From: Clostridiales bacterium | Lineage (GTDB): Bacteria > Bacillota > Clostridia > DUPQ01 | Length of the DNA: 64,000 nucleotides | Reading direction: 5' to 3' | Assembly: GCA_023145435.1 (NCBI GenBank) | Contig: JAGLDS010000003.1 | Location: 1 to 64,000, forward strand | Shown: in pieces, positions 1-64,000 of the stretch | Numbering within the stretch: the first letter of the stretch is position 1 | Layout of the letters: each line of letters begins with the position of its first letter | Translations under genes and position numbers: made by a program | The notes under the pieces: model-generated | Database searches by the model: none | What the model saw: the letters and a program-made list of their open reading frames with translations, nothing else | Told to the model about the DNA's origin: nothing

Positions 1-14
1 GAATAGTATATCCA

Positions 15-43
15 TTGATTTTAAAAGGTAAAAAGGGTATAAT
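15..43 (+). promoter_or_regulatory. Promoter of the small membrane protein / APC permease unit
   Basis: A TTGATT -35 box (15-20) and a perfect TATAAT -10 box (38-43) are separated by 17 bases. Transcription would start near position 50, about 20 bases before the first reading frame at 73, so both that small gene and the permease are probably on one transcript. Confidence 0.75.
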
Positions 44-72
44 AATCATTAAGATTAAAGAGGAGAATGTTG

Positions 73-186
73 ATGGACAAGACAACATTGATTGGAATTA
101 TTATAATAATTATTTCTTATGTAACAGTATGGGGATTCATAATAAAATCTAATAATATCATTGAAAAAATGAATAAAAACAAATAG
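73..186 (+). CDS. Small single-pass membrane protein (37 aa)
   Basis: A short frame that begins with ATG at 73, seven bases after a clear AGGAG at 61-65, and stops 15 bases before the permease start at 202. The product is 37 residues: a short charged N-terminus (MDKTT), one strongly hydrophobic helix of about 18-20 residues rich in Ile, and a short charged Asn/Lys-rich tail. It has a strong promoter just upstream. No family is recognised. Its position directly in front of a transporter gene resembles small accessory subunits of some secondary transporters (such as MetS-type proteins), but that is only an analogy. The good ribosome site and tight spacing argue that it is really translated. Confidence 0.6.
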   Translation: MDKTTLIGIIIIIISYVTVWGFIIKSNNIIEKMNKNK

Positions 187-201
187 GGAGTATATTTTAC
201 C

Positions 202-2487
202 ATGGATCAAAAAGACATTAAAGAAACTCCAAAGGTTCAACCAGAACTCTCGAGAGAATTAACTTTATTCCAACTTGTGATGATGGGTACAGGTATGATG
301 ATTGGTGCAGGTGTTTTTGTGGCAACTGGAATTTCAATTGGAGTAGCTGGATCTGGTGGCATTATGATAGCTTTTGCTTTAAATGGATTAATAGCTATTT
401 TTTCAGCAATTTCTTTTGCCGAATTATCCTCTGCCCTACCAGCAGCAGGTGGTGCATATACATATATTAAACAAGCTTTTGGAGGTTCGATTGGTTTTAT
501 TTCTGGATGGATGAATTGGTTTGCTTTAGCTGTAGCTGGTAGTTTATATGCTATTACTTTTTCAACATATACTGTTCATTTGTTAAAAGAAATTGAATTC
601 TTTTCTTTTCTAAACGTTCATTTATTTTTATATGAAAAAATCATAGCAGTTCTTGTAGCGTTAGTATTTATTGGTATTAACTTTAAAGGAGTATCAGAAA
701 CAGGAAAATCATCAACGTATATTGCGATAGCACAGACAGTTACTTTGGGAATAATCGGAGTTGTTGGTGTTGTGGTAGCTTTAAATAATCCAGAAGCATT
801 AAATAATTTTAAACCCTTTGTTAATGAGGGAATAGGAAACATACTAATAGCTATGGGATTTACTTATGTGGGATTTGAAGGATTTGAAGTTATTGGACAT
901 GCAGGTGAAGAAGCTATTAATCCAAAGAAAAACATACCAAAAGCAATTTTATATGCAGTTATAATTGTTGTAAGTACATATTTGTTAGTTGCATTTGCAG
1001 CAGTTATAGGTGCAAAACCTATAAATGAATCACTTGTAAATTATTTTGCAACTAGAGGAGCAACCGGTTTTGCTGATTCCATAAAGCATTTGTTCCCATT
1101 TGGTGGAATGCTATTAGTTACCTTTGCAGCAATATTTTCAAGTTCATCAGCATTAAACGCAACAATTTATTCATCCACTAGAGTATCTTTTGCTATGAGT
1201 CGTGATGGTCAACTTCCAAAACAATTAGCTACAATATCCCAAAAAAGAAAAATTCCACACATTGCTTTAATTTGTTCATCAGCAATTATTATAATTGTGG
1301 CTGCCACATTTGATGTTGAAGCTGTTGCAGCTGCAGCAGATATTATGTTTTTATTGATTTTCTTATTAATAAATATTTCTGTAATTAAGATTCGTAAAGA
1401 ATTTGGAGATGAGTTAGATTACGGATTTAAAATGCCTCTATTTCCTTTTATTCCTTTAGTAGCATTGTTAGCTCAATTGTTATTATCATTTTGGTTATTT
1501 AACATGCAACCAATATCTTGGTTTGTAATTATTGTATGGATTATCATTGGTATAATTATTTATATTACGTATTCAAAAAAACATAGTATTGAAGAGAATA
1601 CATATAAAGTGTTTAGAAATAGAACCAAAGCTAAAGAAGGATTTAGTGTAATGGTTTCTATTAACGATAAACAATATGCACCTACTTTATTAAAAATTGC
1701 AGATGGAATCGCAACACAAAGAAACGGAAAAATTGAGATAATGAATATTATACTTGTTGCTGACACCACACCTCTACGAGCAGGAATAAAATTCTTACCT
1801 GATAGGCAGAAGTTGTTGCGTGATATTCAAAATGAAAATAAAGTTTTTTCACCTATAAAAAGGATAATAAGATATAGCCATAATATTCCTAGAGCTATAG
1901 TTAGTATTTCAAAAGAGCGTGGGACAGATGTTATGATAATTGGTTGGAAAGGTTATAACCATGCTAAAAAGAATGAAATGGGTAGCAAGGTAGATAAAGT
2001 AATTGAGAGAATACCAACAGATTTGTTAGTTGTTAAACAAGGAGAAAAACCATTAAATAAAATTACTAAAATATTAATTCCAACAAACGGAGGGTATCAT
2101 AGTATTATGGCTTGTGAACTAGCCAATAATTTAGTTAAAATTTATAATACACAAGTTACAATTTTTAACGTTCATAAAGGACAAGAACAAGTCAGTCGCA
2201 TAAAAAGACGATTAAATCCGCTAAAAAACCACATTGAAAATGGAAATGTAAATGTTAAGTTAAAGAAAAGCAAGTATATTGTAAAAGAAATTGTTAAAGA
2301 ATCAAAAGATTATGACTTAGTTATTATAGGTGCTACAGAAGAAGCTCCATGGCAGCAAATGATTTTTGGTAAGATACCAACAAAAATCGCTTTAGAATGT
2401 CCAACTACAGTTATTCTTGTTAAAAAAGATTTGGGCATTAGATCTTTTGCAAAACGCTGGTTCGGGAAAAAAGTGATTGCCAATTAA
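202..2487 (+). CDS. APC-family amino acid permease with two C-terminal UspA domains
   Basis: This 761-residue protein is a secondary amino acid transporter of the APC superfamily in the cytoplasmic membrane. About twelve hydrophobic segments fill residues 25-460, beginning with the family hallmark GTGMMIGAGVF-like glycine-rich first helix. The remaining 300 residues are soluble and contain two universal-stress-protein folds, near residues 485-612 and 620-745, the second starting with ILIPTNGGYHS. Such permease-Usp fusions are known in bacteria and archaea; the Usp part is presumed to bind nucleotide and regulate transport. The specific amino acid cannot be told from sequence. The start follows an AGGGAG ribosome site. 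It shares a promoter with the 37-aa membrane protein upstream. Confidence 0.88.
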   Translation: MDQKDIKETPKVQPELSRELTLFQLVMMGTGMMIGAGVFVATGISIGVAGSGGIMIAFALNGLIAIFSAISFAELSSALPAAGGAYTYIKQAFGGSIGFISGWMNWFALAVAGSLYAITFSTYTVHLLKEIEFFSFLNVHLFLYEKIIAVLVALVFIGINFKGVSETGKSSTYIAIAQTVTLGIIGVVGVVVALNNPEALNNFKPFVNEGIGNILIAMGFTYVGFEGFEVIGHAGEEAINPKKNIPKAILYAVIIVVSTYLLVAFAAVIGAKPINESLVNYFATRGATGFADSIKHLFPFGGMLLVTFAAIFSSSSALNATIYSSTRVSFAMSRDGQLPKQLATISQKRKIPHIALICSSAIIIIVAATFDVEAVAAAADIMFLLIFLLINISVIKIRKEFGDELDYGFKMPLFPFIPLVALLAQLLLSFWLFNMQPISWFVIIVWIIIGIIIYITYSKKHSIEENTYKVFRNRTKAKEGFSVMVSINDKQYAPTLLKIADGIATQRNGKIEIMNIILVADTTPLRAGIKFLPDRQKLLRDIQNENKVFSPIKRIIRYSHNIPRAIVSISKERGTDVMIIGWKGYNHAKKNEMGSKVDKVIERIPTDLLVVKQGEKPLNKITKILIPTNGGYHSIMACELANNLVKIYNTQVTIFNVHKGQEQVSRIKRRLNPLKNHIENGNVNVKLKKSKYIVKEIVKESKDYDLVIIGATEEAPWQQMIFGKIPTKIALECPTTVILVKKDLGIRSFAKRWFGKKVIAN

Positions 2488-2489
2488 AT

Positions 2490-3506
2490 CTAATTACCAT
2501 AAAATTTATGTTGTAACAAAAGGTTATTGTTTTTTATAGATGCTAAAGGGTCTGACTTTTTAAGAAGACTCTTTTTTATTACACGTTTAAATAGTAAGGT
2601 AAAAAAGCTTTGAGGAAGAGAAATTGATTTTTTATATAAGCTATAGTAATCATCAATAGAATCTCGTTGAAAACTAAGAATGTTTTGTAAAATATCTGCA
2701 TCGCGATAATATCCACAATGGAAATTTTTCTTTGCAAAAGCTATTTTTGGCAAATTAAACTTACCTAATTTAGATAACATAAATGCTTTTTCTAGGAAAT
2801 TCTTATAAACAACACGACAGCTTTTTCCTCCTGAGAGATTAAATATCTGATGATTTAATTGATTTTGTTTTTCAATGGCTCTAACCAAGGCGTACCCTGT
2901 ATCTCTAGTAGTAGCAATTTCCATACAAGTGTTAAGTGGCATGTGAAAGAAAAGTGGATCCATTTTTGCTTTTGGACTCATAATGGCTGAAAGTCTAAAT
3001 ATTGTCCAATTAAGAGAACTTTTTATTACTAACCTCTCAGCTAATATCTTAGTTTTTGCATAATAGTCCCCATCACTAGGTAGTAATGAATCTGTAATTG
3101 AGATATATGGATTATTAATACGATCTCCATAAACGGAAATAGAAGAAGAAAAAATTAAAAAAGCAGTAGGAGCAAACTTATTTAATTGTGATAGTAAATG
3201 GTTAGTTCCATCTACATTTATACTTTTAGCTAATGAGGGATTTTTATCTGCTAAAGGTGGAATTATTGCAGCCAAATGAATGACATAATCAACAGAACTT
3301 AGAATATGAGACATATTTTCTTTTTTTGCTAAATCAAACCAATACATAGTTAGATGATCTTTTACTTTTTTATAAGTACTTAATGTTTTTTTGTTTTTTA
3401 TATCTAATCCAATTATTATGTATTTGTTTTTTTTGCGAATTAATTCTTTTAAGGTTTCATGCCCTATTGAACCAAATATTCCTGTTACTAAGATAGTCTT
3501 TTTCAT
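2490..3506 (-). CDS. NAD-dependent epimerase/dehydratase family protein (extended SDR)
   Basis: A 338-residue extended short-chain dehydrogenase with the Rossmann nucleotide-binding signature TGIFGSIG at residues 8-15 and the catalytic YxxxK pair at Y149/K153, preceded by the catalytic-serine strand around residues 119-122 (FSSS). Enzymes of this type epimerise, dehydrate or reduce nucleotide sugars or similar carbonyls; the substrate here is unknown. The ATG at 3506 is chosen over a longer frame because AAGGAGTTGTG sits immediately before it. It lies downstream of the membrane-bound LuxR-type regulator on the same strand, but a terminator-like hairpin lies between them, so co-transcription may be partial. 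Confidence 0.8.
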   Translation of the reverse strand: MKKTILVTGIFGSIGHETLKELIRKKNKYIIIGLDIKNKKTLSTYKKVKDHLTMYWFDLAKKENMSHILSSVDYVIHLAAIIPPLADKNPSLAKSINVDGTNHLLSQLNKFAPTAFLIFSSSISVYGDRINNPYISITDSLLPSDGDYYAKTKILAERLVIKSSLNWTIFRLSAIMSPKAKMDPLFFHMPLNTCMEIATTRDTGYALVRAIEKQNQLNHQIFNLSGGKSCRVVYKNFLEKAFMLSKLGKFNLPKIAFAKKNFHCGYYRDADILQNILSFQRDSIDDYYSLYKKSISLPQSFFTLLFKRVIKKSLLKKSDPLASIKNNNLLLQHKFYGN

Positions 3507-3545
3507 AAACACAACTCCTTTAATAAAGTATGAGCCATAAAAAGA

Positions 3546-3570
3546 CAATAAAAAAGAACCCATGAGGGTT
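3546..3570 (-). terminator. Intrinsic terminator after the LuxR-type regulator
   Basis: Read on the minus strand, a small stem AACCC/GGGTT (3557-3561 with 3566-3570, four-base loop) is followed by a CTTTTTT tract. It lies between the regulator gene (stop 3594) and the epimerase start (3506). The stem is short, so it may attenuate rather than fully stop transcription. Confidence 0.5.
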
Positions 3571-3593
3571 ATATGGCTGTATGAATTCACCTT

Positions 3594-4541
3594 TTAAGGT
3601 GATTTCTTGTTTTTTTGAATAAACAAATAACTAAGAGATAAACGGTTATTAACATGTACCTTGTGGTAGATGTTTTTCACATGAGTTTTTACAGTATTAA
3701 CAGAGATGAAAAGATCTATAGCTATTTCTTTATTGTTTTTGCCTAATAATAGCAAATTAAGAACGTCTACTTCTCTTTCTGATAAATCATAAACAGAAAT
3801 TTTTTGATTAAAATATTCAGGTATAGAAGTTTTTTCGGTACTGATAAAATGCTTAGAAAAAATATAATATATGGTTAAAAGTGCAAAGAGAAAATATGAA
3901 ATGTGTGTGAATCTAAATGATACACTATAGTTATTAAACAAAAAGATATCGATAAATGTAAAAGGTGCTTGCAATATAAAAGCTGTAATAAAATTTTTTA
4001 CTAATCTGTTTTGAGAAGGAGCTTTAATTTTTTTAAAGTAAAATATGATTATTGTTGCATGTACAAAAGCGATGAGAGAGCAAAGTGGAAAAATAACATT
4101 TAATACTAAAGGTAAGGAGGATACTAAATCTTCTTTCATAATAGTAAAAAAAGAACCAAAGATTAAAAAAACAAAGGTAAGAACATAAATAATTTCTTTG
4201 CTAATTTTTTTATTTTTATTAGGAATAGGATATAAATTAGTGGCATAAGTATTAATTCCAATTATTAAAACACCAATTACAAAAACAAGAAACAAGGCAT
4301 TAAACAAGGTGAAATTTAACCAATTTTCAGTAAAAGCAAAACTAAAGGATGTAAAGAATCTTGATACATATGTATACCCATAAGAGTATATAAAGATAAT
4401 GAAAATGGGAACAATTAATAATAAGGTTCGCTTAATAAAAGCATCATGTGTTTTAAAATATAAATAGGAGGATAACAAGAGAACAGCCAATAAAAAAGCT
4501 GTTTCGATAAATAGTAATAAATCAATTATGGAATTTAACAT
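3594..4541 (-). CDS. Membrane-anchored LuxR-type transcriptional regulator
   Basis: A 315-residue protein in which the first 230 or so residues form about seven hydrophobic segments and the last 63 (from about residue 253) form a GerE/LuxR helix-turn-helix: LSEREVDVL, then NKEIA and SVNTVKTHVKN. It should be a one-component regulator that senses something at or in the membrane and binds DNA from the cytoplasmic side. The ATG at 4541 is preferred because GAGGTG lies just upstream; a TTG at 4556 in the same frame has no ribosome site. A 16-base perfect palindrome sits immediately upstream, suggesting autoregulation. The signal and target genes are unknown. Confidence 0.78.
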   Translation of the reverse strand: MLNSIIDLLLFIETAFLLAVLLLSSYLYFKTHDAFIKRTLLLIVPIFIIFIYSYGYTYVSRFFTSFSFAFTENWLNFTLFNALFLVFVIGVLIIGINTYATNLYPIPNKNKKISKEIIYVLTFVFLIFGSFFTIMKEDLVSSLPLVLNVIFPLCSLIAFVHATIIIFYFKKIKAPSQNRLVKNFITAFILQAPFTFIDIFLFNNYSVSFRFTHISYFLFALLTIYYIFSKHFISTEKTSIPEYFNQKISVYDLSEREVDVLNLLLLGKNNKEIAIDLFISVNTVKTHVKNIYHKVHVNNRLSLSYLFIQKNKKSP

Positions 4542-4553
4542 TTTCACCTCAAA

Positions 4554-4569
4554 CAATATATATATATTG
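4554..4569. promoter_or_regulatory. 16-base perfect palindrome upstream of the LuxR-type regulator
   Basis: CAATATATATATATTG is fully self-complementary and lies between the regulator's -10 box and its ribosome site, a position typical of an operator. It could simply be an AT-repeat, so binding by the LuxR-type protein is inference. Confidence 0.4.
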
Positions 4570-4596
4570 TATCACGAAAATATTAATAATTGTAAA
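4566..4596 (-). promoter_or_regulatory. Extended -10 promoter of the LuxR-type regulator
   Basis: On the minus strand TTTACA (4591-4596) and TGA-TACAAT (-10 at 4566-4571) are 19 bases apart. The TGn extension compensates for the long spacer. The -10 overlaps the palindrome at 4554-4569. Confidence 0.45.
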
Positions 4597-4688
4597 GAGT
4601 ACTAACTAAGATTAATAAAATTTTCACACATATGAAAAAACTTCTTGTAGCAAATAAATGTAATGTTTATTTTTAGTAAGTATAATAA

Positions 4689-4714
4689 AAAACGAGCCTT
4701 TATAGACTCGTTTT
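4689..4714 (-). terminator. Terminator of the oligopeptide ABC operon
   Basis: An eight-base stem AAAACGAG/CTCGTTTT (4689-4696 with 4707-4714) followed on the minus strand by a run of T residues. It lies 25 bases after the stop codon of the last gene of the operon. Confidence 0.75.
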
Positions 4715-4738
4715 AAGAAGTTAATTAAATATAAATTT

Positions 4739-4945
4739 TTACTTATGTTGATCTCTTTTGTTTTTTACAAAAGTCATTGCAACAAGAGAACCTATAAATA
4801 ATCCTATTACAGAACTAATGTAAGATAAGAAGTTCAATAAAAACGATGAATTAATCACATGGACTACCATTAACAAAGGTAATATAACACCAATTGCTAA
4901 CAAAACAATAGCAATAACCATAAACTGCTTAATTTTAAATATCAT
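4739..4945 (-). CDS. Small two-helix membrane protein at the end of the opp operon
   Basis: A 68-residue protein with two hydrophobic helices, roughly residues 9-30 and 37-58, and a basic tail KNKRDQHK. Its ATG at 4945 lies 11 bases inside the 3' end of the preceding ATPase gene, with no strong ribosome site, so it is probably translated by coupling to that gene. A longer frame starting at 5026 is possible but would read further into the ATPase gene and has no ribosome site. No family is recognised. It is the last gene before the operon terminator and might be an accessory to the transporter, which is inference. Confidence 0.55.
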   Translation of the reverse strand: MIFKIKQFMVIAIVLLAIGVILPLLMVVHVINSSFLLNFLSYISSVIGLFIGSLVAMTFVKNKRDQHK

Positions 4946-5963
4946 CTTTATATAACCAACATGAAACAAAATGATCAGGTTCAACTTCAAACTCTGGAGG
5001 GTTTTCTTGATTACATAACCCATCAATCATTTTAGGACACCTTTCGTGATAACGACAACCTTTAGGAGGATGCACAAGACTTGGAGGCTCCCCTTCGGGT
5101 ATCTCTTTATAAACCTTTGCATTTTCAGCATCAGGTTCGCTAGTAGCTAATAACAATGCATTAGTATAAGGATGTTTGTGATTATATATAATATCATTTA
5201 CTTTAGCCTTTTCAACTAGACGACCAGCATACATAACAAAAATCCGCTCTGAAAAATATCTAACAGTAGATAAATCATGGGTAATATATATAACGGACAA
5301 CCCATGAGTTTCTTTTAACCCTTCTAATAATTTTAACACTTCAACACGTACAGAGGCATCTAGCATAGAAACGGGCTCGTCTGCAACCATTACTTGTTGT
5401 TGTAAAATCATAGCACGAGCAATAACAATACGTTGTTGCTGTCCCCCACTAAGCATGTGTGGGAATTTATCAATAAAATCTTCAATTGGAGTCAAGCTTA
5501 CTTCGTCCATTACCTTTCTAATTCGCCGTTCAATTTCATCTTTGTCTTTTATACCATTACAAAGTAATGGTTCAGCTAAAATTTTACGCAATGTCATAAA
5601 GGGGGCAATAGCTCCAAATGGATCTTGTTGAACATAACCAATTTGCGAATGAAACCATCGCTGCTGAGTTTTGTCATATTGGTTAATATCTTCATTTTTA
5701 TAAATTATATTTCCTTCTCTTGGAGTATATAATCCTAAAATAGTTTTCATTAAACTTGTTTTACCACAACCTGATTCTCCAACAATGGCAATAGCTTCTT
5801 TCTTATGTAAATCAAAAGAAACACCATCAACAGCACGTACAAAACCTGCGTGTCCAAAACCGAATTTTTTCAATTCAAACCATACTCGTAAATCTTGAAT
5901 AGATATTACAACATCATCTGGAAGGTTATAAATTGTTTTCTCTTTGTTTTTCTTTTTAGCCAT
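4935..5963 (-). CDS. oppF: Oligopeptide ABC transporter ATP-binding protein (OppF-type)
   Basis: A 342-residue cytoplasmic ATPase that energises peptide import. It has Walker A GESGCGKT (62-69), the ABC signature LSGGQ (171-175), a Walker B region VMVADEPVSMLD and an H-loop histidine in YITHDLS. The C-terminus carries the oligopeptide-family extension with the cysteine motif CRYHERCP. The start follows a strong GGAGGAGG, and the ATG is directly adjacent to the stop of the upstream ATPase gene. Assignment to F rather than D rests on gene order; the family also includes dipeptide and nickel importers. Confidence 0.88.
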   Translation of the reverse strand: MAKKKNKEKTIYNLPDDVVISIQDLRVWFELKKFGFGHAGFVRAVDGVSFDLHKKEAIAIVGESGCGKTSLMKTILGLYTPREGNIIYKNEDINQYDKTQQRWFHSQIGYVQQDPFGAIAPFMTLRKILAEPLLCNGIKDKDEIERRIRKVMDEVSLTPIEDFIDKFPHMLSGGQQQRIVIARAMILQQQVMVADEPVSMLDASVRVEVLKLLEGLKETHGLSVIYITHDLSTVRYFSERIFVMYAGRLVEKAKVNDIIYNHKHPYTNALLLATSEPDAENAKVYKEIPEGEPPSLVHPPKGCRYHERCPKMIDGLCNQENPPEFEVEPDHFVSCWLYKDDI

Positions 5964-6944
5964 TTATTTAACCTCCTCCTTTTCTTCGTAAAGCCAACAT
6001 TTCACTTTGTCATCACCTATTTTATATACAGGTGGTGATTGTTTTTCGCATATTGGCATTTTATTTGGACATCTTGGAGCAAAACGACAACCAGCCGTTT
6101 TTTCAATACCAATTAGACTTGGTGGTTTTCCTACAATAAACTCTAGTTCTTCCTCACCACGAAGTTTAGGCACACTAGCCATTAACTTTTTGGAATATGG
6201 ATGATAAGGGTTTTTAAAGAATATTCCAGCACTTGTTGCTTCAATGATTTCTCCTGCGTACATAACTACAACTCTGTCAGCCAATTCTGATGAAGTTGCA
6301 ATGTCATGTGTAACTAAAATATAACTTACATCTTCTTCATATTTGATTCGCTTTAACAAATTCATAATATTAGCTTGAGTTAGAACATCAAGAGCAGACG
6401 TTGGTTCGTCTAAAATAACCACATCAGGAACTGTAATCAAGGACATTGCTATTGCAACTCTTTGACGCATTCCACCACTTAACTCAAAAGCATAACGGTT
6501 AATAAAATCTTCTGGAACACCAACACTCTTAAACATATCAATAACTTTTTCCATGGCCTCACCTTTATCAACACCATTTATAGTTAGCGGTTCAGCAACT
6601 TGATTTCCTACTTTTAAAACAGGGTTTAGCGAGGTCATTGCAGCTTGTGGAACTAATGACATCTTATTCCATCTAATTTCCTTACGGAATGTTTCGTCAT
6701 CTAATTCCATTGTCTCAAGACCGTTTAGAAACACTTTTCCTTTGTAAGTTTCTACGTTCTTAGGTAATAGCCTTAAAATAGCTTTTGTAAGTGAACTTTT
6801 ACCACAACCTGATTCACCTAAGATAACAATTGCTTCATTTTTATACAATTCAAAGTTTACACCATCAACAGCACGAACAGCTCCTGCTCGAACTTTAAAA
6901 TGTAAATGTAAATCTCTAATTTTTAATAATAATTCTTTTTCCAT
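5964..6944 (-). CDS. oppD: Oligopeptide ABC transporter ATP-binding protein (OppD-type)
   Basis: A 326-residue ATPase partner of the adjacent OppF-type protein; the two form the nucleotide-binding heterodimer of the importer. Walker A GESGCGKS lies at 43-50, LSGGM at 155-159, and Walker B is VVILDEPTSALD. The oligopeptide C-terminal motif CRFAPRCPNKMPIC is present; in related proteins these cysteines can bind an Fe-S cluster. The start at 6944 follows GAGGTAT. It lies 11 bases after the OppC-type permease gene in a single minus-strand operon. Confidence 0.88.
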   Translation of the reverse strand: MEKELLLKIRDLHLHFKVRAGAVRAVDGVNFELYKNEAIVILGESGCGKSSLTKAILRLLPKNVETYKGKVFLNGLETMELDDETFRKEIRWNKMSLVPQAAMTSLNPVLKVGNQVAEPLTINGVDKGEAMEKVIDMFKSVGVPEDFINRYAFELSGGMRQRVAIAMSLITVPDVVILDEPTSALDVLTQANIMNLLKRIKYEEDVSYILVTHDIATSSELADRVVVMYAGEIIEATSAGIFFKNPYHPYSKKLMASVPKLRGEEELEFIVGKPPSLIGIEKTAGCRFAPRCPNKMPICEKQSPPVYKIGDDKVKCWLYEEKEEVK

Positions 6945-6955
6945 TTAAATACCTC

Positions 6956-8323
6956 TTACTGCTCTCTCAATCGTGGATTAAACAATCTGTCTAAAGAAAA
7001 ACCAACCATGGCAAAGGCCAGACCAGTAATCATTAGTAAAATAGCTGGTTGAATAATCCAGTAGAAATTCCCATTGTACAATGCAGCTTGGTAGTAAGCA
7101 TCAGAGATGACTTTTCCCCAAGTTGGTAGTACAGGGTCGCCTAGTCCTAATACGTTCAATGACGCTTCTAGGAAAACAAAACCAGGAATTGATAATACTA
7201 ATCCAGGTATTAATAAAGGAATGATTCTTGGAATCAGGTACCTGAAAACAATTCGGCTATTTGATGCACCATATGTTAAAGCGGCTTCAATATAAGCTGC
7301 GTTTCTCATTTGCATGAATGTTGCTCGATAAGTTTTAATAGCTGCGGTAAAGATGCTTAGCAATATGGTAACTCCTAACATAGTCCAAATACTTTTCGAG
7401 TAGAAGGTTCCAATCATTACTAAAATAGCCAAGAATGGTAACAGCATGTTTACCTCAGTAATACGTTGTATTAAGGCATCAACCCAACCACCAAACCAAA
7501 CACCCATAGCTGAAATAACCATTGATAGAACAGATACACCAATTGACGCAACCATTCCAAATAGTAATGCAATTGGAGCACCCCAAAGCAATGCTGTCAT
7601 TAGGTCTCTTCTCCTATGATCAGTACCAGCAAAACCGTAGACTAAACCGTGTAATACAACTTCAGCGTCTACTGAGCTTCCAGCTTCAAAGGTTTGCGAT
7701 GTAAGTGTTAGAGTATAAGTTCCTTTGGCAACTTCTGGTTCCTCAGGGGTTTTTGGATTAAGTGTTGCAAACAAACCAATCAACGAAGTTTTTTCACCTA
7801 GTTTAGATTCTAATTTCATATCCTGATTGAAACGATAAGTCTCCTCTGGTCGCAAACCTTTGGAAATGATTTTTATATCTCGACCTTCAGGAGTTAACAG
7901 TCTTATCTCAACAAATGGTTTAGATTTCACAAAATCTGAATCAAAGTAAATTAAAATTTCTTGTGGAAATTCTCCGTAATTATAATCAAAAGAATATGAC
8001 ATTTTTGTAGTTATTTTTTCTGTATTTTCATTTTCTTCTTTATCTATAACTGTATAAATGACATCATCACTTTCGCTGAATTTTACAGCAAAAGATTCTG
8101 GCCATTTTTCTTCTCTAAATATGTTTGTCCAAGCTGGACGTGCATTAATAGGATTCTTATAAGTAGTTGCTTCATCTCCACGCCATAATATTTTTGCTTC
8201 ACTATATGGAATAACAACCATTGTTGTAATCGCCATAATAAATAATAAAGATATTAATACTAATCCTACAACAGCAGTTGGAAAATGCTTAAGTTCTTTA
8301 AATACTTTTTTTATTCCTCTCAT
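6956..8323 (-). CDS. oppC: Oligopeptide ABC permease (OppC-type) with a large extracytoplasmic insertion
   Basis: A 455-residue permease subunit, some 150 residues longer than the usual family length of about 300. The first transmembrane helix (about residues 16-40) is followed by some 170 mostly hydrophilic, beta-rich residues before the family motif GTDHRRRDLMTALLWG and the remaining five helices. The EAA-type coupling loop (EAALTYGASNSRIVFRYLIP) that contacts the ATPases is present near residue 340. The insertion should lie outside the membrane and may contact the binding protein. The ribosome site is TAGGAG. It is co-transcribed with the OppB-type gene nine bases upstream. Confidence 0.85.
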   Translation of the reverse strand: MRGIKKVFKELKHFPTAVVGLVLISLLFIMAITTMVVIPYSEAKILWRGDEATTYKNPINARPAWTNIFREEKWPESFAVKFSESDDVIYTVIDKEENENTEKITTKMSYSFDYNYGEFPQEILIYFDSDFVKSKPFVEIRLLTPEGRDIKIISKGLRPEETYRFNQDMKLESKLGEKTSLIGLFATLNPKTPEEPEVAKGTYTLTLTSQTFEAGSSVDAEVVLHGLVYGFAGTDHRRRDLMTALLWGAPIALLFGMVASIGVSVLSMVISAMGVWFGGWVDALIQRITEVNMLLPFLAILVMIGTFYSKSIWTMLGVTILLSIFTAAIKTYRATFMQMRNAAYIEAALTYGASNSRIVFRYLIPRIIPLLIPGLVLSIPGFVFLEASLNVLGLGDPVLPTWGKVISDAYYQAALYNGNFYWIIQPAILLMITGLAFAMVGFSLDRLFNPRLREQ

Positions 8324-8332
8324 CTTTATCTC

Positions 8333-9457
8333 CTAACTGCTACTTGAGCCGATTTTAACTCTTGGGTCAACTAATGCATAGGCAAAGTCTAAGAAGAAGA
8401 CTGTAAATGCCAGCATGTATGCATAAATAATAGTTGTTCCTACGATAACGGCGGTATCAGACATTCCAACTGCTTGAAAAATCAAACGTCCAATTCCTGG
8501 CCACAAGAAGACGGTTTCTGTAATAATCGCTCCTGTCCACATGGCAATAATCATTAGAGAAAAACTAGTAATAATCATTGGTAATGTGGGGCGTAAAATA
8601 TATCTGTTTCTAATTGTTTTATCTGAAAGGCCTTTTGCTTTAGCCATTTCAACATAATCTTCACTTGAATATATCATAAAAAATGTTCTCCAGTTATAAA
8701 CTCTAGCTGGAAAAGCACTAATAATTAGTGATGCTGCTGGAAGAATTAGATGAATTAATACATCAACAATATATTGACCTGTCGTTTCTGGTGGTGGCGA
8801 GCCAATCATTCCTCCAAAAGGTAAGATTTTAAATACAGCTGCAAAAATCATAATTAAAAATATACCATAAAACCATGAAGGCATGGCAGAAAGTGGAGAT
8901 GCTGTAATAAAAAACTTATCCCAGAATGAACCGTATTTTCTAGATAGAACTAATGCCAGTGCAATTGTTGCAAAGAACAGAACAAAGTTAGCTGTCCCCA
9001 TTAATAACAAGGTCGACGGAAGTCGTTCCAAAATAATTAACTTAACCGATCGCGAACCAGCATCACTGGTCATAAATTGCGCTTGCCCTAAATCTAATCT
9101 AATGGCATTATATAAGAATCGAAAGCTTCTGATCATAAAAGGTTGGTCTAAACCTAGACGTTTTTCTTCGTTAATAACTCGTGCTTCAAAATAAGTAGCC
9201 TTTGCAGTTGGTTCCATTAGTTGATAATTTGGATCTTCTCTAAGGGAAACAATTAGTTTTTCACGAATTTGACCTTTCATAATTTTGTCTACATAACCGC
9301 CCATATTAGCGATCATAATTGTCAAGTATACACCGATGATAACTGTAATAAATAAAGAAAGTAAACGCAAACTTGAGTATTTTGCTACTCTAGCAAATGC
9401 TGTATCTTTCGTTTTCTTTTTAACAATTTTCGTAGGTGTCTGTACTTTTTCACCCAT
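8333..9457 (-). CDS. oppB: Oligopeptide ABC permease (OppB-type)
   Basis: A 374-residue integral membrane subunit that pairs with the OppC-type permease to form the peptide channel. After an N-terminal helix (about 30-52) there is an extracytoplasmic segment, then five further helices. The family motif for ATPase contact, MAKAKGLSDKTIRNRYILRPTL, lies near residue 275. The N-terminus (about 28 residues, Lys-rich) is longer than in the Escherichia coli protein. The start at 9457 follows GAGAGGT. A stable hairpin separates this gene from the binding-protein gene upstream. Confidence 0.85.
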   Translation of the reverse strand: MGEKVQTPTKIVKKKTKDTAFARVAKYSSLRLLSLFITVIIGVYLTIMIANMGGYVDKIMKGQIREKLIVSLREDPNYQLMEPTAKATYFEARVINEEKRLGLDQPFMIRSFRFLYNAIRLDLGQAQFMTSDAGSRSVKLIILERLPSTLLLMGTANFVLFFATIALALVLSRKYGSFWDKFFITASPLSAMPSWFYGIFLIMIFAAVFKILPFGGMIGSPPPETTGQYIVDVLIHLILPAASLIISAFPARVYNWRTFFMIYSSEDYVEMAKAKGLSDKTIRNRYILRPTLPMIITSFSLMIIAMWTGAIITETVFLWPGIGRLIFQAVGMSDTAVIVGTTIIYAYMLAFTVFFLDFAYALVDPRVKIGSSSS

Positions 9458-9489
9458 TACTATTTACCTCTCATTACTATTTTAGATAA

Positions 9490-9521
9490 AAGGGGACAAG
9501 GCCGTTACAACCTTGCCCCTT
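9490..9521 (-). terminator. Intra-operon hairpin between binding protein and permease genes
   Basis: An 11-base-pair stem with one bulged base: AAGGGG-CAAGG pairs with CCTTG-CCCCTT (9490-9501 with 9511-9521 on the plus strand). On the minus strand it is followed by only about four T residues. In binding-protein operons such elements often stop part of the transcripts or protect the 5' mRNA, giving excess binding protein over permease; that role is inferred here. Confidence 0.6.
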
Positions 9522-9531
9522 ATTACGTTGT

Positions 9532-9551
9532 TTATGTTATGTTATGTTATG
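9532..9551. repeat. (TTATG)4 microsatellite
   Basis: Four tandem copies of the pentamer TTATG followed by a partial TTT, in the 3' untranslated region just after the binding-protein stop codon. It is outside coding sequence, so length changes would not shift a reading frame. Confidence 0.8.
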
Positions 9552-9564
9552 TTTAAAATTTTTA

Positions 9565-12051
9565 CTATTCAGTAACAAATTCTAGAATTTCAAATGATGG
9601 AACTGAAACTGGAATTGCAACAACAGCAATTTCAAGTTTACAAGCACCAGTACCTAATGCGGTAGTAGTGTCACCATCAAGTTCAACTTCATATTTTCCT
9701 TCTTTTACGAATACAGCGTCGCCAACTTCATAGACAGCACCAGTTGCATCGTACAATAAGTATTTAACAGTATCTAATTCTTCTGAAGCGTAAGCTGAAC
9801 CTTTAAATGTTACTAAAACATCAAATGTTGCAGATTTTCCACTCTTAATACTTGATTTGCCCTCGATTTCTACTACAGCCATTTTAGGAGCTGAGAAATC
9901 TGCCCATTTATCTGAAGGGTCAGCAAAGTTTGGATTGTTAATAAGAGTTAAAGTTTGTTCAACTGGTAATACTCTATCAAGAATATATGGACCAACACCA
10001 CTGTAGAAGTGACCATGGTCTGTGTAGAATTGTGCTAAATTAGTATAAGCAGTAGCAGCTTGTTCAGCTGTTAAATAGTTACCTAATGTTGCTTCATAAG
10101 GAATATAGCTTTCAGCCTGAGCTTGAGTATTATATTTTGCTAGGATTTCTAAGCTAGGACCAGCAATTAATGATAACCATTCAATTTCCATTTCAGTTGA
10201 TTTGTTAGCTGTATAAGCAGTTTCTCCTGCTTCTTCTGCTAAGTTAGCAATTGCAATTTGATACCAAGAAGCTTGTCCATAATCATAATCAGGCCAGAAT
10301 GATGCAATATTAATTTCAGCATCCATATAATAAGTATCTGAATAATATTCAATTACTAATGGGCTTTCGCTTACGATTTTCATTCCTTTAAATGTTGATT
10401 TAAAAGAATCTAAATTAGCTGATAAGGAAGAATCATAGATAGCTGAACCTTCTGTAGAAGGATCAAAGATCATAATCATACCCATAACAAAGTCAGCTAC
10501 TGATAATGGTGTACCATCATGCCATGTAACATCATCAAATAATGTGGCAGGATAAGTAACTTTAGATTTACGTCTTGCAGTTATTCCTTCTGGATGTGCA
10601 TCACCAACAGTAATAAATGTTTGTGAATTTACGTCCCAGTCAAACCATGCGTCTGATGGAACTTGAATTTCATCTTGGAAACTAAGAGCAACCCAGTCAT
10701 AAGTTTTCCCTACTGGAAGACCAGTTTCAATTGTAATTTCAGCTGATTCAATTCTTTGTTTCATTGGAAGACCAGTAAATGGATTTCCTAATGTTGCATA
10801 GTCTTGAGTAAAGTTTTGCCATTGATGGTCAAATGTCCAGTTAGATCCGCCAAGTGGATTTGGTGGGTCAACGAATAATCCTGATGAACCCCAAGTTAAG
10901 TTTCCACCTTCAAGGTCTTTGAATCTAATTGTATAAGGTGTCATTGCACTAATGTCAACACCAGATGCTAAGTCATAAGATGTAATAACATCATTATCCC
11001 AGAAACTGTAACTAGCACCATCAATTAACCAAATACGATATGAGTATTTAATTGTATTAAATATTGCTTCTCTAAATAAATCAGCACGTTCTTCTAATGT
11101 TGTGAATGTATTATTAGCTAATGCTTCACATACTTCATAAAGTTCGTCGTCTAGATCATAAGCCTGCCATAATGGTGTGAATGCCATTCCTGAAGCGTTT
11201 GAATAGTAGAATTGGAAATTGCCTCCAACATCTCTAGCCATACCAGTTACACTCCATGCACCAGTATATAGATGCCAGCCACCATCATTTGGGTCGCCTG
11301 CAATCCAGAAAGGTGAGCATTCAGGAGATGATTTATACTGACGATCAACTGTGAAACCAATTGCTTCTAATTGATCAGAAATATAATCACCAATTGGAAT
11401 ACGAGTTCCGTCTGAGTCATTTCTAATTAAGAAAATTAACTCAACAACTTCGCCATTATAATTCCATTTGCCGTCAACTTTTGTTGCGCCTAATGTTTCC
11501 ATTTCAGCAGTAATAATTGTTTCAGCTTTTGCCATATCATAGGCATAAGTTGATTCAATTTCTCTAGCCATTTCTACAAATTTTGCATAGTCAGGTAGAC
11601 CTGCTGTAATTGGTAGATATTTAGGAATTGAACCTCCGCCATAAACTTCTTGATTAATATAATCTCTGTCAATCAAATAGTTCATTGCTTCTCTGATTTC
11701 CATTACTGAGAATGGGTTTAATTTACCTGTAGCGTCAAATGTAGGACCAGCTGGGTTAAATGTCAATTCATAAAATAAACCAAATTGAGTTGATTTATCA
11801 AGTCCTGCGTTATTGATTGCTAATAGGTCTTCTTTGCTTGCTAAACTGTCTGCATAAATATCAATTTCTCCTGCTTGGATTTGAGTTACTGCAGAATCAC
11901 CAGTAATAACTTTCATTGTTATTTGGTCTAGCCAGCCACCGTTTCGGTCTGTTGTTGATCCAGCAGTAGTGTCATCTTTTTTACCACACGCTGCAAAAAC
12001 CAATGTAAAGACCAAAATAAAGCTAATTATAACTATTAACTTTTTCTTCAT
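9565..12051 (-). CDS. oppA: Extracellular peptide-binding lipoprotein of the ABC transporter (family 5)
   Basis: An 828-residue secreted lipoprotein, the substrate receptor of the downstream permease and ATPase genes. The N-terminus has a lysine-rich start, a hydrophobic stretch and the lipobox VFAAC with the lipidated cysteine at C22, followed by a charged linker. The body fits the SBP_bac_5 class (MEIREAMNYLIDRDYIN; YPATLFDDVTWHDGTPLSVADF), but is about 250 residues longer than typical OppA, with a beta-rich C-terminal part after residue 730. The ATG at 12051 is preferred to an earlier start because AAGGAGGAATATT precedes it. It has its own promoter and is first in the operon. The ligand is presumed to be peptides but is not proven. 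Confidence 0.85.
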   Translation of the reverse strand: MKKKLIVIISFILVFTLVFAACGKKDDTTAGSTTDRNGGWLDQITMKVITGDSAVTQIQAGEIDIYADSLASKEDLLAINNAGLDKSTQFGLFYELTFNPAGPTFDATGKLNPFSVMEIREAMNYLIDRDYINQEVYGGGSIPKYLPITAGLPDYAKFVEMAREIESTYAYDMAKAETIITAEMETLGATKVDGKWNYNGEVVELIFLIRNDSDGTRIPIGDYISDQLEAIGFTVDRQYKSSPECSPFWIAGDPNDGGWHLYTGAWSVTGMARDVGGNFQFYYSNASGMAFTPLWQAYDLDDELYEVCEALANNTFTTLEERADLFREAIFNTIKYSYRIWLIDGASYSFWDNDVITSYDLASGVDISAMTPYTIRFKDLEGGNLTWGSSGLFVDPPNPLGGSNWTFDHQWQNFTQDYATLGNPFTGLPMKQRIESAEITIETGLPVGKTYDWVALSFQDEIQVPSDAWFDWDVNSQTFITVGDAHPEGITARRKSKVTYPATLFDDVTWHDGTPLSVADFVMGMIMIFDPSTEGSAIYDSSLSANLDSFKSTFKGMKIVSESPLVIEYYSDTYYMDAEINIASFWPDYDYGQASWYQIAIANLAEEAGETAYTANKSTEMEIEWLSLIAGPSLEILAKYNTQAQAESYIPYEATLGNYLTAEQAATAYTNLAQFYTDHGHFYSGVGPYILDRVLPVEQTLTLINNPNFADPSDKWADFSAPKMAVVEIEGKSSIKSGKSATFDVLVTFKGSAYASEELDTVKYLLYDATGAVYEVGDAVFVKEGKYEVELDGDTTTALGTGACKLEIAVVAIPVSVPSFEILEFVTE

Positions 12052-12090
12052 AATATTCCTCCTTCTGAACATAACATTATATTACAAATA

Positions 12091-12120
12091 ATTATACCAT
12101 ATATGCTGATTTTTATACAA
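12091..12120 (-). promoter_or_regulatory. Promoter of the oligopeptide ABC operon
   Basis: On the minus strand TTGTAT (12115-12120) and a perfect TATAAT (12091-12096) are separated by 18 bases, about 40 bases before the binding-protein start codon. Confidence 0.65.
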
Positions 12121-12167
12121 ATATTTTGTAACGGCTAAAAAGCTACACAATACAAGATATGAGGATG

Positions 12168-12196
12168 TTGAAAAGAAGCAATTATGAATGTAAAAT
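12168..12196 (+). promoter_or_regulatory. Promoter of the M32 carboxypeptidase gene
   Basis: TTGAAA (12168-12173) and TAAAAT (12191-12196) with an ideal 17-base spacer, 32 bases ahead of the start codon. Confidence 0.7.
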
Positions 12197-12228
12197 AGTA
12201 GTAGAAATAAACCAAAAAGGAGTAAATA

Positions 12229-13722
12229 ATGAAAACTCAAGAAATGCTACAAAAACTAAAGGAACTAGAACAAATACAGTATGCTTACCAATATGCCATG
12301 GGAGTTACTAGTTTTGATGGAAATACTGTTGCACCAAAAAACAGTTATAAAGCCAGAGGGCAAGCCATGTCGGTCTTGTCAGGTGAAACCTATAAAAAAT
12401 TCATCAATAACGAAGTTAAAGAATTGCTTTATGGGTTACAAGAGAAGAAAAAAGAACTTGATTTTGTTAGTAATCGAAAAGTAGAAAAGTATATTGAAGA
12501 ATATGAAAAAATTTCAAAAATTCCTATAAAAGAATTTATGGAGTTTACAAAACTAAGAAATGAATCAAACCATTCATGGGAGCAAGCAAAAACAAATGAT
12601 GATTTTGATAGTTTTGCACCCTATTTAACAAAAATAATTGAATTTAACAAACGATTTGCAAATTATCGTAAACCAGAAAAAAAAGCGTACGATGTATTGT
12701 TGGATGATTTTGAAAAAGGTATGGAGATGGATGATATTGATAAGTTTTTTGAACAGTTAAAAAAAGATGTTGTCCCTAGCATCAAGGAAGTTGTTTCAAA
12801 AAGTGCTAAAATAAGAGATGATTTTTTAAATAGAAAATTTCCAATCGACAAACAAAAAGAACTAAGCTATATTTTAACAGATCTTCTTAACATGAATAGA
12901 GATGATTATACAATTGGTGAAAGCGAACATCCGTTTACTATGGGCCTTAACAATAATGATGTTCGTTTTACCACACATTATTATGGAAATCAGATTGCTT
13001 CTTCTTTTTATAGTACAATGCATGAAGCTGGTCATGCAATTTATGGATTAAATAGTGATGAAAAATTAAACACTACAGTATTAGCTGGAGGAGCTTCGAA
13101 TGGAATTCACGAATCTCAATCTAGATTTTATGAAAATTTAATTGGACGTTCAAAAGAATTTATTCAATATGTTTTTCCAACAATGAAAAAATTATTTCCT
13201 GAACAACTAGGAGATGTTACCGCTTTAGAGTTTTATTTAGCTGTTAACAAACCTAAAACATCACTAATTAGGATTGAGGCTGACGAGTTAACATATTCAT
13301 TGCATATTATGGTTCGTTATGAAATTGAGCGAATGATGTTTGAAGGAGATGTGAACGTTAAAGACTTACCTGCTATTTGGAATAAAAAATATGAAGAATA
13401 CTTAGGGATTATACCTCCGAATAATACACAAGGGATTCTACAAGATGTTCATTGGGGATTTGGAATGATGGGATACTTCCCTTCTTATGCACTAGGTAGT
13501 GCATATGCTTCGCAATTCTTGGCTAAAATGAAAGAAACAATAAAATTTGATAGTGAAGTAGCTAAAGGTGATTTCACAAAAATTAATTTATGGTTAAAAG
13601 AAAACATACAGACACATGGAGCTATTTACACACCAAAGCAGTTAATCATGAAAACTTGCGGTGAAGAGTTTAATCCTGCTTATTATGCAGACTACTTAAA
13701 TGATAAATTTAAAGCATTATGA
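12229..13722 (+). CDS. M32-family metallocarboxypeptidase
   Basis: A 497-residue cytoplasmic zinc carboxypeptidase of the Taq/Pfu type, normal for this family. The zinc-binding HEAGH motif is at residues 265-269 and the second family motif HESQSR starts at H294, with its glutamate as the third metal ligand. The family removes C-terminal residues from peptides. Its position next to, and divergent from, the peptide importer suggests it degrades imported peptides. The start follows AAAAAGGAG. Its stop overlaps the next gene start by the ATGA arrangement, so the two are translationally coupled. Confidence 0.92.
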   Translation: MKTQEMLQKLKELEQIQYAYQYAMGVTSFDGNTVAPKNSYKARGQAMSVLSGETYKKFINNEVKELLYGLQEKKKELDFVSNRKVEKYIEEYEKISKIPIKEFMEFTKLRNESNHSWEQAKTNDDFDSFAPYLTKIIEFNKRFANYRKPEKKAYDVLLDDFEKGMEMDDIDKFFEQLKKDVVPSIKEVVSKSAKIRDDFLNRKFPIDKQKELSYILTDLLNMNRDDYTIGESEHPFTMGLNNNDVRFTTHYYGNQIASSFYSTMHEAGHAIYGLNSDEKLNTTVLAGGASNGIHESQSRFYENLIGRSKEFIQYVFPTMKKLFPEQLGDVTALEFYLAVNKPKTSLIRIEADELTYSLHIMVRYEIERMMFEGDVNVKDLPAIWNKKYEEYLGIIPPNNTQGILQDVHWGFGMMGYFPSYALGSAYASQFLAKMKETIKFDSEVAKGDFTKINLWLKENIQTHGAIYTPKQLIMKTCGEEFNPAYYADYLNDKFKAL

Positions 13723-14087
13723 AAATAAGAATTTCTCATGAAAAATATGCTGTTGTAAAATTACACAGTATCCCTAATATCAGGGATACTGGTAGTTTTA
13801 TATCACTTTCGGTTAGCGAAAAAGAAATATCGCTAGTTTGCCCAGACAATCAAATTCCTACAAAATATATTCTATTAGAACGAAACTGGAGGTTACTCAA
13901 AGTTAATCAAATTTTAGATTTTGAAATGACAGGTGTTATTTTTAAAATCTCTTCCCTACTAGCGAATGAACAAATTAGTATTTTTGTAATATCGACATAC
14001 GATACTGATTATTTTTTAGTAAAAGAAAAAAACTTACAAAAAACTATTAAAATTTTATCTTTTAATAATTATATGTTTAGCGAATAA
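13719..14087 (+). CDS. ACT-domain protein (CASTOR-like ACT)
   Basis: A 122-residue protein composed of a tandem ACT-type fold. Residues 4-40 and the segment FISLSVSEKEISLVCPD resemble the ACT_7/CASTOR group of small bacterial ACT proteins, which are thought to bind amino acids. There is no catalytic domain. It overlaps the M32 carboxypeptidase gene by four bases (ATGA), so its translation depends on that gene. A role sensing an amino acid released by the peptidase is attractive but is inference. The family assignment rests on pattern recognition alone. Confidence 0.6.
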   Translation: MKIRISHEKYAVVKLHSIPNIRDTGSFISLSVSEKEISLVCPDNQIPTKYILLERNWRLLKVNQILDFEMTGVIFKISSLLANEQISIFVISTYDTDYFLVKEKNLQKTIKILSFNNYMFSE

Positions 14088-14090
14088 GCA

Positions 14091-14118
14091 TTGTGTTATA
14101 TTTTGTTTGTGTTACAAT
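14091..14118 (+). promoter_or_regulatory. Promoter of the ROK-led gene cluster
   Basis: TTGTGT (14091-14096) and TACAAT (14113-14118) with a 16-base spacer, 32 bases before the ROK regulator start. This is the only convincing promoter-like sequence found at the head of the cluster. Confidence 0.55.
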
Positions 14119-14149
14119 TTAATTAATAAAGTCACTGGAGCAATTAATT

Positions 14150-15307
14150 ATGTTTAATAAACAAGAAGATAGAATTTCTTCACAACAGACAATTAAACAA
14201 GCTAACAGTAAACTTGTGTTTAAGCTAATAGATCAACATGACGGGATTTCCAGAGCGCAGATTGCTAATATAACAAAACTAAGTCCTACAACTATTTCAT
14301 CATTAACTGAAGAACTTTTAACAAAAGAATTAGTACATGAAATAGGAACTAAGATTGTAAGAAGCAGTGGTCGGCGGCCTATATTATTAGATGTTAATGA
14401 AAAGGGAGCTTGTTTTATATGTATGGATTTACAACAAAGAGGATATTATTTAGGAATATATAATTTGAAATGCCAATTAATAAGTGGTCAATTATATAAT
14501 TTAGATAATTATGATGAATTGGGAAAATCCCTAGTAGCAACTAGTAAACAATTATTAAAAAAAGAAAAAATATCAAAAGATAAATTATTGGGAATTGCTA
14601 TTGGAGCACCTGGAATAATTGATGAATCACATAAACGAGTACTTTCTTCAACAATTATTCCTATAACAGAAAACAATTTATTTTATGAGCAATTAATAAA
14701 AAACTTTCCGTTATGCCAAATAGAATTGGTAAATGAATCATCTTTAGCAGCTTATGCAGAAATTGTTTTTGTTAATGAAATAAGGCATCTTAGAAATTTA
14801 CTATATATTGATATTCATACTGGGATTGGAGCTGGCATTATTATTGATGGGAATATTTATAGAGGACCACATAATTTAGCTGGAGAATTTGGTCATATTT
14901 CAATTGATATAAGAGGACCACTTTGTAAATGTGGAGCAAAAGGTTGTTTAGAAATGTTATCTAGTATTCCTGCAATTAATAAAAAATTGCCAAAATATAC
15001 ATTACAAGAAATACAAAGCAGATATGATGAATTATATATGGATGTTACTGTAGTAGTTAATAAGAGCGCTAAATATTTAGCTTATGGAATTAACAATGCA
15101 GTAAACTTATTAAACCCAGAAGCGGTTATTATTGGAGGACAAATTACAATTTTTGGACAAAAATATTTATCAGAGGTTATTAAAGTGTTTAAAGAGATAT
15201 CCTTAGGGCAAAATAAGGACTTACCAATTTTACTATCACAGGTAGAAGGAAACGCAGTTACACTTGGTGGCGCTAGATACCTACTTGACAGAATTCTAAT
15301 TAGATGA
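14150..15307 (+). CDS. ROK-family transcriptional regulator (NagC/XylR type)
   Basis: A 385-residue repressor-type protein. Residues 15-75 form a winged helix (GISRAQIANITKLSPTTISSLTEEL) and the rest is the ROK sugar-kinase-like fold, with the structural zinc motif C259-x-C261-GAKG-C266-LE. ROK regulators bind a sugar or sugar phosphate and usually repress the genes beside them. It heads a run of fourteen same-strand genes that include NagA- and NagB-like enzymes, which fits an amino-sugar effector. The start ATG follows CTGGAG at a normal distance. The stop TGA overlaps the GAGGTGG ribosome site of the next gene. Confidence 0.85.
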   Translation: MFNKQEDRISSQQTIKQANSKLVFKLIDQHDGISRAQIANITKLSPTTISSLTEELLTKELVHEIGTKIVRSSGRRPILLDVNEKGACFICMDLQQRGYYLGIYNLKCQLISGQLYNLDNYDELGKSLVATSKQLLKKEKISKDKLLGIAIGAPGIIDESHKRVLSSTIIPITENNLFYEQLIKNFPLCQIELVNESSLAAYAEIVFVNEIRHLRNLLYIDIHTGIGAGIIIDGNIYRGPHNLAGEFGHISIDIRGPLCKCGAKGCLEMLSSIPAINKKLPKYTLQEIQSRYDELYMDVTVVVNKSAKYLAYGINNAVNLLNPEAVIIGGQITIFGQKYLSEVIKVFKEISLGQNKDLPILLSQVEGNAVTLGGARYLLDRILIR

Positions 15308-15316
15308 GGTGGAAAA

Positions 15317-16636
15317 ATGAAAGCAATTTTAGGAAATGTGAAAATTACACCAGCTATTGGGACACCAATGGGAGGAAATGTAAGAAAAGATAATAAGGTG
15401 CGTGGAGTACATGATGATTTATATTGTAATATTATAATATTATATGATGGTAATAAAAAAATCTGTTTGATGGGTTATGATGTGGTTGGTTTAAAATACA
15501 AAACATGTACATCAATGAAAAAAGTAATATCTACAAACACAGATATTCGCTTTGAAAACATTATAATGTTTGCTACTCATACACACTCAGGTCCTGATAC
15601 TTGTATGAGGATGTATCAGGGTATAGAAGAAACGATTGATACCTATTTAGATAAGATTGAAAAGAGGATTTTACAAGAAATAATCAAACTAAACCAACAA
15701 GTTTATCAAGAAGTTACATTAACAACAGGAAAGACACTAATTCACGATTTAAGTTTTAATAGACGACTGATTAGGAAAAACGGTGATGTTGTAATGAACT
15801 TTGAGCAGTTTAGTATTGATGATATTGTAGGAACTACCGGGCCTATTGATCCAGAGTTACTTACTTTAGGAATGTGGAATGAAAGTAAAAAATTAATAGG
15901 TATATTAGTTAATTTTACTTTGCATCCGGCTATATTAGTGGGATTAGATTGGTTAATATCTAGAGATTATATTGATAATTTTGATAGACAATTAAAAAAA
16001 CATTATGGAGACCATTTGGTTGTCTTATTTGCCAATGGAGCAGAAGGAAATATTAATCATTTAAATTATGAAAAAAAAGATCAATGGCGTGACTTTAGGG
16101 AAACAGATAGAATTGGGAAAAAATTAGCAGAGTATACTAAAAATAATATTGAAAAAGCAGTTGAAGTTACAGGAGATATAAAATTTGTTTCAAAAATTGC
16201 AAAACTTCCTTTACGCCCTATTAAAAAAGAAGAGATAGAATGGGCAAATATGGTAATGATTAGAGATAAAGATAAAGAAGAAGATATGTTTGATGGTATT
16301 CCTGATAAAACCTATGCAAAAATGGTTTTAGCTATGGATAAGAGAACCGAAACAACATATGAAACAGTGATACAAGGAATGTTTATGGACAATTTTGCTT
16401 TTGTTACTTTTCCAGGAGAGGTTTATGTAGAATTTGGATTAGCTGTTAAAAAAGCAACGACTCAAGAAAACACAATGATTATTGGGATAGCTAATTCTCA
16501 ATCTGGTTACATTCCAAAAGAAGAAGCTTTTTCACAAGGTGGATATGAAGTGCGAACCGCTTGGTCATCACAATTAATTTATAAAGCAGGGGATTTTTTA
16601 GTAGATTATATTAAAAAAGAAATTATTGGAGAATAA
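15317..16636 (+). CDS. Neutral/alkaline ceramidase-like hydrolase
   Basis: A 439-residue protein resembling the N-terminal catalytic domain of the neutral ceramidase family: GNVKITPAIGTPMGG at the start, the zinc-site motif THTHSGPDT near residue 96, and NFTLHPAIL with another candidate metal histidine near 200. No signal peptide is seen, and it lacks the C-terminal domain of true ceramidases (which exceed 600 residues), so it is probably a cytoplasmic amidase. In the family the zinc ion activates water to cleave an N-acyl bond. In this amino-sugar-like cluster an N-acylated amine is a more likely substrate than ceramide, but that is inference. Confidence 0.7.
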   Translation: MKAILGNVKITPAIGTPMGGNVRKDNKVRGVHDDLYCNIIILYDGNKKICLMGYDVVGLKYKTCTSMKKVISTNTDIRFENIIMFATHTHSGPDTCMRMYQGIEETIDTYLDKIEKRILQEIIKLNQQVYQEVTLTTGKTLIHDLSFNRRLIRKNGDVVMNFEQFSIDDIVGTTGPIDPELLTLGMWNESKKLIGILVNFTLHPAILVGLDWLISRDYIDNFDRQLKKHYGDHLVVLFANGAEGNINHLNYEKKDQWRDFRETDRIGKKLAEYTKNNIEKAVEVTGDIKFVSKIAKLPLRPIKKEEIEWANMVMIRDKDKEEDMFDGIPDKTYAKMVLAMDKRTETTYETVIQGMFMDNFAFVTFPGEVYVEFGLAVKKATTQENTMIIGIANSQSGYIPKEEAFSQGGYEVRTAWSSQLIYKAGDFLVDYIKKEIIGE

Positions 16637-16637
16637 A

Positions 16638-17108
16638 ATGGCAAAACAAATTCTAGATGTCAGGGCTACTGACAATGAATATTTTCATCAAGATTTTCAT
16701 TTATCAATGAATATGTTACTTGACTATATTTTAGAAAAATATGGGAATGAAGGAGTTATAGAGTATTTAAAGGATTTTACAAAAGCATATCATAAACCGC
16801 TAAGAGCTCAATTAAAAAATGGTAACCTTCAACCTCTTATGATATATATAAAGGAATTATATAAAAAAGAAAAATGGGAAGTAAAGATAACTAAGACAAC
16901 TGATAAATTACAATTTTCAATAAATAGTTGTCCTGGGATGACTTATATATTAAGTAAAAAAATGACTCCTTCTGCAGCTTATATTGAAACTTATAGAACT
17001 GTTTATCAAAGCATATGTGAGGGAACACCTTTTTTATATGAATTAATAAAATTTGATAAAGAAACTGGAAAAAGTATTCATTTATTTACTAGGAGGGATA
17101 TAAAATGA
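16638..17108 (+). CDS. ATC-hydrolase-like small protein, first of a tandem pair
   Basis: A 156-residue soluble protein. Its C-terminal half (FSINSCPGMTYIL, then a Tyr-rich helix with IETYRTVYQSIC) lines up by eye with the following gene product (VMHHCPSKGMLN, then YCEHCDLLYRRVI), so the two are probably distant paralogues. The pattern recalls the L-2-amino-thiazoline-4-carboxylate hydrolase family, but the terminal cysteine seen in the second protein is absent here. Hence it may be a non-catalytic partner. The ATG at 16638 follows TTGGAGAATAA; an upstream TTG in frame would overlap the previous gene. It overlaps the next gene by ATGA. Confidence 0.5.
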   Translation: MAKQILDVRATDNEYFHQDFHLSMNMLLDYILEKYGNEGVIEYLKDFTKAYHKPLRAQLKNGNLQPLMIYIKELYKKEKWEVKITKTTDKLQFSINSCPGMTYILSKKMTPSAAYIETYRTVYQSICEGTPFLYELIKFDKETGKSIHLFTRRDIK

Positions 17109-17542
17109 TTTCATGTACACAATTTATCCCAGCTTATTCAGAAGGATTTAAATATCTTCATAAAAAAGGAGGAAAACAAGAGGTTGTTAAATTTTGGGAA
17201 GTACTATCAGATTTGTACTTAACAGATACCTTAAAAAAACAAATAATAGAAAAAGGAATTAGTGGGTGTTTTGATTACTGGGAAAAAGCACTGAATGAAG
17301 AAGCTGCTGATTTCACAATGACACTTGATAAAGAGATGGGAATATTTGAAGTTGTAATGCATCACTGTCCTTCAAAAGGTATGCTAAATAAATTAACATA
17401 TATGAGCCCATATGAAGATTACTGTGAACATTGTGATTTATTATATAGAAGAGTAATTGAACCTTTAGGTTATACATACAAGATTGATTTAACAAACTGC
17501 CAACAAGCAGCTTGCCGATTAGTCGTTAATAAAAAGAAATAA
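17105..17542 (+). CDS. ATC-hydrolase-like protein, second of a tandem pair
   Basis: A 145-residue soluble protein rich in conserved-looking cysteines: HHCPS near residue 84, YCEHCDLLY near 103, and NCQQAACRLVV near the end. This layout resembles the L-2-amino-thiazoline-4-carboxylic acid hydrolase family (Pfam PF14196), many members of which have no known substrate. It is translationally coupled to its probable paralogue by a four-base ATGA overlap, suggesting a heteromeric enzyme or complex. The DegT aminotransferase gene follows after 16 bases. The assignment is by motif memory only; a role as a hydrolase in the pathway is inferred. Confidence 0.5.
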   Translation: MISCTQFIPAYSEGFKYLHKKGGKQEVVKFWEVLSDLYLTDTLKKQIIEKGISGCFDYWEKALNEEAADFTMTLDKEMGIFEVVMHHCPSKGMLNKLTYMSPYEDYCEHCDLLYRRVIEPLGYTYKIDLTNCQQAACRLVVNKKK

Positions 17543-17558
17543 ACGGAGGATAAGAAAC

Positions 17559-18830
17559 ATGGGAGAAAAAAACAAAGTTATGAATGGAGCAGGCATTGAG
17601 GAGTTAGGATTTCCAATGTGGCCACAATTTGCAAAAGAAACAGCAAAAGACATACAAGAACCAATTTTAAATGGAAAAGTTAATTATTGGACTGGACCAA
17701 AGGGAATGGAATTTGAAAAAGAATGGGCAAAATGGAATGGTTCTAAATATGCTATGTCATGTACAAATGGAACAGCAGCGTTACATATTGCCCTTTCTAG
17801 TATGAACATAGGACCAGGAGATGAAGTTATTGTTCCATCATATTCCTTTATTGCTTCATCATTTGCAATTGTACAAGCAGGAGCGATTCCTGTATTTTGT
17901 GATGTAACCGAAGATCATACTTTAGATCCAACATTACTTGAAGGTTTACTAACAAAGAGGACAAAAGCAATTATTGTTGTTCATCTATATGGTGTTATGA
18001 CAGATATGGATCCAGTTATGGAATTTGCTAGGGCAAATGATTTGAAAGTAATTGAAGACTGTGCTCAATGTTTTGGTGGAGAGTATAATGGAGTTAAAGC
18101 GGGAGTTATTGGAGATGCAGGATGTTTTAGCTTTTGTCAAAGCAAGCATTTTACAACTGGTGGAGAAGGTGGCATGGTTGTAACAAATGATGAGGATTTA
18201 GCATGGGAATGCCGTTCATTTAGAGATCATGGTTATGATGTTAAAGAAAGAATGAATATGTTAGCATTAGAAGAAAAACTACCATATATTCATAATAGAA
18301 TAGGATTTAATTATAGAATGACTGAAATTCAGTCAATTATTGGATTAAATGAATTAAAAAGATTTGATAAATGGAATTTAGCTAGACGATTTAAATATGC
18401 TAATATGTATGACAAAGCTTTTAAAAATCAAAGAGGAATTAGCAGATTACCAGTAAATACAGAAAGCAGAAAGAATGCATATTGGTGGTACCCAATGATT
18501 TTAGCCACTGATATTTTAGACGTAGATGCTACAGAAATCATTAAAGAACTTCAAGGAATGGGAATACCATGTTATGGTATCCAATGGCCAGAAGCATATA
18601 TGGAAAAAGCATACAAAGAGTTAAATGGATTTGGTCAACACAAATTCCCATTTAAATCACGTGAATATACTGACAATAAAAGTGTACAATACGACGAAGT
18701 ACATTGTGATGTTGCAAATTCATTAAGAGATAGAACCATTAATTTGTTTTTACATCCATCATGGGAAGAAGCTCATATCCAACGTTGCATTGATGCTTTT
18801 ATAGAAGTGATACAAAAACACTTAGTTTAA
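17559..18830 (+). CDS. DegT/DnrJ/EryC1/StrS-family PLP aminotransferase
   Basis: A 423-residue fold-type I enzyme of the sugar aminotransferase family. The features are SCTNGTAALHIAL for cofactor phosphate binding, the aspartate strand VIEDCAQ, and the Schiff-base lysine K196 in FCQSKHFTTGGEGGM. The family transfers an amino group to or from keto sugars or cyclitols. With two Gfo/Idh/MocA oxidoreductases in the same operon, a pair that oxidises a sugar hydroxyl and exchanges the ketone for an amine is plausible, as in kanosamine (NtdA/NtdC) chemistry. Either direction is possible. The ribosome site is CGGAGGA. Confidence 0.88.
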   Translation: MGEKNKVMNGAGIEELGFPMWPQFAKETAKDIQEPILNGKVNYWTGPKGMEFEKEWAKWNGSKYAMSCTNGTAALHIALSSMNIGPGDEVIVPSYSFIASSFAIVQAGAIPVFCDVTEDHTLDPTLLEGLLTKRTKAIIVVHLYGVMTDMDPVMEFARANDLKVIEDCAQCFGGEYNGVKAGVIGDAGCFSFCQSKHFTTGGEGGMVVTNDEDLAWECRSFRDHGYDVKERMNMLALEEKLPYIHNRIGFNYRMTEIQSIIGLNELKRFDKWNLARRFKYANMYDKAFKNQRGISRLPVNTESRKNAYWWYPMILATDILDVDATEIIKELQGMGIPCYGIQWPEAYMEKAYKELNGFGQHKFPFKSREYTDNKSVQYDEVHCDVANSLRDRTINLFLHPSWEEAHIQRCIDAFIEVIQKHLV

Positions 18831-18843
18831 GAAGGTGAGAAAA

Positions 18844-19548
18844 ATGAAAGTATTAGCCATTGGTTGTCATCCGGATGATCTTGAAATTGGTTGTGGGGGT
18901 ACATTAGCTAGGTATGTTGATAATGGACATGAAGTCTATATGTGTTATATCGCAAATGGAGATAAAGGCCATGCAGTCATAAAACCAGAGAAGTTAAAAA
19001 AAATTAGAGAAAGAGAAGCCTATGAATCTGCAAAGTTATTAGGAGCAAATAAAGTGTTTTCAATTGACATACCTGATTTGCTAGTTAAAGCTTCAAAGGA
19101 AGATATTGTACTAAAAGTGATGGAGGTTATTAGAGCAGTTAATCCTGATTTAATTATCACCCATGATCCTGATGATTATATGGAAGATCATCGTCAAACA
19201 AGCCAAATAGTGTTTGACGCTTCTTTTTCTGTATCTGTACCTCATTATGAAACACAGTCTAAAGCAACAAGCGTTGTTCCACTATACTATATGGACACCT
19301 TAGCAGGAATAAATTTTCAACCAGAAGAATATGTGGATATAACAAAATATATTGATAAAAAGCTTGCAGCACTTGATAAACATGAAAGCCAAATAAAATG
19401 GATGAGCGATCATGACAAGATTGATTTTTTAGATTTTGTAAAAACAGTATCTAAGTTTAGAGGGTTACAATGTAATGTGACCTATGCTGAAGCTTTTAGA
19501 AGTTGCCATACTTGGCCAAGAGGAACTACCAAGAGATTATTACCATAA
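18844..19548 (+). CDS. PIG-L (LmbE) family N-deacetylase
   Basis: A 234-residue zinc-dependent deacetylase. The zinc site HPDD appears in AIGCHPDDLEIGCGG at the N-terminus, and the third ligand region is DPDDYMEDHRQT. Relatives remove acetyl from GlcNAc-type groups (GlcNAc-PI, bacillithiol and mycothiol precursors, diacetylchitobiose). It could deacetylate an amino sugar in this pathway. The ATG at 18844 follows AAGGTGAGA; a GTG at 18835 in frame overlaps that ribosome site and is unlikely. The C-terminus continues past the core fold with an AEAFRS-type motif typical of the BshB/YojG group. Confidence 0.86.
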   Translation: MKVLAIGCHPDDLEIGCGGTLARYVDNGHEVYMCYIANGDKGHAVIKPEKLKKIREREAYESAKLLGANKVFSIDIPDLLVKASKEDIVLKVMEVIRAVNPDLIITHDPDDYMEDHRQTSQIVFDASFSVSVPHYETQSKATSVVPLYYMDTLAGINFQPEEYVDITKYIDKKLAALDKHESQIKWMSDHDKIDFLDFVKTVSKFRGLQCNVTYAEAFRSCHTWPRGTTKRLLP

Positions 19549-19559
19549 AGGAGTAAAAT

Positions 19560-20510
19560 ATGAATTTTATTGATACTGTGAAAGGATCACTACTAGAAGG
19601 ATTTTATCCAAAGGGATGGGATTTTGAAAAAATTGACCAGTGTTGTTCTGTCAATCCTGCTGATGTTTTAAAAAAACAACCGTTCTGGAATGATGAGTTT
19701 ACACCTGTGATGTGTGAATCTATTCATGATTTTGACATGATGATGGGTCACGAAATTGCCATGGAGATAAAAACAACAGGAGAAAATAATCAAAAATTAG
19801 CAATGATTTTACCAGTTGGGCCCATGGGAATGTATAAATGGGCTGTCTACTTCCTTAAAGAATGGCAAGTAGATGCTAAACATGTATATGGCTTTAATAT
19901 GGATGAATGGTCTGATCAAGATGGAAATACGCTAGAATCAGATGATAAAGGGTCTTTTCAAAATGCAATGATTGATGCTTTTTACGGACCACTTGGAGAT
20001 TTAACTGTTCCAATTAATCAGCGGAATTTTGCTACAAGAGAAAATTTACCTACATATGCTAAAAAAATTAGAGAACTAAAAGATGATGGAGCAAAACTAG
20101 TAACTGTATTTGGTATTGGTAGAATGTGTCACGTTGCTTTCTGGGAACCACAGTTTGCAAGTGAGTTTAAAAGCGTAGACGAATGGAAAAAGCAAACTCA
20201 TAGAGTAGGTGCCATGTTACATCCTCTAACAATCGAGCAAAATGCTATAACAAGTTTCAAAAGCCGAACATCTCTTGTTCCTTGTAGAGCAAATACAATA
20301 GGACCTGGTTTGTTTTTACAATCTGATAAAATTATTGGTGGTTGTGATGGAACATTGGGAAGAGGGATGATGTGGCAAGGAATGTCTTTTTGGATGACAT
20401 TACGTTATGGTCCTGATATGTGGATACCTTCAACTTTTATGCCAACACTGCCAGGAAAACTGTTTTTCCTAAAAGAATTAGCGGGGCCACTTAATGCTGA
20501 ATGTAACTAA
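19560..20510 (+). CDS. NagB-like sugar isomerase/deaminase, divergent
   Basis: A 316-residue protein of the glucosamine-6-phosphate deaminase/isomerase fold. It keeps FNMDEW (the base aspartate region of NagB) and the strand [13 protein letters not shown] at residues 185-197. In true NagB this strand reads GxxxDGHIAFNEP, with a catalytic Asp-His-Glu triad. Here the histidine (H191) and glutamate (E196) remain but the aspartate is Met189. It is also about 50 residues longer than NagB. It is therefore unlikely to be ordinary GlcN6P deaminase and may act on a different amino sugar. The start follows AAAGGAG; its end overlaps the NagA-like gene by 17 bases. Confidence 0.75.
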
Positions 20511-21576
20511 TGGTAGAATTGTCTTAGAAAATAAAATATTTATTGGGAATCTATATTTAAAAGATGGGTTGATTTATACAATTTCAAAGGATAAAGTTTA
20601 TGAAGGTGATATTATTGATGCAAAAGGGCAATTAGTTACTCCAGGATTTATTGATATTCATTGCCATGGAGGAGGAGGACAACTATTTGCCTTTGATCCA
20701 ATTACAGCGCTTAGGGGTCATAAAAAGAGAGGTACTCTAGGTGTTTTACCTACAATTGGCTATAACATGTCAAAAGAAGGTTTTATAAATGGAGTAAAAA
20801 ATATTGTAAAAATAAAAGATGAAGCTATATTAGGGATTAATTGCGAAGGACCTTTTGTAAATCCAGAATATGGAGCAGACACAAGAAATGCTAGAAAAGT
20901 AGACAAAAAAGAATATGAAGCTATTTATGAGGCAGGTCAGGGAAAAATAAGAATCTGGATGATTTCACCTGATATTGATAATGCCAGAGAGTTTATTGAT
21001 TACCTAAAGACAAAAAACGAAGTAGTTTCGTGTGCTGGACATACAGGTTGTACAAAAGAGCAATTAAAAGACATACAATTAATATGCCATTTATATGATG
21101 GAATGGGACCAAAACAACGAGCTTGTAAAGATATTCACGAGACAGGTACAGCGGAGGCTGTACTAGCTGATGATCAGCTATATGCAGAGCTTATTGCTGA
21201 TAGTAAAGGAGTCCATGTTTCGGATTTACTTTTGAAAATAACTTTTAGAGCCATGGGAGAAGATAAAATTATTTTAATATCTGATGCCATTGGTACTAAA
21301 GAAAATTACAGTGATGGAGACTTAAACTATAATGAGTTAGGTCAACTTGCAGGATCTATGATGAGTGTTAATCTAGCTGTTTGTAATATGGTTAAACACA
21401 CTGGCATCACATGGCCACAAGGTGTTAAATTGGCAACACTTAACCCTGCAAAATTATTAGGATTAGATAAAAATCTTGGAAGTATTTTAAAGGGAAAGAA
21501 AGCAAATATTGTAGTAATGAGTGAAAAAGGTGATGTTTATCACGTTATTGAAAATGGGGAGATTTATAATGGATAA
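20494..21576 (+). CDS. NagA-like N-acetylglucosamine-6-phosphate deacetylase / amidohydrolase
   Basis: A 360-residue amidohydrolase-superfamily TIM barrel of the NagA type. Metal ligands seen are H56 and H58 in [12 protein letters not shown], the glutamate in NCEGPF, the histidine in CAGHTG, the histidine in CHLYDGMGP (HLFNAM in standard NagA), and the catalytic aspartate in LISDAIG. The HxH form suggests a binuclear site. NagA hydrolyses the N-acetyl group of GlcNAc-6-P. With a divergent NagB partner it may act on a related substrate. It overlaps the NagB-like gene by 17 bases and the next gene by 8, so the three are tightly coupled. Confidence 0.82.
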
Positions 21577-22612
21577 AATAAAATGGGGAGTTATTGGTGC
21601 AGGAGGGATAGCTAGAAGGAGAACAATTCCAGGGATACTATTAGCAAAAAATGCTGAATTAGTTAGTGTTATGGAAATAGATATGGCTTTAGCTAATGAA
21701 ATCAAGGAACAATTTAATTGTAAGAAAGCATTTGATAATATTGATGATTTATTAAAAGATGATGAGATTGATGCGGTATATATTGCATCTCCTGTTATTT
21801 ACCATAAAGAGCAAGCAATGAACGCTGCAAATGCTGGTAAACATATATTACTTGAAAAACCAATTTGTTTAACAGTAGAAGAAGGCAAAGAAGTTGTTGA
21901 TTATTGTAAACAAAAAAACGTGAAACTAGCAACTGGATTTATGATGAGGTTTCACGCTTACCATAAAAAAATGAAACAACTAGTTAAAGATGGAAAAATT
22001 GGCCAAGTGGTATCTGCGCGAGCCCAATTGACATGTTGGTATCCTGATATGCCTGGTAATTGGAGGCAAAGTTATAATACATCAGGCGGTGGTGCATTAA
22101 TGGACATGGGTGTTCATTGTTTAGATTTAATTCAATATATTACAGGATTTAAAACCAAGCGTGTAGCAGGAATGGCAAGCACATTAACCTTTGATTATGA
22201 AGTAGAAGATTCAGGAGCATTTTTAGTAGAACTAGAAAATGGAGCCATATGCCATGTGGAATCAAACTTTAATATTCCAGATGATGCTGCAAAAGGCAGA
22301 TTAGAATTTTATGGTACAAAAGGAAGCTTGTTAGCAGAAGGAACTATTTCACAAATTGAAACAGGTTCATTGGAAGTTACTTTTTCAGATGACACAAAAG
22401 ATTATGATGCTAAACAAGATAGAACCGAAGATAGAACTAGGCATATAGAGGTTGAATTTGGAAACATGTATGCTAAAGAAATTGATAGTTTTAGTTTATC
22501 AATTAAAAATAATACAAAAATTGAAGTTCCAGCTATAGATGGAATACAGATCCAAAGTGTTGTTGAAGCAGCGTATGCGTCTTCAAAGAATAGTGAATAT
22601 GTGAAATTATAA
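21569..22612 (+). CDS. Gfo/Idh/MocA-family NAD(P)-dependent oxidoreductase
   Basis: A 347-residue enzyme with an N-terminal Rossmann motif VIGAGGIA (residues 8-15) and the family catalytic-lysine motif LLEKPICLTVEE near residue 93, followed by the C-terminal alpha/beta half (GGGALMDMGVHCLDL). Members oxidise or reduce ring hydroxyls of sugars and inositols, or similar carbonyls. It is a natural partner of the DegT aminotransferase in the same operon. The start at 21569 overlaps the NagA-like stop (ATGGATAA). A longer upstream frame exists but would lie inside the NagA-like gene. Confidence 0.88.
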   Translation: MDKIKWGVIGAGGIARRRTIPGILLAKNAELVSVMEIDMALANEIKEQFNCKKAFDNIDDLLKDDEIDAVYIASPVIYHKEQAMNAANAGKHILLEKPICLTVEEGKEVVDYCKQKNVKLATGFMMRFHAYHKKMKQLVKDGKIGQVVSARAQLTCWYPDMPGNWRQSYNTSGGGALMDMGVHCLDLIQYITGFKTKRVAGMASTLTFDYEVEDSGAFLVELENGAICHVESNFNIPDDAAKGRLEFYGTKGSLLAEGTISQIETGSLEVTFSDDTKDYDAKQDRTEDRTRHIEVEFGNMYAKEIDSFSLSIKNNTKIEVPAIDGIQIQSVVEAAYASSKNSEYVKL

Positions 22613-22613
22613 A

Positions 22614-23708
22614 ATGGATGAAATTCGATTACTAAAAAAAATTGATTATGAAAAACTATATACTCTTAGAAGAGAATGCTTTCCTGTGCTAACTAAAATG
22701 CAAGAAGATTTTGCCATGAATCATTATTATGATGAGATCAATTGGTATGGTATCTTTTTAAAAGAGATACTAATATCAGTAATTTGGATTAAACCAATGG
22801 AGTTATCTTTTAACAATACAAAAATCATGGCTGGAGGTATTGGGTCAGTAGCTACTCACCCTAAGTACCGTAACAAAGGTTACTCTAAAAAATTAATAAA
22901 TCATGCTCTTTCTATAATGGTTAAAAGAGGATATGCACTAACATCTTTAGCACCGTTTTTAACAAGTTTTTATGAAAAATTTGGGTATAGTAATACACTA
23001 TCTTTTTATGAAGTAACTTATAAGATGGAACAATTAAATTATCTTAAACAAAAAAGACAAATTAATGAAGACACACCTAGTTTAACTAGTGATTTTGTAA
23101 AAGCGAGAGTTGCTTTTTCTAAGCAATATAACTTGTATTGTCAAAGAGATGAAAAATTAATGGCTTCATATATACAGTCCTTTAAAGAGAAAGAATATAC
23201 AATAAAAGCAATAAATGACATGGGATATGTTATTTTTAAAGAAATAAAAAACAGCATATTTGTTGCTGAAATAGTCTATGAAAACTTAACGATATTAGAT
23301 CAATTGCTTGCCTATATATATAATGTACATAATAATATGGGAAAATTAGTTATTATTACACCACCTGATTATATAATTATTGACTATATAAAAAGTGATT
23401 GTGAAAACATTAAATTAGTACAAGATAAAATGTCAAAAGTTCTAGATGTAAAAAAAATGTTAGCTATAACTAATTTCCCAGATGATATAGCAATAAAAGT
23501 TGATAAGGAATTATATATAAACAGAAAAGACCAGAGTACAATTACTACTAAAGATATAGCTATTCAATTTACAATACAAGGATTTACTCAATATATACTA
23601 GGTGTAAGAAGCCTAATTGAGTTACAATATACTAACCAAGTTATTATAAAAACACCAAAAGAATTTCCAATAATGAAAAAAACACTTTTTGAAAATGAGG
23701 TATATTAA
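22614..23708 (+). CDS. GNAT acetyltransferase, Eis-like architecture
   Basis: A 364-residue protein with a GNAT domain in the first 140 or so residues: the acetyl-CoA pyrophosphate loop is VATHPKYRNKGYSKKLI, preceded by GGIGSVA. The remaining 220 residues are consistent with the second GNAT-like and SCP2-like parts of the Eis family, which acetylate amines of aminoglycosides and other molecules. It begins two bases after the preceding stop. In an amino-sugar cluster, N-acetylation of a pathway amine is plausible but unproven. Its own C-terminal domain identification is weaker than that of the N-terminal domain. Confidence 0.75.
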   Translation: MDEIRLLKKIDYEKLYTLRRECFPVLTKMQEDFAMNHYYDEINWYGIFLKEILISVIWIKPMELSFNNTKIMAGGIGSVATHPKYRNKGYSKKLINHALSIMVKRGYALTSLAPFLTSFYEKFGYSNTLSFYEVTYKMEQLNYLKQKRQINEDTPSLTSDFVKARVAFSKQYNLYCQRDEKLMASYIQSFKEKEYTIKAINDMGYVIFKEIKNSIFVAEIVYENLTILDQLLAYIYNVHNNMGKLVIITPPDYIIIDYIKSDCENIKLVQDKMSKVLDVKKMLAITNFPDDIAIKVDKELYINRKDQSTITTKDIAIQFTIQGFTQYILGVRSLIELQYTNQVIIKTPKEFPIMKKTLFENEVY

Positions 23709-24572
23709 ATGAATGATGGATTTTACACAGCATTAGGAACACCACTTGATGAACAAGGACAAATATTAAGTAAAAGTTATACTAATCAAATAAACCAGCA
23801 AATCACAGCTGGAGCGGCTGGGTTACTTTGTATGGGTTCTATGGGAAACATGATTGGAATAAGGGAAAAAGATTATGTTACGGTTGCTTTAGAAGGTGTT
23901 AAGGCAAATCAAAAAAGAGTTCCGTTGATGATTGGAGTAATGGATAATTCAATTAGTAGAGTTATGGATCGAGTAGAGGCTATATCTCATTTGGATTTTG
24001 ATGGTATTGTAGCAACTACACCATTTTACTATGTTGTTAATCAATCACAAATTATTTCTTTTTATACATCAATTGCGAATCAATCTAAAAAGCCTTTGTA
24101 TTTATATGATTTACCAGGAGTTACACAGTCGCCTATTTCAGTAGATAGCGTACTTAATTTAATGAAACATGAAAACATAAAAGGAATCAAATCAGGTAAT
24201 ATGAATTTAATATCAGCTTTAATGAGACATCCATATATGCAAGATGACTTTGATCTTCTTTTTAGTGGACTTGATACATTCGATATTGCTTTACAAGGAG
24301 GCATTAAGAAAAACCTAGATGGAATGTTTTGCTGTACCCCTAATAACACAAATAAAATGTATCAAGGTGATAATCCATTTTATTATTTAAAGAACATTCT
24401 TGGATTAAGGAATATATTTATAAAACATGGTGTCTTAGCCAGTTTCTCATATTCAATGGAATTATTAGGGTTACCAGGACGATACCATGAAGATTATTCA
24501 CAAAATATAAATAATCAAGCAAAAGAAGAAATAAAAGCATTTATGGATAGTATAGGGGAAGAAACAAAATGA
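23709..24572 (+). CDS. Dihydrodipicolinate synthase / N-acetylneuraminate lyase family aldolase
   Basis: A 287-residue TIM-barrel class-I aldolase. The family residues seen are GSMGNM (for GTTGE), the tyrosine in LYLYDLPG near residue 133 and the Schiff-base lysine in IKGIKSGN near residue 160. Family members condense or cleave pyruvate with an aldehyde. The usual GTTGE phosphate/carboxylate loop is altered to GSMGNM, so the true DapA reaction is unlikely. A catabolic aldolase or lyase for a keto-deoxy sugar acid is possible. It starts directly after the preceding stop, and its stop overlaps the next start by ATGA. Confidence 0.78.
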   Translation: MNDGFYTALGTPLDEQGQILSKSYTNQINQQITAGAAGLLCMGSMGNMIGIREKDYVTVALEGVKANQKRVPLMIGVMDNSISRVMDRVEAISHLDFDGIVATTPFYYVVNQSQIISFYTSIANQSKKPLYLYDLPGVTQSPISVDSVLNLMKHENIKGIKSGNMNLISALMRHPYMQDDFDLLFSGLDTFDIALQGGIKKNLDGMFCCTPNNTNKMYQGDNPFYYLKNILGLRNIFIKHGVLASFSYSMELLGLPGRYHEDYSQNINNQAKEEIKAFMDSIGEETK

Positions 24573-25477
24573 AACTTTCTAAAATGACATTGGGAACTGT
24601 ACAATTAGGGCTGAATTATGGAATAAATAACAAAGAGGGAAAACCTTCATTAGAAAAAGCATTTGATATTTTAGATATGGCTATTTTAAATAACATTACT
24701 ACTTTAGATACAGCTGCTGGATATGGAGACAGTGAAAAAGTCATTGGGCAGTATTTTTATAAAAACAACCAAGCAAAAAACAATTGTAATATTGTAACAA
24801 AATTTAAACTAGGAAATATTCAAAGAAGCGAAGTTGAAAAAAATATTTATCAATCAATTGAACAATCATTATTAAATTTAGGTGTTAATAACGTTGAAAC
24901 ATTATTAATGCATGACGCCAAAGAATATGAGCAATATCAAAAAGAGATTGATAAAACATATGAGAAATTATTAAATGAAAAATTAATTAATAATGCAGGT
25001 GCTAGTGGTTATACATTTGAAGAAATCAACGATATGTTAGCAAATGAATTATATTCTTCCTATCAATTACCTGTAAACATGTTAGATCAACGTATTACTG
25101 CACATAAGGATAAAAAGAAAAAGTTACAAAATAAGACACTATATGTTAGAAGCGTATATTTACAAGGGATTTTCTTTAAAGAACCAAATAAATTAACTGG
25201 TAATTTAAAAGAAATAAAACCTTACTTAGATAAGGTTAATTCCTTTGCAGACAAAGAGAATATGAGCGTTGCTGAATTAGCTTTAAGGTATGTTAATAGT
25301 CTTAATTATGTAAATTCATTGGTAATTGGATGTGACAATATAACACAAGTAAAAGAAAATATAACATTACTTAACAAAACTCCTTTTTCAAATGATAAAA
25401 TGAAAGAGATTGAAGAATTATTAAGTGGAGTACCTGAATGGATATTTTTTCCAATGCTTTGGGATAAACAAGGATAG
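24569..25477 (+). CDS. Aldo/keto reductase
   Basis: A 302-residue NAD(P)H-dependent carbonyl reductase of the AKR fold. The catalytic residues lie in LDTAAGYGDSE (Asp and Tyr), VTKFKLG (Lys) and LLMHDAKE (His). The first strand reads MTLGTVQLGLNYG, a form typical of the bacterial AKRs found in sugar biosynthesis and catabolism clusters. The substrate is unknown, probably an aldehyde or ketone of the same pathway. It overlaps the aldolase gene by four bases. Confidence 0.85.
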   Translation: MKLSKMTLGTVQLGLNYGINNKEGKPSLEKAFDILDMAILNNITTLDTAAGYGDSEKVIGQYFYKNNQAKNNCNIVTKFKLGNIQRSEVEKNIYQSIEQSLLNLGVNNVETLLMHDAKEYEQYQKEIDKTYEKLLNEKLINNAGASGYTFEEINDMLANELYSSYQLPVNMLDQRITAHKDKKKKLQNKTLYVRSVYLQGIFFKEPNKLTGNLKEIKPYLDKVNSFADKENMSVAELALRYVNSLNYVNSLVIGCDNITQVKENITLLNKTPFSNDKMKEIEELLSGVPEWIFFPMLWDKQG

Positions 25478-25489
25478 TGAGGGATAAAA

Positions 25490-26278
25490 ATGAATATATT
25501 AGATAGATTTTCGTTGGCTGGGAAAGTGGCATTAGTGACAGGGGGATCAGGATTATATGGTAGACAAATGGTTATTGCTTTAGCACAAGCAGGGGCTATA
25601 ACATATACAGCATCAAGGAATTTAGAAAAATTAACGCAGTTTACAGATAAGTTAAAAAGAGAAGAAAACTTAACTGTTACTCCATTAGAGTATGATCAAA
25701 GTAATCATGGTTCTATTATTAAATTGAAAAATGAAATAGTGAAACGAAGCGGAAAAATTGATATATTAATTAATAATTCTGTAGCAAGAAGTGGACATAT
25801 TGCTGAATTAACTACTGAAAAACTAGACAATGATTTTAAAGTAAATGGTACAGGATTGATATTAATGCATCGTGAATTTGCTGATCAAATGGCACTTCAA
25901 GGAACTGGTTCAATTATTAATATTGGATCAATTTATGGTTTAGTGGGCTATGATGATTGGTTATATGAAGGAACAGGGTTATTAAAAACAGGAGGAGCTG
26001 CCTACTACTATAACAAAGGAGGAATTGCAAATTTAACTAAGTTTTTTGCAGGATTCTATGGTCCAAAAGGTGTTAGAGTAAACTGTATTCACCCAGGTGG
26101 ATATGAAACTAGTCAGCAACCAAAAGAATTTAAAGATAATTACTGTAAAAAAACATTTTTAAAGCGATTAGCAAATGATGATGATATGAAAGGTATTTTA
26201 GTTTTTCTAGCAAGTGATGCATCAAGTTATATCACAGGAACAAATATACCAGTTGATGGTGGATTAACAGCTAAATAA
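25490..26278 (+). CDS. Short-chain dehydrogenase/reductase (FabG-like)
   Basis: A 262-residue classical SDR. It has the cofactor motif TGGSGLYG near residues 18-25, the stabilising NNS strand (ILINNSVARSG), the catalytic serine in NIGSIYG and the YYYNKGG segment with a YxxxK pair. The C-terminal IPVDGGLTAK ending is typical of gluconate-5-dehydrogenase or similar sugar-acid enzymes. A 20-residue insertion (YDDWLYEGTGLLKTGG) precedes the active-site tyrosine, which is unusual. The ribosome site is GAGGGA. Confidence 0.87.
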   Translation: MNILDRFSLAGKVALVTGGSGLYGRQMVIALAQAGAITYTASRNLEKLTQFTDKLKREENLTVTPLEYDQSNHGSIIKLKNEIVKRSGKIDILINNSVARSGHIAELTTEKLDNDFKVNGTGLILMHREFADQMALQGTGSIINIGSIYGLVGYDDWLYEGTGLLKTGGAAYYYNKGGIANLTKFFAGFYGPKGVRVNCIHPGGYETSQQPKEFKDNYCKKTFLKRLANDDDMKGILVFLASDASSYITGTNIPVDGGLTAK

Positions 26279-26284
26279 GAAGAT

Positions 26285-26302
26285 TGTTGAATGCAATCAA
26301 CA
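26285..26302. promoter_or_regulatory. Inverted repeat in the only sizeable gap of the gene cluster
   Basis: TGTTGA and TCAACA (26285-26290 and 26297-26302) flank six bases. This gap of 103 bases is the only one over 20 bases between the ROK gene and the end of the cluster. It may be an operator for the ROK protein or a small hairpin; it is followed by A rather than T residues, so it is not a plus-strand terminator. Confidence 0.35.
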
Positions 26303-26381
26303 AAAAAACTGGATATAAAAGAAGATAATTACTTAAATACAGTTTGGTTATATTTACTATTATCATAAGAAGGAGCAAAAG

Positions 26382-27341
26382 ATGAAACCGATTATTCAAA
26401 AAAAGCAAATAAATCTAGCCATGATAGGAATGGTTGCTGAAAATGGACATCCATATTCTTGGAGTGCCATTTGTAATGGTTATGACGAAAAGGAAATGAA
26501 AGAATGTGGTTATCCAGTTATACCTCAATATTTAGGTGAACAACCAAAAGAAACACTAACTATTCCTAATGTGAATGTAACACATATTTGGTGTGATGAT
26601 TATGATCAGGCAAAACATGTAGCAAAAGCATCTCTTATTCCTAATGTGGTAAAAAATCCTGAAGATGTTATAGGAAAGGTAGATGCAGTTGTAATTCCTA
26701 CAGATAAAGGATGGGAACATGTTAATAGGGTGAGACCATTTATGGAAGCAAACATACCTATATTTATTGACAAACCAATGTGTGATAATGAGAAAGACTT
26801 AAAGCAGTTTATAAAATGGCACAAGGAAGGTAAAAAGTTTATATCATCTAGTTCCATGAGATATAATCCAGGATTACAAGAATTAAGAGAAAACACAACC
26901 CAATATGGTAATTTAAAATATGCAACTATTACAACACCAAAAACTTGGGAGAGATATGGGATACATGCTTTAGAAGGAATATATCCCATTGTAAAACCAG
27001 GTTTTATTTCAGTAAGAAATTCAGGAAACGATAAACGTGATATTGTTCATCTTAAACATGAAAAAGATATTGATGTAGTTATTGCAGCTATTTATGATAT
27101 GAGAGGATGTTTTGGAAAAGTATTACTAGGTGGCGACAAGGGGTTTACTTTTGCTGAATCTGGGGGATCCTATTTCTCTTTTAGAAATCAACTAGAAGCG
27201 TTTATAAGTTATTTACGAACAGGTATAATGCCTTTTGAATTTAGCGAAACAATTGAATTGATGAAAATTATAATTGCAGGAATTAAAAGTAAAAATGAAG
27301 GTAATAGAGAAGTGTTTTTAGAAGAGATAGAGGGATTATAA
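26382..27341 (+). CDS. Gfo/Idh/MocA-family oxidoreductase, divergent
   Basis: A 319-residue protein with the second-half features of the family: the VVIPTDKGWEH strand and IFIDKPMCDNEKD, the counterpart of the usual EKP motif. The N-terminal nucleotide-binding strand reads LAMIGMVAENGHPYSW, without the clear GxGxxG of the other oxidoreductase at 21569, so its cofactor use may differ. The C-terminal half (DIVHLKHEKDIDVVIAAIYDMRG) fits a substrate-binding sheet. Its ribosome site is AAGGAG. The class-III aminotransferase gene follows immediately, TAA directly followed by ATG. Confidence 0.78.
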   Translation: MKPIIQKKQINLAMIGMVAENGHPYSWSAICNGYDEKEMKECGYPVIPQYLGEQPKETLTIPNVNVTHIWCDDYDQAKHVAKASLIPNVVKNPEDVIGKVDAVVIPTDKGWEHVNRVRPFMEANIPIFIDKPMCDNEKDLKQFIKWHKEGKKFISSSSMRYNPGLQELRENTTQYGNLKYATITTPKTWERYGIHALEGIYPIVKPGFISVRNSGNDKRDIVHLKHEKDIDVVIAAIYDMRGCFGKVLLGGDKGFTFAESGGSYFSFRNQLEAFISYLRTGIMPFEFSETIELMKIIIAGIKSKNEGNREVFLEEIEGL

Positions 27342-28541
27342 ATGAAAAAAGATAATAATTATTGGTTTAATCAGTTAGAGAAATATGTGGCAGGCGGGTC
27401 ATCTACAGGTTCAAAAAGAGCCACATTACAACCAGAAGAACCGTCGGTTATTGTTAAAGGTGAAGGTTGTAGAGTTATTGATGCTAATAACAAAGAATAC
27501 ATCGATTTTAGAAATGGACTTGGTCCAGTGACTTTAGGTTATAACTATAAAGAAGTAACTAACGCTATTAAAAGACAATTAAATAAAGGAATTGTGTTTG
27601 GACATCCAACCCCCTTAGAAGCAGAAGTCGCAAAAATGCTTACTAAAATAATTCCTTGTGCAGAGAAAGTACGCTTTTTAAAAACAGGAGGAGAAGCGCT
27701 AGCTGCTTGTATTAAATTAGCAAGGGCTTATACTAGTAAAAAGCATATAATACAGATTGGCTATAATGGGTGGATTAACACCTTAGGTGAGGGAGCAAAA
27801 CTAAATCCAAGAGATATATCAACAGGAGTTCCTCTTGGAATTACTGAAGAACTTAGTCAATTACATCACACTGTTAAATGGAACGATGAGAAAACTGTGA
27901 AACAATTGTATGAAACATATAAAGGTGAGATTGCTGCAATTATAGTTGCAGCTGATTATGAGGAAATGGAAAGAGGTCAAACCTTTTATCCGTTTTTAAG
28001 AGATATAACAAAGAAAAATAAAAGTGTATTAGTTTTTGATGAAATTGTTACAGGTTTTAGAATAGCTTTAGGAGGAGTATCTGAATACTTTAATGTTGTT
28101 CCTGATTTAGCTGTTTATGCAAAAGGAATTGCAAATGGTATGCCTTTGTCTTGTTTTTGTGGGAAAAAAGAAATTATGGAATTTGTTACAAAGGGAGCTA
28201 CAATTTCCTCAACTTATGGTGGAGAAACTCTATCACTAGCTGCATGTAAACAGGTAATAAAAATATATAAAAGCGAACCTATCATAGATCACTTGTGGGA
28301 AATGGGAGAAAAATTATTTGGTGCATTAAACCGATTGTTTGAAGAGAAAAACTATGATATTCGCGTAAAAGGATTTCCTCCATGTGCAATTTTTGTAACT
28401 AAAGATCAATCTCTTTTACAAGAATTTTTTAGACATGCCTATGATAATGGAGTGTCTTTATATAATGTTTCTTATGTGAACTACTCTCATAAAGAAAAGG
28501 ATATTGACGAGGTTATAAAAATCTTAAAAAACTGTATTTGA
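27342..28541 (+). CDS. Class-III PLP aminotransferase (glutamate-1-semialdehyde aminomutase-like)
   Basis: A 399-residue fold-type I enzyme related to HemL and omega-aminotransferases. The features are FLKTGGEALAACIKLARAYT, the aspartate motif VFDEIVTGFRIALGG, and the cofactor lysine in VYAKGIANGMPL near residue 265. It starts YVAGGSSTGSKR where HemL has a similar PGGVNSPVR loop. No haem biosynthesis gene is nearby, so a transaminase or aminomutase in the local pathway is more likely than tetrapyrrole synthesis. It is the last gene of the ROK-led cluster; the next gene begins 83 bases later, behind a possible promoter. Confidence 0.85.
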   Translation: MKKDNNYWFNQLEKYVAGGSSTGSKRATLQPEEPSVIVKGEGCRVIDANNKEYIDFRNGLGPVTLGYNYKEVTNAIKRQLNKGIVFGHPTPLEAEVAKMLTKIIPCAEKVRFLKTGGEALAACIKLARAYTSKKHIIQIGYNGWINTLGEGAKLNPRDISTGVPLGITEELSQLHHTVKWNDEKTVKQLYETYKGEIAAIIVAADYEEMERGQTFYPFLRDITKKNKSVLVFDEIVTGFRIALGGVSEYFNVVPDLAVYAKGIANGMPLSCFCGKKEIMEFVTKGATISSTYGGETLSLAACKQVIKIYKSEPIIDHLWEMGEKLFGALNRLFEEKNYDIRVKGFPPCAIFVTKDQSLLQEFFRHAYDNGVSLYNVSYVNYSHKEKDIDEVIKILKNCI

Positions 28542-28624
28542 AGTTACACATAATAAACATTAACAATAATAGTTATTTTGATTATGATATAATAATTATA
28601 TCAAAAGGTAAGGGGCTAAATTTT

Positions 28625-30859
28625 ATGGAAATATCTATTGGTTCAATCAATAAAATTAACAATATATTTGAAAAAGCAGACAGCGAAAAGCGAACAATGT
28701 TATATGAACATGAAGTATATGAACTTCTTGATTGGGTTGGACTTTCTGTTCCTAAAAATGTACTTATTACTGAGACAAATCAAGTAACTGAAGACGTTTT
28801 ACAACCATTTGGTGACAAAGTGGTTATTAAAGTAGTATCTAAAGACATTATTCATAAACAAAAGCTAGGGGGGGTTAAAATTGTTAATAAACATGACCCT
28901 ATTTTTGTACAATATGTCATAGATAAAATGAGAACTGAAATTTTATCAAATTATGATACAAAGTTACCTCATATTGAGGGATTTCTCATAGTAGAGTTTG
29001 TTGAGTTTTCCAGTGGATTAGGAAATGAACTGTTATTGGGAATAAAGTGTGATAGAGCTTTTGGTCCAGTTATTACATTAAGTAAGGGTGGCGATGATGC
29101 AGAGTTTTTTGCTAAGTACTATGATAAGGCAAATTTAGTTTTACCTCATTTAAACTTAGAACAAGCAACAAAGTTAGCTAGTAGTATTAAAATAAGACAC
29201 AAATATATTGAAACAGGACATCCTGAATACACAGATCTAATCGCAAAAACCACTTCAATTATAAGTGCACTTGCTTATAATTATTCAAAAGTTAATTTAG
29301 ATAATCCAACTTACTATATAACACAAGCAGACTTTAATCCTTTTGTGTTTTCTAAGACTGGAAAATTTGTGGCAGTAGATGGATATGTATCCTTTGAAAA
29401 AGCTCAAAAGCAAAATGATGAATTAACAGTTAATACAAATAATTTAATACCATTTTTTAAACCGAATGGAGTAGCTATTGTAGGTGTTACTTCAGATCCA
29501 AATAAATATAGTATGGGAAAAGAAATTGCCCATTTAATGCACGAGTTAGGACGAGACGACTTATACTGTGTAAATCCAAAAGGTGGTACAGTGAAATTAG
29601 GAGATAAAGACTATCCTCTATATCAAAGTATTGACCACATTGAAAAATCAGTAGACTTAGCTATTTATACAGCTCCAGCAAAACATATTTCATCTTTCTT
29701 TGAAAGCATGGAAAAAAACATCCCCAAATCTGTTGTGTTAATTCCAGGAATTCCATCAGATATAGATTATCAAGAATTTAAAAGTGATCTAAAAAGCAAG
29801 GTGAAAGAAGGAATTAGAGTTATTGGTCCAAATTGTATGGGAACTTACTATGGAAAAGGGAAAGATGCCATTGGTGTTAATTCTCTATTTATTGAAGAGG
29901 ATCGATTACATATTGAATCTAATGAACTAAGTAATGTTGTTTTACTGTCACAAAGTGGTGGAATGGCAATCACTATGATTGATAAACTTAAAAACACACC
30001 AATTTTTAAGGCAGTTGTTAGTTTTGGAAATAAGTATGATGTAAAAATTACTGATTTAATAGCTTTATTTGAATTACAAGATATTATTGAAGTAATTGCC
30101 CTTTATGTTGAAGGTTTTGACACATTAGAAGGGCGAGCATTCTTTGAAATGGCTAAGAATTCTATAAAGCCTATTATTGTATACAAAGGTGGTAAAACAG
30201 AAGCGGGAGCAAAGGCTGCACAAAGCCACACAGCTTCTATGACTGGTGATTATGAAGTTTTTAAATCCGCATGTCAACAAGCAAATGTAATTTTATTAGA
30301 AGATGCTAGTATGTACATGAATACTATTAAAACTTTTTCATTATTAGCACATAAAGAAATTAAGGGAATGAATGTGGCAGGAGTGTTAAACGCTGGTTTT
30401 GAAGCTACAATTGCATCTGATGAATTAGGTAGTTTACAGTTAGCAAAACCAAGTGAAAAAACAATGAAAACACTAAAAAGTATTAATACACATGGATTAG
30501 TTGATGTTAGCAATAGCATCATGGACGTAACACCTATGACTGATGATGTAAGGTATGGTCAATATATTGAAGCTTTTTTAAAAGATGACAATGTGGATAG
30601 CGTTTTAGTTGGAGTAGTTCCACATGTTGAAAATATCAAATCTACACCAGACACTTGCCATGATGATAATTCTCTTGCAAATATTATTGTAAAATTGTTT
30701 CATAAATATAATAAGCCAATTATAGTGTCGGTTAATGCTAGTGAATACTATGCAGAGTTTGTTTCTGTTATGGAAAAAGGTGGATTACCTGTTTTTACTG
30801 ACATCCGTTTAGCTGTTAGGACACTAGAAATATTTGCAAAATATAAGAATTTACGCTAA
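28625..30859 (+). CDS. ADP-forming acyl-CoA synthetase, single-chain, ATP-grasp first
   Basis: A 744-residue fused acyl-CoA synthetase of the acetyl-CoA synthetase (ADP-forming) family. An ATP-grasp domain occupies about residues 1-235 (VVIKVVSKDIIHKQKLGGVK), followed by a CoA-binding Rossmann domain (VAIVGVTSDPNKYSMGKEI) and the ligase domains with the phospho-histidine motif QSHTASMTGD near residue 540. The reaction is reversible: acyl-CoA + ADP + Pi gives acid + CoA + ATP, an energy-conserving step in anaerobes. The domain order is the reverse of the common CoA-binding-first form. ATG 28625 has AAGGGG upstream, and a TATAAT-like sequence sits just before it. Confidence 0.86.
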   Translation: MEISIGSINKINNIFEKADSEKRTMLYEHEVYELLDWVGLSVPKNVLITETNQVTEDVLQPFGDKVVIKVVSKDIIHKQKLGGVKIVNKHDPIFVQYVIDKMRTEILSNYDTKLPHIEGFLIVEFVEFSSGLGNELLLGIKCDRAFGPVITLSKGGDDAEFFAKYYDKANLVLPHLNLEQATKLASSIKIRHKYIETGHPEYTDLIAKTTSIISALAYNYSKVNLDNPTYYITQADFNPFVFSKTGKFVAVDGYVSFEKAQKQNDELTVNTNNLIPFFKPNGVAIVGVTSDPNKYSMGKEIAHLMHELGRDDLYCVNPKGGTVKLGDKDYPLYQSIDHIEKSVDLAIYTAPAKHISSFFESMEKNIPKSVVLIPGIPSDIDYQEFKSDLKSKVKEGIRVIGPNCMGTYYGKGKDAIGVNSLFIEEDRLHIESNELSNVVLLSQSGGMAITMIDKLKNTPIFKAVVSFGNKYDVKITDLIALFELQDIIEVIALYVEGFDTLEGRAFFEMAKNSIKPIIVYKGGKTEAGAKAAQSHTASMTGDYEVFKSACQQANVILLEDASMYMNTIKTFSLLAHKEIKGMNVAGVLNAGFEATIASDELGSLQLAKPSEKTMKTLKSINTHGLVDVSNSIMDVTPMTDDVRYGQYIEAFLKDDNVDSVLVGVVPHVENIKSTPDTCHDDNSLANIIVKLFHKYNKPIIVSVNASEYYAEFVSVMEKGGLPVFTDIRLAVRTLEIFAKYKNLR

Positions 30860-30864
30860 TTTGC

Positions 30865-30888
30865 GAACAAATTGTAAAATAATTCGTT
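30865..30888 (+). promoter_or_regulatory. ECF-type promoter upstream of the sigma factor gene
   Basis: GAAC (30865-30868) and CGTT (30885-30888) are separated by exactly 16 bases, the arrangement used by many extracytoplasmic-function sigma factors. It lies 27 bases before the ECF gene itself, which is the classic position for autoregulation. The core motif is short, so chance cannot be excluded. Confidence 0.6.
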
Positions 30889-30915
30889 GTAAGTAGTGAG
30901 AGGAGTTATTTTGCA

Positions 30916-31473
30916 ATGGATGAAATATTAATAAATGAATATCTTGATGGAAAAGAAGGATCAATTGATTTACTGATTGATAGGTACTCTAGACCGCTAT
31001 ATAAACTTTGCTTTAATTTAGTGAAAAACAATTTTGAAGCAGATGATTTGTTTCAAGAAACTTGGATAAAAATTATTAGAAATATTCACAAATACAAATC
31101 AAAAAACTTTAAGAATTTTCTCTATAAGGTTTGTATAAACACCTATAAAGATCAATATCGGAAAAACAAAAAACAGAAAAATCTATTTTCACTAATGGAA
31201 GATGAATTGTATATGAGGCGATTAGAAAAAGTACAAGCAACTAATAGTGAAAATATTCTTGTGCAAAAAGAATTAGTAAATTATATGATGGAAAATCTTT
31301 ATTCATTAAAAGACCATTACAGAATTCCCCTCATTTTGTTTTACTTTGATGGTATGAAATACCAAAAGATTGCTGAGGTCATGGGTGTTTCCATGGGTAC
31401 GGTTAAATCTAGAATTAGTAAAGGAAAACAAAAGTTAAAAGAAACTATGGAGGTGAATTACAATGTCATATAA
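30916..31473 (+). CDS. ECF-type RNA polymerase sigma factor
   Basis: A 185-residue sigma-70 family factor with region 2 (FEADDLFQETWIKIIRNIHKY, residues 41-61) and region 4 (MKYQKIAEVMGVSMGTVKSRISKGKQKL, residues 148-175), and no regions 1 or 3. It would direct RNA polymerase to a small regulon, including its own gene given the GAAC/CGTT promoter upstream. The start follows GAGAGGAG. The anti-sigma gene overlaps it by 11 bases, so the two are made together. Confidence 0.9.
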   Translation: MDEILINEYLDGKEGSIDLLIDRYSRPLYKLCFNLVKNNFEADDLFQETWIKIIRNIHKYKSKNFKNFLYKVCINTYKDQYRKNKKQKNLFSLMEDELYMRRLEKVQATNSENILVQKELVNYMMENLYSLKDHYRIPLILFYFDGMKYQKIAEVMGVSMGTVKSRISKGKQKLKETMEVNYNVI

Positions 31474-34400
31474 TATTGATAAAAAACTTGATACTCTAAA
31501 AGAATTGGAAATTATTCCATCATCTTTGTTATTACATAAAACAAAAATGTTAGCAAGAGCTGCCACAGAGCAACGTAAGAAGAAAGCTATAATAAATTGG
31601 ATGCCTACACTGGTCAGTAGTTTAGTTGCTGTAATAGCTATTGTATTTGCAGTAATGATGTTTTTTAATGCAAATAGTAGTAAATCAATAATTTCAGGAG
31701 AAACTGCTGCAATTTATTCTCTAGATATAAATCCTTCCATAGAATTAGGAGTTGATTTATCCAAAGAAGTTATTGAAGTAAAAAGTTTAAATGAAGAAGG
31801 AAAAGAATTACTTAAAGCAGTTAATTGTATTGGTAAAGAACTAGATAAAAGTATAGATGAATTATTAAAAATGGCTGAGGAAATAGGATACATCGATGCT
31901 AATACAGAAAACTATGTTATTGTTTCTGAAATCGTAGTAAAAGATAGTTTTGAATCAATGGAAGAACAAGTAAAGAGTATTATCAAACCTGAATCAGTTA
32001 AATTAATATTCCTAATTGGTGATCTTGCAAATAAAGAAAGTGCCGATGTTAAAGGGATATCAACTGGTAAAGAAATTTTTCAAAAAAAAGCAAAAGAAAT
32101 CGGTGTTGATATAAAAGATAGTGATCTTCTTGAAAAAAGCATTAAAGAGGTAATTTCAGGAACCACCCAAGAAGTGGGCGATATTTTTAACGAAAAAGAA
32201 TACATTGGACCTGTTGTTAATACAGATTCACAAACAGGTTATATATTAGTTGATTGGGAAGCCATAGAAGATGAAGAGTTAAAAGGATATAAGATTGTAA
32301 TATCAAAAAACAACGAAACACCTGTATATGCAGCAGATGGTTATCTTGTTTACCTAACAGATAAAACTATGACATCATATATAATTGATAACCAACTAGC
32401 CTATAATGATGGTGATTTTGGAAGTTATTTAGAGGATATGGACAGTTACTATATTAGTGTTAGTGCTATATATAATCAAAAAATAGTTCCAGGAAATGCA
32501 GTGCTAACACAATTTGTTGCTAAAAAAGCAGTTGTAACTCCATCGCCAACTCCAATACCCACACCTACTCCAACTCCAAATCCTGTTCCAATAGTTACTC
32601 CTTCTAGTAATATTACAGGTCAAAGAAACTCTGATGGATCAATAGCGCTATCATGGGATAAAATTGATAGTGAACATTTCCAAGGATATAAAGTAGTAAC
32701 ATCGTCAACTAACCCTAATCCCAAATATCCTAATGACGGTTACATTATATATATTACAGATAAAAACACTACATCATTGAATGTAGGAAATGAATACCTA
32801 GGTAAATTATCTGCGGGAACTTCCTATTATTTCAGCGTAACAGTACTATATAACAACCAATCCCCAGTTGCAGGCAACTCAATATATCTTAAGTATTTAG
32901 ACAAACAAGAACCTGAGCCAACTGTTAATTTATCTTCAACAATTACGGGAGAAAGACTAAGTAATGGTAATATTATATTAGGATGGGAAAAAATTGAAAG
33001 TTCTACTTTCCAAGGGTATAAGGTAGTTGCATCAAAAAACAATCCAACACCTAAGTATCCAGAAGATGGATATATTAAGTATATTACAAGTAGCTCAACA
33101 ACTTCATTATTAGCAGATGATAGCTTCATGGGCCAATTAGAAGCGGGTGTTGAGTATTACTTTAGCATTACAGTGCTGTACACAAATGAAAAAGTTGCAG
33201 GTAATGCCATTAAATTAAAGTATCTAGATACACAAGTTACACCACCAAGCACAGAGAATTCATCTACAATAAGTGGACAACGCCTTTTAAATGGACAAGT
33301 AGCACTTACCTGGGAACAGATTAATGACTCTTCTTTCCAAGGGTATAAGGTAGTTGCATCAAAAAACAATCCAACACCTAAGTATCCAGAAGATGGATAT
33401 ATTAAGTATATTACAAGTAGCTCAACAACTTCACTATTAGTTGATGAGAGCTTTCTTGGTCAACTTGAAAAAGGAGAAGAATATTACTTTAGTATTACAG
33501 TACTATATACTAGTGAAAAAGTTGCAGGTAATGCCATTAAATTAAAGTATTTAGATACACAAATTACACCACCAAGCACTGGGAGTTCATCTACAATAAG
33601 TGGACAACGCCTTTCAAATGGACAAGTAGTACTTACCTGGGAACAGATTAATGACTCTTCTTTCCAAGGGTATAAGGTAGTTGCATCAAAAAACAATCCA
33701 ACACCTAAGTATCCAGAAGATGGATATATAAGGTATATCACAAGTAATACAACAACTTCACTATTAGTTGATGAGAGCTTTCTTGGTCAACTTGAAAAAG
33801 GAGAAGAATATTACTTTAGTATTACAGTACTATATACCGGTGAAAAAGTTGCAGGTAATGCAATAAGATTGCAATATTTAGATGAAGGGGAGGCTTCTAC
33901 ATTTGAAAGTAGTACAATTGCTGGAGTTAGATTAGAAGATGGCAGCATACAATTGGCTTGGCAAAAAATTGACGATGTAGCTTTTAGTGGGTATAAAATT
34001 GTAGCATCTGCTACCAACCCAAATCCAAAATATCCAGAGGATGGATATATAAAATATATAACAAATAGTAATACTGTTTTACTAAATGTGGGAGAAGTAT
34101 TTTTAGGTAAATTAACACCTGGAACTACATATTATTTTTCAGTTACTGTATTGTATGGAGGTTTAAAAGTACCTGGGAACGCCGTACAACTTCAATATAT
34201 GACAAAAGGAGATGTGGCTACTTATGAAGCTAGTAACATTACAGGAGTTAGACAAGAAAATGGTAGTATAGAATTAACGTGGGATAGAATTGACCATATA
34301 GGATTTGAAGGCTATAAGATCGTGGCATCTGCTACAGATCCAAATCCTAGTTATCCAGATGATGGGTATATCACATGGATAACTAATAGAGATGTGACAT

Positions 34401-34531
34401 CATTGCTAGTTGATGGTAGTTATTCGTCAAAGTTAACAGAAGGTGTAAATTATTATTTCTCTGTATCAACGTTATACTACTCACATAGTATAATAATACC
34501 GGGTAATTCAGTTTATTTAGAGTTTAAGTAA
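31463..34531 (+). CDS. Membrane-anchored anti-sigma factor, RsgI-like, with seven FN3-like ectodomain modules
   Basis: A 1022-residue transmembrane protein. Residues 1-45 are cytoplasmic and basic and should bind the sigma factor; one helix follows at about 47-68; residues 82-187 match the RsgI-type middle domain (AAIYSLDINPSIELGVD). Outside come a first beta module (about 246-352), a Pro/Thr linker (358-380) and six further modules of about 107-109 residues from residue 383 to the end. Each carries the motif NPxPKYPxDGYIxYIT and GYKVV. In clostridial SigI/RsgI systems such ectodomains sense polysaccharides; here the ligand is unknown. The ribosome site is GGAGGTG. Confidence 0.85.
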   Translation: MSYNIDKKLDTLKELEIIPSSLLLHKTKMLARAATEQRKKKAIINWMPTLVSSLVAVIAIVFAVMMFFNANSSKSIISGETAAIYSLDINPSIELGVDLSKEVIEVKSLNEEGKELLKAVNCIGKELDKSIDELLKMAEEIGYIDANTENYVIVSEIVVKDSFESMEEQVKSIIKPESVKLIFLIGDLANKESADVKGISTGKEIFQKKAKEIGVDIKDSDLLEKSIKEVISGTTQEVGDIFNEKEYIGPVVNTDSQTGYILVDWEAIEDEELKGYKIVISKNNETPVYAADGYLVYLTDKTMTSYIIDNQLAYNDGDFGSYLEDMDSYYISVSAIYNQKIVPGNAVLTQFVAKKAVVTPSPTPIPTPTPTPNPVPIVTPSSNITGQRNSDGSIALSWDKIDSEHFQGYKVVTSSTNPNPKYPNDGYIIYITDKNTTSLNVGNEYLGKLSAGTSYYFSVTVLYNNQSPVAGNSIYLKYLDKQEPEPTVNLSSTITGERLSNGNIILGWEKIESSTFQGYKVVASKNNPTPKYPEDGYIKYITSSSTTSLLADDSFMGQLEAGVEYYFSITVLYTNEKVAGNAIKLKYLDTQVTPPSTENSSTISGQRLLNGQVALTWEQINDSSFQGYKVVASKNNPTPKYPEDGYIKYITSSSTTSLLVDESFLGQLEKGEEYYFSITVLYTSEKVAGNAIKLKYLDTQITPPSTGSSSTISGQRLSNGQVVLTWEQINDSSFQGYKVVASKNNPTPKYPEDGYIRYITSNTTTSLLVDESFLGQLEKGEEYYFSITVLYTGEKVAGNAIRLQYLDEGEASTFESSTIAGVRLEDGSIQLAWQKIDDVAFSGYKIVASATNPNPKYPEDGYIKYITNSNTVLLNVGEVFLGKLTPGTTYYFSVTVLYGGLKVPGNAVQLQYMTKGDVATYEASNITGVRQENGSIELTWDRIDHIGFEGYKIVASATDPNPSYPDDGYITWITNRDVTSLLVDGSYSSKLTEGVNYYFSVSTLYYSHSIIIPGNSVYLEFK
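32936..33910 (+). repeat. Near-identical 327-base tandem coding repeats in the anti-sigma ectodomain
   Basis: Three successive module units repeat with an exact 327-base period; the sequence TTCCAAGGGTATAAGG recurs at 33008, 33335 and 33662, and about 90 following bases are almost unchanged. The outer modules, upstream and downstream, are more diverged in DNA. This indicates recent in-frame duplication, 109 codons per unit. Confidence 0.9.
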
Positions 34532-35058
34532 TAACCAATAACTTCCCTATAATTCAAAGCAATAACATGATTTCGGTGCTCCAGAACAAATGCTTTATTG
34601 TATTCTGCTCTGGCAGCATCGAGAAGTTCGTAATATTTTGCATATCCATAACAATTATTTTTTAATATAGTAATGCAAGAAGCATAGCGCTTATTAACAC
34701 CTTCGTGAACTGCCATCATATATATTGCATCTGTTACTAGTATTTTTGTTTCTGGGAGTATTATTGCTAATTCTTCAAAATTATCAATGGCCATTTTATA
34801 ATTATAAGTAAAGTAAAACAATTCACCTTGCCTATATAGAGAACGAATATATAAACTTTTACTGTCCTGATAATTACCTAAAGGTTTTAATTTTTTTATA
34901 GCATCTGGATATATTCTTGCTAAATAGTATCTTTCACCTAAATTATAGTTAATTTTTCGTATAACAACGAAATACGAAAAGGATACCACTATGGCTATAA
35001 TTAATAGTGTAATCATAGTATTTCTAAAATATTTTGGTTTATAATCTTCTTTATTCAT
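34513..35058 (-). CDS. Membrane-anchored TPR-like protein of unknown function
   Basis: A 181-residue protein with one N-terminal transmembrane helix (about residues 15-37) and an all-helical remainder rich in Tyr and Leu. Segments such as YYLARIYPDAIKKLKPLGNYQDSKSLY and GELFYFTYNYKMAIDNFEEL have the spacing of tetratricopeptide repeats. This suggests a protein-interaction scaffold facing outward. Its 3' end overlaps the convergent anti-sigma gene by 19 bases. The start at 35058 has GAGAAGGAT upstream. No enzymatic motif is seen. Confidence 0.7.
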   Translation of the reverse strand: MNKEDYKPKYFRNTMITLLIIAIVVSFSYFVVIRKINYNLGERYYLARIYPDAIKKLKPLGNYQDSKSLYIRSLYRQGELFYFTYNYKMAIDNFEELAIILPETKILVTDAIYMMAVHEGVNKRYASCITILKNNCYGYAKYYELLDAARAEYNKAFVLEHRNHVIALNYREVIGYYLNSK

Positions 35059-35095
35059 TTTTTATCCTTCTCTCACTAATAATGAACTTAGAACT

Positions 35096-35124
35096 ATTAT
35101 AGCATATTAATTATATTTTCTTAA
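35096..35124 (-). promoter_or_regulatory. Promoter of the TPR-like membrane protein gene
   Basis: On the minus strand TTAAGA (35119-35124) and TATAAT (35096-35101) are 17 bases apart, about 38 bases before the start codon. Confidence 0.55.
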
Positions 35125-35177
35125 TATGTTGAGTTATTATACTACTAAGTAAAATGTTTAAAATATAAGCAAATACC

Positions 35178-35206
35178 TTAAATTTTTGATAAAATAGAGG
35201 TATAAT
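35178..35206 (+). promoter_or_regulatory. Promoter of the HerA-type ATPase gene
   Basis: TTAAAT (35178-35183) and a perfect TATAAT (35201-35206) with a 17-base spacer. The palindrome at 35210-35225 lies right where transcription should begin. Confidence 0.55.
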
Positions 35207-35209
35207 TTA

Positions 35210-35225
35210 TATCTTATCTAAGATA
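35210..35225. promoter_or_regulatory. Operator-like palindrome at the HerA gene transcription start
   Basis: TATCTTA and TAAGATA form a perfect 7-base inverted repeat around a TC centre, three bases after the -10 box. A repressor bound here would block initiation. No regulator gene is adjacent, so the binding protein is unknown. Confidence 0.45.
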
Positions 35226-35246
35226 AAAGTACAAAGGAGAACCATT

Positions 35247-37004
35247 ATGAAAAATGAAATCTTTAATTTCTCTGAATATGAGTATATTGGTCAAGTTATT
35301 AATATTGAAACAAGTTTGTTAGTAGTTAAGGTTTTAGCTGAAACAATTACTAAGAGATTTAGTGTGGGACATCTACTAAGTATTGTTAATGAAGACGAAG
35401 ACACTGCTTTTATTGGAATTGTTAATAAAGTTTTTTTTGAGACAGACAAAGATAATGTGCAACATTTTTATATTGCTCTTAATTTATTTGGTACTTTTTA
35501 CGAACACTATAAAGGACAAATTAATGTATATAAAAGAGGAGTAAATATTTTCCCAACTATAAAAAGTTCTTGTTATTTAATAGAAAAACAAAACTTATAT
35601 CAGTTAATGGAGCTAGTAAGTTATGAAATTGATGTTGATGATCAGTTAGTTATTGGAAAATTTGCTTTAGAGGAAAAAGCAAAAGCAATTTTAAATGGAG
35701 ATATATTTTTTCAAAGACATGCATCAATTTTAGGTAGTACAGGTGCTGGTAAAAGTTGGTGTGTCGCTAATATTTTACAACAAGCTAATAAATTAAATTT
35801 TCCTAATATTATTGTTTTTGACATTCATGGTGAATACAAACCGTTAACAAAAGGAAAAAATAGAGTGGCAAGAAGGTATAAAATAGCAGGTCCTGGAGAT
35901 AAAAGTTTAAACAAAGAAAGCACTATATATCTTCCATATTGGTTACTTAAAATGAATGAATTTATAGCACTTGTGATTGATAAAGATAACGATAATTCGG
36001 ACGTTCAATCTTTGCGATTAACAACTCATATTGAGAGGTTGAAAGAAAAAACCCTAAAAAACCTTAATAAGAAAGAAGTTCAAAGCACTTTTACTATTGA
36101 TTCACCTATTCCTTATGAAATTACTGATCTAGTTAGAAATTTAAATATTGATAATTCAAAAAAAGGATATTCAGGAGCGACAGGTTCTACCACACTTGGG
36201 ACTTATGAAGGGAAATTAACAGATTTAGTTAATACATTACGATCTAAAATGAGTGATAAACGATATGCATTTTTATTTAATCCTCATGAAAAAACAAAAA
36301 ACTATGAGTGGTTAGGACAATTCATGACTAATCTTTTGGGTGTTTCAGATACTAATGAAACTATCAAAATAATTGATTTTTCTGAAGTGCCAACAGATAT
36401 TCTACCAATTATTACAGGAAAACTAGTTAGTTTAATTTATGCTGTACAATTTTGGATGGATAGAGATAAAAGAACTCCTTTAAATATTATATGTGATGAA
36501 GCACATTTGTACTTACCAGAGGTAAAAGATAATGATTTGTTAAAAAGCTCTTTAAGGAATTTTGAAAAAATTTCTAAAGAAGGAAGAAAGTATTCCATAT
36601 CTCTAACAGTAGTAAGTCAGAGACCATATGATGTTAGCCGGACAATACTAAGCCAATGTAATAATTATATTGCCCTACGATTAACAAACGATCGTGATAG
36701 GGAAATGGTTAAAAGTTTAATACCAGAAGCGTTAGAGGGAATTGTTGATATGTTGCCATTATTGGGGATTGGTGAAGCAATGGTATTTGGAGATGCTATT
36801 TTAATGCCAGGTAAAATATTATTAGATATTCCAGTAATAAAACCAGATAGTAATACAAGGAACTACTGGGTTGAGTGGAATGAAAAGAAACCAAAAAATG
36901 ACCATATTGTAAAAGCTGTTGAAATTTTTAGAAGACAAACAAGAGGTTTTACTGAATCAAGTCAAATAGTTCAAGAGAAAAAAAAGACAAGTGATTTTAT
37001 ATAA
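35247..37004 (+). CDS. HerA-type (DUF87) ATPase
   Basis: A 585-residue P-loop ATPase of the HerA/FtsK branch. An N-terminal beta-barrel-like region (residues 1-130, HAS type) precedes Walker A GSTGAGKS (163-170), Walker B NIICDEAH (about 412-419), a sensor region with VVSQRPYDV and an arginine-rich RLTNDRDREM. HerA hexamers translocate DNA, usually with the nuclease NurA or with Sir2/DUF4297 partners in defence systems. No such partner gene is adjacent here. The start has AAAGGAGAACC upstream. Its stop overlaps the convergent transglutaminase gene by eight bases. Confidence 0.82.
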   Translation: MKNEIFNFSEYEYIGQVINIETSLLVVKVLAETITKRFSVGHLLSIVNEDEDTAFIGIVNKVFFETDKDNVQHFYIALNLFGTFYEHYKGQINVYKRGVNIFPTIKSSCYLIEKQNLYQLMELVSYEIDVDDQLVIGKFALEEKAKAILNGDIFFQRHASILGSTGAGKSWCVANILQQANKLNFPNIIVFDIHGEYKPLTKGKNRVARRYKIAGPGDKSLNKESTIYLPYWLLKMNEFIALVIDKDNDNSDVQSLRLTTHIERLKEKTLKNLNKKEVQSTFTIDSPIPYEITDLVRNLNIDNSKKGYSGATGSTTLGTYEGKLTDLVNTLRSKMSDKRYAFLFNPHEKTKNYEWLGQFMTNLLGVSDTNETIKIIDFSEVPTDILPIITGKLVSLIYAVQFWMDRDKRTPLNIICDEAHLYLPEVKDNDLLKSSLRNFEKISKEGRKYSISLTVVSQRPYDVSRTILSQCNNYIALRLTNDRDREMVKSLIPEALEGIVDMLPLLGIGEAMVFGDAILMPGKILLDIPVIKPDSNTRNYWVEWNEKKPKNDHIVKAVEIFRRQTRGFTESSQIVQEKKKTSDFI

Positions 37005-39546
37005 GTGGGAAAAGATGTCTTTTTATTAGATATTCTAAGAAATCCACGTCATCTTTTAACACTTTTATATAATCTCTATAAAACAAACTAAAAGATTCAC
37101 ATTCTTTGGCTGACACCGAGTGGTTTGAATAAATTATCTTATAGTAAATTACAGTTAAATCTGAAAAAGTCATATCATTAAAAGAAAAAATCTCATCAAT
37201 TATTATTGCGTATTCGCGTAGGGTTTGATGTGGTAATTTGCTATATTTTAATTGTTTTAATGTTTGCAAAATATGTTGATATCTATTAATGAATCTTTTG
37301 TTATTTTTAATATGAGAATACAAATACCATCTACTAATTCTAATTATTAGATAAGCAAGAAATAATATTAAAAGAGAACCATAAAGTAATATTAAGTAAT
37401 TAAAGTGTGATGTTTTTTCTTTGTCGAGTGTGCTAATAGTATACTCATCTTGTGTGCTATCCATATCTGTTTCATCAATAGTAGGATCATATAAATCAAG
37501 ATAATCTTCATCACCAAGATTTTCTAAGTATTTAGCATAGCGATTAGTGCTAAAAAGGCTACCATCTATGGTGCTATCACCTTCAAAGAAACCATCTTGC
37601 GTATAGGAAAAAGCAAAAGTTGGTTCAAAATTAATCCACCCAACTCCTTCAAAGTACACTTCAACCCAAGAATGTGCATTACTGTTTTTTACTTCATATA
37701 AATTATCATCAATTGTTTTTGAAGGCATAACATAACCTTCAACATATCTAGCAGGTAAACCAATGCTTCTTACCATAACGGTCATTGCAGTAGCAAAAGA
37801 AGAGCAATAACCTTCTTTTGATTCGAATAAGAAAAAATCTACGAATTCATCTTGAGATGGCAAGGTCATAGGATTTAATGTGTAAGTAAACCCATATTTA
37901 AAATAGGCTTCAATATTCTTAACTTTTTCATAATTATTAGTAGCATCTTTTGTAAGAGAGTAAGCTAATTGTATAGTCCTATTAGAAATATTAGTTGGAA
38001 GGGAGGTGTAGTTTATAATATTGTATTGAGCTTGCTCCATTAAAGAGGTTAATTTGTTTTTATAATATAAATAATGAGGTTCAAAAGCATCATATGTAAG
38101 CATGGTATCTAGCTCTTCATTGTATTTTAGTGATAGAAAAGTCATATAATTATCTAAATACTGACTAATATCATAATAAAAACCTTCATAACTATAATTT
38201 ATGATTAATTGAGTAAGGTCATTTGTTAAATCAATATTTAAATATTCAAGAGAGAATTTTTGACCATTTACTAGTAATTCTTCATTGGTGAAGACTTCAT
38301 CTTTGTTTATTAAAATATTTTCTGTCTGTGAGGAATTAACTAATCTAGAAAAGGGAGGAGTAAACATGGCTTGTGTTTGTAAATCTTTATAAATAAGTGT
38401 CATTACTTTACTTTCAAATAAGAAGTTGTTTAAATTATAATTAGGTAAACGTTTAGTTTCTAATAATGATTTTAATATGGTTGGTGTATTATAAAACTGA
38501 TCATATCCTGTCATATCATTATAGACAGGTATAAATAATAATTTTGTACCATAGAATAGTTCATCTAGAGCTTGTATTCTTTCATTACTAGTATCACTAT
38601 AAGCAAGCGCTAGATCATCTTCACTTCGTAACCAACGTTTACCTGTATAAATATCATAAACAGCTCCTTTTAAGTACATAGGCTTTTCACCATAAATGTT
38701 TAGTACAACTGTGGTATTTAAACGGACTTTTGAATTTAATTCACTACTACTAGTTGAAAAACCTGAATTTGCCAGTGAGAAAAAGTCGTATTTAATAACA
38801 TGTGTTATGTATTTCTTTTCTTTAATAATCTTATCAAGCCAAGGTACTTGTATTGCTCCTCTATTTATTGGTAATAAAAACATGATAAATAACGAAAGTA
38901 ATATTAACGGAACAGTAATTTTAAAAAGAGTATTAAGTTGTTGTTCATTTGTTTTAGTATCTTCCGAAAACAACGGGTTTTTAAGGCTATGTATAAAAAA
39001 TACATATAATAAAAATACAGTGGGAAGATAAACATAAAAAGCTAGTTTTTGTACTTCATGAATAAAAGCCCATTGAGCAGTAAATATTGATGTTGATAGA
39101 ACAATTGCTATAAATGTTGCTTTAAAACGATAAATTGATAAATGCATTATAATTGATAATAAGAATATAAGACCAATTATAATTATTCGTTGGAACTCTG
39201 GAGGTTTATCCAAGCCAACTGTCCAATCAAAAACAAATGTTTGTAAAAATGTAAAGAAGCCTGATAAAAAGGTGCTTTCTGCTTTTTCTGTGGTGTTGTA
39301 AAGATTTATAAAATAGAAAAAACTACCAGTACTTAACAATATTCCAAGTGAAAGCAATAAAGATTTTATATTTTTAAATATGGGTTTACATATATATGAA
39401 AAAGCAAAAGATAGTAATAATATAGGAACAATACCTATTACTTCTTTAAAGTCTAAATCTGTATACTGAATGCTAGCTAGACTAACAGCAAAAGTCATAA
39501 GAGAAGCCATGATTAAATAAATAGGATGTTTTTGTTTACTATTCAT
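36997..39546 (-). CDS. Membrane transglutaminase-like protein (TgpA type)
   Basis: An 849-residue membrane protein. About six hydrophobic helices lie within the first 225 residues, then a long extracytoplasmic part. The transglutaminase/cysteine-protease core is near residues 570-645: the cysteine in EGYCSSFATAMTVMVRSIG, the histidine in NAHSWVEVYF and a glutamate in NFEPTFAF where many relatives have Asp. One further helix (about 725-748) and a cytoplasmic tail follow. With the DUF58 and MoxR genes this is the classical three-gene arrangement. The substrate is unknown. ATG 39546 overlaps the DUF58 stop. Confidence 0.85.
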   Translation of the reverse strand: MNSKQKHPIYLIMASLMTFAVSLASIQYTDLDFKEVIGIVPILLLSFAFSYICKPIFKNIKSLLLSLGILLSTGSFFYFINLYNTTEKAESTFLSGFFTFLQTFVFDWTVGLDKPPEFQRIIIIGLIFLLSIIMHLSIYRFKATFIAIVLSTSIFTAQWAFIHEVQKLAFYVYLPTVFLLYVFFIHSLKNPLFSEDTKTNEQQLNTLFKITVPLILLSLFIMFLLPINRGAIQVPWLDKIIKEKKYITHVIKYDFFSLANSGFSTSSSELNSKVRLNTTVVLNIYGEKPMYLKGAVYDIYTGKRWLRSEDDLALAYSDTSNERIQALDELFYGTKLLFIPVYNDMTGYDQFYNTPTILKSLLETKRLPNYNLNNFLFESKVMTLIYKDLQTQAMFTPPFSRLVNSSQTENILINKDEVFTNEELLVNGQKFSLEYLNIDLTNDLTQLIINYSYEGFYYDISQYLDNYMTFLSLKYNEELDTMLTYDAFEPHYLYYKNKLTSLMEQAQYNIINYTSLPTNISNRTIQLAYSLTKDATNNYEKVKNIEAYFKYGFTYTLNPMTLPSQDEFVDFFLFESKEGYCSSFATAMTVMVRSIGLPARYVEGYVMPSKTIDDNLYEVKNSNAHSWVEVYFEGVGWINFEPTFAFSYTQDGFFEGDSTIDGSLFSTNRYAKYLENLGDEDYLDLYDPTIDETDMDSTQDEYTISTLDKEKTSHFNYLILLYGSLLILFLAYLIIRISRWYLYSHIKNNKRFINRYQHILQTLKQLKYSKLPHQTLREYAIIIDEIFSFNDMTFSDLTVIYYKIIYSNHSVSAKECESFSLFYRDYIKVLKDDVDFLEYLIKRHLFPLI

Positions 39547-40708
39547 AATATAAATTCTCACCTTTTTCTACAACTACTAGTTTTTCATTGGTGACTCCAT
39601 TGATTTCCAAATAGGTATCAGCTTTATTTTCAGACACACAATATTTAACCGTTAATTGCTTTCCTAGTCCACGTAATGCCATTACGTTATTAACTACTTG
39701 CTTTCGTAAAGTCATACTAAATACATAAATAGTATTGATTTTTTCTTTGTTTCCTAAAAAATCAAACAATACAGATTCTAAATCTGCATCCTCTGTAAAG
39801 GGGACCTCTGATAAAATTTTATATACTTTATAAAAATCATTAATGGTTTCAGCATGTACGCTTTTTATTCCTTCATAGTTGAATACAATATCAACAGGGA
39901 TATTTCGTCTAATAAAATAATATGAGGTGGCAAGGGATTCTTCTATTAATAAATCTTCATATACAATCCGTTTTTTTATCACCATATCAACACGCTTTAA
40001 ATCAATAGCCATAATAATCTGTGTATCAAGGACATGTTCTTTTTCTCTTACGAGCAACTCATCTAATTTAGCAGATAATTTCCAGTGGATTAACTTACTT
40101 GAATCACCATACATATAGTTACGCAAATTAACAGTTGACTCGTCACCTTTATTTTTATAGAAAAAAGATAATTGCTTTTGCGACATGGTAATGTTTTGTG
40201 TGGAAGATTCAAATACTCGTTTTATTTTTGGGAAAATAGTAATTGTGTTTTTTATAGTAGGAGTGTAAGTCAAGGTGAATAGGCTAAGCATATCACTTAA
40301 TTCGATTTTTTGAACACCCATATCATAACGACCACGATAACGGCATTTTATTCTATAAGTAAAGTGAGTAGATTTTCTACTAGAAACTAATAGGTTCTTT
40401 ATATCAATTTGATCTGTCAAATAAGTTTCTGGTGATTTAATATAAAGAGTAACATAAGCTATAGGTAGAAAATAATCAATGACAAAAAAACAAGTATATT
40501 TAATACTGTCTCCTTTAACATAACTTTTTTCATTAGTTTCTTCTTTATAAGTGAAGCGTTTAAACACAATAAATAAATTAGTAAAAGAAATTATAGGAAG
40601 TAATAAGACAAAGTAAAAAATAGACCATGGGACAATACCGCCATGTAAATAAACAAATGACAATGATAGAAAAATGATAAATAAATAAAAAATCTGATTT
40701 TTTTTCAT
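39539..40708 (-). CDS. DUF58-domain membrane protein
   Basis: A 389-residue protein with two N-terminal transmembrane helices (about residues 5-22 and 26-46) and a soluble C-terminal half. The DUF58 signature is NLRNYMYGDSSKLIHWKLSAK near residue 195, followed by a VWA-like sheet (IIMAIDLKRVD). It is usually coupled to MoxR ATPases, which are thought to remodel it. It is four bases downstream of the MoxR gene and overlaps the transglutaminase gene, confirming an operon. Confidence 0.85.
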   Translation of the reverse strand: MKKNQIFYLFIIFLSLSFVYLHGGIVPWSIFYFVLLLPIISFTNLFIVFKRFTYKEETNEKSYVKGDSIKYTCFFVIDYFLPIAYVTLYIKSPETYLTDQIDIKNLLVSSRKSTHFTYRIKCRYRGRYDMGVQKIELSDMLSLFTLTYTPTIKNTITIFPKIKRVFESSTQNITMSQKQLSFFYKNKGDESTVNLRNYMYGDSSKLIHWKLSAKLDELLVREKEHVLDTQIIMAIDLKRVDMVIKKRIVYEDLLIEESLATSYYFIRRNIPVDIVFNYEGIKSVHAETINDFYKVYKILSEVPFTEDADLESVLFDFLGNKEKINTIYVFSMTLRKQVVNNVMALRGLGKQLTVKYCVSENKADTYLEINGVTNEKLVVVEKGENLYYE

Positions 40709-40711
40709 ACC

Positions 40712-41650
40712 TTACCTAATGGGAACTTTAACAATTTTTAAGATGTCCTCAATAACATCAGCTGGATCTACATTTTTTAATTGCTCTTCTTGCTTTAAAA
40801 TAAGTCTATGAGCCAAAACATGAACAGCTAAATATTTAATATCATCTGGTGTAACAAAATTTCGTTCATCTATGAAAGCTTTTGCTTGTGCAGCTCTGAT
40901 TAAAAGCAAAGAAGCACGTGGAGAACAACCAAGTGTTACAGAACGATGCATTCTTGTTTTTGAAATTATATTAACCACATATTCATTTAACACTTCATTA
41001 ACTTTGATTCTTTTTACTAGTTGCTGCATCTTTATTATATCTTCACCTGCAACAACCTTACTTAAGGAAACTAAGGGACTAACTTCTTTATATACATTAA
41101 GGATTTCAATTTCTTGTTTTTGCGTTGGGTATCCTATTTTAATTTTCATTAAGAAGCGATCTAGTTGTGCTTCTGGGAGAGGGTACGTACCTAGATATTC
41201 TACAGGGTTTTGCGTAGCTAAAACCATAAAAGGATTTGGTAACATATAGGTGTTCCCATCAACAGTTACTTGCTTTTCTTCCATAACCTCTAACATACTA
41301 GCTTGTGTTTTTGGTGATGTTCTATTTATTTCATCAGCTAATATAATATTACTCATAATACTTCCTGGCTTGAATTCAAAATCACCAGTGTGTTTGTTAT
41401 ACATAGAAAAACCAGTAATATCAGATGGTAAAATATCAGGAGTAAATTGAATTCGCTTAAATTTTAGCCCTAATGATTTTGATAAAGCAGAAACTAGACT
41501 TGTTTTTCCAATACCTGGAACATCTTCAATTAACACATGTCCAGAGGCTAACAAAGAAATAGTAACTAGTTCAAGAACCTCTTTTTTCCCAATGATAACT
41601 TTCCCCATATTTGAAATAATTAACTGTGGTAATTGGTTTAAATTTACCAT
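40712..41650 (-). CDS. MoxR-family AAA+ ATPase
   Basis: A 312-residue AAA+ chaperone-like ATPase. Walker A is GIGKTSL in LIEDVPGIGKTSLVSAL, Walker B is ILADEINRTSPKTQ, and sensor 1 is VLATQNPVEYLGTYPLPEAQLDRF. The MoxR lid domain ends with RASLLLIRAAQAKAF. It heads the MoxR-DUF58-transglutaminase operon. The ATG at 41650 follows GAGAGAGGTTGTT; an upstream start in frame would lack this ribosome site. Confidence 0.9.
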   Translation of the reverse strand: MVNLNQLPQLIISNMGKVIIGKKEVLELVTISLLASGHVLIEDVPGIGKTSLVSALSKSLGLKFKRIQFTPDILPSDITGFSMYNKHTGDFEFKPGSIMSNIILADEINRTSPKTQASMLEVMEEKQVTVDGNTYMLPNPFMVLATQNPVEYLGTYPLPEAQLDRFLMKIKIGYPTQKQEIEILNVYKEVSPLVSLSKVVAGEDIIKMQQLVKRIKVNEVLNEYVVNIISKTRMHRSVTLGCSPRASLLLIRAAQAKAFIDERNFVTPDDIKYLAVHVLAHRLILKQEEQLKNVDPADVIEDILKIVKVPIR

Positions 41651-41710
41651 AACAACCTCTCTCTCATATATCAATATATCTATTTTAGTATAACAAAAAA
41701 GATAGAAATA

Positions 41711-41722
41711 TTTGTTAACAAA
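41711..41722. promoter_or_regulatory. Palindrome and plus-strand promoter between moxR and threonine aldolase genes
   Basis: TTTGTTAACAAA is a perfect 12-base palindrome in the divergent gap. It overlaps the -35 box TTGTTA (41712-41717) of a plus-strand promoter whose -10 is TAGTAT (41735-41740), 17 bases away. A regulator bound here could control both directions; none is identified. Confidence 0.45.
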
Positions 41723-41765
41723 ATGTAAACAATGTAGTATATACTATATATTAGGAGAAATAATC

Positions 41766-42794
41766 ATGAGAATAATTGATATAAGAAGCGATACAGGAAC
41801 TCTTCCAACAGACAAAATGAGAGAAGCTATGAAGAAGGCTGTTGTTGGAGATGATGTATGTAAAGATGATCCTACTGTAAATTTATTAGAAAAAAAAGCA
41901 GCGAAAATAACAGGAAAACAAGCTGCTCTTTTTGTTCCTAGTGGAACATTTGGTAATCAGGTTAGTTTACTTACACATTGTAATCGTGGCGATGAAGTTT
42001 TACTACATGATAAAAGCCATATTATACAACACGAAGCGGGAGCTTCTGCTATTATTGCTGGTGTTCAATTACGTGCTATTGATTCAGTTGATGGGTTGAT
42101 GGATCTAAATGAGTTAGAATATAAAATCAGAAAGGTAGTAGACCAACATTTTCCAGTAACTAAATTAATTTGTCTTGAAAATGCTTTATCAAATGGGAAG
42201 GTATTACCTTTATCATATATGAAGGATACCTATGATTTAGCAAAAAAATATAACATAAAAGTACATTTAGATGGAGCTAGGTTGTTTAATGCTGCAATTA
42301 GTTTAAACGTACCAGTGTCAGATATTACTAAATATACGGATTCAGTAACATTTTGCTTATCAAAAGGATTAGGTGCACCTATTGGATCTATTATTGCAGG
42401 AACAAAAGAATTTATAAATAAAGCGATATATAACCGTAAAATAATGGGTGGTGGAATGAGACAAGCAGGAGTAATAGCAGCTCCAGGTATTATTGCTATG
42501 GAAGAAATGGTTAATCGTTTGAGTGAAGATCACAAGAACGCTAAGGACTTAGCAACTTTAATGAATGAATTACCATTAGTAAACATCATGACAAATTATT
42601 TAGATATTAATATGGTGTTTTTCACCATAAAACAACAAGTTGATGAAATAAAGATGGTTAACTTTTTTAAAGAATATAACATCTTAATTTATCCCCCAGA
42701 AGAAGAGGTATTCCGCTTTGTAACGAACTATGGAGTAAAAAGCGAGGATATTCCTTATATTGTCAATGTTTTAGAAAAGTTTTTATCAAAATAA
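41766..42794 (+). CDS. ltaE: Low-specificity L-threonine aldolase
   Basis: A 342-residue PLP enzyme that cleaves L-threonine and L-allo-threonine to glycine and acetaldehyde. It shows IDIRSDTGTLPTDKMREAM at the N-terminus, the HLDGARLFNA strand binding the cofactor ring, and the catalytic lysine in TFCLSKGLGAPIGS near residue 203. The length is typical. ATG 41766 follows TAGGAGAAATA; an upstream start at 41712 lies in the promoter region and is unlikely. It is divergent from the moxR operon. Confidence 0.9.
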   Translation: MRIIDIRSDTGTLPTDKMREAMKKAVVGDDVCKDDPTVNLLEKKAAKITGKQAALFVPSGTFGNQVSLLTHCNRGDEVLLHDKSHIIQHEAGASAIIAGVQLRAIDSVDGLMDLNELEYKIRKVVDQHFPVTKLICLENALSNGKVLPLSYMKDTYDLAKKYNIKVHLDGARLFNAAISLNVPVSDITKYTDSVTFCLSKGLGAPIGSIIAGTKEFINKAIYNRKIMGGGMRQAGVIAAPGIIAMEEMVNRLSEDHKNAKDLATLMNELPLVNIMTNYLDINMVFFTIKQQVDEIKMVNFFKEYNILIYPPEEEVFRFVTNYGVKSEDIPYIVNVLEKFLSK

Positions 42795-42884
42795 ACACAA
42801 CAAAACAAAACAATTAAGTATATTGACATTGAGGTTTTAAAGGAGTACCCTTCTTTATAGATTATAATATAAGGAAGTGTTTAA

Positions 42885-43712
42885 ATGACAGATTGCGAGA
42901 CATGTAAAAGCAAAGATAACTGTAATGTTGTAGATAAAGAAAACTGTGAAGTTAATAGTTTAATAAAGCCAACTAATGAGTGGAACCATATTAAAAAGGT
43001 TATTCCCATTGTTAGTGGAAAAGGAGGCGTTGGTAAATCACTAATGACTGCTCTTTTAGCAACTCTATTGGCTAGAAAAGGGTATAAAGTAGGAATACTT
43101 GATGCAGATATTACAGGACCTTCAATTCCAAAAATGTTTGGTCTTTCACAAAAGGCAACAGGAGATGGAAAAATTATTTATCCTGCAATCACACATAATG
43201 GAATTAAAGTTATGTCAATAAATTTATTGCTTGAAAATGAAGAAGATCCAGTTGTATGGCGTGGTCCTATTATTGCTGGAACTGTTACTCAATTTTGGAC
43301 TGACGTATTATGGGGTGAGCTTGATTTCTTATTAATTGATATGCCTCCTGGAACAGGGGATGTACCTTTAACTATTTTTCAATCTATTCCAGTTGATGGT
43401 ATTGTAGTTGTAACTTCACCACAAGAACTAGTTTCTATGATTGTAAAAAAAGCATATAATATGGCTGATAAAATGAATATAAAAGTATTTGGAGCAATAG
43501 AAAACATGAGTTACGCTATTTGTCCTAACTGTAATACAAAAATTGAATTATTTGGATCATCCAAAACTAGCCAAATATGTAAAGAGATTAACATTCCTCA
43601 TATTGCTTCTATGCCTATTGATCCCAATATTGCTAAATTAGCAGATACAGGAGAAATTGAGAAATTTAATAAAGACTATTTAGATAAAGCGGTTATTTTA
43701 CTAGAAAAATAA
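42885..43712 (+). CDS. Mrp/NBP35-type P-loop ATPase, Fe-S cluster carrier
   Basis: A 275-residue soluble ATPase of the Mrp/ApbC/NBP35 family, which transfers Fe-S clusters to target proteins. The deviant Walker A SGKGGVGKS is at residues 44-52 and the switch strand is LLIDMPPGTGD. The N-terminus has cysteines at 4, 7, 13 and 21, including a C-x2-C-x5-C set as in NBP35, and the C-terminal half has the dimer cluster pair CPNC. The FeS-assembly role fits an anaerobe with Fe-S dehydratases. The start has AAGGAAG upstream. Confidence 0.88.
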   Translation: MTDCETCKSKDNCNVVDKENCEVNSLIKPTNEWNHIKKVIPIVSGKGGVGKSLMTALLATLLARKGYKVGILDADITGPSIPKMFGLSQKATGDGKIIYPAITHNGIKVMSINLLLENEEDPVVWRGPIIAGTVTQFWTDVLWGELDFLLIDMPPGTGDVPLTIFQSIPVDGIVVVTSPQELVSMIVKKAYNMADKMNIKVFGAIENMSYAICPNCNTKIELFGSSKTSQICKEINIPHIASMPIDPNIAKLADTGEIEKFNKDYLDKAVILLEK

Positions 43713-43715
43713 AAT

Positions 43716-44480
43716 TTATTTAGTTATTGTAGAAGTACTATCTGAATTTAAGATAGTACTTTTTTTTAAGTCTTTAATAATTTTATCAATAATCCATTCA
43801 TGAGACAGTTCGTTTATTTCTAAAGTTACAAAAGCTTTATAATTTTCTTTAATAATTTGATTATATAAATTAAGTGAATGAGAAAATGGGACACTTTGGT
43901 CATGTTTACCATGAATGATTTTTACTTTTGCTTTTGCGATTTCACTAGCATGAAAAATTGGAGAACGATATTTATAATCATTAATATTATGTTTGCTAGG
44001 TGGACCTGCTAAGCAGTATTCAACGTGCTTTTTATAGTTAGAATTTTCGTTTCTCCAGCGACTAAGATCTGTAACTGAACAATTGGCGATGATTGTAGAA
44101 AAAAGATGAGGTCTATATGCTGCCATCAAAAGAGCCATATGACCACCACCACTACTACCTACCAACATAATTTTTTCTTCATCTATATCATTATGTTTTT
44201 TTACATAATCAATTGCATCAATTATATCTTGTTTTGCTAGTAGTGAGCCGCAAGCAAGGTGACCAAATTGATTGCTATTTAAATTTGGCCCTCTAAATTC
44301 TGGGAAAAGCATATTCCAATTTGTACTCTTTTGATAAGGTAAGAAATCATTAATTTGATTATATCTATCAAAGCTCCAAGTATGTAAAATTACTAGCAAT
44401 GGACTATTTTTTTTAGATGCACTATAAAACAACGAAGGTTGTTTAGAATGATCGATTGATGATTGTACCCATATTTCCAT
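43716..44480 (-). CDS. Alpha/beta hydrolase (prolyl oligopeptidase/esterase-like)
   Basis: A 254-residue cytoplasmic serine hydrolase. The nucleophile elbow is GSSGGG in LVGSSGGGHMALLMAAY near residue 107, the acid is probably in HGKHDQSVP near 193, and the catalytic histidine is in LSHEW near 230. The fold resembles the S9 peptidase/acetyl-esterase group; substrate unknown. Its 3' end contains the terminator of the convergent Mrp gene, so its last dozen codons double as a hairpin. The start follows GTGAGGAAAC. Confidence 0.78.
   Translation of the reverse strand: MEIWVQSSIDHSKQPSLFYSASKKNSPLLVILHTWSFDRYNQINDFLPYQKSTNWNMLFPEFRGPNLNSNQFGHLACGSLLAKQDIIDAIDYVKKHNDIDEEKIMLVGSSGGGHMALLMAAYRPHLFSTIIANCSVTDLSRWRNENSNYKKHVEYCLAGPPSKHNINDYKYRSPIFHASEIAKAKVKIIHGKHDQSVPFSHSLNLYNQIIKENYKAFVTLEINELSHEWIIDKIIKDLKKSTILNSDSTSTITK
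43733..43767 (+). terminator. Terminator of the Mrp gene, inside the convergent hydrolase gene
   Basis: An 11-base-pair perfect stem AAGTACTATCT/AGATAGTACTT (43733-43743 with 43751-43761) followed by a run of T residues on the plus strand. It lies within the last codons of the minus-strand hydrolase. Confidence 0.85.
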
Positions 44481-44541
44481 AATGTTTCCTCACTTTGTAT
44501 AAAGTGTAATCTATAATTAATAGAAAAAGCAAATATAATAT

Positions 44542-44571
44542 TTGAAGATTTACTTTTTATGGTAATATAGT
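44542..44571 (+). promoter_or_regulatory. Possible promoter of the lipoprotein gene
   Basis: TTGAAG (44542-44547) and TATAGT (44566-44571) with an 18-base spacer, 23 bases before the lipoprotein start. Other AT-rich -10 candidates overlap it. Confidence 0.4.
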
Positions 44572-44594
44572 ATTATATTAAGTGAGGGAAACAC

Positions 44595-45260
44595 ATGAAA
44601 AAAACAATTATATTAATTATTATTCTAACATTATTACTTAACCTAAGTGGATGTGGTCAAAGTAAATTACTTGTTACTGATTTTTCACCAAAAGAAGATT
44701 TTACATACTATCCACATGATGAAATACTTTATCATGAGATTTTACATGATGAAAGCGGCTATTTTTACAATACATTAACTAAGACCGAAGATGTATTACC
44801 TATTGTTTTGCAGTATTATGCATTATTAATAGGAGAATATTTAGAAGGTTTTTCAGGTGATAGTTTGAAATTAAGTGGAGAGTATGTAAAAGATGGTACT
44901 TTCTTTAAATTTGAAGTGTATAAGGAAGCTGGTTACACTAATACATTTATTGAAATTCCTATGACTAGTAATTTAGAGGTTGATAAGCTTATTGAGAGCA
45001 AGTGGAGTGAAAAATGGGTACCTAAAGCAAATGACACAAATGAATTAATTAAAAAAAGTTATAAAGATAATGGTCAAGTTACTTATACTTACCTAAGTAA
45101 GGATATCGACAAAGCAATTAATTATTATGTTGATAAATGCAAAGACAAAGAGGGGTATTCAAAAGCTGATTACAAAATCACATATCGGTATAAAGAACAA
45201 CTGGTAACAATTTTATTTGACCAAGAAAATAATTTAATTATAATTACACAAAACAAGTAA
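44595..45260 (+). CDS. Lipoprotein of unknown function
   Basis: A 221-residue secreted lipoprotein. The signal peptide is MKK followed by a hydrophobic run, and the lipobox LSGC places the lipidated cysteine at C20. The mature part is acidic to neutral, with alternating beta-type segments and no recognised motif. It stands alone between divergent and downstream genes with its own likely promoter. The start has AGTGAGGGAAAC upstream. Confidence 0.75.
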   Translation: MKKTIILIIILTLLLNLSGCGQSKLLVTDFSPKEDFTYYPHDEILYHEILHDESGYFYNTLTKTEDVLPIVLQYYALLIGEYLEGFSGDSLKLSGEYVKDGTFFKFEVYKEAGYTNTFIEIPMTSNLEVDKLIESKWSEKWVPKANDTNELIKKSYKDNGQVTYTYLSKDIDKAINYYVDKCKDKEGYSKADYKITYRYKEQLVTILFDQENNLIIITQNK

Positions 45261-45277
45261 TTACCAAATAAAGTTTA

Positions 45278-45307
45278 TTGACAAAAACTACATATCAACA
45301 TTATACT
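45278..45307 (+). promoter_or_regulatory. Promoter of the MFS/ArsR/FGGY kinase operon
   Basis: A consensus TTGACA (45278-45283) and TATACT (45302-45307) with an 18-base spacer, 36 bases before the transporter start. Confidence 0.75.
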
Positions 45308-45343
45308 TATTTTAACGTACAAAAATACTGAACGGAGAATGTA

Positions 45344-46609
45344 ATGAATATTAAAGTGTTACTTAGGCGAAACACCTTATTACTGATTGCTGGGCAATTA
45401 GTATCAATGTTTGGTAGCATGTTGCAACGTTTTGCCTTATCTCTTTATGTATTGGATGTAACTGGATCTGGTGTGAAGTTTGCTTCAGTATTAGCAGTGG
45501 CCATGATACCTCAATTAATTTTTGGACCATTTGGTGGAGTTATTGCAGATAAAGTTAATAGAAAGTGGTTAATTGTAATATTAGATGCTATTAGTGGTGT
45601 AGTTACTTTAACTTTTGCTATTATATATTTTATAAATGGACAATTATCCATGATAGCAATTTATGTATTAGTGTTTTTACTTGCAGTTGTGTCTGCCGTA
45701 TTCGAGCCAACAATTACTTCAATTGTACCAGACCTTGTAGAAAAAAAAGATTTGGCTGATGTTAATAGTAGTGTTTCTCTAGTCTCAAGCATGGTTGCTA
45801 TTTTAGGGCCTGTATTAGGAGGACTATTATATGGCGTATGGGGTATTTTTATATTAATGATTATAAATGGTGTTAGTTATCTAATATCATCCTTTAGTGA
45901 AATGTTTATTAATCCGGATAGAGATCACCATGAAGAAAATAGCAATTTATCCTTTTTTGAATCATTTAAAGAAGGATTTTTATATGTTATAAAAACACCA
46001 ACACTGGTTATCTTTGCTTTTGTTGCGGTGGTAGCAAATACAGCTATTAGCCCAATATTTAGTATTGGTATGCCTTTTAGATTGCGTTCTGAAATTGGAG
46101 TGTCAGATTTTATTTATGGATTAAGCAATTCATTAATTATGGCAGGAGCAATCTTTGGTTCAATATTAGCTTCTAGTTTGGTTAAGAAAATAACTTATAC
46201 TAAAATGATGTCCTTCGCTTTAACAATAACAGCCTTTATTTTGTTTGGAGTATCTGTAATTTCAATTCCAGACTTTTTATCTGATAGCGCTTCTTGGGTT
46301 TCATTAACAGCATTATTCTTTGTTATAATCGTATTGGTAGTAATAACAAACATTACAATTGGAACAGCTAAGCAAAAATTAGTACCAGGGAAAATACTAG
46401 GCCGTGTAAATGGTGTTTTAGCCACACTGTCTACAGCCAGTATACCATTAGGCCAAATGGTTTATGGTGGAATGCTTGAAAAAAATGATATGTATATTGT
46501 TACCCTTATTTTTGCAGGTGTCTTGCTTATATCAGGTATTATGGCTTATACTGGATTTGGATATTTAAAAAAGAGAAATATGCTTTTAGAGGTAAAAGAT
46601 GAAGAATGA
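45344..46609 (+). CDS. Major facilitator superfamily transporter
   Basis: A 421-residue membrane protein with about twelve hydrophobic segments. The MFS loop motif appears as GPFGGVIADKVNRKWLI between helices 2 and 3. The sequence resembles the MFS_3 group (macrolide or siderophore exporters), with LGRVNGVLATLSTASIPLGQ near the end. Its 3' end overlaps the ArsR-like regulator gene by 11 bases. Whether it exports a drug or moves a sugar is not clear from sequence; the gene pairing favours a regulated efflux pump. Confidence 0.85.
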   Translation: MNIKVLLRRNTLLLIAGQLVSMFGSMLQRFALSLYVLDVTGSGVKFASVLAVAMIPQLIFGPFGGVIADKVNRKWLIVILDAISGVVTLTFAIIYFINGQLSMIAIYVLVFLLAVVSAVFEPTITSIVPDLVEKKDLADVNSSVSLVSSMVAILGPVLGGLLYGVWGIFILMIINGVSYLISSFSEMFINPDRDHHEENSNLSFFESFKEGFLYVIKTPTLVIFAFVAVVANTAISPIFSIGMPFRLRSEIGVSDFIYGLSNSLIMAGAIFGSILASSLVKKITYTKMMSFALTITAFILFGVSVISIPDFLSDSASWVSLTALFFVIIVLVVITNITIGTAKQKLVPGKILGRVNGVLATLSTASIPLGQMVYGGMLEKNDMYIVTLIFAGVLLISGIMAYTGFGYLKKRNMLLEVKDEE

Positions 46610-47174
46610 ATTAGTATTAAAAACACTAAAAGAAATAAGGGTTTTTCAAGACCCATATCGTCAGCAGATTATTAAAGTGTATGAACAATCAAATAAACCA
46701 ATGACAGCAAAGCAAGTAGCAGATATATTAGGGGAAACACCATCTAAGGTGCATTATCATGTAAAAGTACTTGAAAAATTTTCTTTTCTAGTATTATCAC
46801 ACACAGAAAATATAAATGGGATAATAGCACGTTACATGAAAATTGCATATCACAATGTCAAAATTCAAAGAAGTAATGACAATAAAATTAAAGATGAAAT
46901 ATATACCATGGTAGAAAACCAGTTTGATAAAATGAAAGAAAACTATATTAATAGACTTAAGAAACTTCCAGTTGGGAAAGAACACTTTAGACAAAATGGT
47001 AGCCTTAAAAATGGAATTGTTTATCTAACAGAGGAACAAATGTATGAACTAGTTGATTATATAGAAAAACTTACAAAAGAAACAAAACAGTATAAAGGAC
47101 AAGAAAAATATTATGGATGGGACATGTTTGTGTCTATGATAAGAATAAAAAAGCAAGGGGATAAAGTAAAATGA
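46599..47174 (+). CDS. ArsR-type winged-helix transcriptional regulator
   Basis: A 191-residue regulator. Residues 15-75 form a winged helix of the HTH_20/ArsR type: KPMTAKQVADILGETPSKVHYHVKVLEK. The C-terminal 110 residues are helical and basic and may bind an effector or form the dimer. It overlaps both neighbours: 11 bases with the transporter and four (ATGA) with the kinase. This suggests it controls the whole unit. No cysteine pair for metal binding is seen. Confidence 0.82.
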   Translation: MKNELVLKTLKEIRVFQDPYRQQIIKVYEQSNKPMTAKQVADILGETPSKVHYHVKVLEKFSFLVLSHTENINGIIARYMKIAYHNVKIQRSNDNKIKDEIYTMVENQFDKMKENYINRLKKLPVGKEHFRQNGSLKNGIVYLTEEQMYELVDYIEKLTKETKQYKGQEKYYGWDMFVSMIRIKKQGDKVK

Positions 47175-48700
47175 ACGAATATATCTTAACCATTGATTGT
47201 GGGACACAGAGTATTAGGGCCATTATTTTTGATAAAAAAGGTAAGATGATTCATAAAGTCAAAGAAAATTTCGAACCATATTTTTCTGATAAGCCAGGAT
47301 ATGCAGAACAGCATGTTTCAGTCTATTTTGATAGTTTATGTCGTGTAACTAACCAGGTAAAAAAAGAGAATCGTGAAGCTTTTGATAAAATTATTGGAGT
47401 TTCGCTAACAACGCAGCGAGATACTTGTGTTTGTATGGATAAAAATCATGAAGTATTACGACCTGCTATTGTATGGATGGACCAGAGAAAACTAAAAGAA
47501 ATGAAACCAATGAAATGGTATTATAATGTTATTACAAAACTTGTTGGAATGTATGAAACAGCACATAAATTAAGTATATCGTGTGCAGCTCATTGGATAG
47601 AAAAGCACCAGCCAGAAATTTGGGATAAAACCACGGATTATGTAATGCTATCAGGTTACTTAAATTATTTACTTTGTGGAGAATTGGTGGACAATGCAGC
47701 TAATCAAGTTGGACATGTTCCTTTTGATCATAAACGATTTACTTGGGAGAAACCGTATTCAATTAAATCTCAATTTTTTCAAATAGATCGAGATAAATTC
47801 ATACCATTAAAAGATCCAGCAACACAGACAGGGAATATTACCAAGGAAGCAAGCTTATCAACGGGAATTAAAGAAGGTTTACCTTTCATTTCTGCAGGTA
47901 GTGATAAAGCCTGTGAAACTATAGGTGTAGGGTGTTTAGATAATGATGTTGTTAGTGTTTCTCTTGGCTCGCAAGCTTCAGTTCAAACCACCTCAAGTAA
48001 ATACTATGAGGCCATTCCTATTATTCCACCATTTATGGCAGCGATTCCTGGAAGGTATAATCCTGAAATACAAATATATAGAGGGTATTGGATGATTTCA
48101 TGGTTTAAAGAACAATTTGCGCAAAAAGAAATAAAAGATGCCATTTTACTTGGAACAACACCAGAGAAGTTATTGAATAAGCGATTACACGAAATACCTC
48201 CAGGGAGTGAAGGTCTAATCCTACAACCTTATTGGGGTAGTGGAATTAAAACTCCTGAAGCAAAAGGTTCTATTATTGGATTCAGTGATGTTCATACAAA
48301 AACTCATATTTATAGAGCAATAATTGAAGGAATTGGATATGGATTATTTGAAGGAGTAAAAGCTATAGAAAAAAAATCTAAAGTTAAAGTTAAAACGGTT
48401 ATGCTCTCAGGTGGTGGATCACAAAGTGATGGTATTGCACAAATAACAGCAGATATGTTTAATCGTCAGGTTAAAAGAGTACAAACGTATGAAACGTCAG
48501 GGTTAGGTGCTGCAATTGTAGGATTTATAGCTCTTGGCAAATTTTCTTCATTTGAAGAGGCTGTAAAAGAAATGGTACATGAATCCAAAACATTTTATCC
48601 TGATGAAAAAAATGCAAAAATTTATGATGATATTTATCATAATATTTATAAGAAAATTTACAAAAAGTTACACTCCCTTTATAAAAAGATGACATATTAA
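47171..48700 (+). CDS. FGGY-family carbohydrate kinase
   Basis: A 509-residue sugar kinase of the xylulokinase/gluconokinase type. The N-terminal ATPase fold begins LTIDCGTQSIRAIIFD; the catalytic-region motif is IVWMDQRK; the adenosine motif in the C-terminal lobe is MLSGGGSQSDGIAQITADMFNR, followed by SGLGAAIVG. The sugar is not evident. The tagaturonate-epimerase-like gene follows 87 bases later, which hints at a hexuronate or keto-sugar substrate. It overlaps the regulator by four bases. Confidence 0.88.
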   Translation: MNEYILTIDCGTQSIRAIIFDKKGKMIHKVKENFEPYFSDKPGYAEQHVSVYFDSLCRVTNQVKKENREAFDKIIGVSLTTQRDTCVCMDKNHEVLRPAIVWMDQRKLKEMKPMKWYYNVITKLVGMYETAHKLSISCAAHWIEKHQPEIWDKTTDYVMLSGYLNYLLCGELVDNAANQVGHVPFDHKRFTWEKPYSIKSQFFQIDRDKFIPLKDPATQTGNITKEASLSTGIKEGLPFISAGSDKACETIGVGCLDNDVVSVSLGSQASVQTTSSKYYEAIPIIPPFMAAIPGRYNPEIQIYRGYWMISWFKEQFAQKEIKDAILLGTTPEKLLNKRLHEIPPGSEGLILQPYWGSGIKTPEAKGSIIGFSDVHTKTHIYRAIIEGIGYGLFEGVKAIEKKSKVKVKTVMLSGGGSQSDGIAQITADMFNRQVKRVQTYETSGLGAAIVGFIALGKFSSFEEAVKEMVHESKTFYPDEKNAKIYDDIYHNIYKKIYKKLHSLYKKMTY

Positions 48701-48787
48701 TTTGTACATTCTACTCATAAATCTATTGAATAATAATTCATAAAATTGTAAAATGGAGAAAAGTAAAAAATAAAAAAGAGGAACTAT

Positions 48788-50137
48788 ATGATTATCTTTA
48801 AGAAGTCAAAAGCAAGTCATAATAAGACTAATTACTATATCAGTTTAATAAACTACACTAGATATCTATGTATTGTGGGTAGCCATGATGGATTTGATGG
48901 AAAATATTTAGATGAAGTTTTTATTGCTCCATTAACAGCAAAAAATGCTAATAAAGTAAGAAAAATCTTTCCGTGGCTAAATCCAAAACCATTATCTATG
49001 AATACTTCTTTTGGGTTTGGAGATAGACTTGGGTATGCTACATGTGGTCATATTAGCGCAATTGAAAAAACTTCTATTTATCCTGTTTTTGCTCAACAAT
49101 CAGTGAGAGAAAACCAGCGTACAGGACGCACACCACAACAAGTAATAGACGATGCTATGTGGCAAGTGTTTCAAAGTGGTTATCATGGTGTTTGGGGAGC
49201 AGATGCTGACCATATTAAAGAAAAAGAAGATTTTGCTCCTTTTATTAAAGCAGGTTTTACTTTTTATACCATTGATCCAAGTGATTATGTTAATAACTTT
49301 GTTAATCAATATTCGATTAGTGAATTAATAAGTTTTGTAAATGATCAATCATTTATAAATGAATATTTATCTTTAGATATTCCTTTAGATTTAGATATAA
49401 CCGAGAAAAAAGTGCTAATGGCAAAAGTTAAATATGGAAAAGCAATTGAATATGCTAAAGAAATGTCTTTATATTTACAACAAAACTTGAGTCATTTTGA
49501 TTTAGAGATATCAGTTGATGAGACCGCTTTAGCAACTACACCATTTGAACATTTCTTTATTGTTAGAGAATTACGAAAGAATAATGTTCCATTTGTTAGT
49601 GTCGCTCCACGTTTTGTAGGAAGTTTTGAAAAAGGAGTAGACTACATTGGTGATTTAAAAGAGTTTAGTTCACATCTTAAAAAGCATGTTAGAGTTATGG
49701 ACTATATTGGTGGATATAAGCTATCAATTCATACTGGAAGTGATAAATTTAGTATATATGATGAACTTTCACTTAGAGCAAATAATAAGATTCATGTTAA
49801 AACAGCGGGAACTAGTTATTTAGAAGCATTAAAAGTTATTGCAAAAGTTGATAAAGAATTCTTTGCTGAAATTTATGACTTTTGTCAAAAACAATATATG
49901 ACAGATAAAGTTACATATCATGTATCAGCTCAATTGAGTAAATTGCCTAAAGTCGATGATTATATTGAATTGTTTTCAAATTTTGATGCAAGACAAGTAC
50001 TACATGTTACTTTTGGTTCTGTTCTTGACAAGTATAAAGATAGATTTAATAAAGTTTTGCTTACAAATATGGATTTGTACAATAGCTATTTAAAAGAGCA
50101 TTTTACAAAACACTTATTACCATTTATAAAAAAGTAA
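48788..50137 (+). CDS. Tagaturonate epimerase-like protein (UxaE family)
   Basis: A 449-residue soluble protein that resembles the UxaE family, which interconverts D-tagaturonate and D-fructuronate in hexuronate breakdown. The recognised segments are FGFGDRLGYATCGHI near residue 76, FAQQSVRENQRTGRTPQQVIDD near 102 and GVWGADADHIK near 136, with the aspartate/histidine pair probably binding metal. ATG 48788 follows AAGAGGAAC. It is followed by a strong terminator. Together with the FGGY kinase it may form a uronate pathway step; no uronate isomerase is seen nearby. Confidence 0.72.
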   Translation: MIIFKKSKASHNKTNYYISLINYTRYLCIVGSHDGFDGKYLDEVFIAPLTAKNANKVRKIFPWLNPKPLSMNTSFGFGDRLGYATCGHISAIEKTSIYPVFAQQSVRENQRTGRTPQQVIDDAMWQVFQSGYHGVWGADADHIKEKEDFAPFIKAGFTFYTIDPSDYVNNFVNQYSISELISFVNDQSFINEYLSLDIPLDLDITEKKVLMAKVKYGKAIEYAKEMSLYLQQNLSHFDLEISVDETALATTPFEHFFIVRELRKNNVPFVSVAPRFVGSFEKGVDYIGDLKEFSSHLKKHVRVMDYIGGYKLSIHTGSDKFSIYDELSLRANNKIHVKTAGTSYLEALKVIAKVDKEFFAEIYDFCQKQYMTDKVTYHVSAQLSKLPKVDDYIELFSNFDARQVLHVTFGSVLDKYKDRFNKVLLTNMDLYNSYLKEHFTKHLLPFIKK

Positions 50138-50167
50138 GAATTTTATATTTAGCACAAAATTCATAAT

Positions 50168-50198
50168 AAATTATAGTCATTCATTGACTATAATTTTT
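50168..50198 (+). terminator. Terminator after the UxaE-like gene
   Basis: A 12-base-pair stem AAATTATAGTCA/TGACTATAATTT (50168-50179 with 50185-50196), five-base loop, then T residues. Its right arm overlaps the -35 box of the next promoter. Confidence 0.75.
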
Positions 50199-50212
50199 AC
50201 AATTGATATACT
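50184..50212 (+). promoter_or_regulatory. Promoter of the dehydratase-activase genes
   Basis: TTGACT (50184-50189) and TATACT (50207-50212) with a 17-base spacer. The -35 lies within the right arm of the upstream terminator hairpin, so the two elements overlap. Confidence 0.6.
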
Positions 50213-50242
50213 CTAATATATTACATTGACAGGAGAAATTTT

Positions 50243-53173
50243 TTGTATTTAGGCATTGATGTTGGGTCAACAACTGTAAAATTAGTATTATTTGATAAAG
50301 ATTATCAAATAATATATAAAAAATATCAAAGGCATTTATCTGAAGTCCGCAAAACAACTATTGAACTTTTGGATTCAGTTAATCAATTTATTAATAAAGA
50401 AGAAAAATTGAATGTATGTTTAACAGGGTCTGCAGGATTAGGCTTGTCTAAAGATTGTGATCTTCCTTTTGTACAAGAAGTATATGCTACTCAGTTAATT
50501 GTTAATAAAAAAATACCTGATTGTGATGTTGTCATCGAACTAGGTGGAGAAGATGCTAAGATAATCTTTTTAACTAATGGATTTGAATTTAGAATGAATG
50601 GATCATGTGCAGGTGGCACAGGTGCCTTTATTGACCAGATGGCAACGTTGTTAAACGTTTCAATGGAAGAGTTAGATAAACTTAGCTTAGCTCATAATAA
50701 AATATATACCATTGCCAGTAGGTGTGGAGTTTTTGCAAAATCAGATATCCAACCATTATTAAATCAAGGTGCTAGAAAAGAAAATATAGCTGCTAGTATT
50801 TACCAAGCTGTAGTGGATCAAACTGTTGCAGGTTTATCTCAAGGAAGAATTATTGAAGGGAAAGTAGTGTTTTTAGGCGGTCCTTTAACTTTCTTTAAAG
50901 GACTTAGGGACCGATTTGTAATTAGCCTTACTTTAGATGAAGATAAAGCAATATTTCCAGAAGATGCTCAATATTATGTTGCAATGGGAGCAGCTATGTA
51001 TGCGGCTAATGAAGATGCCATGTTATTTGACCAATTAATGGAAAATATACGAAATAAAGTGTCTGATAATAAATTGACAAATACGTTTAATCCATTATTT
51101 GCAAATAAAGAAAATTATGATGAATTTTTAGCGAGACATCAAAAAACAAAAGTAAAAAGAGAATCATTACACAATTACAGTGGGAATGCCTATTTAGGTA
51201 TTGATGCTGGAAGTACAACTACTAAACTGGTTTTGTTATCAGAAGATGATAAAATTTTATATGAATACTATACATCGAATCACGGGAATCCTGTTTTAGT
51301 AATAAAAGAACAACTCCAAAAGTTGTTAAGTGAAAAAAACGACAAAACAATAATAAAAGCTAGTACTGTTACAGGCTATGGGGAAGATATTATAAAAACA
51401 GCTTTTTCTATTGACTTTGGTTTGGTTGAAACATTTGCTCATTACTTAGCTGCAAAACACTTTAATGATAAAGTAGACTTTATTTTAGATATTGGAGGAC
51501 AAGATATTAAGTGTTTTAGAATAAGGAATAATTCAGTTGATAGCGTTATATTAAATGAAGCTTGTTCTTCTGGATGTGGTTCTTTTATTGAAACATATGC
51601 TAAAGCATTAGGACATGAAGTTAAAGATTTTGCTAAAAAAGCTATATATGCTAAGCAACCAATTGATCTTGGTAGCAGATGCACAGTATTTATGAATTCA
51701 TCAATTAAACAAGCGCAAAAAGAAGGTGCAGCTATTGAAGATATTTCAGCAGGACTTTCAATGAGTGTTATAAAAAATGCATTATATAAAGTAATCAGAG
51801 CGAATTCAGCTGATGATTTAGGAAAAGAGATAGTTGTACAAGGAGGAACGTTTTTAAATGATGGTATTTTACGAAGCTTTGAATTAGAAATTAATAGAAA
51901 AGTTGTTCGTCCAGAAATTGCAGGATTAATGGGAGCATACGGAGCTGCTTTATATGCTAAAGCTAATTGTCCTAAACAAGGGCAATTAATATCCCTTGAA
52001 AAACTATCTTCATTTATTCACACAACAAGTAATACAACATGTGGATTATGTACAAATAAATGTTCATTAACTATTAATGAATTTGATAATGGTAAAAAAT
52101 ACATATCAGGTAATCGATGTGAACGCCCCTATGATAATACAAGTGAAAAATTACATCCAAACCTTTTTAAGGAAAAAAGCAGGTATCTTAGAAAACTTGT
52201 TCCAAAAAAAGGAAGCAGAGGGAAAATAGGAATCCCATTTGGTCTAAATATGTATGAGAACCATCCTTTCTGGTATGGGTTTTTAACATCACTAGGCTTT
52301 GAAGCAATTATATCTGGTATATCTAACAGACAATTATATACTAAGGGACAACACACCATTCCTTCAGATACAGTATGTTATCCCGCTAAATTGATGCATG
52401 GACATATTGAGAAGTTAATAGATAAGGGTATTAAAGAAATTTTCTATCCTTGTATGACTTATAATTTTGATGAGAATATTGGTGATAATAACTATAATTG
52501 TCCAGTAGTTGCTTATTACCCTGAATTACTATATGCAAATATTCATAGGCTTAAAGAAGTGAATTACCATATGCCATATTTTGGGATACATCGACGTAAA
52601 GATTTTGAAAAGAAAGCTTTTGAGTATTTCTCTTTAAAATTTAATGTAACAAAAAAAGAAATTATGATTGCTAGTAAGAACGCTTATGCAGCATATGAGA
52701 AATATAAACAGTTTATATTATCACAAGGAGAAAAAGCTATTGCTTATGCACGAAAAAACAACTTACAAATCATAGTATTGGCAGGGCGTCCTTATCATAT
52801 AGATCCTGAAATAAATCATGGGATTGATGATTTGCTAATAACATATGATTGTGTCGTTATTACAGAGGATTGTATATCACATCACATAAAGAAACAATCA
52901 CTAGGAATATTAAATCAATGGACATATCATTCACGTATGTATAATGCTGCAACCTATGTAACTACACAAGAAGATATGGAAATGATACAACTAGTTTCTT
53001 TTGGGTGTGGAACAGATGCAATAACTACTGATGAAATTAGAGAAATATTAGAAAAGGGAAATAAATTCTATACGCAGATAAAAATTGATGAAATAAATAA
53101 TTTAGGTGCTGCAAAAATAAGAATAAGAAGCTTATTAGCAGCCATAGAAAATAAAAGGAGTAAACGTGGCTAA
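50243..53173 (+). CDS. 2-hydroxyacyl-CoA dehydratase activase-like protein (two BcrAD/BadFG domains plus DUF2229)
   Basis: A 976-residue protein starting with TTG after AGGAGAAA. Two ASKHA-type activator ATPase domains begin at residues 1 (YLGIDVGSTTVKL) and about 315 (YLGIDAGSTTTKL). Each has the Fe-S cysteine pair: NGSCAGGTG with SRCGVFAKSD, and EACSSGCGS with SRCTVFMNSS. A cysteine cluster CGLCTNKC (about 598) and a DUF2229 region (DTVCYPAKLMHGH) follow. Activators use ATP to push an electron onto the dehydratase Fe-S cluster. Homologues are often one 1400-residue chain; here the last third is the separate next gene, overlapping by eight bases. Confidence 0.85.
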   Translation: MYLGIDVGSTTVKLVLFDKDYQIIYKKYQRHLSEVRKTTIELLDSVNQFINKEEKLNVCLTGSAGLGLSKDCDLPFVQEVYATQLIVNKKIPDCDVVIELGGEDAKIIFLTNGFEFRMNGSCAGGTGAFIDQMATLLNVSMEELDKLSLAHNKIYTIASRCGVFAKSDIQPLLNQGARKENIAASIYQAVVDQTVAGLSQGRIIEGKVVFLGGPLTFFKGLRDRFVISLTLDEDKAIFPEDAQYYVAMGAAMYAANEDAMLFDQLMENIRNKVSDNKLTNTFNPLFANKENYDEFLARHQKTKVKRESLHNYSGNAYLGIDAGSTTTKLVLLSEDDKILYEYYTSNHGNPVLVIKEQLQKLLSEKNDKTIIKASTVTGYGEDIIKTAFSIDFGLVETFAHYLAAKHFNDKVDFILDIGGQDIKCFRIRNNSVDSVILNEACSSGCGSFIETYAKALGHEVKDFAKKAIYAKQPIDLGSRCTVFMNSSIKQAQKEGAAIEDISAGLSMSVIKNALYKVIRANSADDLGKEIVVQGGTFLNDGILRSFELEINRKVVRPEIAGLMGAYGAALYAKANCPKQGQLISLEKLSSFIHTTSNTTCGLCTNKCSLTINEFDNGKKYISGNRCERPYDNTSEKLHPNLFKEKSRYLRKLVPKKGSRGKIGIPFGLNMYENHPFWYGFLTSLGFEAIISGISNRQLYTKGQHTIPSDTVCYPAKLMHGHIEKLIDKGIKEIFYPCMTYNFDENIGDNNYNCPVVAYYPELLYANIHRLKEVNYHMPYFGIHRRKDFEKKAFEYFSLKFNVTKKEIMIASKNAYAAYEKYKQFILSQGEKAIAYARKNNLQIIVLAGRPYHIDPEINHGIDDLLITYDCVVITEDCISHHIKKQSLGILNQWTYHSRMYNAATYVTTQEDMEMIQLVSFGCGTDAITTDEIREILEKGNKFYTQIKIDEINNLGAAKIRIRSLLAAIENKRSKRG

Positions 53174-54410
53174 AAAGAAGGAAAATCGTGTTATTTTTAC
53201 AAAGCAGATGAAAAAAGAGTATAAAGTCTTGCTCCCAATGATGCTACCTATTCACTTTACATTACTAGAAGGATTGCTAAAAGTAGAAGGATACGACACA
53301 GAACTACTTGATACAGGGGGGAATGATATAGTACAAGAAGGTTTAAAAGGTGTACACAATGATACCTGTTATCCTGCATTACTAGTTATTGGGCAATTAC
53401 TCACTGCTATTAAAAGTGGCAAATATGATAAGAATAAACTAGCTTTAATGATAACACAGACAGGTGGTGGATGCCGTGCAAGTAATTATATTCACTTACT
53501 TAGAAAGGCATTAAAACACAGTAATCTTGGATTTATTCCTGTTATTTCTTTGAATTTATCAGGGTTAGAAAAAAATCCTGGATTTAAACTTGGATTACCT
53601 TTAATATTAAAAATGATTTATAGCATAACATATGCAGATATGCTTATGTGGTTATTAAATCAAGTCCACCCTTATGAAATTAATAAAGGGGAGAGTAAAG
53701 AACTAGTACACATATGGGAGAAAAAATTATTAGTTGAATTTACAAAAAGTAGAAATCTTCAATATAAGAAAGTAAAAAGCAATCTTCATTTAATTGTAAA
53801 AGATTTTGCAGCTATACAAAAACATGATATATATAAGAAAAAAGTAGGAATTGTTGGTGAAATATATATTAAATATGCAAGGTTGGGAAATAATGATTTA
53901 GAACAATTTTTGTTAGATGAGGGATGTGAAGTTGTTGTTCCCGGATTAATGGATTTTCTAATTTTTAAAGCAGATAATAGGGTAGTTGACATTGAATTAT
54001 TTGGTGGGAAAAAACTAAAGTATAAAATCACAAAATGGTTGATGGAAAAATTTATTGTAATGCAAGATGAAATGATTGTAGCTATTAAAAAAAATAGTCA
54101 ATTTAGGTCTGTAGCACGATTTTATAAATTAAAAGAATTAGTAAATGGATATGTTGGGCAAGGCAATAGAATGGGTGAAGGATGGTTATTAACAGCTGAA
54201 ATGCTTGAGTTTATTCATATGGATATTTATAATGTGGTTTGTGCACAACCATTTAGTTGTTTGCCAAACCATGTTGTTGGTAAAGGAATGATTAGAAAAA
54301 TTAAAGATAATCATCAAGATGCAAATATTGTATCCATTGATTATGACCCAAGTGCTACAAAAATAAATCAAGAAAATAGAATTAAATTAATGCTTGCTAA
54401 TGCAAAATAA
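53166..54410 (+). CDS. 2-hydroxyacyl-CoA dehydratase-like subunit (C-terminal part of the activase system)
   Basis: A 414-residue soluble protein that corresponds to the C-terminal region of large activator-related proteins, with HNDTCYPALLVIGQ and GGGCRASNYIHLL near residues 60-110 and CAQPFSCLPNHVVGKG near 360; these cysteines are suited to an Fe-S cluster. It starts with GTG at 53166 after AAAGGAG. It overlaps the preceding gene by eight bases, so the two products are surely made together. The reaction and substrate are unknown. Confidence 0.78.
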   Translation: MAKKKENRVIFTKQMKKEYKVLLPMMLPIHFTLLEGLLKVEGYDTELLDTGGNDIVQEGLKGVHNDTCYPALLVIGQLLTAIKSGKYDKNKLALMITQTGGGCRASNYIHLLRKALKHSNLGFIPVISLNLSGLEKNPGFKLGLPLILKMIYSITYADMLMWLLNQVHPYEINKGESKELVHIWEKKLLVEFTKSRNLQYKKVKSNLHLIVKDFAAIQKHDIYKKKVGIVGEIYIKYARLGNNDLEQFLLDEGCEVVVPGLMDFLIFKADNRVVDIELFGGKKLKYKITKWLMEKFIVMQDEMIVAIKKNSQFRSVARFYKLKELVNGYVGQGNRMGEGWLLTAEMLEFIHMDIYNVVCAQPFSCLPNHVVGKGMIRKIKDNHQDANIVSIDYDPSATKINQENRIKLMLANAK

Positions 54411-54566
54411 TAAAAATGTAAGTATATTATAGTTACCATCACACTTAACAAGAAAAAGAAGTTTTTCTATTTAGACTAAAAAAATTATATTAGGGAATAA
54501 TAGTAATATAAAAAAGAAAATAATATTCTTATAAAATTAATCATCTAAAAAAAGAAGGTGAGAGAA

Positions 54567-55454
54567 GTGGACAAGAAAAAAGTGGGAATGGTATTAGGTG
54601 GATTTGTAGGCGATGCCTTTTCTTTGGCACCTCATTGGATTTATAGCATTGAGCAAATAAATCAATTGTTTGGGAATCTTGAAAATATTGTTGATTTACC
54701 AATGAATACTTATCACACAAAAAAGAAAAAAGGTGACTTTACACATTATGGTGATCAAATGTTATGGTTACTACAATTTTCAAAAACGAATAATACATTT
54801 AATAAGGAACTATATACAAAATTCTGGGTAGAAAAAATGACAAAACATTCAGGATATATTGATCACGCATCTAGAGAAACTTTAAATAGGTTAAAGCAAA
54901 AAAACAAAGAAGGAGGACTTTCTTTAGACATGTCAGGTGCTGTAATGATTGGTCCAATGATTTATTTTAATAAAGAAAAGATAAAAAACTTATTAAAAGC
55001 TATTAATAAAAAAATAAGTATTACTCATAATCAATTACAAGTTCTTAAAACAGGTCGTTTTATGACAGAAGTTATATTAGAGGTTCTTAAAGGGCAAACG
55101 CCAATTAATGCTATTACATCTTATATGAAAAAACTAGAATCAAATGATTTTCTTAATATTTCTTTTGAGAAAGCAAATAGGATGGTTAAAGAATTACCAC
55201 AGGAAGTAATTGTAAAATTAGGGCAATCTTGTGGAGTAGAAAGTGCTTTACCTTCAACTCTTTATTTATTGTTAAAGTATCAAGATGATTTTAGAAAGGC
55301 CATAATTGAAAACACAAAAGCAGGTGGTGATTCGGCAGCTAGAGGTATAATGATAGGAACAATTTTAGGAGCATATCATGGAATTGATGGTATACCTAAA
55401 AAATGGTTATCTGATATGAATACTCATAGTGAAATACTTCGATTACTAAGTTAA
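54567..55454 (+). CDS. ADP-ribosylglycohydrolase-family protein (DraG / J1-crystallin type)
   Basis: A 295-residue helical enzyme of the ADP-ribosyl hydrolase fold, which uses a binuclear Mg site. The signature pieces are MVLGGFVGDAFSLAPHWIY at the N-terminus and AGGDSAARGIMIGTILGAYHG near residue 253. The GDSAAR form is like J1-crystallin/ADPRHL relatives rather than DraG (GGDTDT), so a de-ADP-ribosylating role is uncertain. A GTG start at 54567 is chosen because AAGGTGAG lies just before it; a GTG at 54558 overlaps that site. It is a single-gene unit. Confidence 0.8.
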   Translation: MDKKKVGMVLGGFVGDAFSLAPHWIYSIEQINQLFGNLENIVDLPMNTYHTKKKKGDFTHYGDQMLWLLQFSKTNNTFNKELYTKFWVEKMTKHSGYIDHASRETLNRLKQKNKEGGLSLDMSGAVMIGPMIYFNKEKIKNLLKAINKKISITHNQLQVLKTGRFMTEVILEVLKGQTPINAITSYMKKLESNDFLNISFEKANRMVKELPQEVIVKLGQSCGVESALPSTLYLLLKYQDDFRKAIIENTKAGGDSAARGIMIGTILGAYHGIDGIPKKWLSDMNTHSEILRLLS

Positions 55455-55539
55455 TTGTTATGTAGAAAAAAGATGTTTATAAGTCAAAAATAATGTGTAT
55501 ATAGTTTATAACATAATAAATTAGAAAGGAAAATGTGTT

Positions 55540-55608
55540 ATGAATAAGAAAAAAGAAAAAATATGGGATATAGGCAAATATAACGATATCATATTATTTT
55601 CACTTTAG
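55540..55608 (+). CDS. Very short open frame (22 aa), possible small peptide or gene remnant
   Basis: ATG at 55540 follows GAAAGGA at 55523-55530 at a slightly long distance. It encodes 22 residues: a Lys/Glu-rich start and KYNDIILFSL at the end, just ahead of a strong terminator hairpin. It fills the otherwise empty gap between the ADP-ribosylglycohydrolase gene and apt. No similarity is recognised; it may be a remnant or a true small peptide gene. Confidence 0.35.
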   Translation: MNKKKEKIWDIGKYNDIILFSL

Positions 55609-55622
55609 AAGATGATTTATAT

Positions 55623-55652
55623 AAAAGCCAGAGTATAGAACTCTGGCTTTTT
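55623..55652. terminator. Bidirectional terminator between plus-strand genes and apt
   Basis: An 11-base-pair stem AAAAGCCAGAG/CTCTGGCTTTT (55623-55633 with 55641-55651) with T runs on either strand. It can end plus-strand transcription from the left and apt transcription from the right. Confidence 0.8.
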
Positions 55653-55653
55653 G

Positions 55654-56169
55654 TTATAGTTTAACAATAGATTTGATATTATATTTGCGTAGTTTCTCAC
55701 GACCATGTAAGAACTCTAATTCAATAAATACAGCAATACCAACGACCTCACCACCCGTTTTTTCAATTAAATTTATAATAGCTTCTGTAGTACCACTTGT
55801 AGCCATTAGGTCATCAACGATAACAACCTTTTGCCCGCTACTAATTGCATCTTCATGCATTTCTAAAATGGAAGTTCCATATTCTAAATCATATTCAACA
55901 GAAACTGTTTTATAAGGTAATTTGCCTTGTTTTCTAATAGGAACAAATCCTTTATTTAACATATAAGATAATGGAACACCAAAAATAAAGCCTCGTGCTT
56001 CTGGTGCTACAATAACATCAAAATCACCAAAATCTTTTGTGATAGTTCCCATTTGATTAATTGCCTCTTTTAAGTATGTTGCGTCTTGTAAAACAGTTGT
56101 AATATCAATATAATCAATCCCTTCTTTTGGGAAGTCTATAACATGCCTAAGTTTTGAGGTTAAATCCAT
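55654..56169 (-). CDS. apt: Adenine phosphoribosyltransferase
   Basis: A 171-residue cytoplasmic salvage enzyme, normal length, that converts adenine and PRPP to AMP. The PRPP-binding loop is VVIVDDLMATSGTTEAI near residue 120, and the N-terminal hood reads RHVIDFPKEGIDYIDIT. ATG 56169 follows AAAAGGAG; a longer frame upstream is in the promoter region and is not used. It is divergent from deoD, another purine salvage gene, and shares a control region with it. Confidence 0.94.
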   Translation of the reverse strand: MDLTSKLRHVIDFPKEGIDYIDITTVLQDATYLKEAINQMGTITKDFGDFDVIVAPEARGFIFGVPLSYMLNKGFVPIRKQGKLPYKTVSVEYDLEYGTSILEMHEDAISSGQKVVIVDDLMATSGTTEAIINLIEKTGGEVVGIAVFIELEFLHGREKLRKYNIKSIVKL

Positions 56170-56268
56170 AATTGTACTCCTTTTACTGATAATTCTTATT
56201 AAATAACTGTACAGATATTTTATCATACTATCTTCATTGATTAAAGATATAAATGAGCATGAATTTCG

Positions 56269-56277
56269 TGATATAAT
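56269..56277 (+). promoter_or_regulatory. Extended -10 promoter of deoD
   Basis: TG-A-TATAAT, an extended -10 element (TATAAT 56272-56277), about 34 bases before the deoD start. No good -35 box is seen, as expected for this promoter class. A TGATAAAAT element facing the other way (56217-56222 for the -10) probably serves apt. Confidence 0.55.
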
Positions 56278-56310
56278 AGTACTATCTATTTTATGAATTA
56301 GGAGGATATT

Positions 56311-57018
56311 ATGATACCTACACCACATATACAAGTTGATCAACAAGGGATTATTGCAGAAACGATTTTATTACCAGGAGATCCTTTACGAGCTAAATTT
56401 ATTGCAGACACTTATCTTGATGATGTAGTTCAGTTTAATACAGTAAGAAATGCTTTTGGATATACAGGAACATATAAAGGTAAAAAGATATCAGTTATGG
56501 GAACGGGTATGGGAATGCCTTCTATTGGTATTTATTCTTATGAATTAATTCATTTTTATGGAGTGAAAAATTTAATAAGAGTAGGATCTTGTGGAGCATT
56601 TCAAGAAGATCTAAAATTATATGACATTATTATTGGAATGGCAGCATCCACAAATTCAAATTTTCAATCTCAATATTCATTACCAGGAATTTATTCGCCA
56701 ACTGCTTCTTGGGAATTACTTAGCAAAGCTGTTGCAATAGCTAATGCTAAAAGTACACCTGTTCATGTGGGAAATATCTTATCTTCAGATATTTTTTATG
56801 ATGATGACAGAGAATCTTGGAAAAAATGGGCAAATTTAGGAATATTAGCAGTTGAAATGGAAGCGGCGGCTTTATACATGAATGCAGCTCGTGCAAAAGT
56901 TAATGCTTTATGTATATTAACAGTGTCTGATTCATTGGTTTCTCATCAAGTAACGACTTCTGAAGAGCGACAAAAATCATTTACTAAAATGATGGAGATT
57001 GCCTTGGAATTAGCATAA
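56311..57018 (+). CDS. deoD: Purine nucleoside phosphorylase, DeoD type
   Basis: A 235-residue hexameric-type phosphorylase that splits purine nucleosides with phosphate into base and (deoxy)ribose-1-phosphate. The family features are LLPGDPLRAKFIAD at residues 20-33, GTGMGMPSIGIYSYEL near 66, RVGSCGAFQ near 90 and AVEMEAAALYMNAA near 182 with SDS near 209. It starts after GGAGGATATT. It lies 14 bases before pyk and may be co-transcribed with it. Confidence 0.94.
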   Translation: MIPTPHIQVDQQGIIAETILLPGDPLRAKFIADTYLDDVVQFNTVRNAFGYTGTYKGKKISVMGTGMGMPSIGIYSYELIHFYGVKNLIRVGSCGAFQEDLKLYDIIIGMAASTNSNFQSQYSLPGIYSPTASWELLSKAVAIANAKSTPVHVGNILSSDIFYDDDRESWKKWANLGILAVEMEAAALYMNAARAKVNALCILTVSDSLVSHQVTTSEERQKSFTKMMEIALELA

Positions 57019-57032
57019 AAAAGGAGGATACT

Positions 57033-58463
57033 ATGAGAAAAACAAAAGTAATTTGTACTCTTGGTCCAGCTACTGAAGGAATTATTGAACAACTAATGAA
57101 AAATGGAATGGACGCAGCGCGTTTCAATTTTTCACATGAAACTCATAAAATCCATCAAAAGCGAATTAATGAAGCAAAGCTGGCTAGGGAAAAACTAAAT
57201 ATACCAATTCCATTTATTATTGATACCAAAGGACCTGAAATGAGGATTGGTCAAATGTCAAAAAAGGTTAATCTTATAAAAGGCAATAAATTTATCTTAT
57301 TAAATAAAGAAGAAATGGGTAATGAAAAACAGGCAACAATATCTAACAAAAATCTGTTTAAATGTGTTACTCCAGGAAAAGAAATCTTTATTGATGATGG
57401 GAAAATAAGATTAGAGGTTGTTAATGTAGAAAATAAGGATATTTACTGTATTATTACTTCTGGAGGGATGGTATCTAGCCGTAAAGGTGTTAATGTCCAT
57501 GATTGTGACACAGGACTACCATTTATTACAGATAGAGATATTAGTGATATAGAATTTGCTTTAGAAAATGATTTTGATTTTATTGCATTGTCATTTGTTA
57601 GAAATGCTAGTGATATATATCAAGTTAGAAATATCCTAAAAAAGAAGTATAAAGAAGATGTTAAAATTATTTCTAAAATCGAAAATGAAGAAGCTGTAAA
57701 AAACATTGATGAAATTATAGATGCCTCTGATAGTATTATGATTGCAAGAGGAGATTTAGGAATTGAATTACCTATTAGTCAGGTGCCTGTGATTCAAAAA
57801 AAATTAATTAAAAAATGTTATAGTTCTGCTAAACCAGTTATTGTAGCAACTCAAATGTTAGAAAGTATGTCAGATAATCCTTTACCAACTAGAGCTGAAG
57901 TTTCTGATGTGGCTAATGCAATTTATGATGGAACAAGTGTGGTTATGTTATCAGGTGAAACAGCTGCAGGAGATTTCCCAACTGAATCACTTCAGATGAT
58001 GGTACAAGTTATTAACGATACAGAAAAAGATATTAACTATAAAACACGATTTAATTTAAATAATTTCGAGAATGTAGAAAAAAATGTTTTAAATATTATT
58101 AGCAAATCATCAGTAGTTGCTGCTTTTGAAATAGATGCAAAAGCAATTGTAGTTCCTACTAGAACAGGAAATTCTGCAAGAATGTTATCAAGTTTTAGAC
58201 CATCTAGTCCAATTATCGCTATTACAGTTAAACCCAAAATACAAAGGCAATTAAATATGTCTTGGGGTATTAGACCAATGCTTAGTAAGTTTATAGGAGA
58301 ACAGAAAAAATTATATGAAAATACTATGGTATTAGCTGAAGAGAGTAAATTGGTTAAAAAAGAGGATATAGTCGTATTAACAGGAGGTATCCCTACTGGA
58401 AGTGCTGGAAAAACAAACATGTTAAAATTACACCGTATAGGTGATAAGGTTATAAATGAATGA
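57033..58463 (+). CDS. pyk: Pyruvate kinase
   Basis: A 476-residue glycolytic enzyme: phosphoenolpyruvate + ADP gives pyruvate + ATP. The catalytic signature lies at ISKIENEEAVKNIDEI and IMIARGDLGIELP (residues around 210-245), and VIVATQMLESM follows. It is the short form without the extra PEP-utiliser-like domain at the C-terminus found in many Bacillota pyruvate kinases. The ribosome site is AAAGGAGG. A terminator follows the stop. Confidence 0.95.
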   Translation: MRKTKVICTLGPATEGIIEQLMKNGMDAARFNFSHETHKIHQKRINEAKLAREKLNIPIPFIIDTKGPEMRIGQMSKKVNLIKGNKFILLNKEEMGNEKQATISNKNLFKCVTPGKEIFIDDGKIRLEVVNVENKDIYCIITSGGMVSSRKGVNVHDCDTGLPFITDRDISDIEFALENDFDFIALSFVRNASDIYQVRNILKKKYKEDVKIISKIENEEAVKNIDEIIDASDSIMIARGDLGIELPISQVPVIQKKLIKKCYSSAKPVIVATQMLESMSDNPLPTRAEVSDVANAIYDGTSVVMLSGETAAGDFPTESLQMMVQVINDTEKDINYKTRFNLNNFENVEKNVLNIISKSSVVAAFEIDAKAIVVPTRTGNSARMLSSFRPSSPIIAITVKPKIQRQLNMSWGIRPMLSKFIGEQKKLYENTMVLAEESKLVKKEDIVVLTGGIPTGSAGKTNMLKLHRIGDKVINE

Positions 58464-58504
58464 GCAGTTACTAAAAAATTTATATTATCAAAGAGGTTAT
58501 ATAA

Positions 58505-58535
58505 AAGAAACAACTGTAAGGGTTGTTTCTTTTGT
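58505..58535 (+). terminator. Terminator of the deoD-pyk unit
   Basis: A 10-base-pair stem AAGAAACAAC/GTTGTTTCTT (58505-58514 with 58522-58531), followed by TTTGTT. It is 42 bases after the pyk stop. Confidence 0.8.
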
Positions 58536-58642
58536 TAAAGGAATAAAAACTATATCATTTTAACAATTATATTTCACTATTAATTGAGAAAAAATAGATT
58601 TTAAATGATGTTACGCATGTCATTATCATTTTACTATATCAC

Positions 58643-59371
58643 CTATATAGTAGTATGAGATAAGAATTCGCGTAAAACACTACTTTTTGGATGGTTAAAA
58701 AAATCATCAGCAGTTCCATGTTCAATGGCTTTTCCTTGATCAATAAAAACTACATAATCTGCAGCTTTTTTTGCAAAAGCCATTTCGTGGGTTACCATTA
58801 AAATATCTGTTCCTTCTTTTTTTAATTCAACAATCATCTCTAGAACACCACTTGTTAATTGCGGATCAAGAGCAGAAGTTGGTTCGTCAAACAATAATAA
58901 TTCTGAATTAATAGCTAAAGCACGAGCAATGGCAATACGTTGCTGTTGACCACCAGAAAGTTTTGCAGGAATTTTATCAACATGTTCTAGCAGGTCAAAC
59001 TTTTTTAATAAATGTAAGCAAGTTTCCTTTGCTTGTTCAACACTATACCCATGAACTTTAATAAGTGGCATTATAATATTTTCCATAGCAGTCCAATGGG
59101 GAAATAAGTTATATGATTGAAAAACAACGCCAACATTCTTACGATACTCTTTTAACCAGCTTTCATCATTAATAATTTGCTGACCGTTAATGCAGATTTC
59201 GCCACTTGTAGCCAATTCCAATCCTGCAAATAAGCGAAGAAGTGTGGATTTACCACCTCCTGAAGGACCTACAATAACTAACGAAGGAACCTTTTGGATA
59301 GAAAATGTAAAATCATCAAGTGCACGTTGTACTTCATATTGCTTTACAACATTGTTTATATTAAGATTCAT
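58643..59371 (-). CDS. glnQ: Polar amino acid ABC transporter ATP-binding protein (GlnQ type)
   Basis: A 242-residue ATPase. Walker A GPSGGGKS is at 35-42, the signature LSGGQ at 138-142, Walker B is LLLFDEPTSALD and the H-loop is MVTHEM. The sequence is closest to the glutamine/polar amino-acid (PAAT) branch. It overlaps the permease gene by 11 bases and closes a three-gene minus-strand operon. The exact amino acid is unknown; the gene name indicates the family only. Confidence 0.88.
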   Translation of the reverse strand: MNLNINNVVKQYEVQRALDDFTFSIQKVPSLVIVGPSGGGKSTLLRLFAGLELATSGEICINGQQIINDESWLKEYRKNVGVVFQSYNLFPHWTAMENIIMPLIKVHGYSVEQAKETCLHLLKKFDLLEHVDKIPAKLSGGQQQRIAIARALAINSELLLFDEPTSALDPQLTSGVLEMIVELKKEGTDILMVTHEMAFAKKAADYVVFIDQGKAIEHGTADDFFNHPKSSVLREFLSHTTI

Positions 59372-60143
59372 AAAAGTATTTCCTTTCTAACCATTTTGAT
59401 AAAAGTGAAATTGGAATAGTAATAACTAAGTATCCAAGAGCTAAAAAGGAAAAAGTTTCATAGGTTTGAAAGGATAATGCATTTACTTCAAGGGTTTTCA
59501 TTGTAAACTCACTCACAGCAATAATTGATAAAAGTGAAGAATCTTTTATTAATGATGATATTTGACCTGCTAAGGACGGTAAAATTCTTTTAAAAACCTG
59601 TGGAAAAATTATATATCGATATATTTGCCATTTATTAAAACCAAGTGAATTTGCTGTAATAATTTGTGTTTGTGGAATGCTTTCAATACCACCTCTTATT
59701 ATTTCAGTAACATATGCTCCAGAGAAAAGAGATAATATTAAAAATCCTACTATAAATCTATTTTCTAACCCAAAAGCAGGAGTTATAATATAGAAGAAAA
59801 ATAATATTTGTACTAAAAAAGGTGTTCCTCTAATTAATTCAACATAAAATCTAGCTAAAAATCTAAAAAAGATAATATTACTTTTTAAAGCAATAGCATT
59901 AACAATTCCAATAACTAATGATATAAATAGCGAGATACTACAGATTGCAAGCGTCATAGTAAATCCATTAATAAGTTTTTTCTGATATCTAGAAATAATA
60001 GAAAAATCAAAGGAATAATCTAGTTTTATTACTGTGAACAAAAAAACCAAAAATATAAACAAACCAACTAAAGCCACATTTGTTAGGGTTGCGGCTTTAG
60101 TTATTTTCTTGCTATCTTCTCGAGTTATAAAAAGATTTTTCAT
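59361..60143 (-). CDS. Polar amino acid ABC transporter permease
   Basis: A 260-residue HisM/GlnP-type permease with about five to six hydrophobic helices. The family ATPase-contact segment is ANSLGFNKWQIYRYIIFPQVFKRILPSL near residue 160, and the motif ELIRGTPFLVQILF is at about 108. It pairs with the downstream ATPase and the upstream binding protein gene, nine bases away. Confidence 0.88.
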   Translation of the reverse strand: MKNLFITREDSKKITKAATLTNVALVGLFIFLVFLFTVIKLDYSFDFSIISRYQKKLINGFTMTLAICSISLFISLVIGIVNAIALKSNIIFFRFLARFYVELIRGTPFLVQILFFFYIITPAFGLENRFIVGFLILSLFSGAYVTEIIRGGIESIPQTQIITANSLGFNKWQIYRYIIFPQVFKRILPSLAGQISSLIKDSSLLSIIAVSEFTMKTLEVNALSFQTYETFSFLALGYLVITIPISLLSKWLERKYFYES

Positions 60144-60151
60144 ATTTATAG

Positions 60152-60955
60152 CTAATCTATGTCAAAGAAAAAGGATAATCCTTGAGTTTCAAACACTTTT
60201 TTAATATCACCCAAATAAGTGTCAGCAATTTCATTAACTTTTCCATTTTCTTGTAATTTTATTAAGGTAGCATTAACATCACTTAATAATTGAGTATTGC
60301 TTTTGTCAAACGCCATACCCCAAAATTCAAAACTGTCTTGAAAAATTTCAAAAGAAGCACGAGTTGTACTTTCATATTGTAAAGAATTTTGATAAATAGT
60401 TAGAGCATCATAAATAAATGCGTCTACTTTCCCTTGTGAGACTTCTAATACTGCAATTTCTGCTTTATCAAAAACAATAATGTTTTCTTCTGGTAGATTT
60501 TTTGTTGCATATATATGACCTGTTGTTCCACCTTTTACTGCTATCTTTTTACCTTCTGCTTTTAAATCGTTAAAATTTTGTACAGTTGATTCTTTAGATA
60601 TTAACAGTGATAGTTGTGATTTTGCATATGGATTAGAAAAATTAACAATTTCTGCTCTATCATCGGTAATAGTCATTGAAGATAGTACAAAATCTACTTT
60701 TCCAGATGTTATAGCAGGAATTAATCCTGTCCAAGCCATTGCTTCAATTCTAATAGGACGTCCTAATTCTTTACCAATGGCTTCTGCTAATTTAACAGAA
60801 AACCCATCGGGATTATCATCAGCATCAGTCATCTCAAATGGAGGATAAGCCAACTCCATACCAATCACTAGTTCGTTACTAGCAGTGCTTTGACAAGCTG
60901 ATAGCGGAATGACAAAAATTATTAATGTCATTATAATTAGTAATATTTTCCTCAT
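60152..60955 (-). CDS. Amino acid-binding lipoprotein of the polar amino acid ABC transporter (SBP family 3)
   Basis: A 267-residue lipoprotein with signal peptide MRK plus a hydrophobic run and lipobox LSAC (C21). The mature part matches the SBP_bac_3 fold: MELAYPPFEMTDADDNPDGFSVKLAEAIGKEL near residue 34 and MAWTGLIPAITSGKVDFVLSSMTIT near 78. These are typical of receptors for charged or polar amino acids or opine-like ligands. It is the first gene of the operon. Confidence 0.9.
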   Translation of the reverse strand: MRKILLIIMTLIIFVIPLSACQSTASNELVIGMELAYPPFEMTDADDNPDGFSVKLAEAIGKELGRPIRIEAMAWTGLIPAITSGKVDFVLSSMTITDDRAEIVNFSNPYAKSQLSLLISKESTVQNFNDLKAEGKKIAVKGGTTGHIYATKNLPEENIIVFDKAEIAVLEVSQGKVDAFIYDALTIYQNSLQYESTTRASFEIFQDSFEFWGMAFDKSNTQLLSDVNATLIKLQENGKVNEIADTYLGDIKKVFETQGLSFFFDID

Positions 60956-61079
60956 ATTAATCCTCTTTTCCTACTTCATATAAGAAGTTTAATTTCAGTA
61001 CATCTTAGTGTAATATACCCATTTTTATTAACTTATATACTAAAGCTGTCATTTTTAGTTTATCTTGTCAAATTTAACA

Positions 61080-61589
61080 TCAAATCATTAAAGTTAACAG
61101 ATAATCGTCCATAATAAATCCTTGTCCTATATCAGTAACTAATTTGTTAGTAATTGAAAACCCAAAGTGTTTATATATTGAAATAGAATGTGTATTATGC
61201 TTGTTTACTGTTAAAAAAACGGAGGTTAATTCGTGTTTTTTTGAAAATAAAAAAACTTGCTTCATCATTGATGAAGCTATTTTAAGACCTCTAAAGTTTT
61301 TATGCACGTAAAATTTACTTAAGAAAAGAGAATTTTCTTTTATACAATAAGCGCAATATCCTGCAAGTTGACGCTGGTAGTAAACCATTAAATAGGAATA
61401 CTGTTCTAAATCTATTGATTTTTTTATTGCTTTAGCACTTTGAAATTTTTCAACCATATATGCTACTTGTGCTTTTCCTATAATAGAGGTATAGTGCTCT
61501 TCCCATATAATAGTAGCTAACTTGCTAATTGCAATGTAATCATTTGTTTGTTTTGCATATTGAAAAGTAATATCTTGTAAGTTACACAT
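61080..61589 (-). CDS. GNAT-family N-acetyltransferase
   Basis: A 169-residue acetyltransferase. The acetyl-CoA loop is VHKNFRGLKIASSMMKQV near residue 95, followed by the beta5 strand SVFLTVNKHNTHSISIYKHFGF. The N-terminal segment IIWEEHYTSIIGKAQVAYMVEKF fits RimI-like GNATs of unclear substrate. The start is uncertain: ATG at 61589 is chosen, with a TTG at 61607 as alternative; neither has a clear ribosome site. It is divergent from rnr. Confidence 0.78.
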   Translation of the reverse strand: MCNLQDITFQYAKQTNDYIAISKLATIIWEEHYTSIIGKAQVAYMVEKFQSAKAIKKSIDLEQYSYLMVYYQRQLAGYCAYCIKENSLFLSKFYVHKNFRGLKIASSMMKQVFLFSKKHELTSVFLTVNKHNTHSISIYKHFGFSITNKLVTDIGQGFIMDDYLLTLMI

Positions 61590-61641
61590 GGTAACATGGT
61601 ACAACAAATATTAGTAAATGAAAATATAAAACAATTTGCTG

Positions 61642-61650
61642 TGATATACT
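61642..61650 (+). promoter_or_regulatory. Extended -10 promoter of rnr
   Basis: TG-A-TATACT (TATACT 61645-61650), 31 bases before the RNase R start. It has no obvious -35, as usual with the TGn extension. Confidence 0.5.
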
Positions 61651-61681
61651 CAAGTAGTAAAAAAGAAAGAAAAGAGAATAC

Positions 61682-63805
61682 ATGAATAAAAATAATGATC
61701 GCGCAAATAAAATAATTGAATTTATGAAAACTAGTCACTATACACCATTAACTAGAGATGAATTGGCTATAGTATTAGAAGTTCCAAAAGAAGATAAAGA
61801 GCAATTTGCTCAAGTATTAGAAACATTATTAAGAGATAATAAGGTTAGACTAACTAAGAAAAAGCGATTTATTGCCAATAGAGATGTTGTTACTTATATA
61901 GGTAAAATAGAAGGTTCAAAAAGAGGGTTTTCTTTCTTTATTGAACAAAACAGACAAATTGACGATATCTTTATTCCATTTGAAAATTTAAAAGGAGCAA
62001 TACATCAAGATCAAGTAGAAATTAAATTAGTAAAAAGAGCTGAACCTGGAAGAAAAAGTGTTGGGTTGGTTACAAGAATTATTAAGCGAAGTCGCAATAC
62101 TATTACAGGTATTGTTGAAAAAGACAAACATTTTTTCTTTGTAAGACCACTTGATAAAAAAACAAATATAATTGATATTGCACGCTTACCTAGAAATGTT
62201 AGAGTAGGAGATGTGGTTGAAGCAAAAATAACAGATACTAAGAAAAATGGTAAATTTTTAGTAGGAGAGATAGTTAATGTTATTGGTAACTCATCTAATA
62301 CTAGTTCATATATTAAAGCAATAATAAAGGATAATGAATATACACAAATATTTTCTGATAATGTTATTAAAGAAGCAAATAGAGTTAGTGAGCTTAAGAT
62401 AACAACTTTTGACCATGAAAAACGAAAGGATTTAAGAAAAGTAGTAACAATTACCGTTGATGGCGAAGATGCTAAAGATTTAGATGATGCTATTACTATT
62501 TCAAAAAAAGATGACGGACAATATTTGTTAGGAGTTCATATTGCTGATGTTAGCCACTATGTTAAGGAAGGATCTTCTTTAGATTTAGAAGCATTACAGC
62601 GTGGAACAAGTGTTTATTTGGTTGATAGTGTGATTCCCATGTTGCCAAAACAACTATCAAATAATATTTGTAGTTTAAATCCTAAAGTTGATAGATTAGC
62701 TTTTTCAGTTATGATGAGTGTTGATAAATCAGGGAATGTAACAGATTTTGATATTGTGGAAAGCATTATAAATGTAAATGAGCGAATGACCTATAAAAAT
62801 GTACAATTATTTATTGATGGGAACCAAGAGATAGTTGAAAAATATAAACACATCTCTAAAGAGATGAAATTAATGAATGAGCTTTGTGATATTTTAACTA
62901 ATAAACGAAAACTTCGTGGTAGTATTGATTTTAACTTTAAAGAGTCAAAAGTATTAGTAGATAATAAACAAGAACCAATAGCCATAACTTCTTATGATAG
63001 ACTTCAGTCAAATAAGATTATAGAGGAATTTATGATTCTATGTAATGAAACAGTAGCGCAGCATTTTGACTTGATGCAAATGCCTTTTATGTATCGTATT
63101 CATGAAAAACCAGATGCTACAAAAATAGAAAATTTATTATCATTGGCTAAAGGGTTAGGTATAGCAATTAAACACAGAAAGACTATTCATCCACAAATTC
63201 TACGAGAATTAGTAGATAGTGTTAAAGGAACTAAAGTAGAACATTTAATTAATACAGTAACTCTAAGATCAATGAAAAAAGCACAGTATTCCCCATATAA
63301 TGAAGGACACTTTGGATTAGCTTCAACATACTATTGTCATTTCACATCTCCAATTAGGAGATATCCTGACTTGTTGATTCATCGTTTAATGAAAGATTAT
63401 ATACATGGCAAAGACATATCAAAAGTTTATGAAAAAACGATGAGTCAATTACAAGAAATTGCAAAAACATGTTCAGAGACAGAAAGAAAAGCAGAGTTAG
63501 CAGAGCGAAATGTTATTGACTTATATAAAACAATATATATGAAGAGACATATTGGAGACACTTTTATGGGTGTTGTTTCTGGAGTAACTCAATATGGACT
63601 ATATGTGGAATTAGAAAACACGGTAGAAGGTTTTGTAAGTATTGAACAGTTACAAGGATATTATAAATTTGATAAAGAAAGCTATAAATTATATAAAGAA
63701 AGAAGTAACTTCTTTTATACTTTAGGAGATCAAGTACAAGTTAAGGTAGTTGCTGTTAATGTACCATTACGAGAAATTGATATGACTATGATAAAGAAAA
63801 TATGA
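61682..63805 (+). CDS. rnr: Ribonuclease R
   Basis: A 707-residue 3'-5' exoribonuclease of the RNase II/R family. It contains an N-terminal winged-helix (residues 1-65), cold-shock domains (about 70-230), the RNB catalytic domain beginning VDGEDAKDLDDAITI near residue 259, with the metal-binding aspartates, and a C-terminal S1 domain (GDTFMGVVSGVTQYGLYVELEN near 620). It degrades structured RNA and mRNA fragments. The length is normal for Bacillota RNase R. The ribosome site is weak (AAAGAGAA). Confidence 0.94.
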   Translation: MNKNNDRANKIIEFMKTSHYTPLTRDELAIVLEVPKEDKEQFAQVLETLLRDNKVRLTKKKRFIANRDVVTYIGKIEGSKRGFSFFIEQNRQIDDIFIPFENLKGAIHQDQVEIKLVKRAEPGRKSVGLVTRIIKRSRNTITGIVEKDKHFFFVRPLDKKTNIIDIARLPRNVRVGDVVEAKITDTKKNGKFLVGEIVNVIGNSSNTSSYIKAIIKDNEYTQIFSDNVIKEANRVSELKITTFDHEKRKDLRKVVTITVDGEDAKDLDDAITISKKDDGQYLLGVHIADVSHYVKEGSSLDLEALQRGTSVYLVDSVIPMLPKQLSNNICSLNPKVDRLAFSVMMSVDKSGNVTDFDIVESIINVNERMTYKNVQLFIDGNQEIVEKYKHISKEMKLMNELCDILTNKRKLRGSIDFNFKESKVLVDNKQEPIAITSYDRLQSNKIIEEFMILCNETVAQHFDLMQMPFMYRIHEKPDATKIENLLSLAKGLGIAIKHRKTIHPQILRELVDSVKGTKVEHLINTVTLRSMKKAQYSPYNEGHFGLASTYYCHFTSPIRRYPDLLIHRLMKDYIHGKDISKVYEKTMSQLQEIAKTCSETERKAELAERNVIDLYKTIYMKRHIGDTFMGVVSGVTQYGLYVELENTVEGFVSIEQLQGYYKFDKESYKLYKERSNFFYTLGDQVQVKVVAVNVPLREIDMTMIKKI

Positions 63806-63817
63806 TAAGTATAAATA

Positions 63818-64000
63818 CTATAATTTTAATTGTAGTAATTTATTAGGTAAATGTTTCATTGTAAAAGTTTTTTGATTAATAACTATACTATAGGTTATTT
63901 CTTCACTATGAGTGTTTCTAATGAAAATATTATTATCATAAACGGTAAAATCAAGCATTCGATTAGATAGATTAGAAAAAGTAACAGTTGCAAGACTATT
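63818..64000 (-). CDS. C-terminal fragment of an unidentified protein, cut by the window edge
   Basis: On the minus strand an open frame runs from the right edge to a TAG at 63818-63820, giving 60 residues (NSLATVTFSNLSNRMLDF near the start, HLPNKLLQLKL at the end). No motif is recognised; the beta-type pattern suggests the last domain of a larger protein. It is convergent with rnr, 12 bases from its stop. The start lies outside the window. A shorter gene beginning at an internal ATG cannot be excluded. Confidence 0.5.
   Translation of the reverse strand, partial: NSLATVTFSNLSNRMLDFTVYDNNIFIRNTHSEEITYSIVINQKTFTMKHLPNKLLQLKL

Follow-up and report, generated by a model that had tools for sequence, protein, structure and literature searches.

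A 64,000-nucleotide stretch of the genome of a Clostridiales bacterium (the window) was found to carry an ECF sigma factor gene joined to the gene of a single-pass membrane anti-sigma factor, in which a short cytoplasmic end is followed by an RsgI_M/SEAL domain with a conserved scissile motif and by seven FN3 modules, the pair lying behind a promoter pattern conserved among its relatives. We consider it probable that this locus encodes an ECF sigma factor controlled by a self-cleaving SEAL anti-sigma factor with an FN3 arm, from which the sigma factor would be released onto its own promoter. The window forms the start of its contig in a MAG of 1.44 Mb that is 69% complete, and among named relatives the nearest is Clostridia bacterium isolate CSMAG_202, with a protein 85% identical. 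The features of the locus are the following:

30865..30888, + strand: putative autoregulatory ECF promoter, GAAC (-35, 30865-30868), N16, CGTT (-10, 30885-30888), conserved upstream of the sigma gene
30916..31473, + strand: ECF sigma factor, 185 aa
31463..34531, + strand: membrane anti-sigma factor, 1022 aa (ATG at 31463, stop at 34531)
31463..31600, + strand: cytoplasmic N-terminal region, short (aa 1-46) and presumed to bind the sigma factor (no match to RsgI_N, no zinc-finger cysteines)
31601..31672, + strand: single transmembrane helix, about aa 47-70
31712..32086, + strand: RsgI_M/SEAL-type domain, aa 84-208
31730..31735, + strand: predicted self-cleavage site Asn90-Pro91 in DINPS (invariant motif; cleaved solved relatives)
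32204..32530, + strand: FN3 module 1, divergent, with insertion (this and the following modules from the module alignment)
32531..32602, + strand: Pro/Thr-rich linker (TPSPTPIPTPTPTPNP), read directly from the sequence
32603..32902, + strand: FN3 module 2
32933..33232, + strand: FN3 module 3
33260..33559, + strand: FN3 module 4, modelled jointly with module 5
33587..33886, + strand: FN3 module 5, modelled jointly with module 4
33908..34207, + strand: FN3 module 6
34229..34528, + strand: FN3 module 7, C-terminal end of the protein

The sigma and anti-sigma genes share an 11-nt overlap. The sigma factor matched the profiles Sigma70_r2 (PF04542; 60.4 bits), Sigma70_r4_2 (PF08281; 50.3 bits), and TIGR02937 sigma70-ECF (101 bits), and contained regions 2 and 4 only, which places it among the ECF sigma factors; its nearest solved structures in a PDB comparison were SigW and SigE, both of the ECF type. 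Regarding the surroundings, the anti-sigma gene has a tail-to-tail overlap of 19 bp (34513-34531) with a convergent gene encoding a 181-aa membrane/TPR-like protein, an arrangement preserved in L031 and L032. An ORF for an ADP-forming acyl-CoA synthetase (28538-30859) sits before the sigma gene; its TTG start as given is probably too early, and its relatives start about 29 residues downstream at MEISIG or MNISIG (744-745 aa). Further upstream, co-directed genes of the sugar-modification/catabolism type (14150-28541) include those encoding ROK, DegT aminotransferase, PIG-L deacetylase, GFO/IDH/MocA, DHDPS-like, and class-III aminotransferase proteins.

The cytoplasmic end of the anti-sigma factor was modelled as helical with low confidence, and a Pfam profile search returned no recognised anti-sigma domain in it; likewise, the zinc-binding anti-sigma motif HxxxCxxC of the RsiW type was absent from the cytoplasmic part, the sole cysteine (C122) being located outside the membrane. 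The transmembrane helix is the only hydrophobic segment according to the Kyte-Doolittle analysis and corresponds to helix 49-71 of the model. The domain at aa 84-208 scored 80.5 bits for RsgI_M (PF23750; cut-off 25.3), and the convincing Foldseek matches of its predicted structure were RsgI periplasmic domains and nothing else (8t9n, 8hdj, and 8her; E 4e-9 to 8e-6; TMt 0.67-0.83), the best target-normalised TM score, 0.83, being obtained with 8t9n. To examine this domain, a comparison set of 23 RsgI_M proteins was used, composed of 10 SigI-type proteins, whose genes adjoin a SigI gene, and 13 proteins with an ECF neighbour. Residues D88, N90, P91, and S92 (DxNPS) were invariant in the alignment of all of them. 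In the predicted structure, N90-P91 falls in the turn joining strands 83-88 and 92-97, the first hairpin, and the chains of the cleaved RsgI structures 8hdj, 8heq, 8her, 8hep, and 8u9o start at the residue aligned with P91. The SEAL domain is predicted on these grounds to cleave itself between N90 and P91.

Seven modules were counted through their common GYK[IV]V core, at a spacing of 107-133 aa and with nothing beyond module 7; all pairs of modules were related (z 20-77 over composition-matched shuffles), and TRF reported a tandem array (327 bp x 2.7) over modules 3-5. These results bear out the seven-module repeat ectodomain described for 31463-34531 in the initial annotation. The motif NPxPKYPxDGYIxYIT, given there as shared by the modules, was near-exact in modules 2-6 but altered in module 7 (NPSYPDDGYITWIT) and most altered in module 1 (ETPVYAADGYLVYLT), which also contains an extra 7-aa insertion and represents the oldest split among the modules. 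In 24 modules taken from four genomes, seventeen positions did not vary, among them P40, Y42, D45, and G46 of the motif. The whole protein scored 59.5 bits for fn3 (PF00041; cut-off 25) and a marginal 33.4 bits for CBM_4_9 (cut-off 25.9); when scanned singly, 15 of the 24 modules matched PF00041 and one matched CBM_4_9, weakly (E 0.009). The structure prediction and fold search proposed as a check gave an AlphaFold model of modules 4-5 with a mean pLDDT of 91, whose top Foldseek matches were FN3 pairs of human fibronectin, neogenin, and contactin. Both the sequence and the predicted fold identify the modules as divergent FN3 domains. The earlier descriptions of FN3-like modules and of an anti-sigma factor with an extracellular repeat arm are both supported by Pfam, AlphaFold, and Foldseek, and of the possibility raised with them, that the repeat is an ordinary known FN3 family with a structural role only, the FN3 half holds. 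The carbohydrate-binding role hinted at for the ectodomain found no such backing, the Pfam profile search having returned no separate CBM in the anti-sigma factor; a CBM identity of the modules was rejected as the main reading, given the single marginal profile match and the FN3 fold. A phage origin of the module was likewise discarded, as no match was found in the phages searched.

Within the genus, orthologues of the first, second, and distal modules can each be recognised, and the middle modules have been turned over. Despite this inner turnover, both lineages of the genus with a completely readable array have seven modules, which hints that the length of the arm matters. An FN3 module is about 3.5 nm long, and a seven-module arm would therefore measure an estimated 25 nm or so, a length suited to reaching through the wall.

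The module was detected in 6 of 291 genomes in the class sample and in 13 of 399 in the phylum sample, its carriers belonging to seven genera in all, the window's own included. The carriers were of two kinds, namely ECF-partnered RsgI_M anti-sigma factors, with seven modules in the window's genus, six in a sister genus (G006), and five detected in a distant family (G499), and surface proteins, SLH-anchored or secreted, that contain between one and five modules. In other Bacillota, one to five copies placed after SLH domains were located at L079:5663-8074, L080:6078-7814, L111:4914-6683, L112:4665-6395, and L114:5078-6268. That SLH surface proteins share the module makes a surface arm a more likely identity for the array than a classical carbohydrate-binding module. 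The FN3-type sigma/anti-sigma pair is a small subfamily in three lineages, and no further members were found near G499 in nine other genomes of its order. ECF-neighboured RsgI_M anti-sigma factors as such are widespread, the other types bearing PepSY repeats (L006, L007, L009, L021, and L137) or no ectodomain (L008, L011, L014, L115, and L143), each with its own sigma clade. In the sigma tree, the FN3-type sigma factors formed one branch (94/93), the PepSY-type another (100/99), and the short/no-sensor type a third (100/99). From these clades we infer that ECF systems recruited the SEAL domain repeatedly, a reading held at that level by the small sampling of the tree and the long branches flagged for L021 and one outside ECF sigma factor.

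The pattern GAAC-N16-CGTT was present, 48-59 bp ahead of the start codon of the sigma gene, in six of six FN3-type loci and in none of ten other ECF-RsgI_M loci; the background in shuffled sequence did not exceed 0.5% per locus. The six loci correspond to four genus members, G006, and G499; since the genus members are not independent, the conservation counts as three lineages. The putative promoter of the operon combines an AAC-type -35 with a CGT-type -10 element, and this fit to the pattern of ECF promoters supports autoregulation by the sigma factor. Genome-wide, counts of GAAC-N16-CGTT were not above the reversed-pattern control and in fact fell below it; a large regulon is unsupported by them, and the regulon may consist of the operon alone. 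Two further sites were recorded. A GGAAC-T-tract-N-CGTT sequence, upstream of a sigma-A-like promoter, is conserved in three species before a MotA/ExbB-like plus OmpA-like operon (L193:1006, L194:1008, and L195:1090), which makes this operon a candidate target of the FN3-type or another ECF sigma factor. Additionally, GAAC-N16-CGTT occurs at the end of another ECF gene in four genomes (L181:2054, L182:2054, L184:1490(-), and L185:1030(-)), just before the expected position of an anti-sigma gene, as seen for the G000 copy.

According to the mechanism that we favour, the short cytoplasmic end of the anti-sigma factor would hold the sigma factor, and outside the membrane the SEAL domain would cut itself between Asn90 and Pro91, its halves staying joined through a shared beta-sheet. 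The Pro/Thr-rich linker and the seven FN3 modules would extend through and past the wall, so that a pull on the arm, or binding and displacement at the surface, could part the pre-cut halves. The parting of the halves by force is reportedly the model proposed for RsgI in the paper on the SEAL domain. The anti-sigma factor would next be degraded, first by a site-2 protease and afterwards by a Clp protease, and the freed ECF sigma factor would act through GAAC-N16-CGTT on its own operon, with a small regulon as a probable further target. In C. thermocellum RsgI6, autocleavage of the periplasmic domain is followed by RseP and then by ClpXP (PMC12203970); by analogy with this published chain, we infer the same order of autocleavage, site-2 protease, and Clp protease for the ECF locus, with the ECF sigma factor as the cargo. 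M50 site-2 proteases are present in four related genomes, and a search of the window's own genome, only 69% complete, found none. This missing M50 match speaks against the proposed mechanism, as do the pattern counts, which did not exceed the control, and the N-terminal region, which models poorly and matched no recognised anti-sigma domain.

That the locus might be an ordinary SigI/RsgI system, as the initial annotation implied by calling the protein RsgI-type, follows from the RsgI_M domain, and this central domain is indeed the part of the description that stood; membership of RsgI/SigI did not. RsgI_N (PF12791) was found in all 10 SigI-type proteins, and the family scan of all 23 proteins returned exactly 10 with RsgI_N, so that no ECF-partnered protein has it. 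The profile search gave no RsgI_N match in the anti-sigma factor 31463-34531, and SigI is absent beside it, the neighbour being the ECF sigma factor with Sigma70_r2 and r4_2. Moreover, three related genomes (G001, G002, and G006) have a second, RsgI_N-type RsgI_M protein in addition to the ECF locus, and in G001 and G006 the SigI gene adjoins that second protein. Strict RsgI membership was accordingly rejected, and an ordinary SigI/RsgI system is highly improbable. With an ECF partner and no RsgI_N, the protein is, as judged from its sequence, an ECF anti-sigma factor carrying the RsgI switch, whose self-cleavage is predicted; this membrane-proximal switch is the only part common to SigI-type and ECF-type proteins.

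Two other readings concern what the arm does. The array could be a ligand sensor whose NPxPKYPxDGYIxYIT loop binds a polysaccharide or surface polymer, the binding rather than a pull triggering the switch, as in the cellulosome RsgI proteins of C. thermocellum, where polysaccharides are sensed by C-terminal domains (PMC12203970). The invariance of the loop residues P40, Y42, D45, and G46 over the 24 modules and the marginal whole-protein match to CBM_4_9 agree with it. However, CBM_4_9 was matched by a single module against 15 for fn3, FN3 proteins topped the fold search, no dedicated binding domain sits at the tip of the arm, and the modules also occur in SLH and secreted proteins that have no sensor, which leaves this an unlikely reading. 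Somewhat less likely still is that the modules self-associate, their targets being similar modules or partners on the S-layer or matrix of the cell itself; the anti-sigma factor would then read the state of the surface coat. The presence of the module in SLH-anchored proteins of other Bacillota is compatible with this, but a search of the window's own genome, which is incomplete, and of three others of the genus found the module in the anti-sigma protein only, and thus no like-module partner was seen. A self-cleaving SEAL anti-sigma factor with an FN3 arm remains the reading that we prefer.

When compared to the RsgI anti-sigma factors (B. subtilis RsgI and C. thermocellum RsgI1-9), the protein is alike in its single membrane pass, RsgI_M/SEAL domain, NP motif, and variable ectodomain, and differs in its ECF partner, the absence of RsgI_N, and an FN3 array without CBM, GH, or PA14. 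With SigW-RsiW-type pairs, the locus shares the ECF regions 2 and 4, a co-encoded membrane anti-sigma factor, and the GAAC-N16-CGT autoregulatory promoter; in contrast to them, it lacks the zinc-finger anti-sigma domain, and the site-1 cut is predicted to be made by the protein itself and not by a site-1 protease. The ECF-partnered RsgI_M proteins of the PepSY and no-sensor types have the ECF neighbour, SEAL domain, and NPS motif in common with it, whereas they carry PepSY or no ectodomain, belong to other sigma clades, and have no GAAC-N16-CGTT upstream. The pair sigma24C-Rsi24C of C. thermocellum (Cthe_1470-1471), not named as SigI, carries a surface GH5 domain on its anti-sigma factor (PMC3990059); both systems thus place a surface domain on the anti-sigma factor, GH5 there and the FN3 array here. 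A literature search, with most subscription papers outside its reach, returned nothing relevant on a combination of ECF, RsgI_M, and FN3.

To our knowledge, SEAL-domain signalling has been studied so far for SigI/RsgI only, and the loci described here suggest that ECF sigma factors too are governed by this breakable domain, each clade having an arm type of its own. It is possible, though we advance it tentatively, that SEAL is a portable, mechanosensory switch that bacteria have combined with unrelated sigma factors (SigI and several ECF clades) and with interchangeable arms, the FN3 array of this subfamily acting as a force arm with a logic like that of eukaryotic SEA-domain receptors. Should the SEAL domain indeed govern ECF sigma factors, sigma control gated by force or contact would be more widespread in Bacillota than SigI alone, and swaps of arms or sigma factors between systems would directly test what SEAL measures. 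Our results suggest that the cell relies on a breakable sensor of a standard kind, whose switches and arms are interchangeable.
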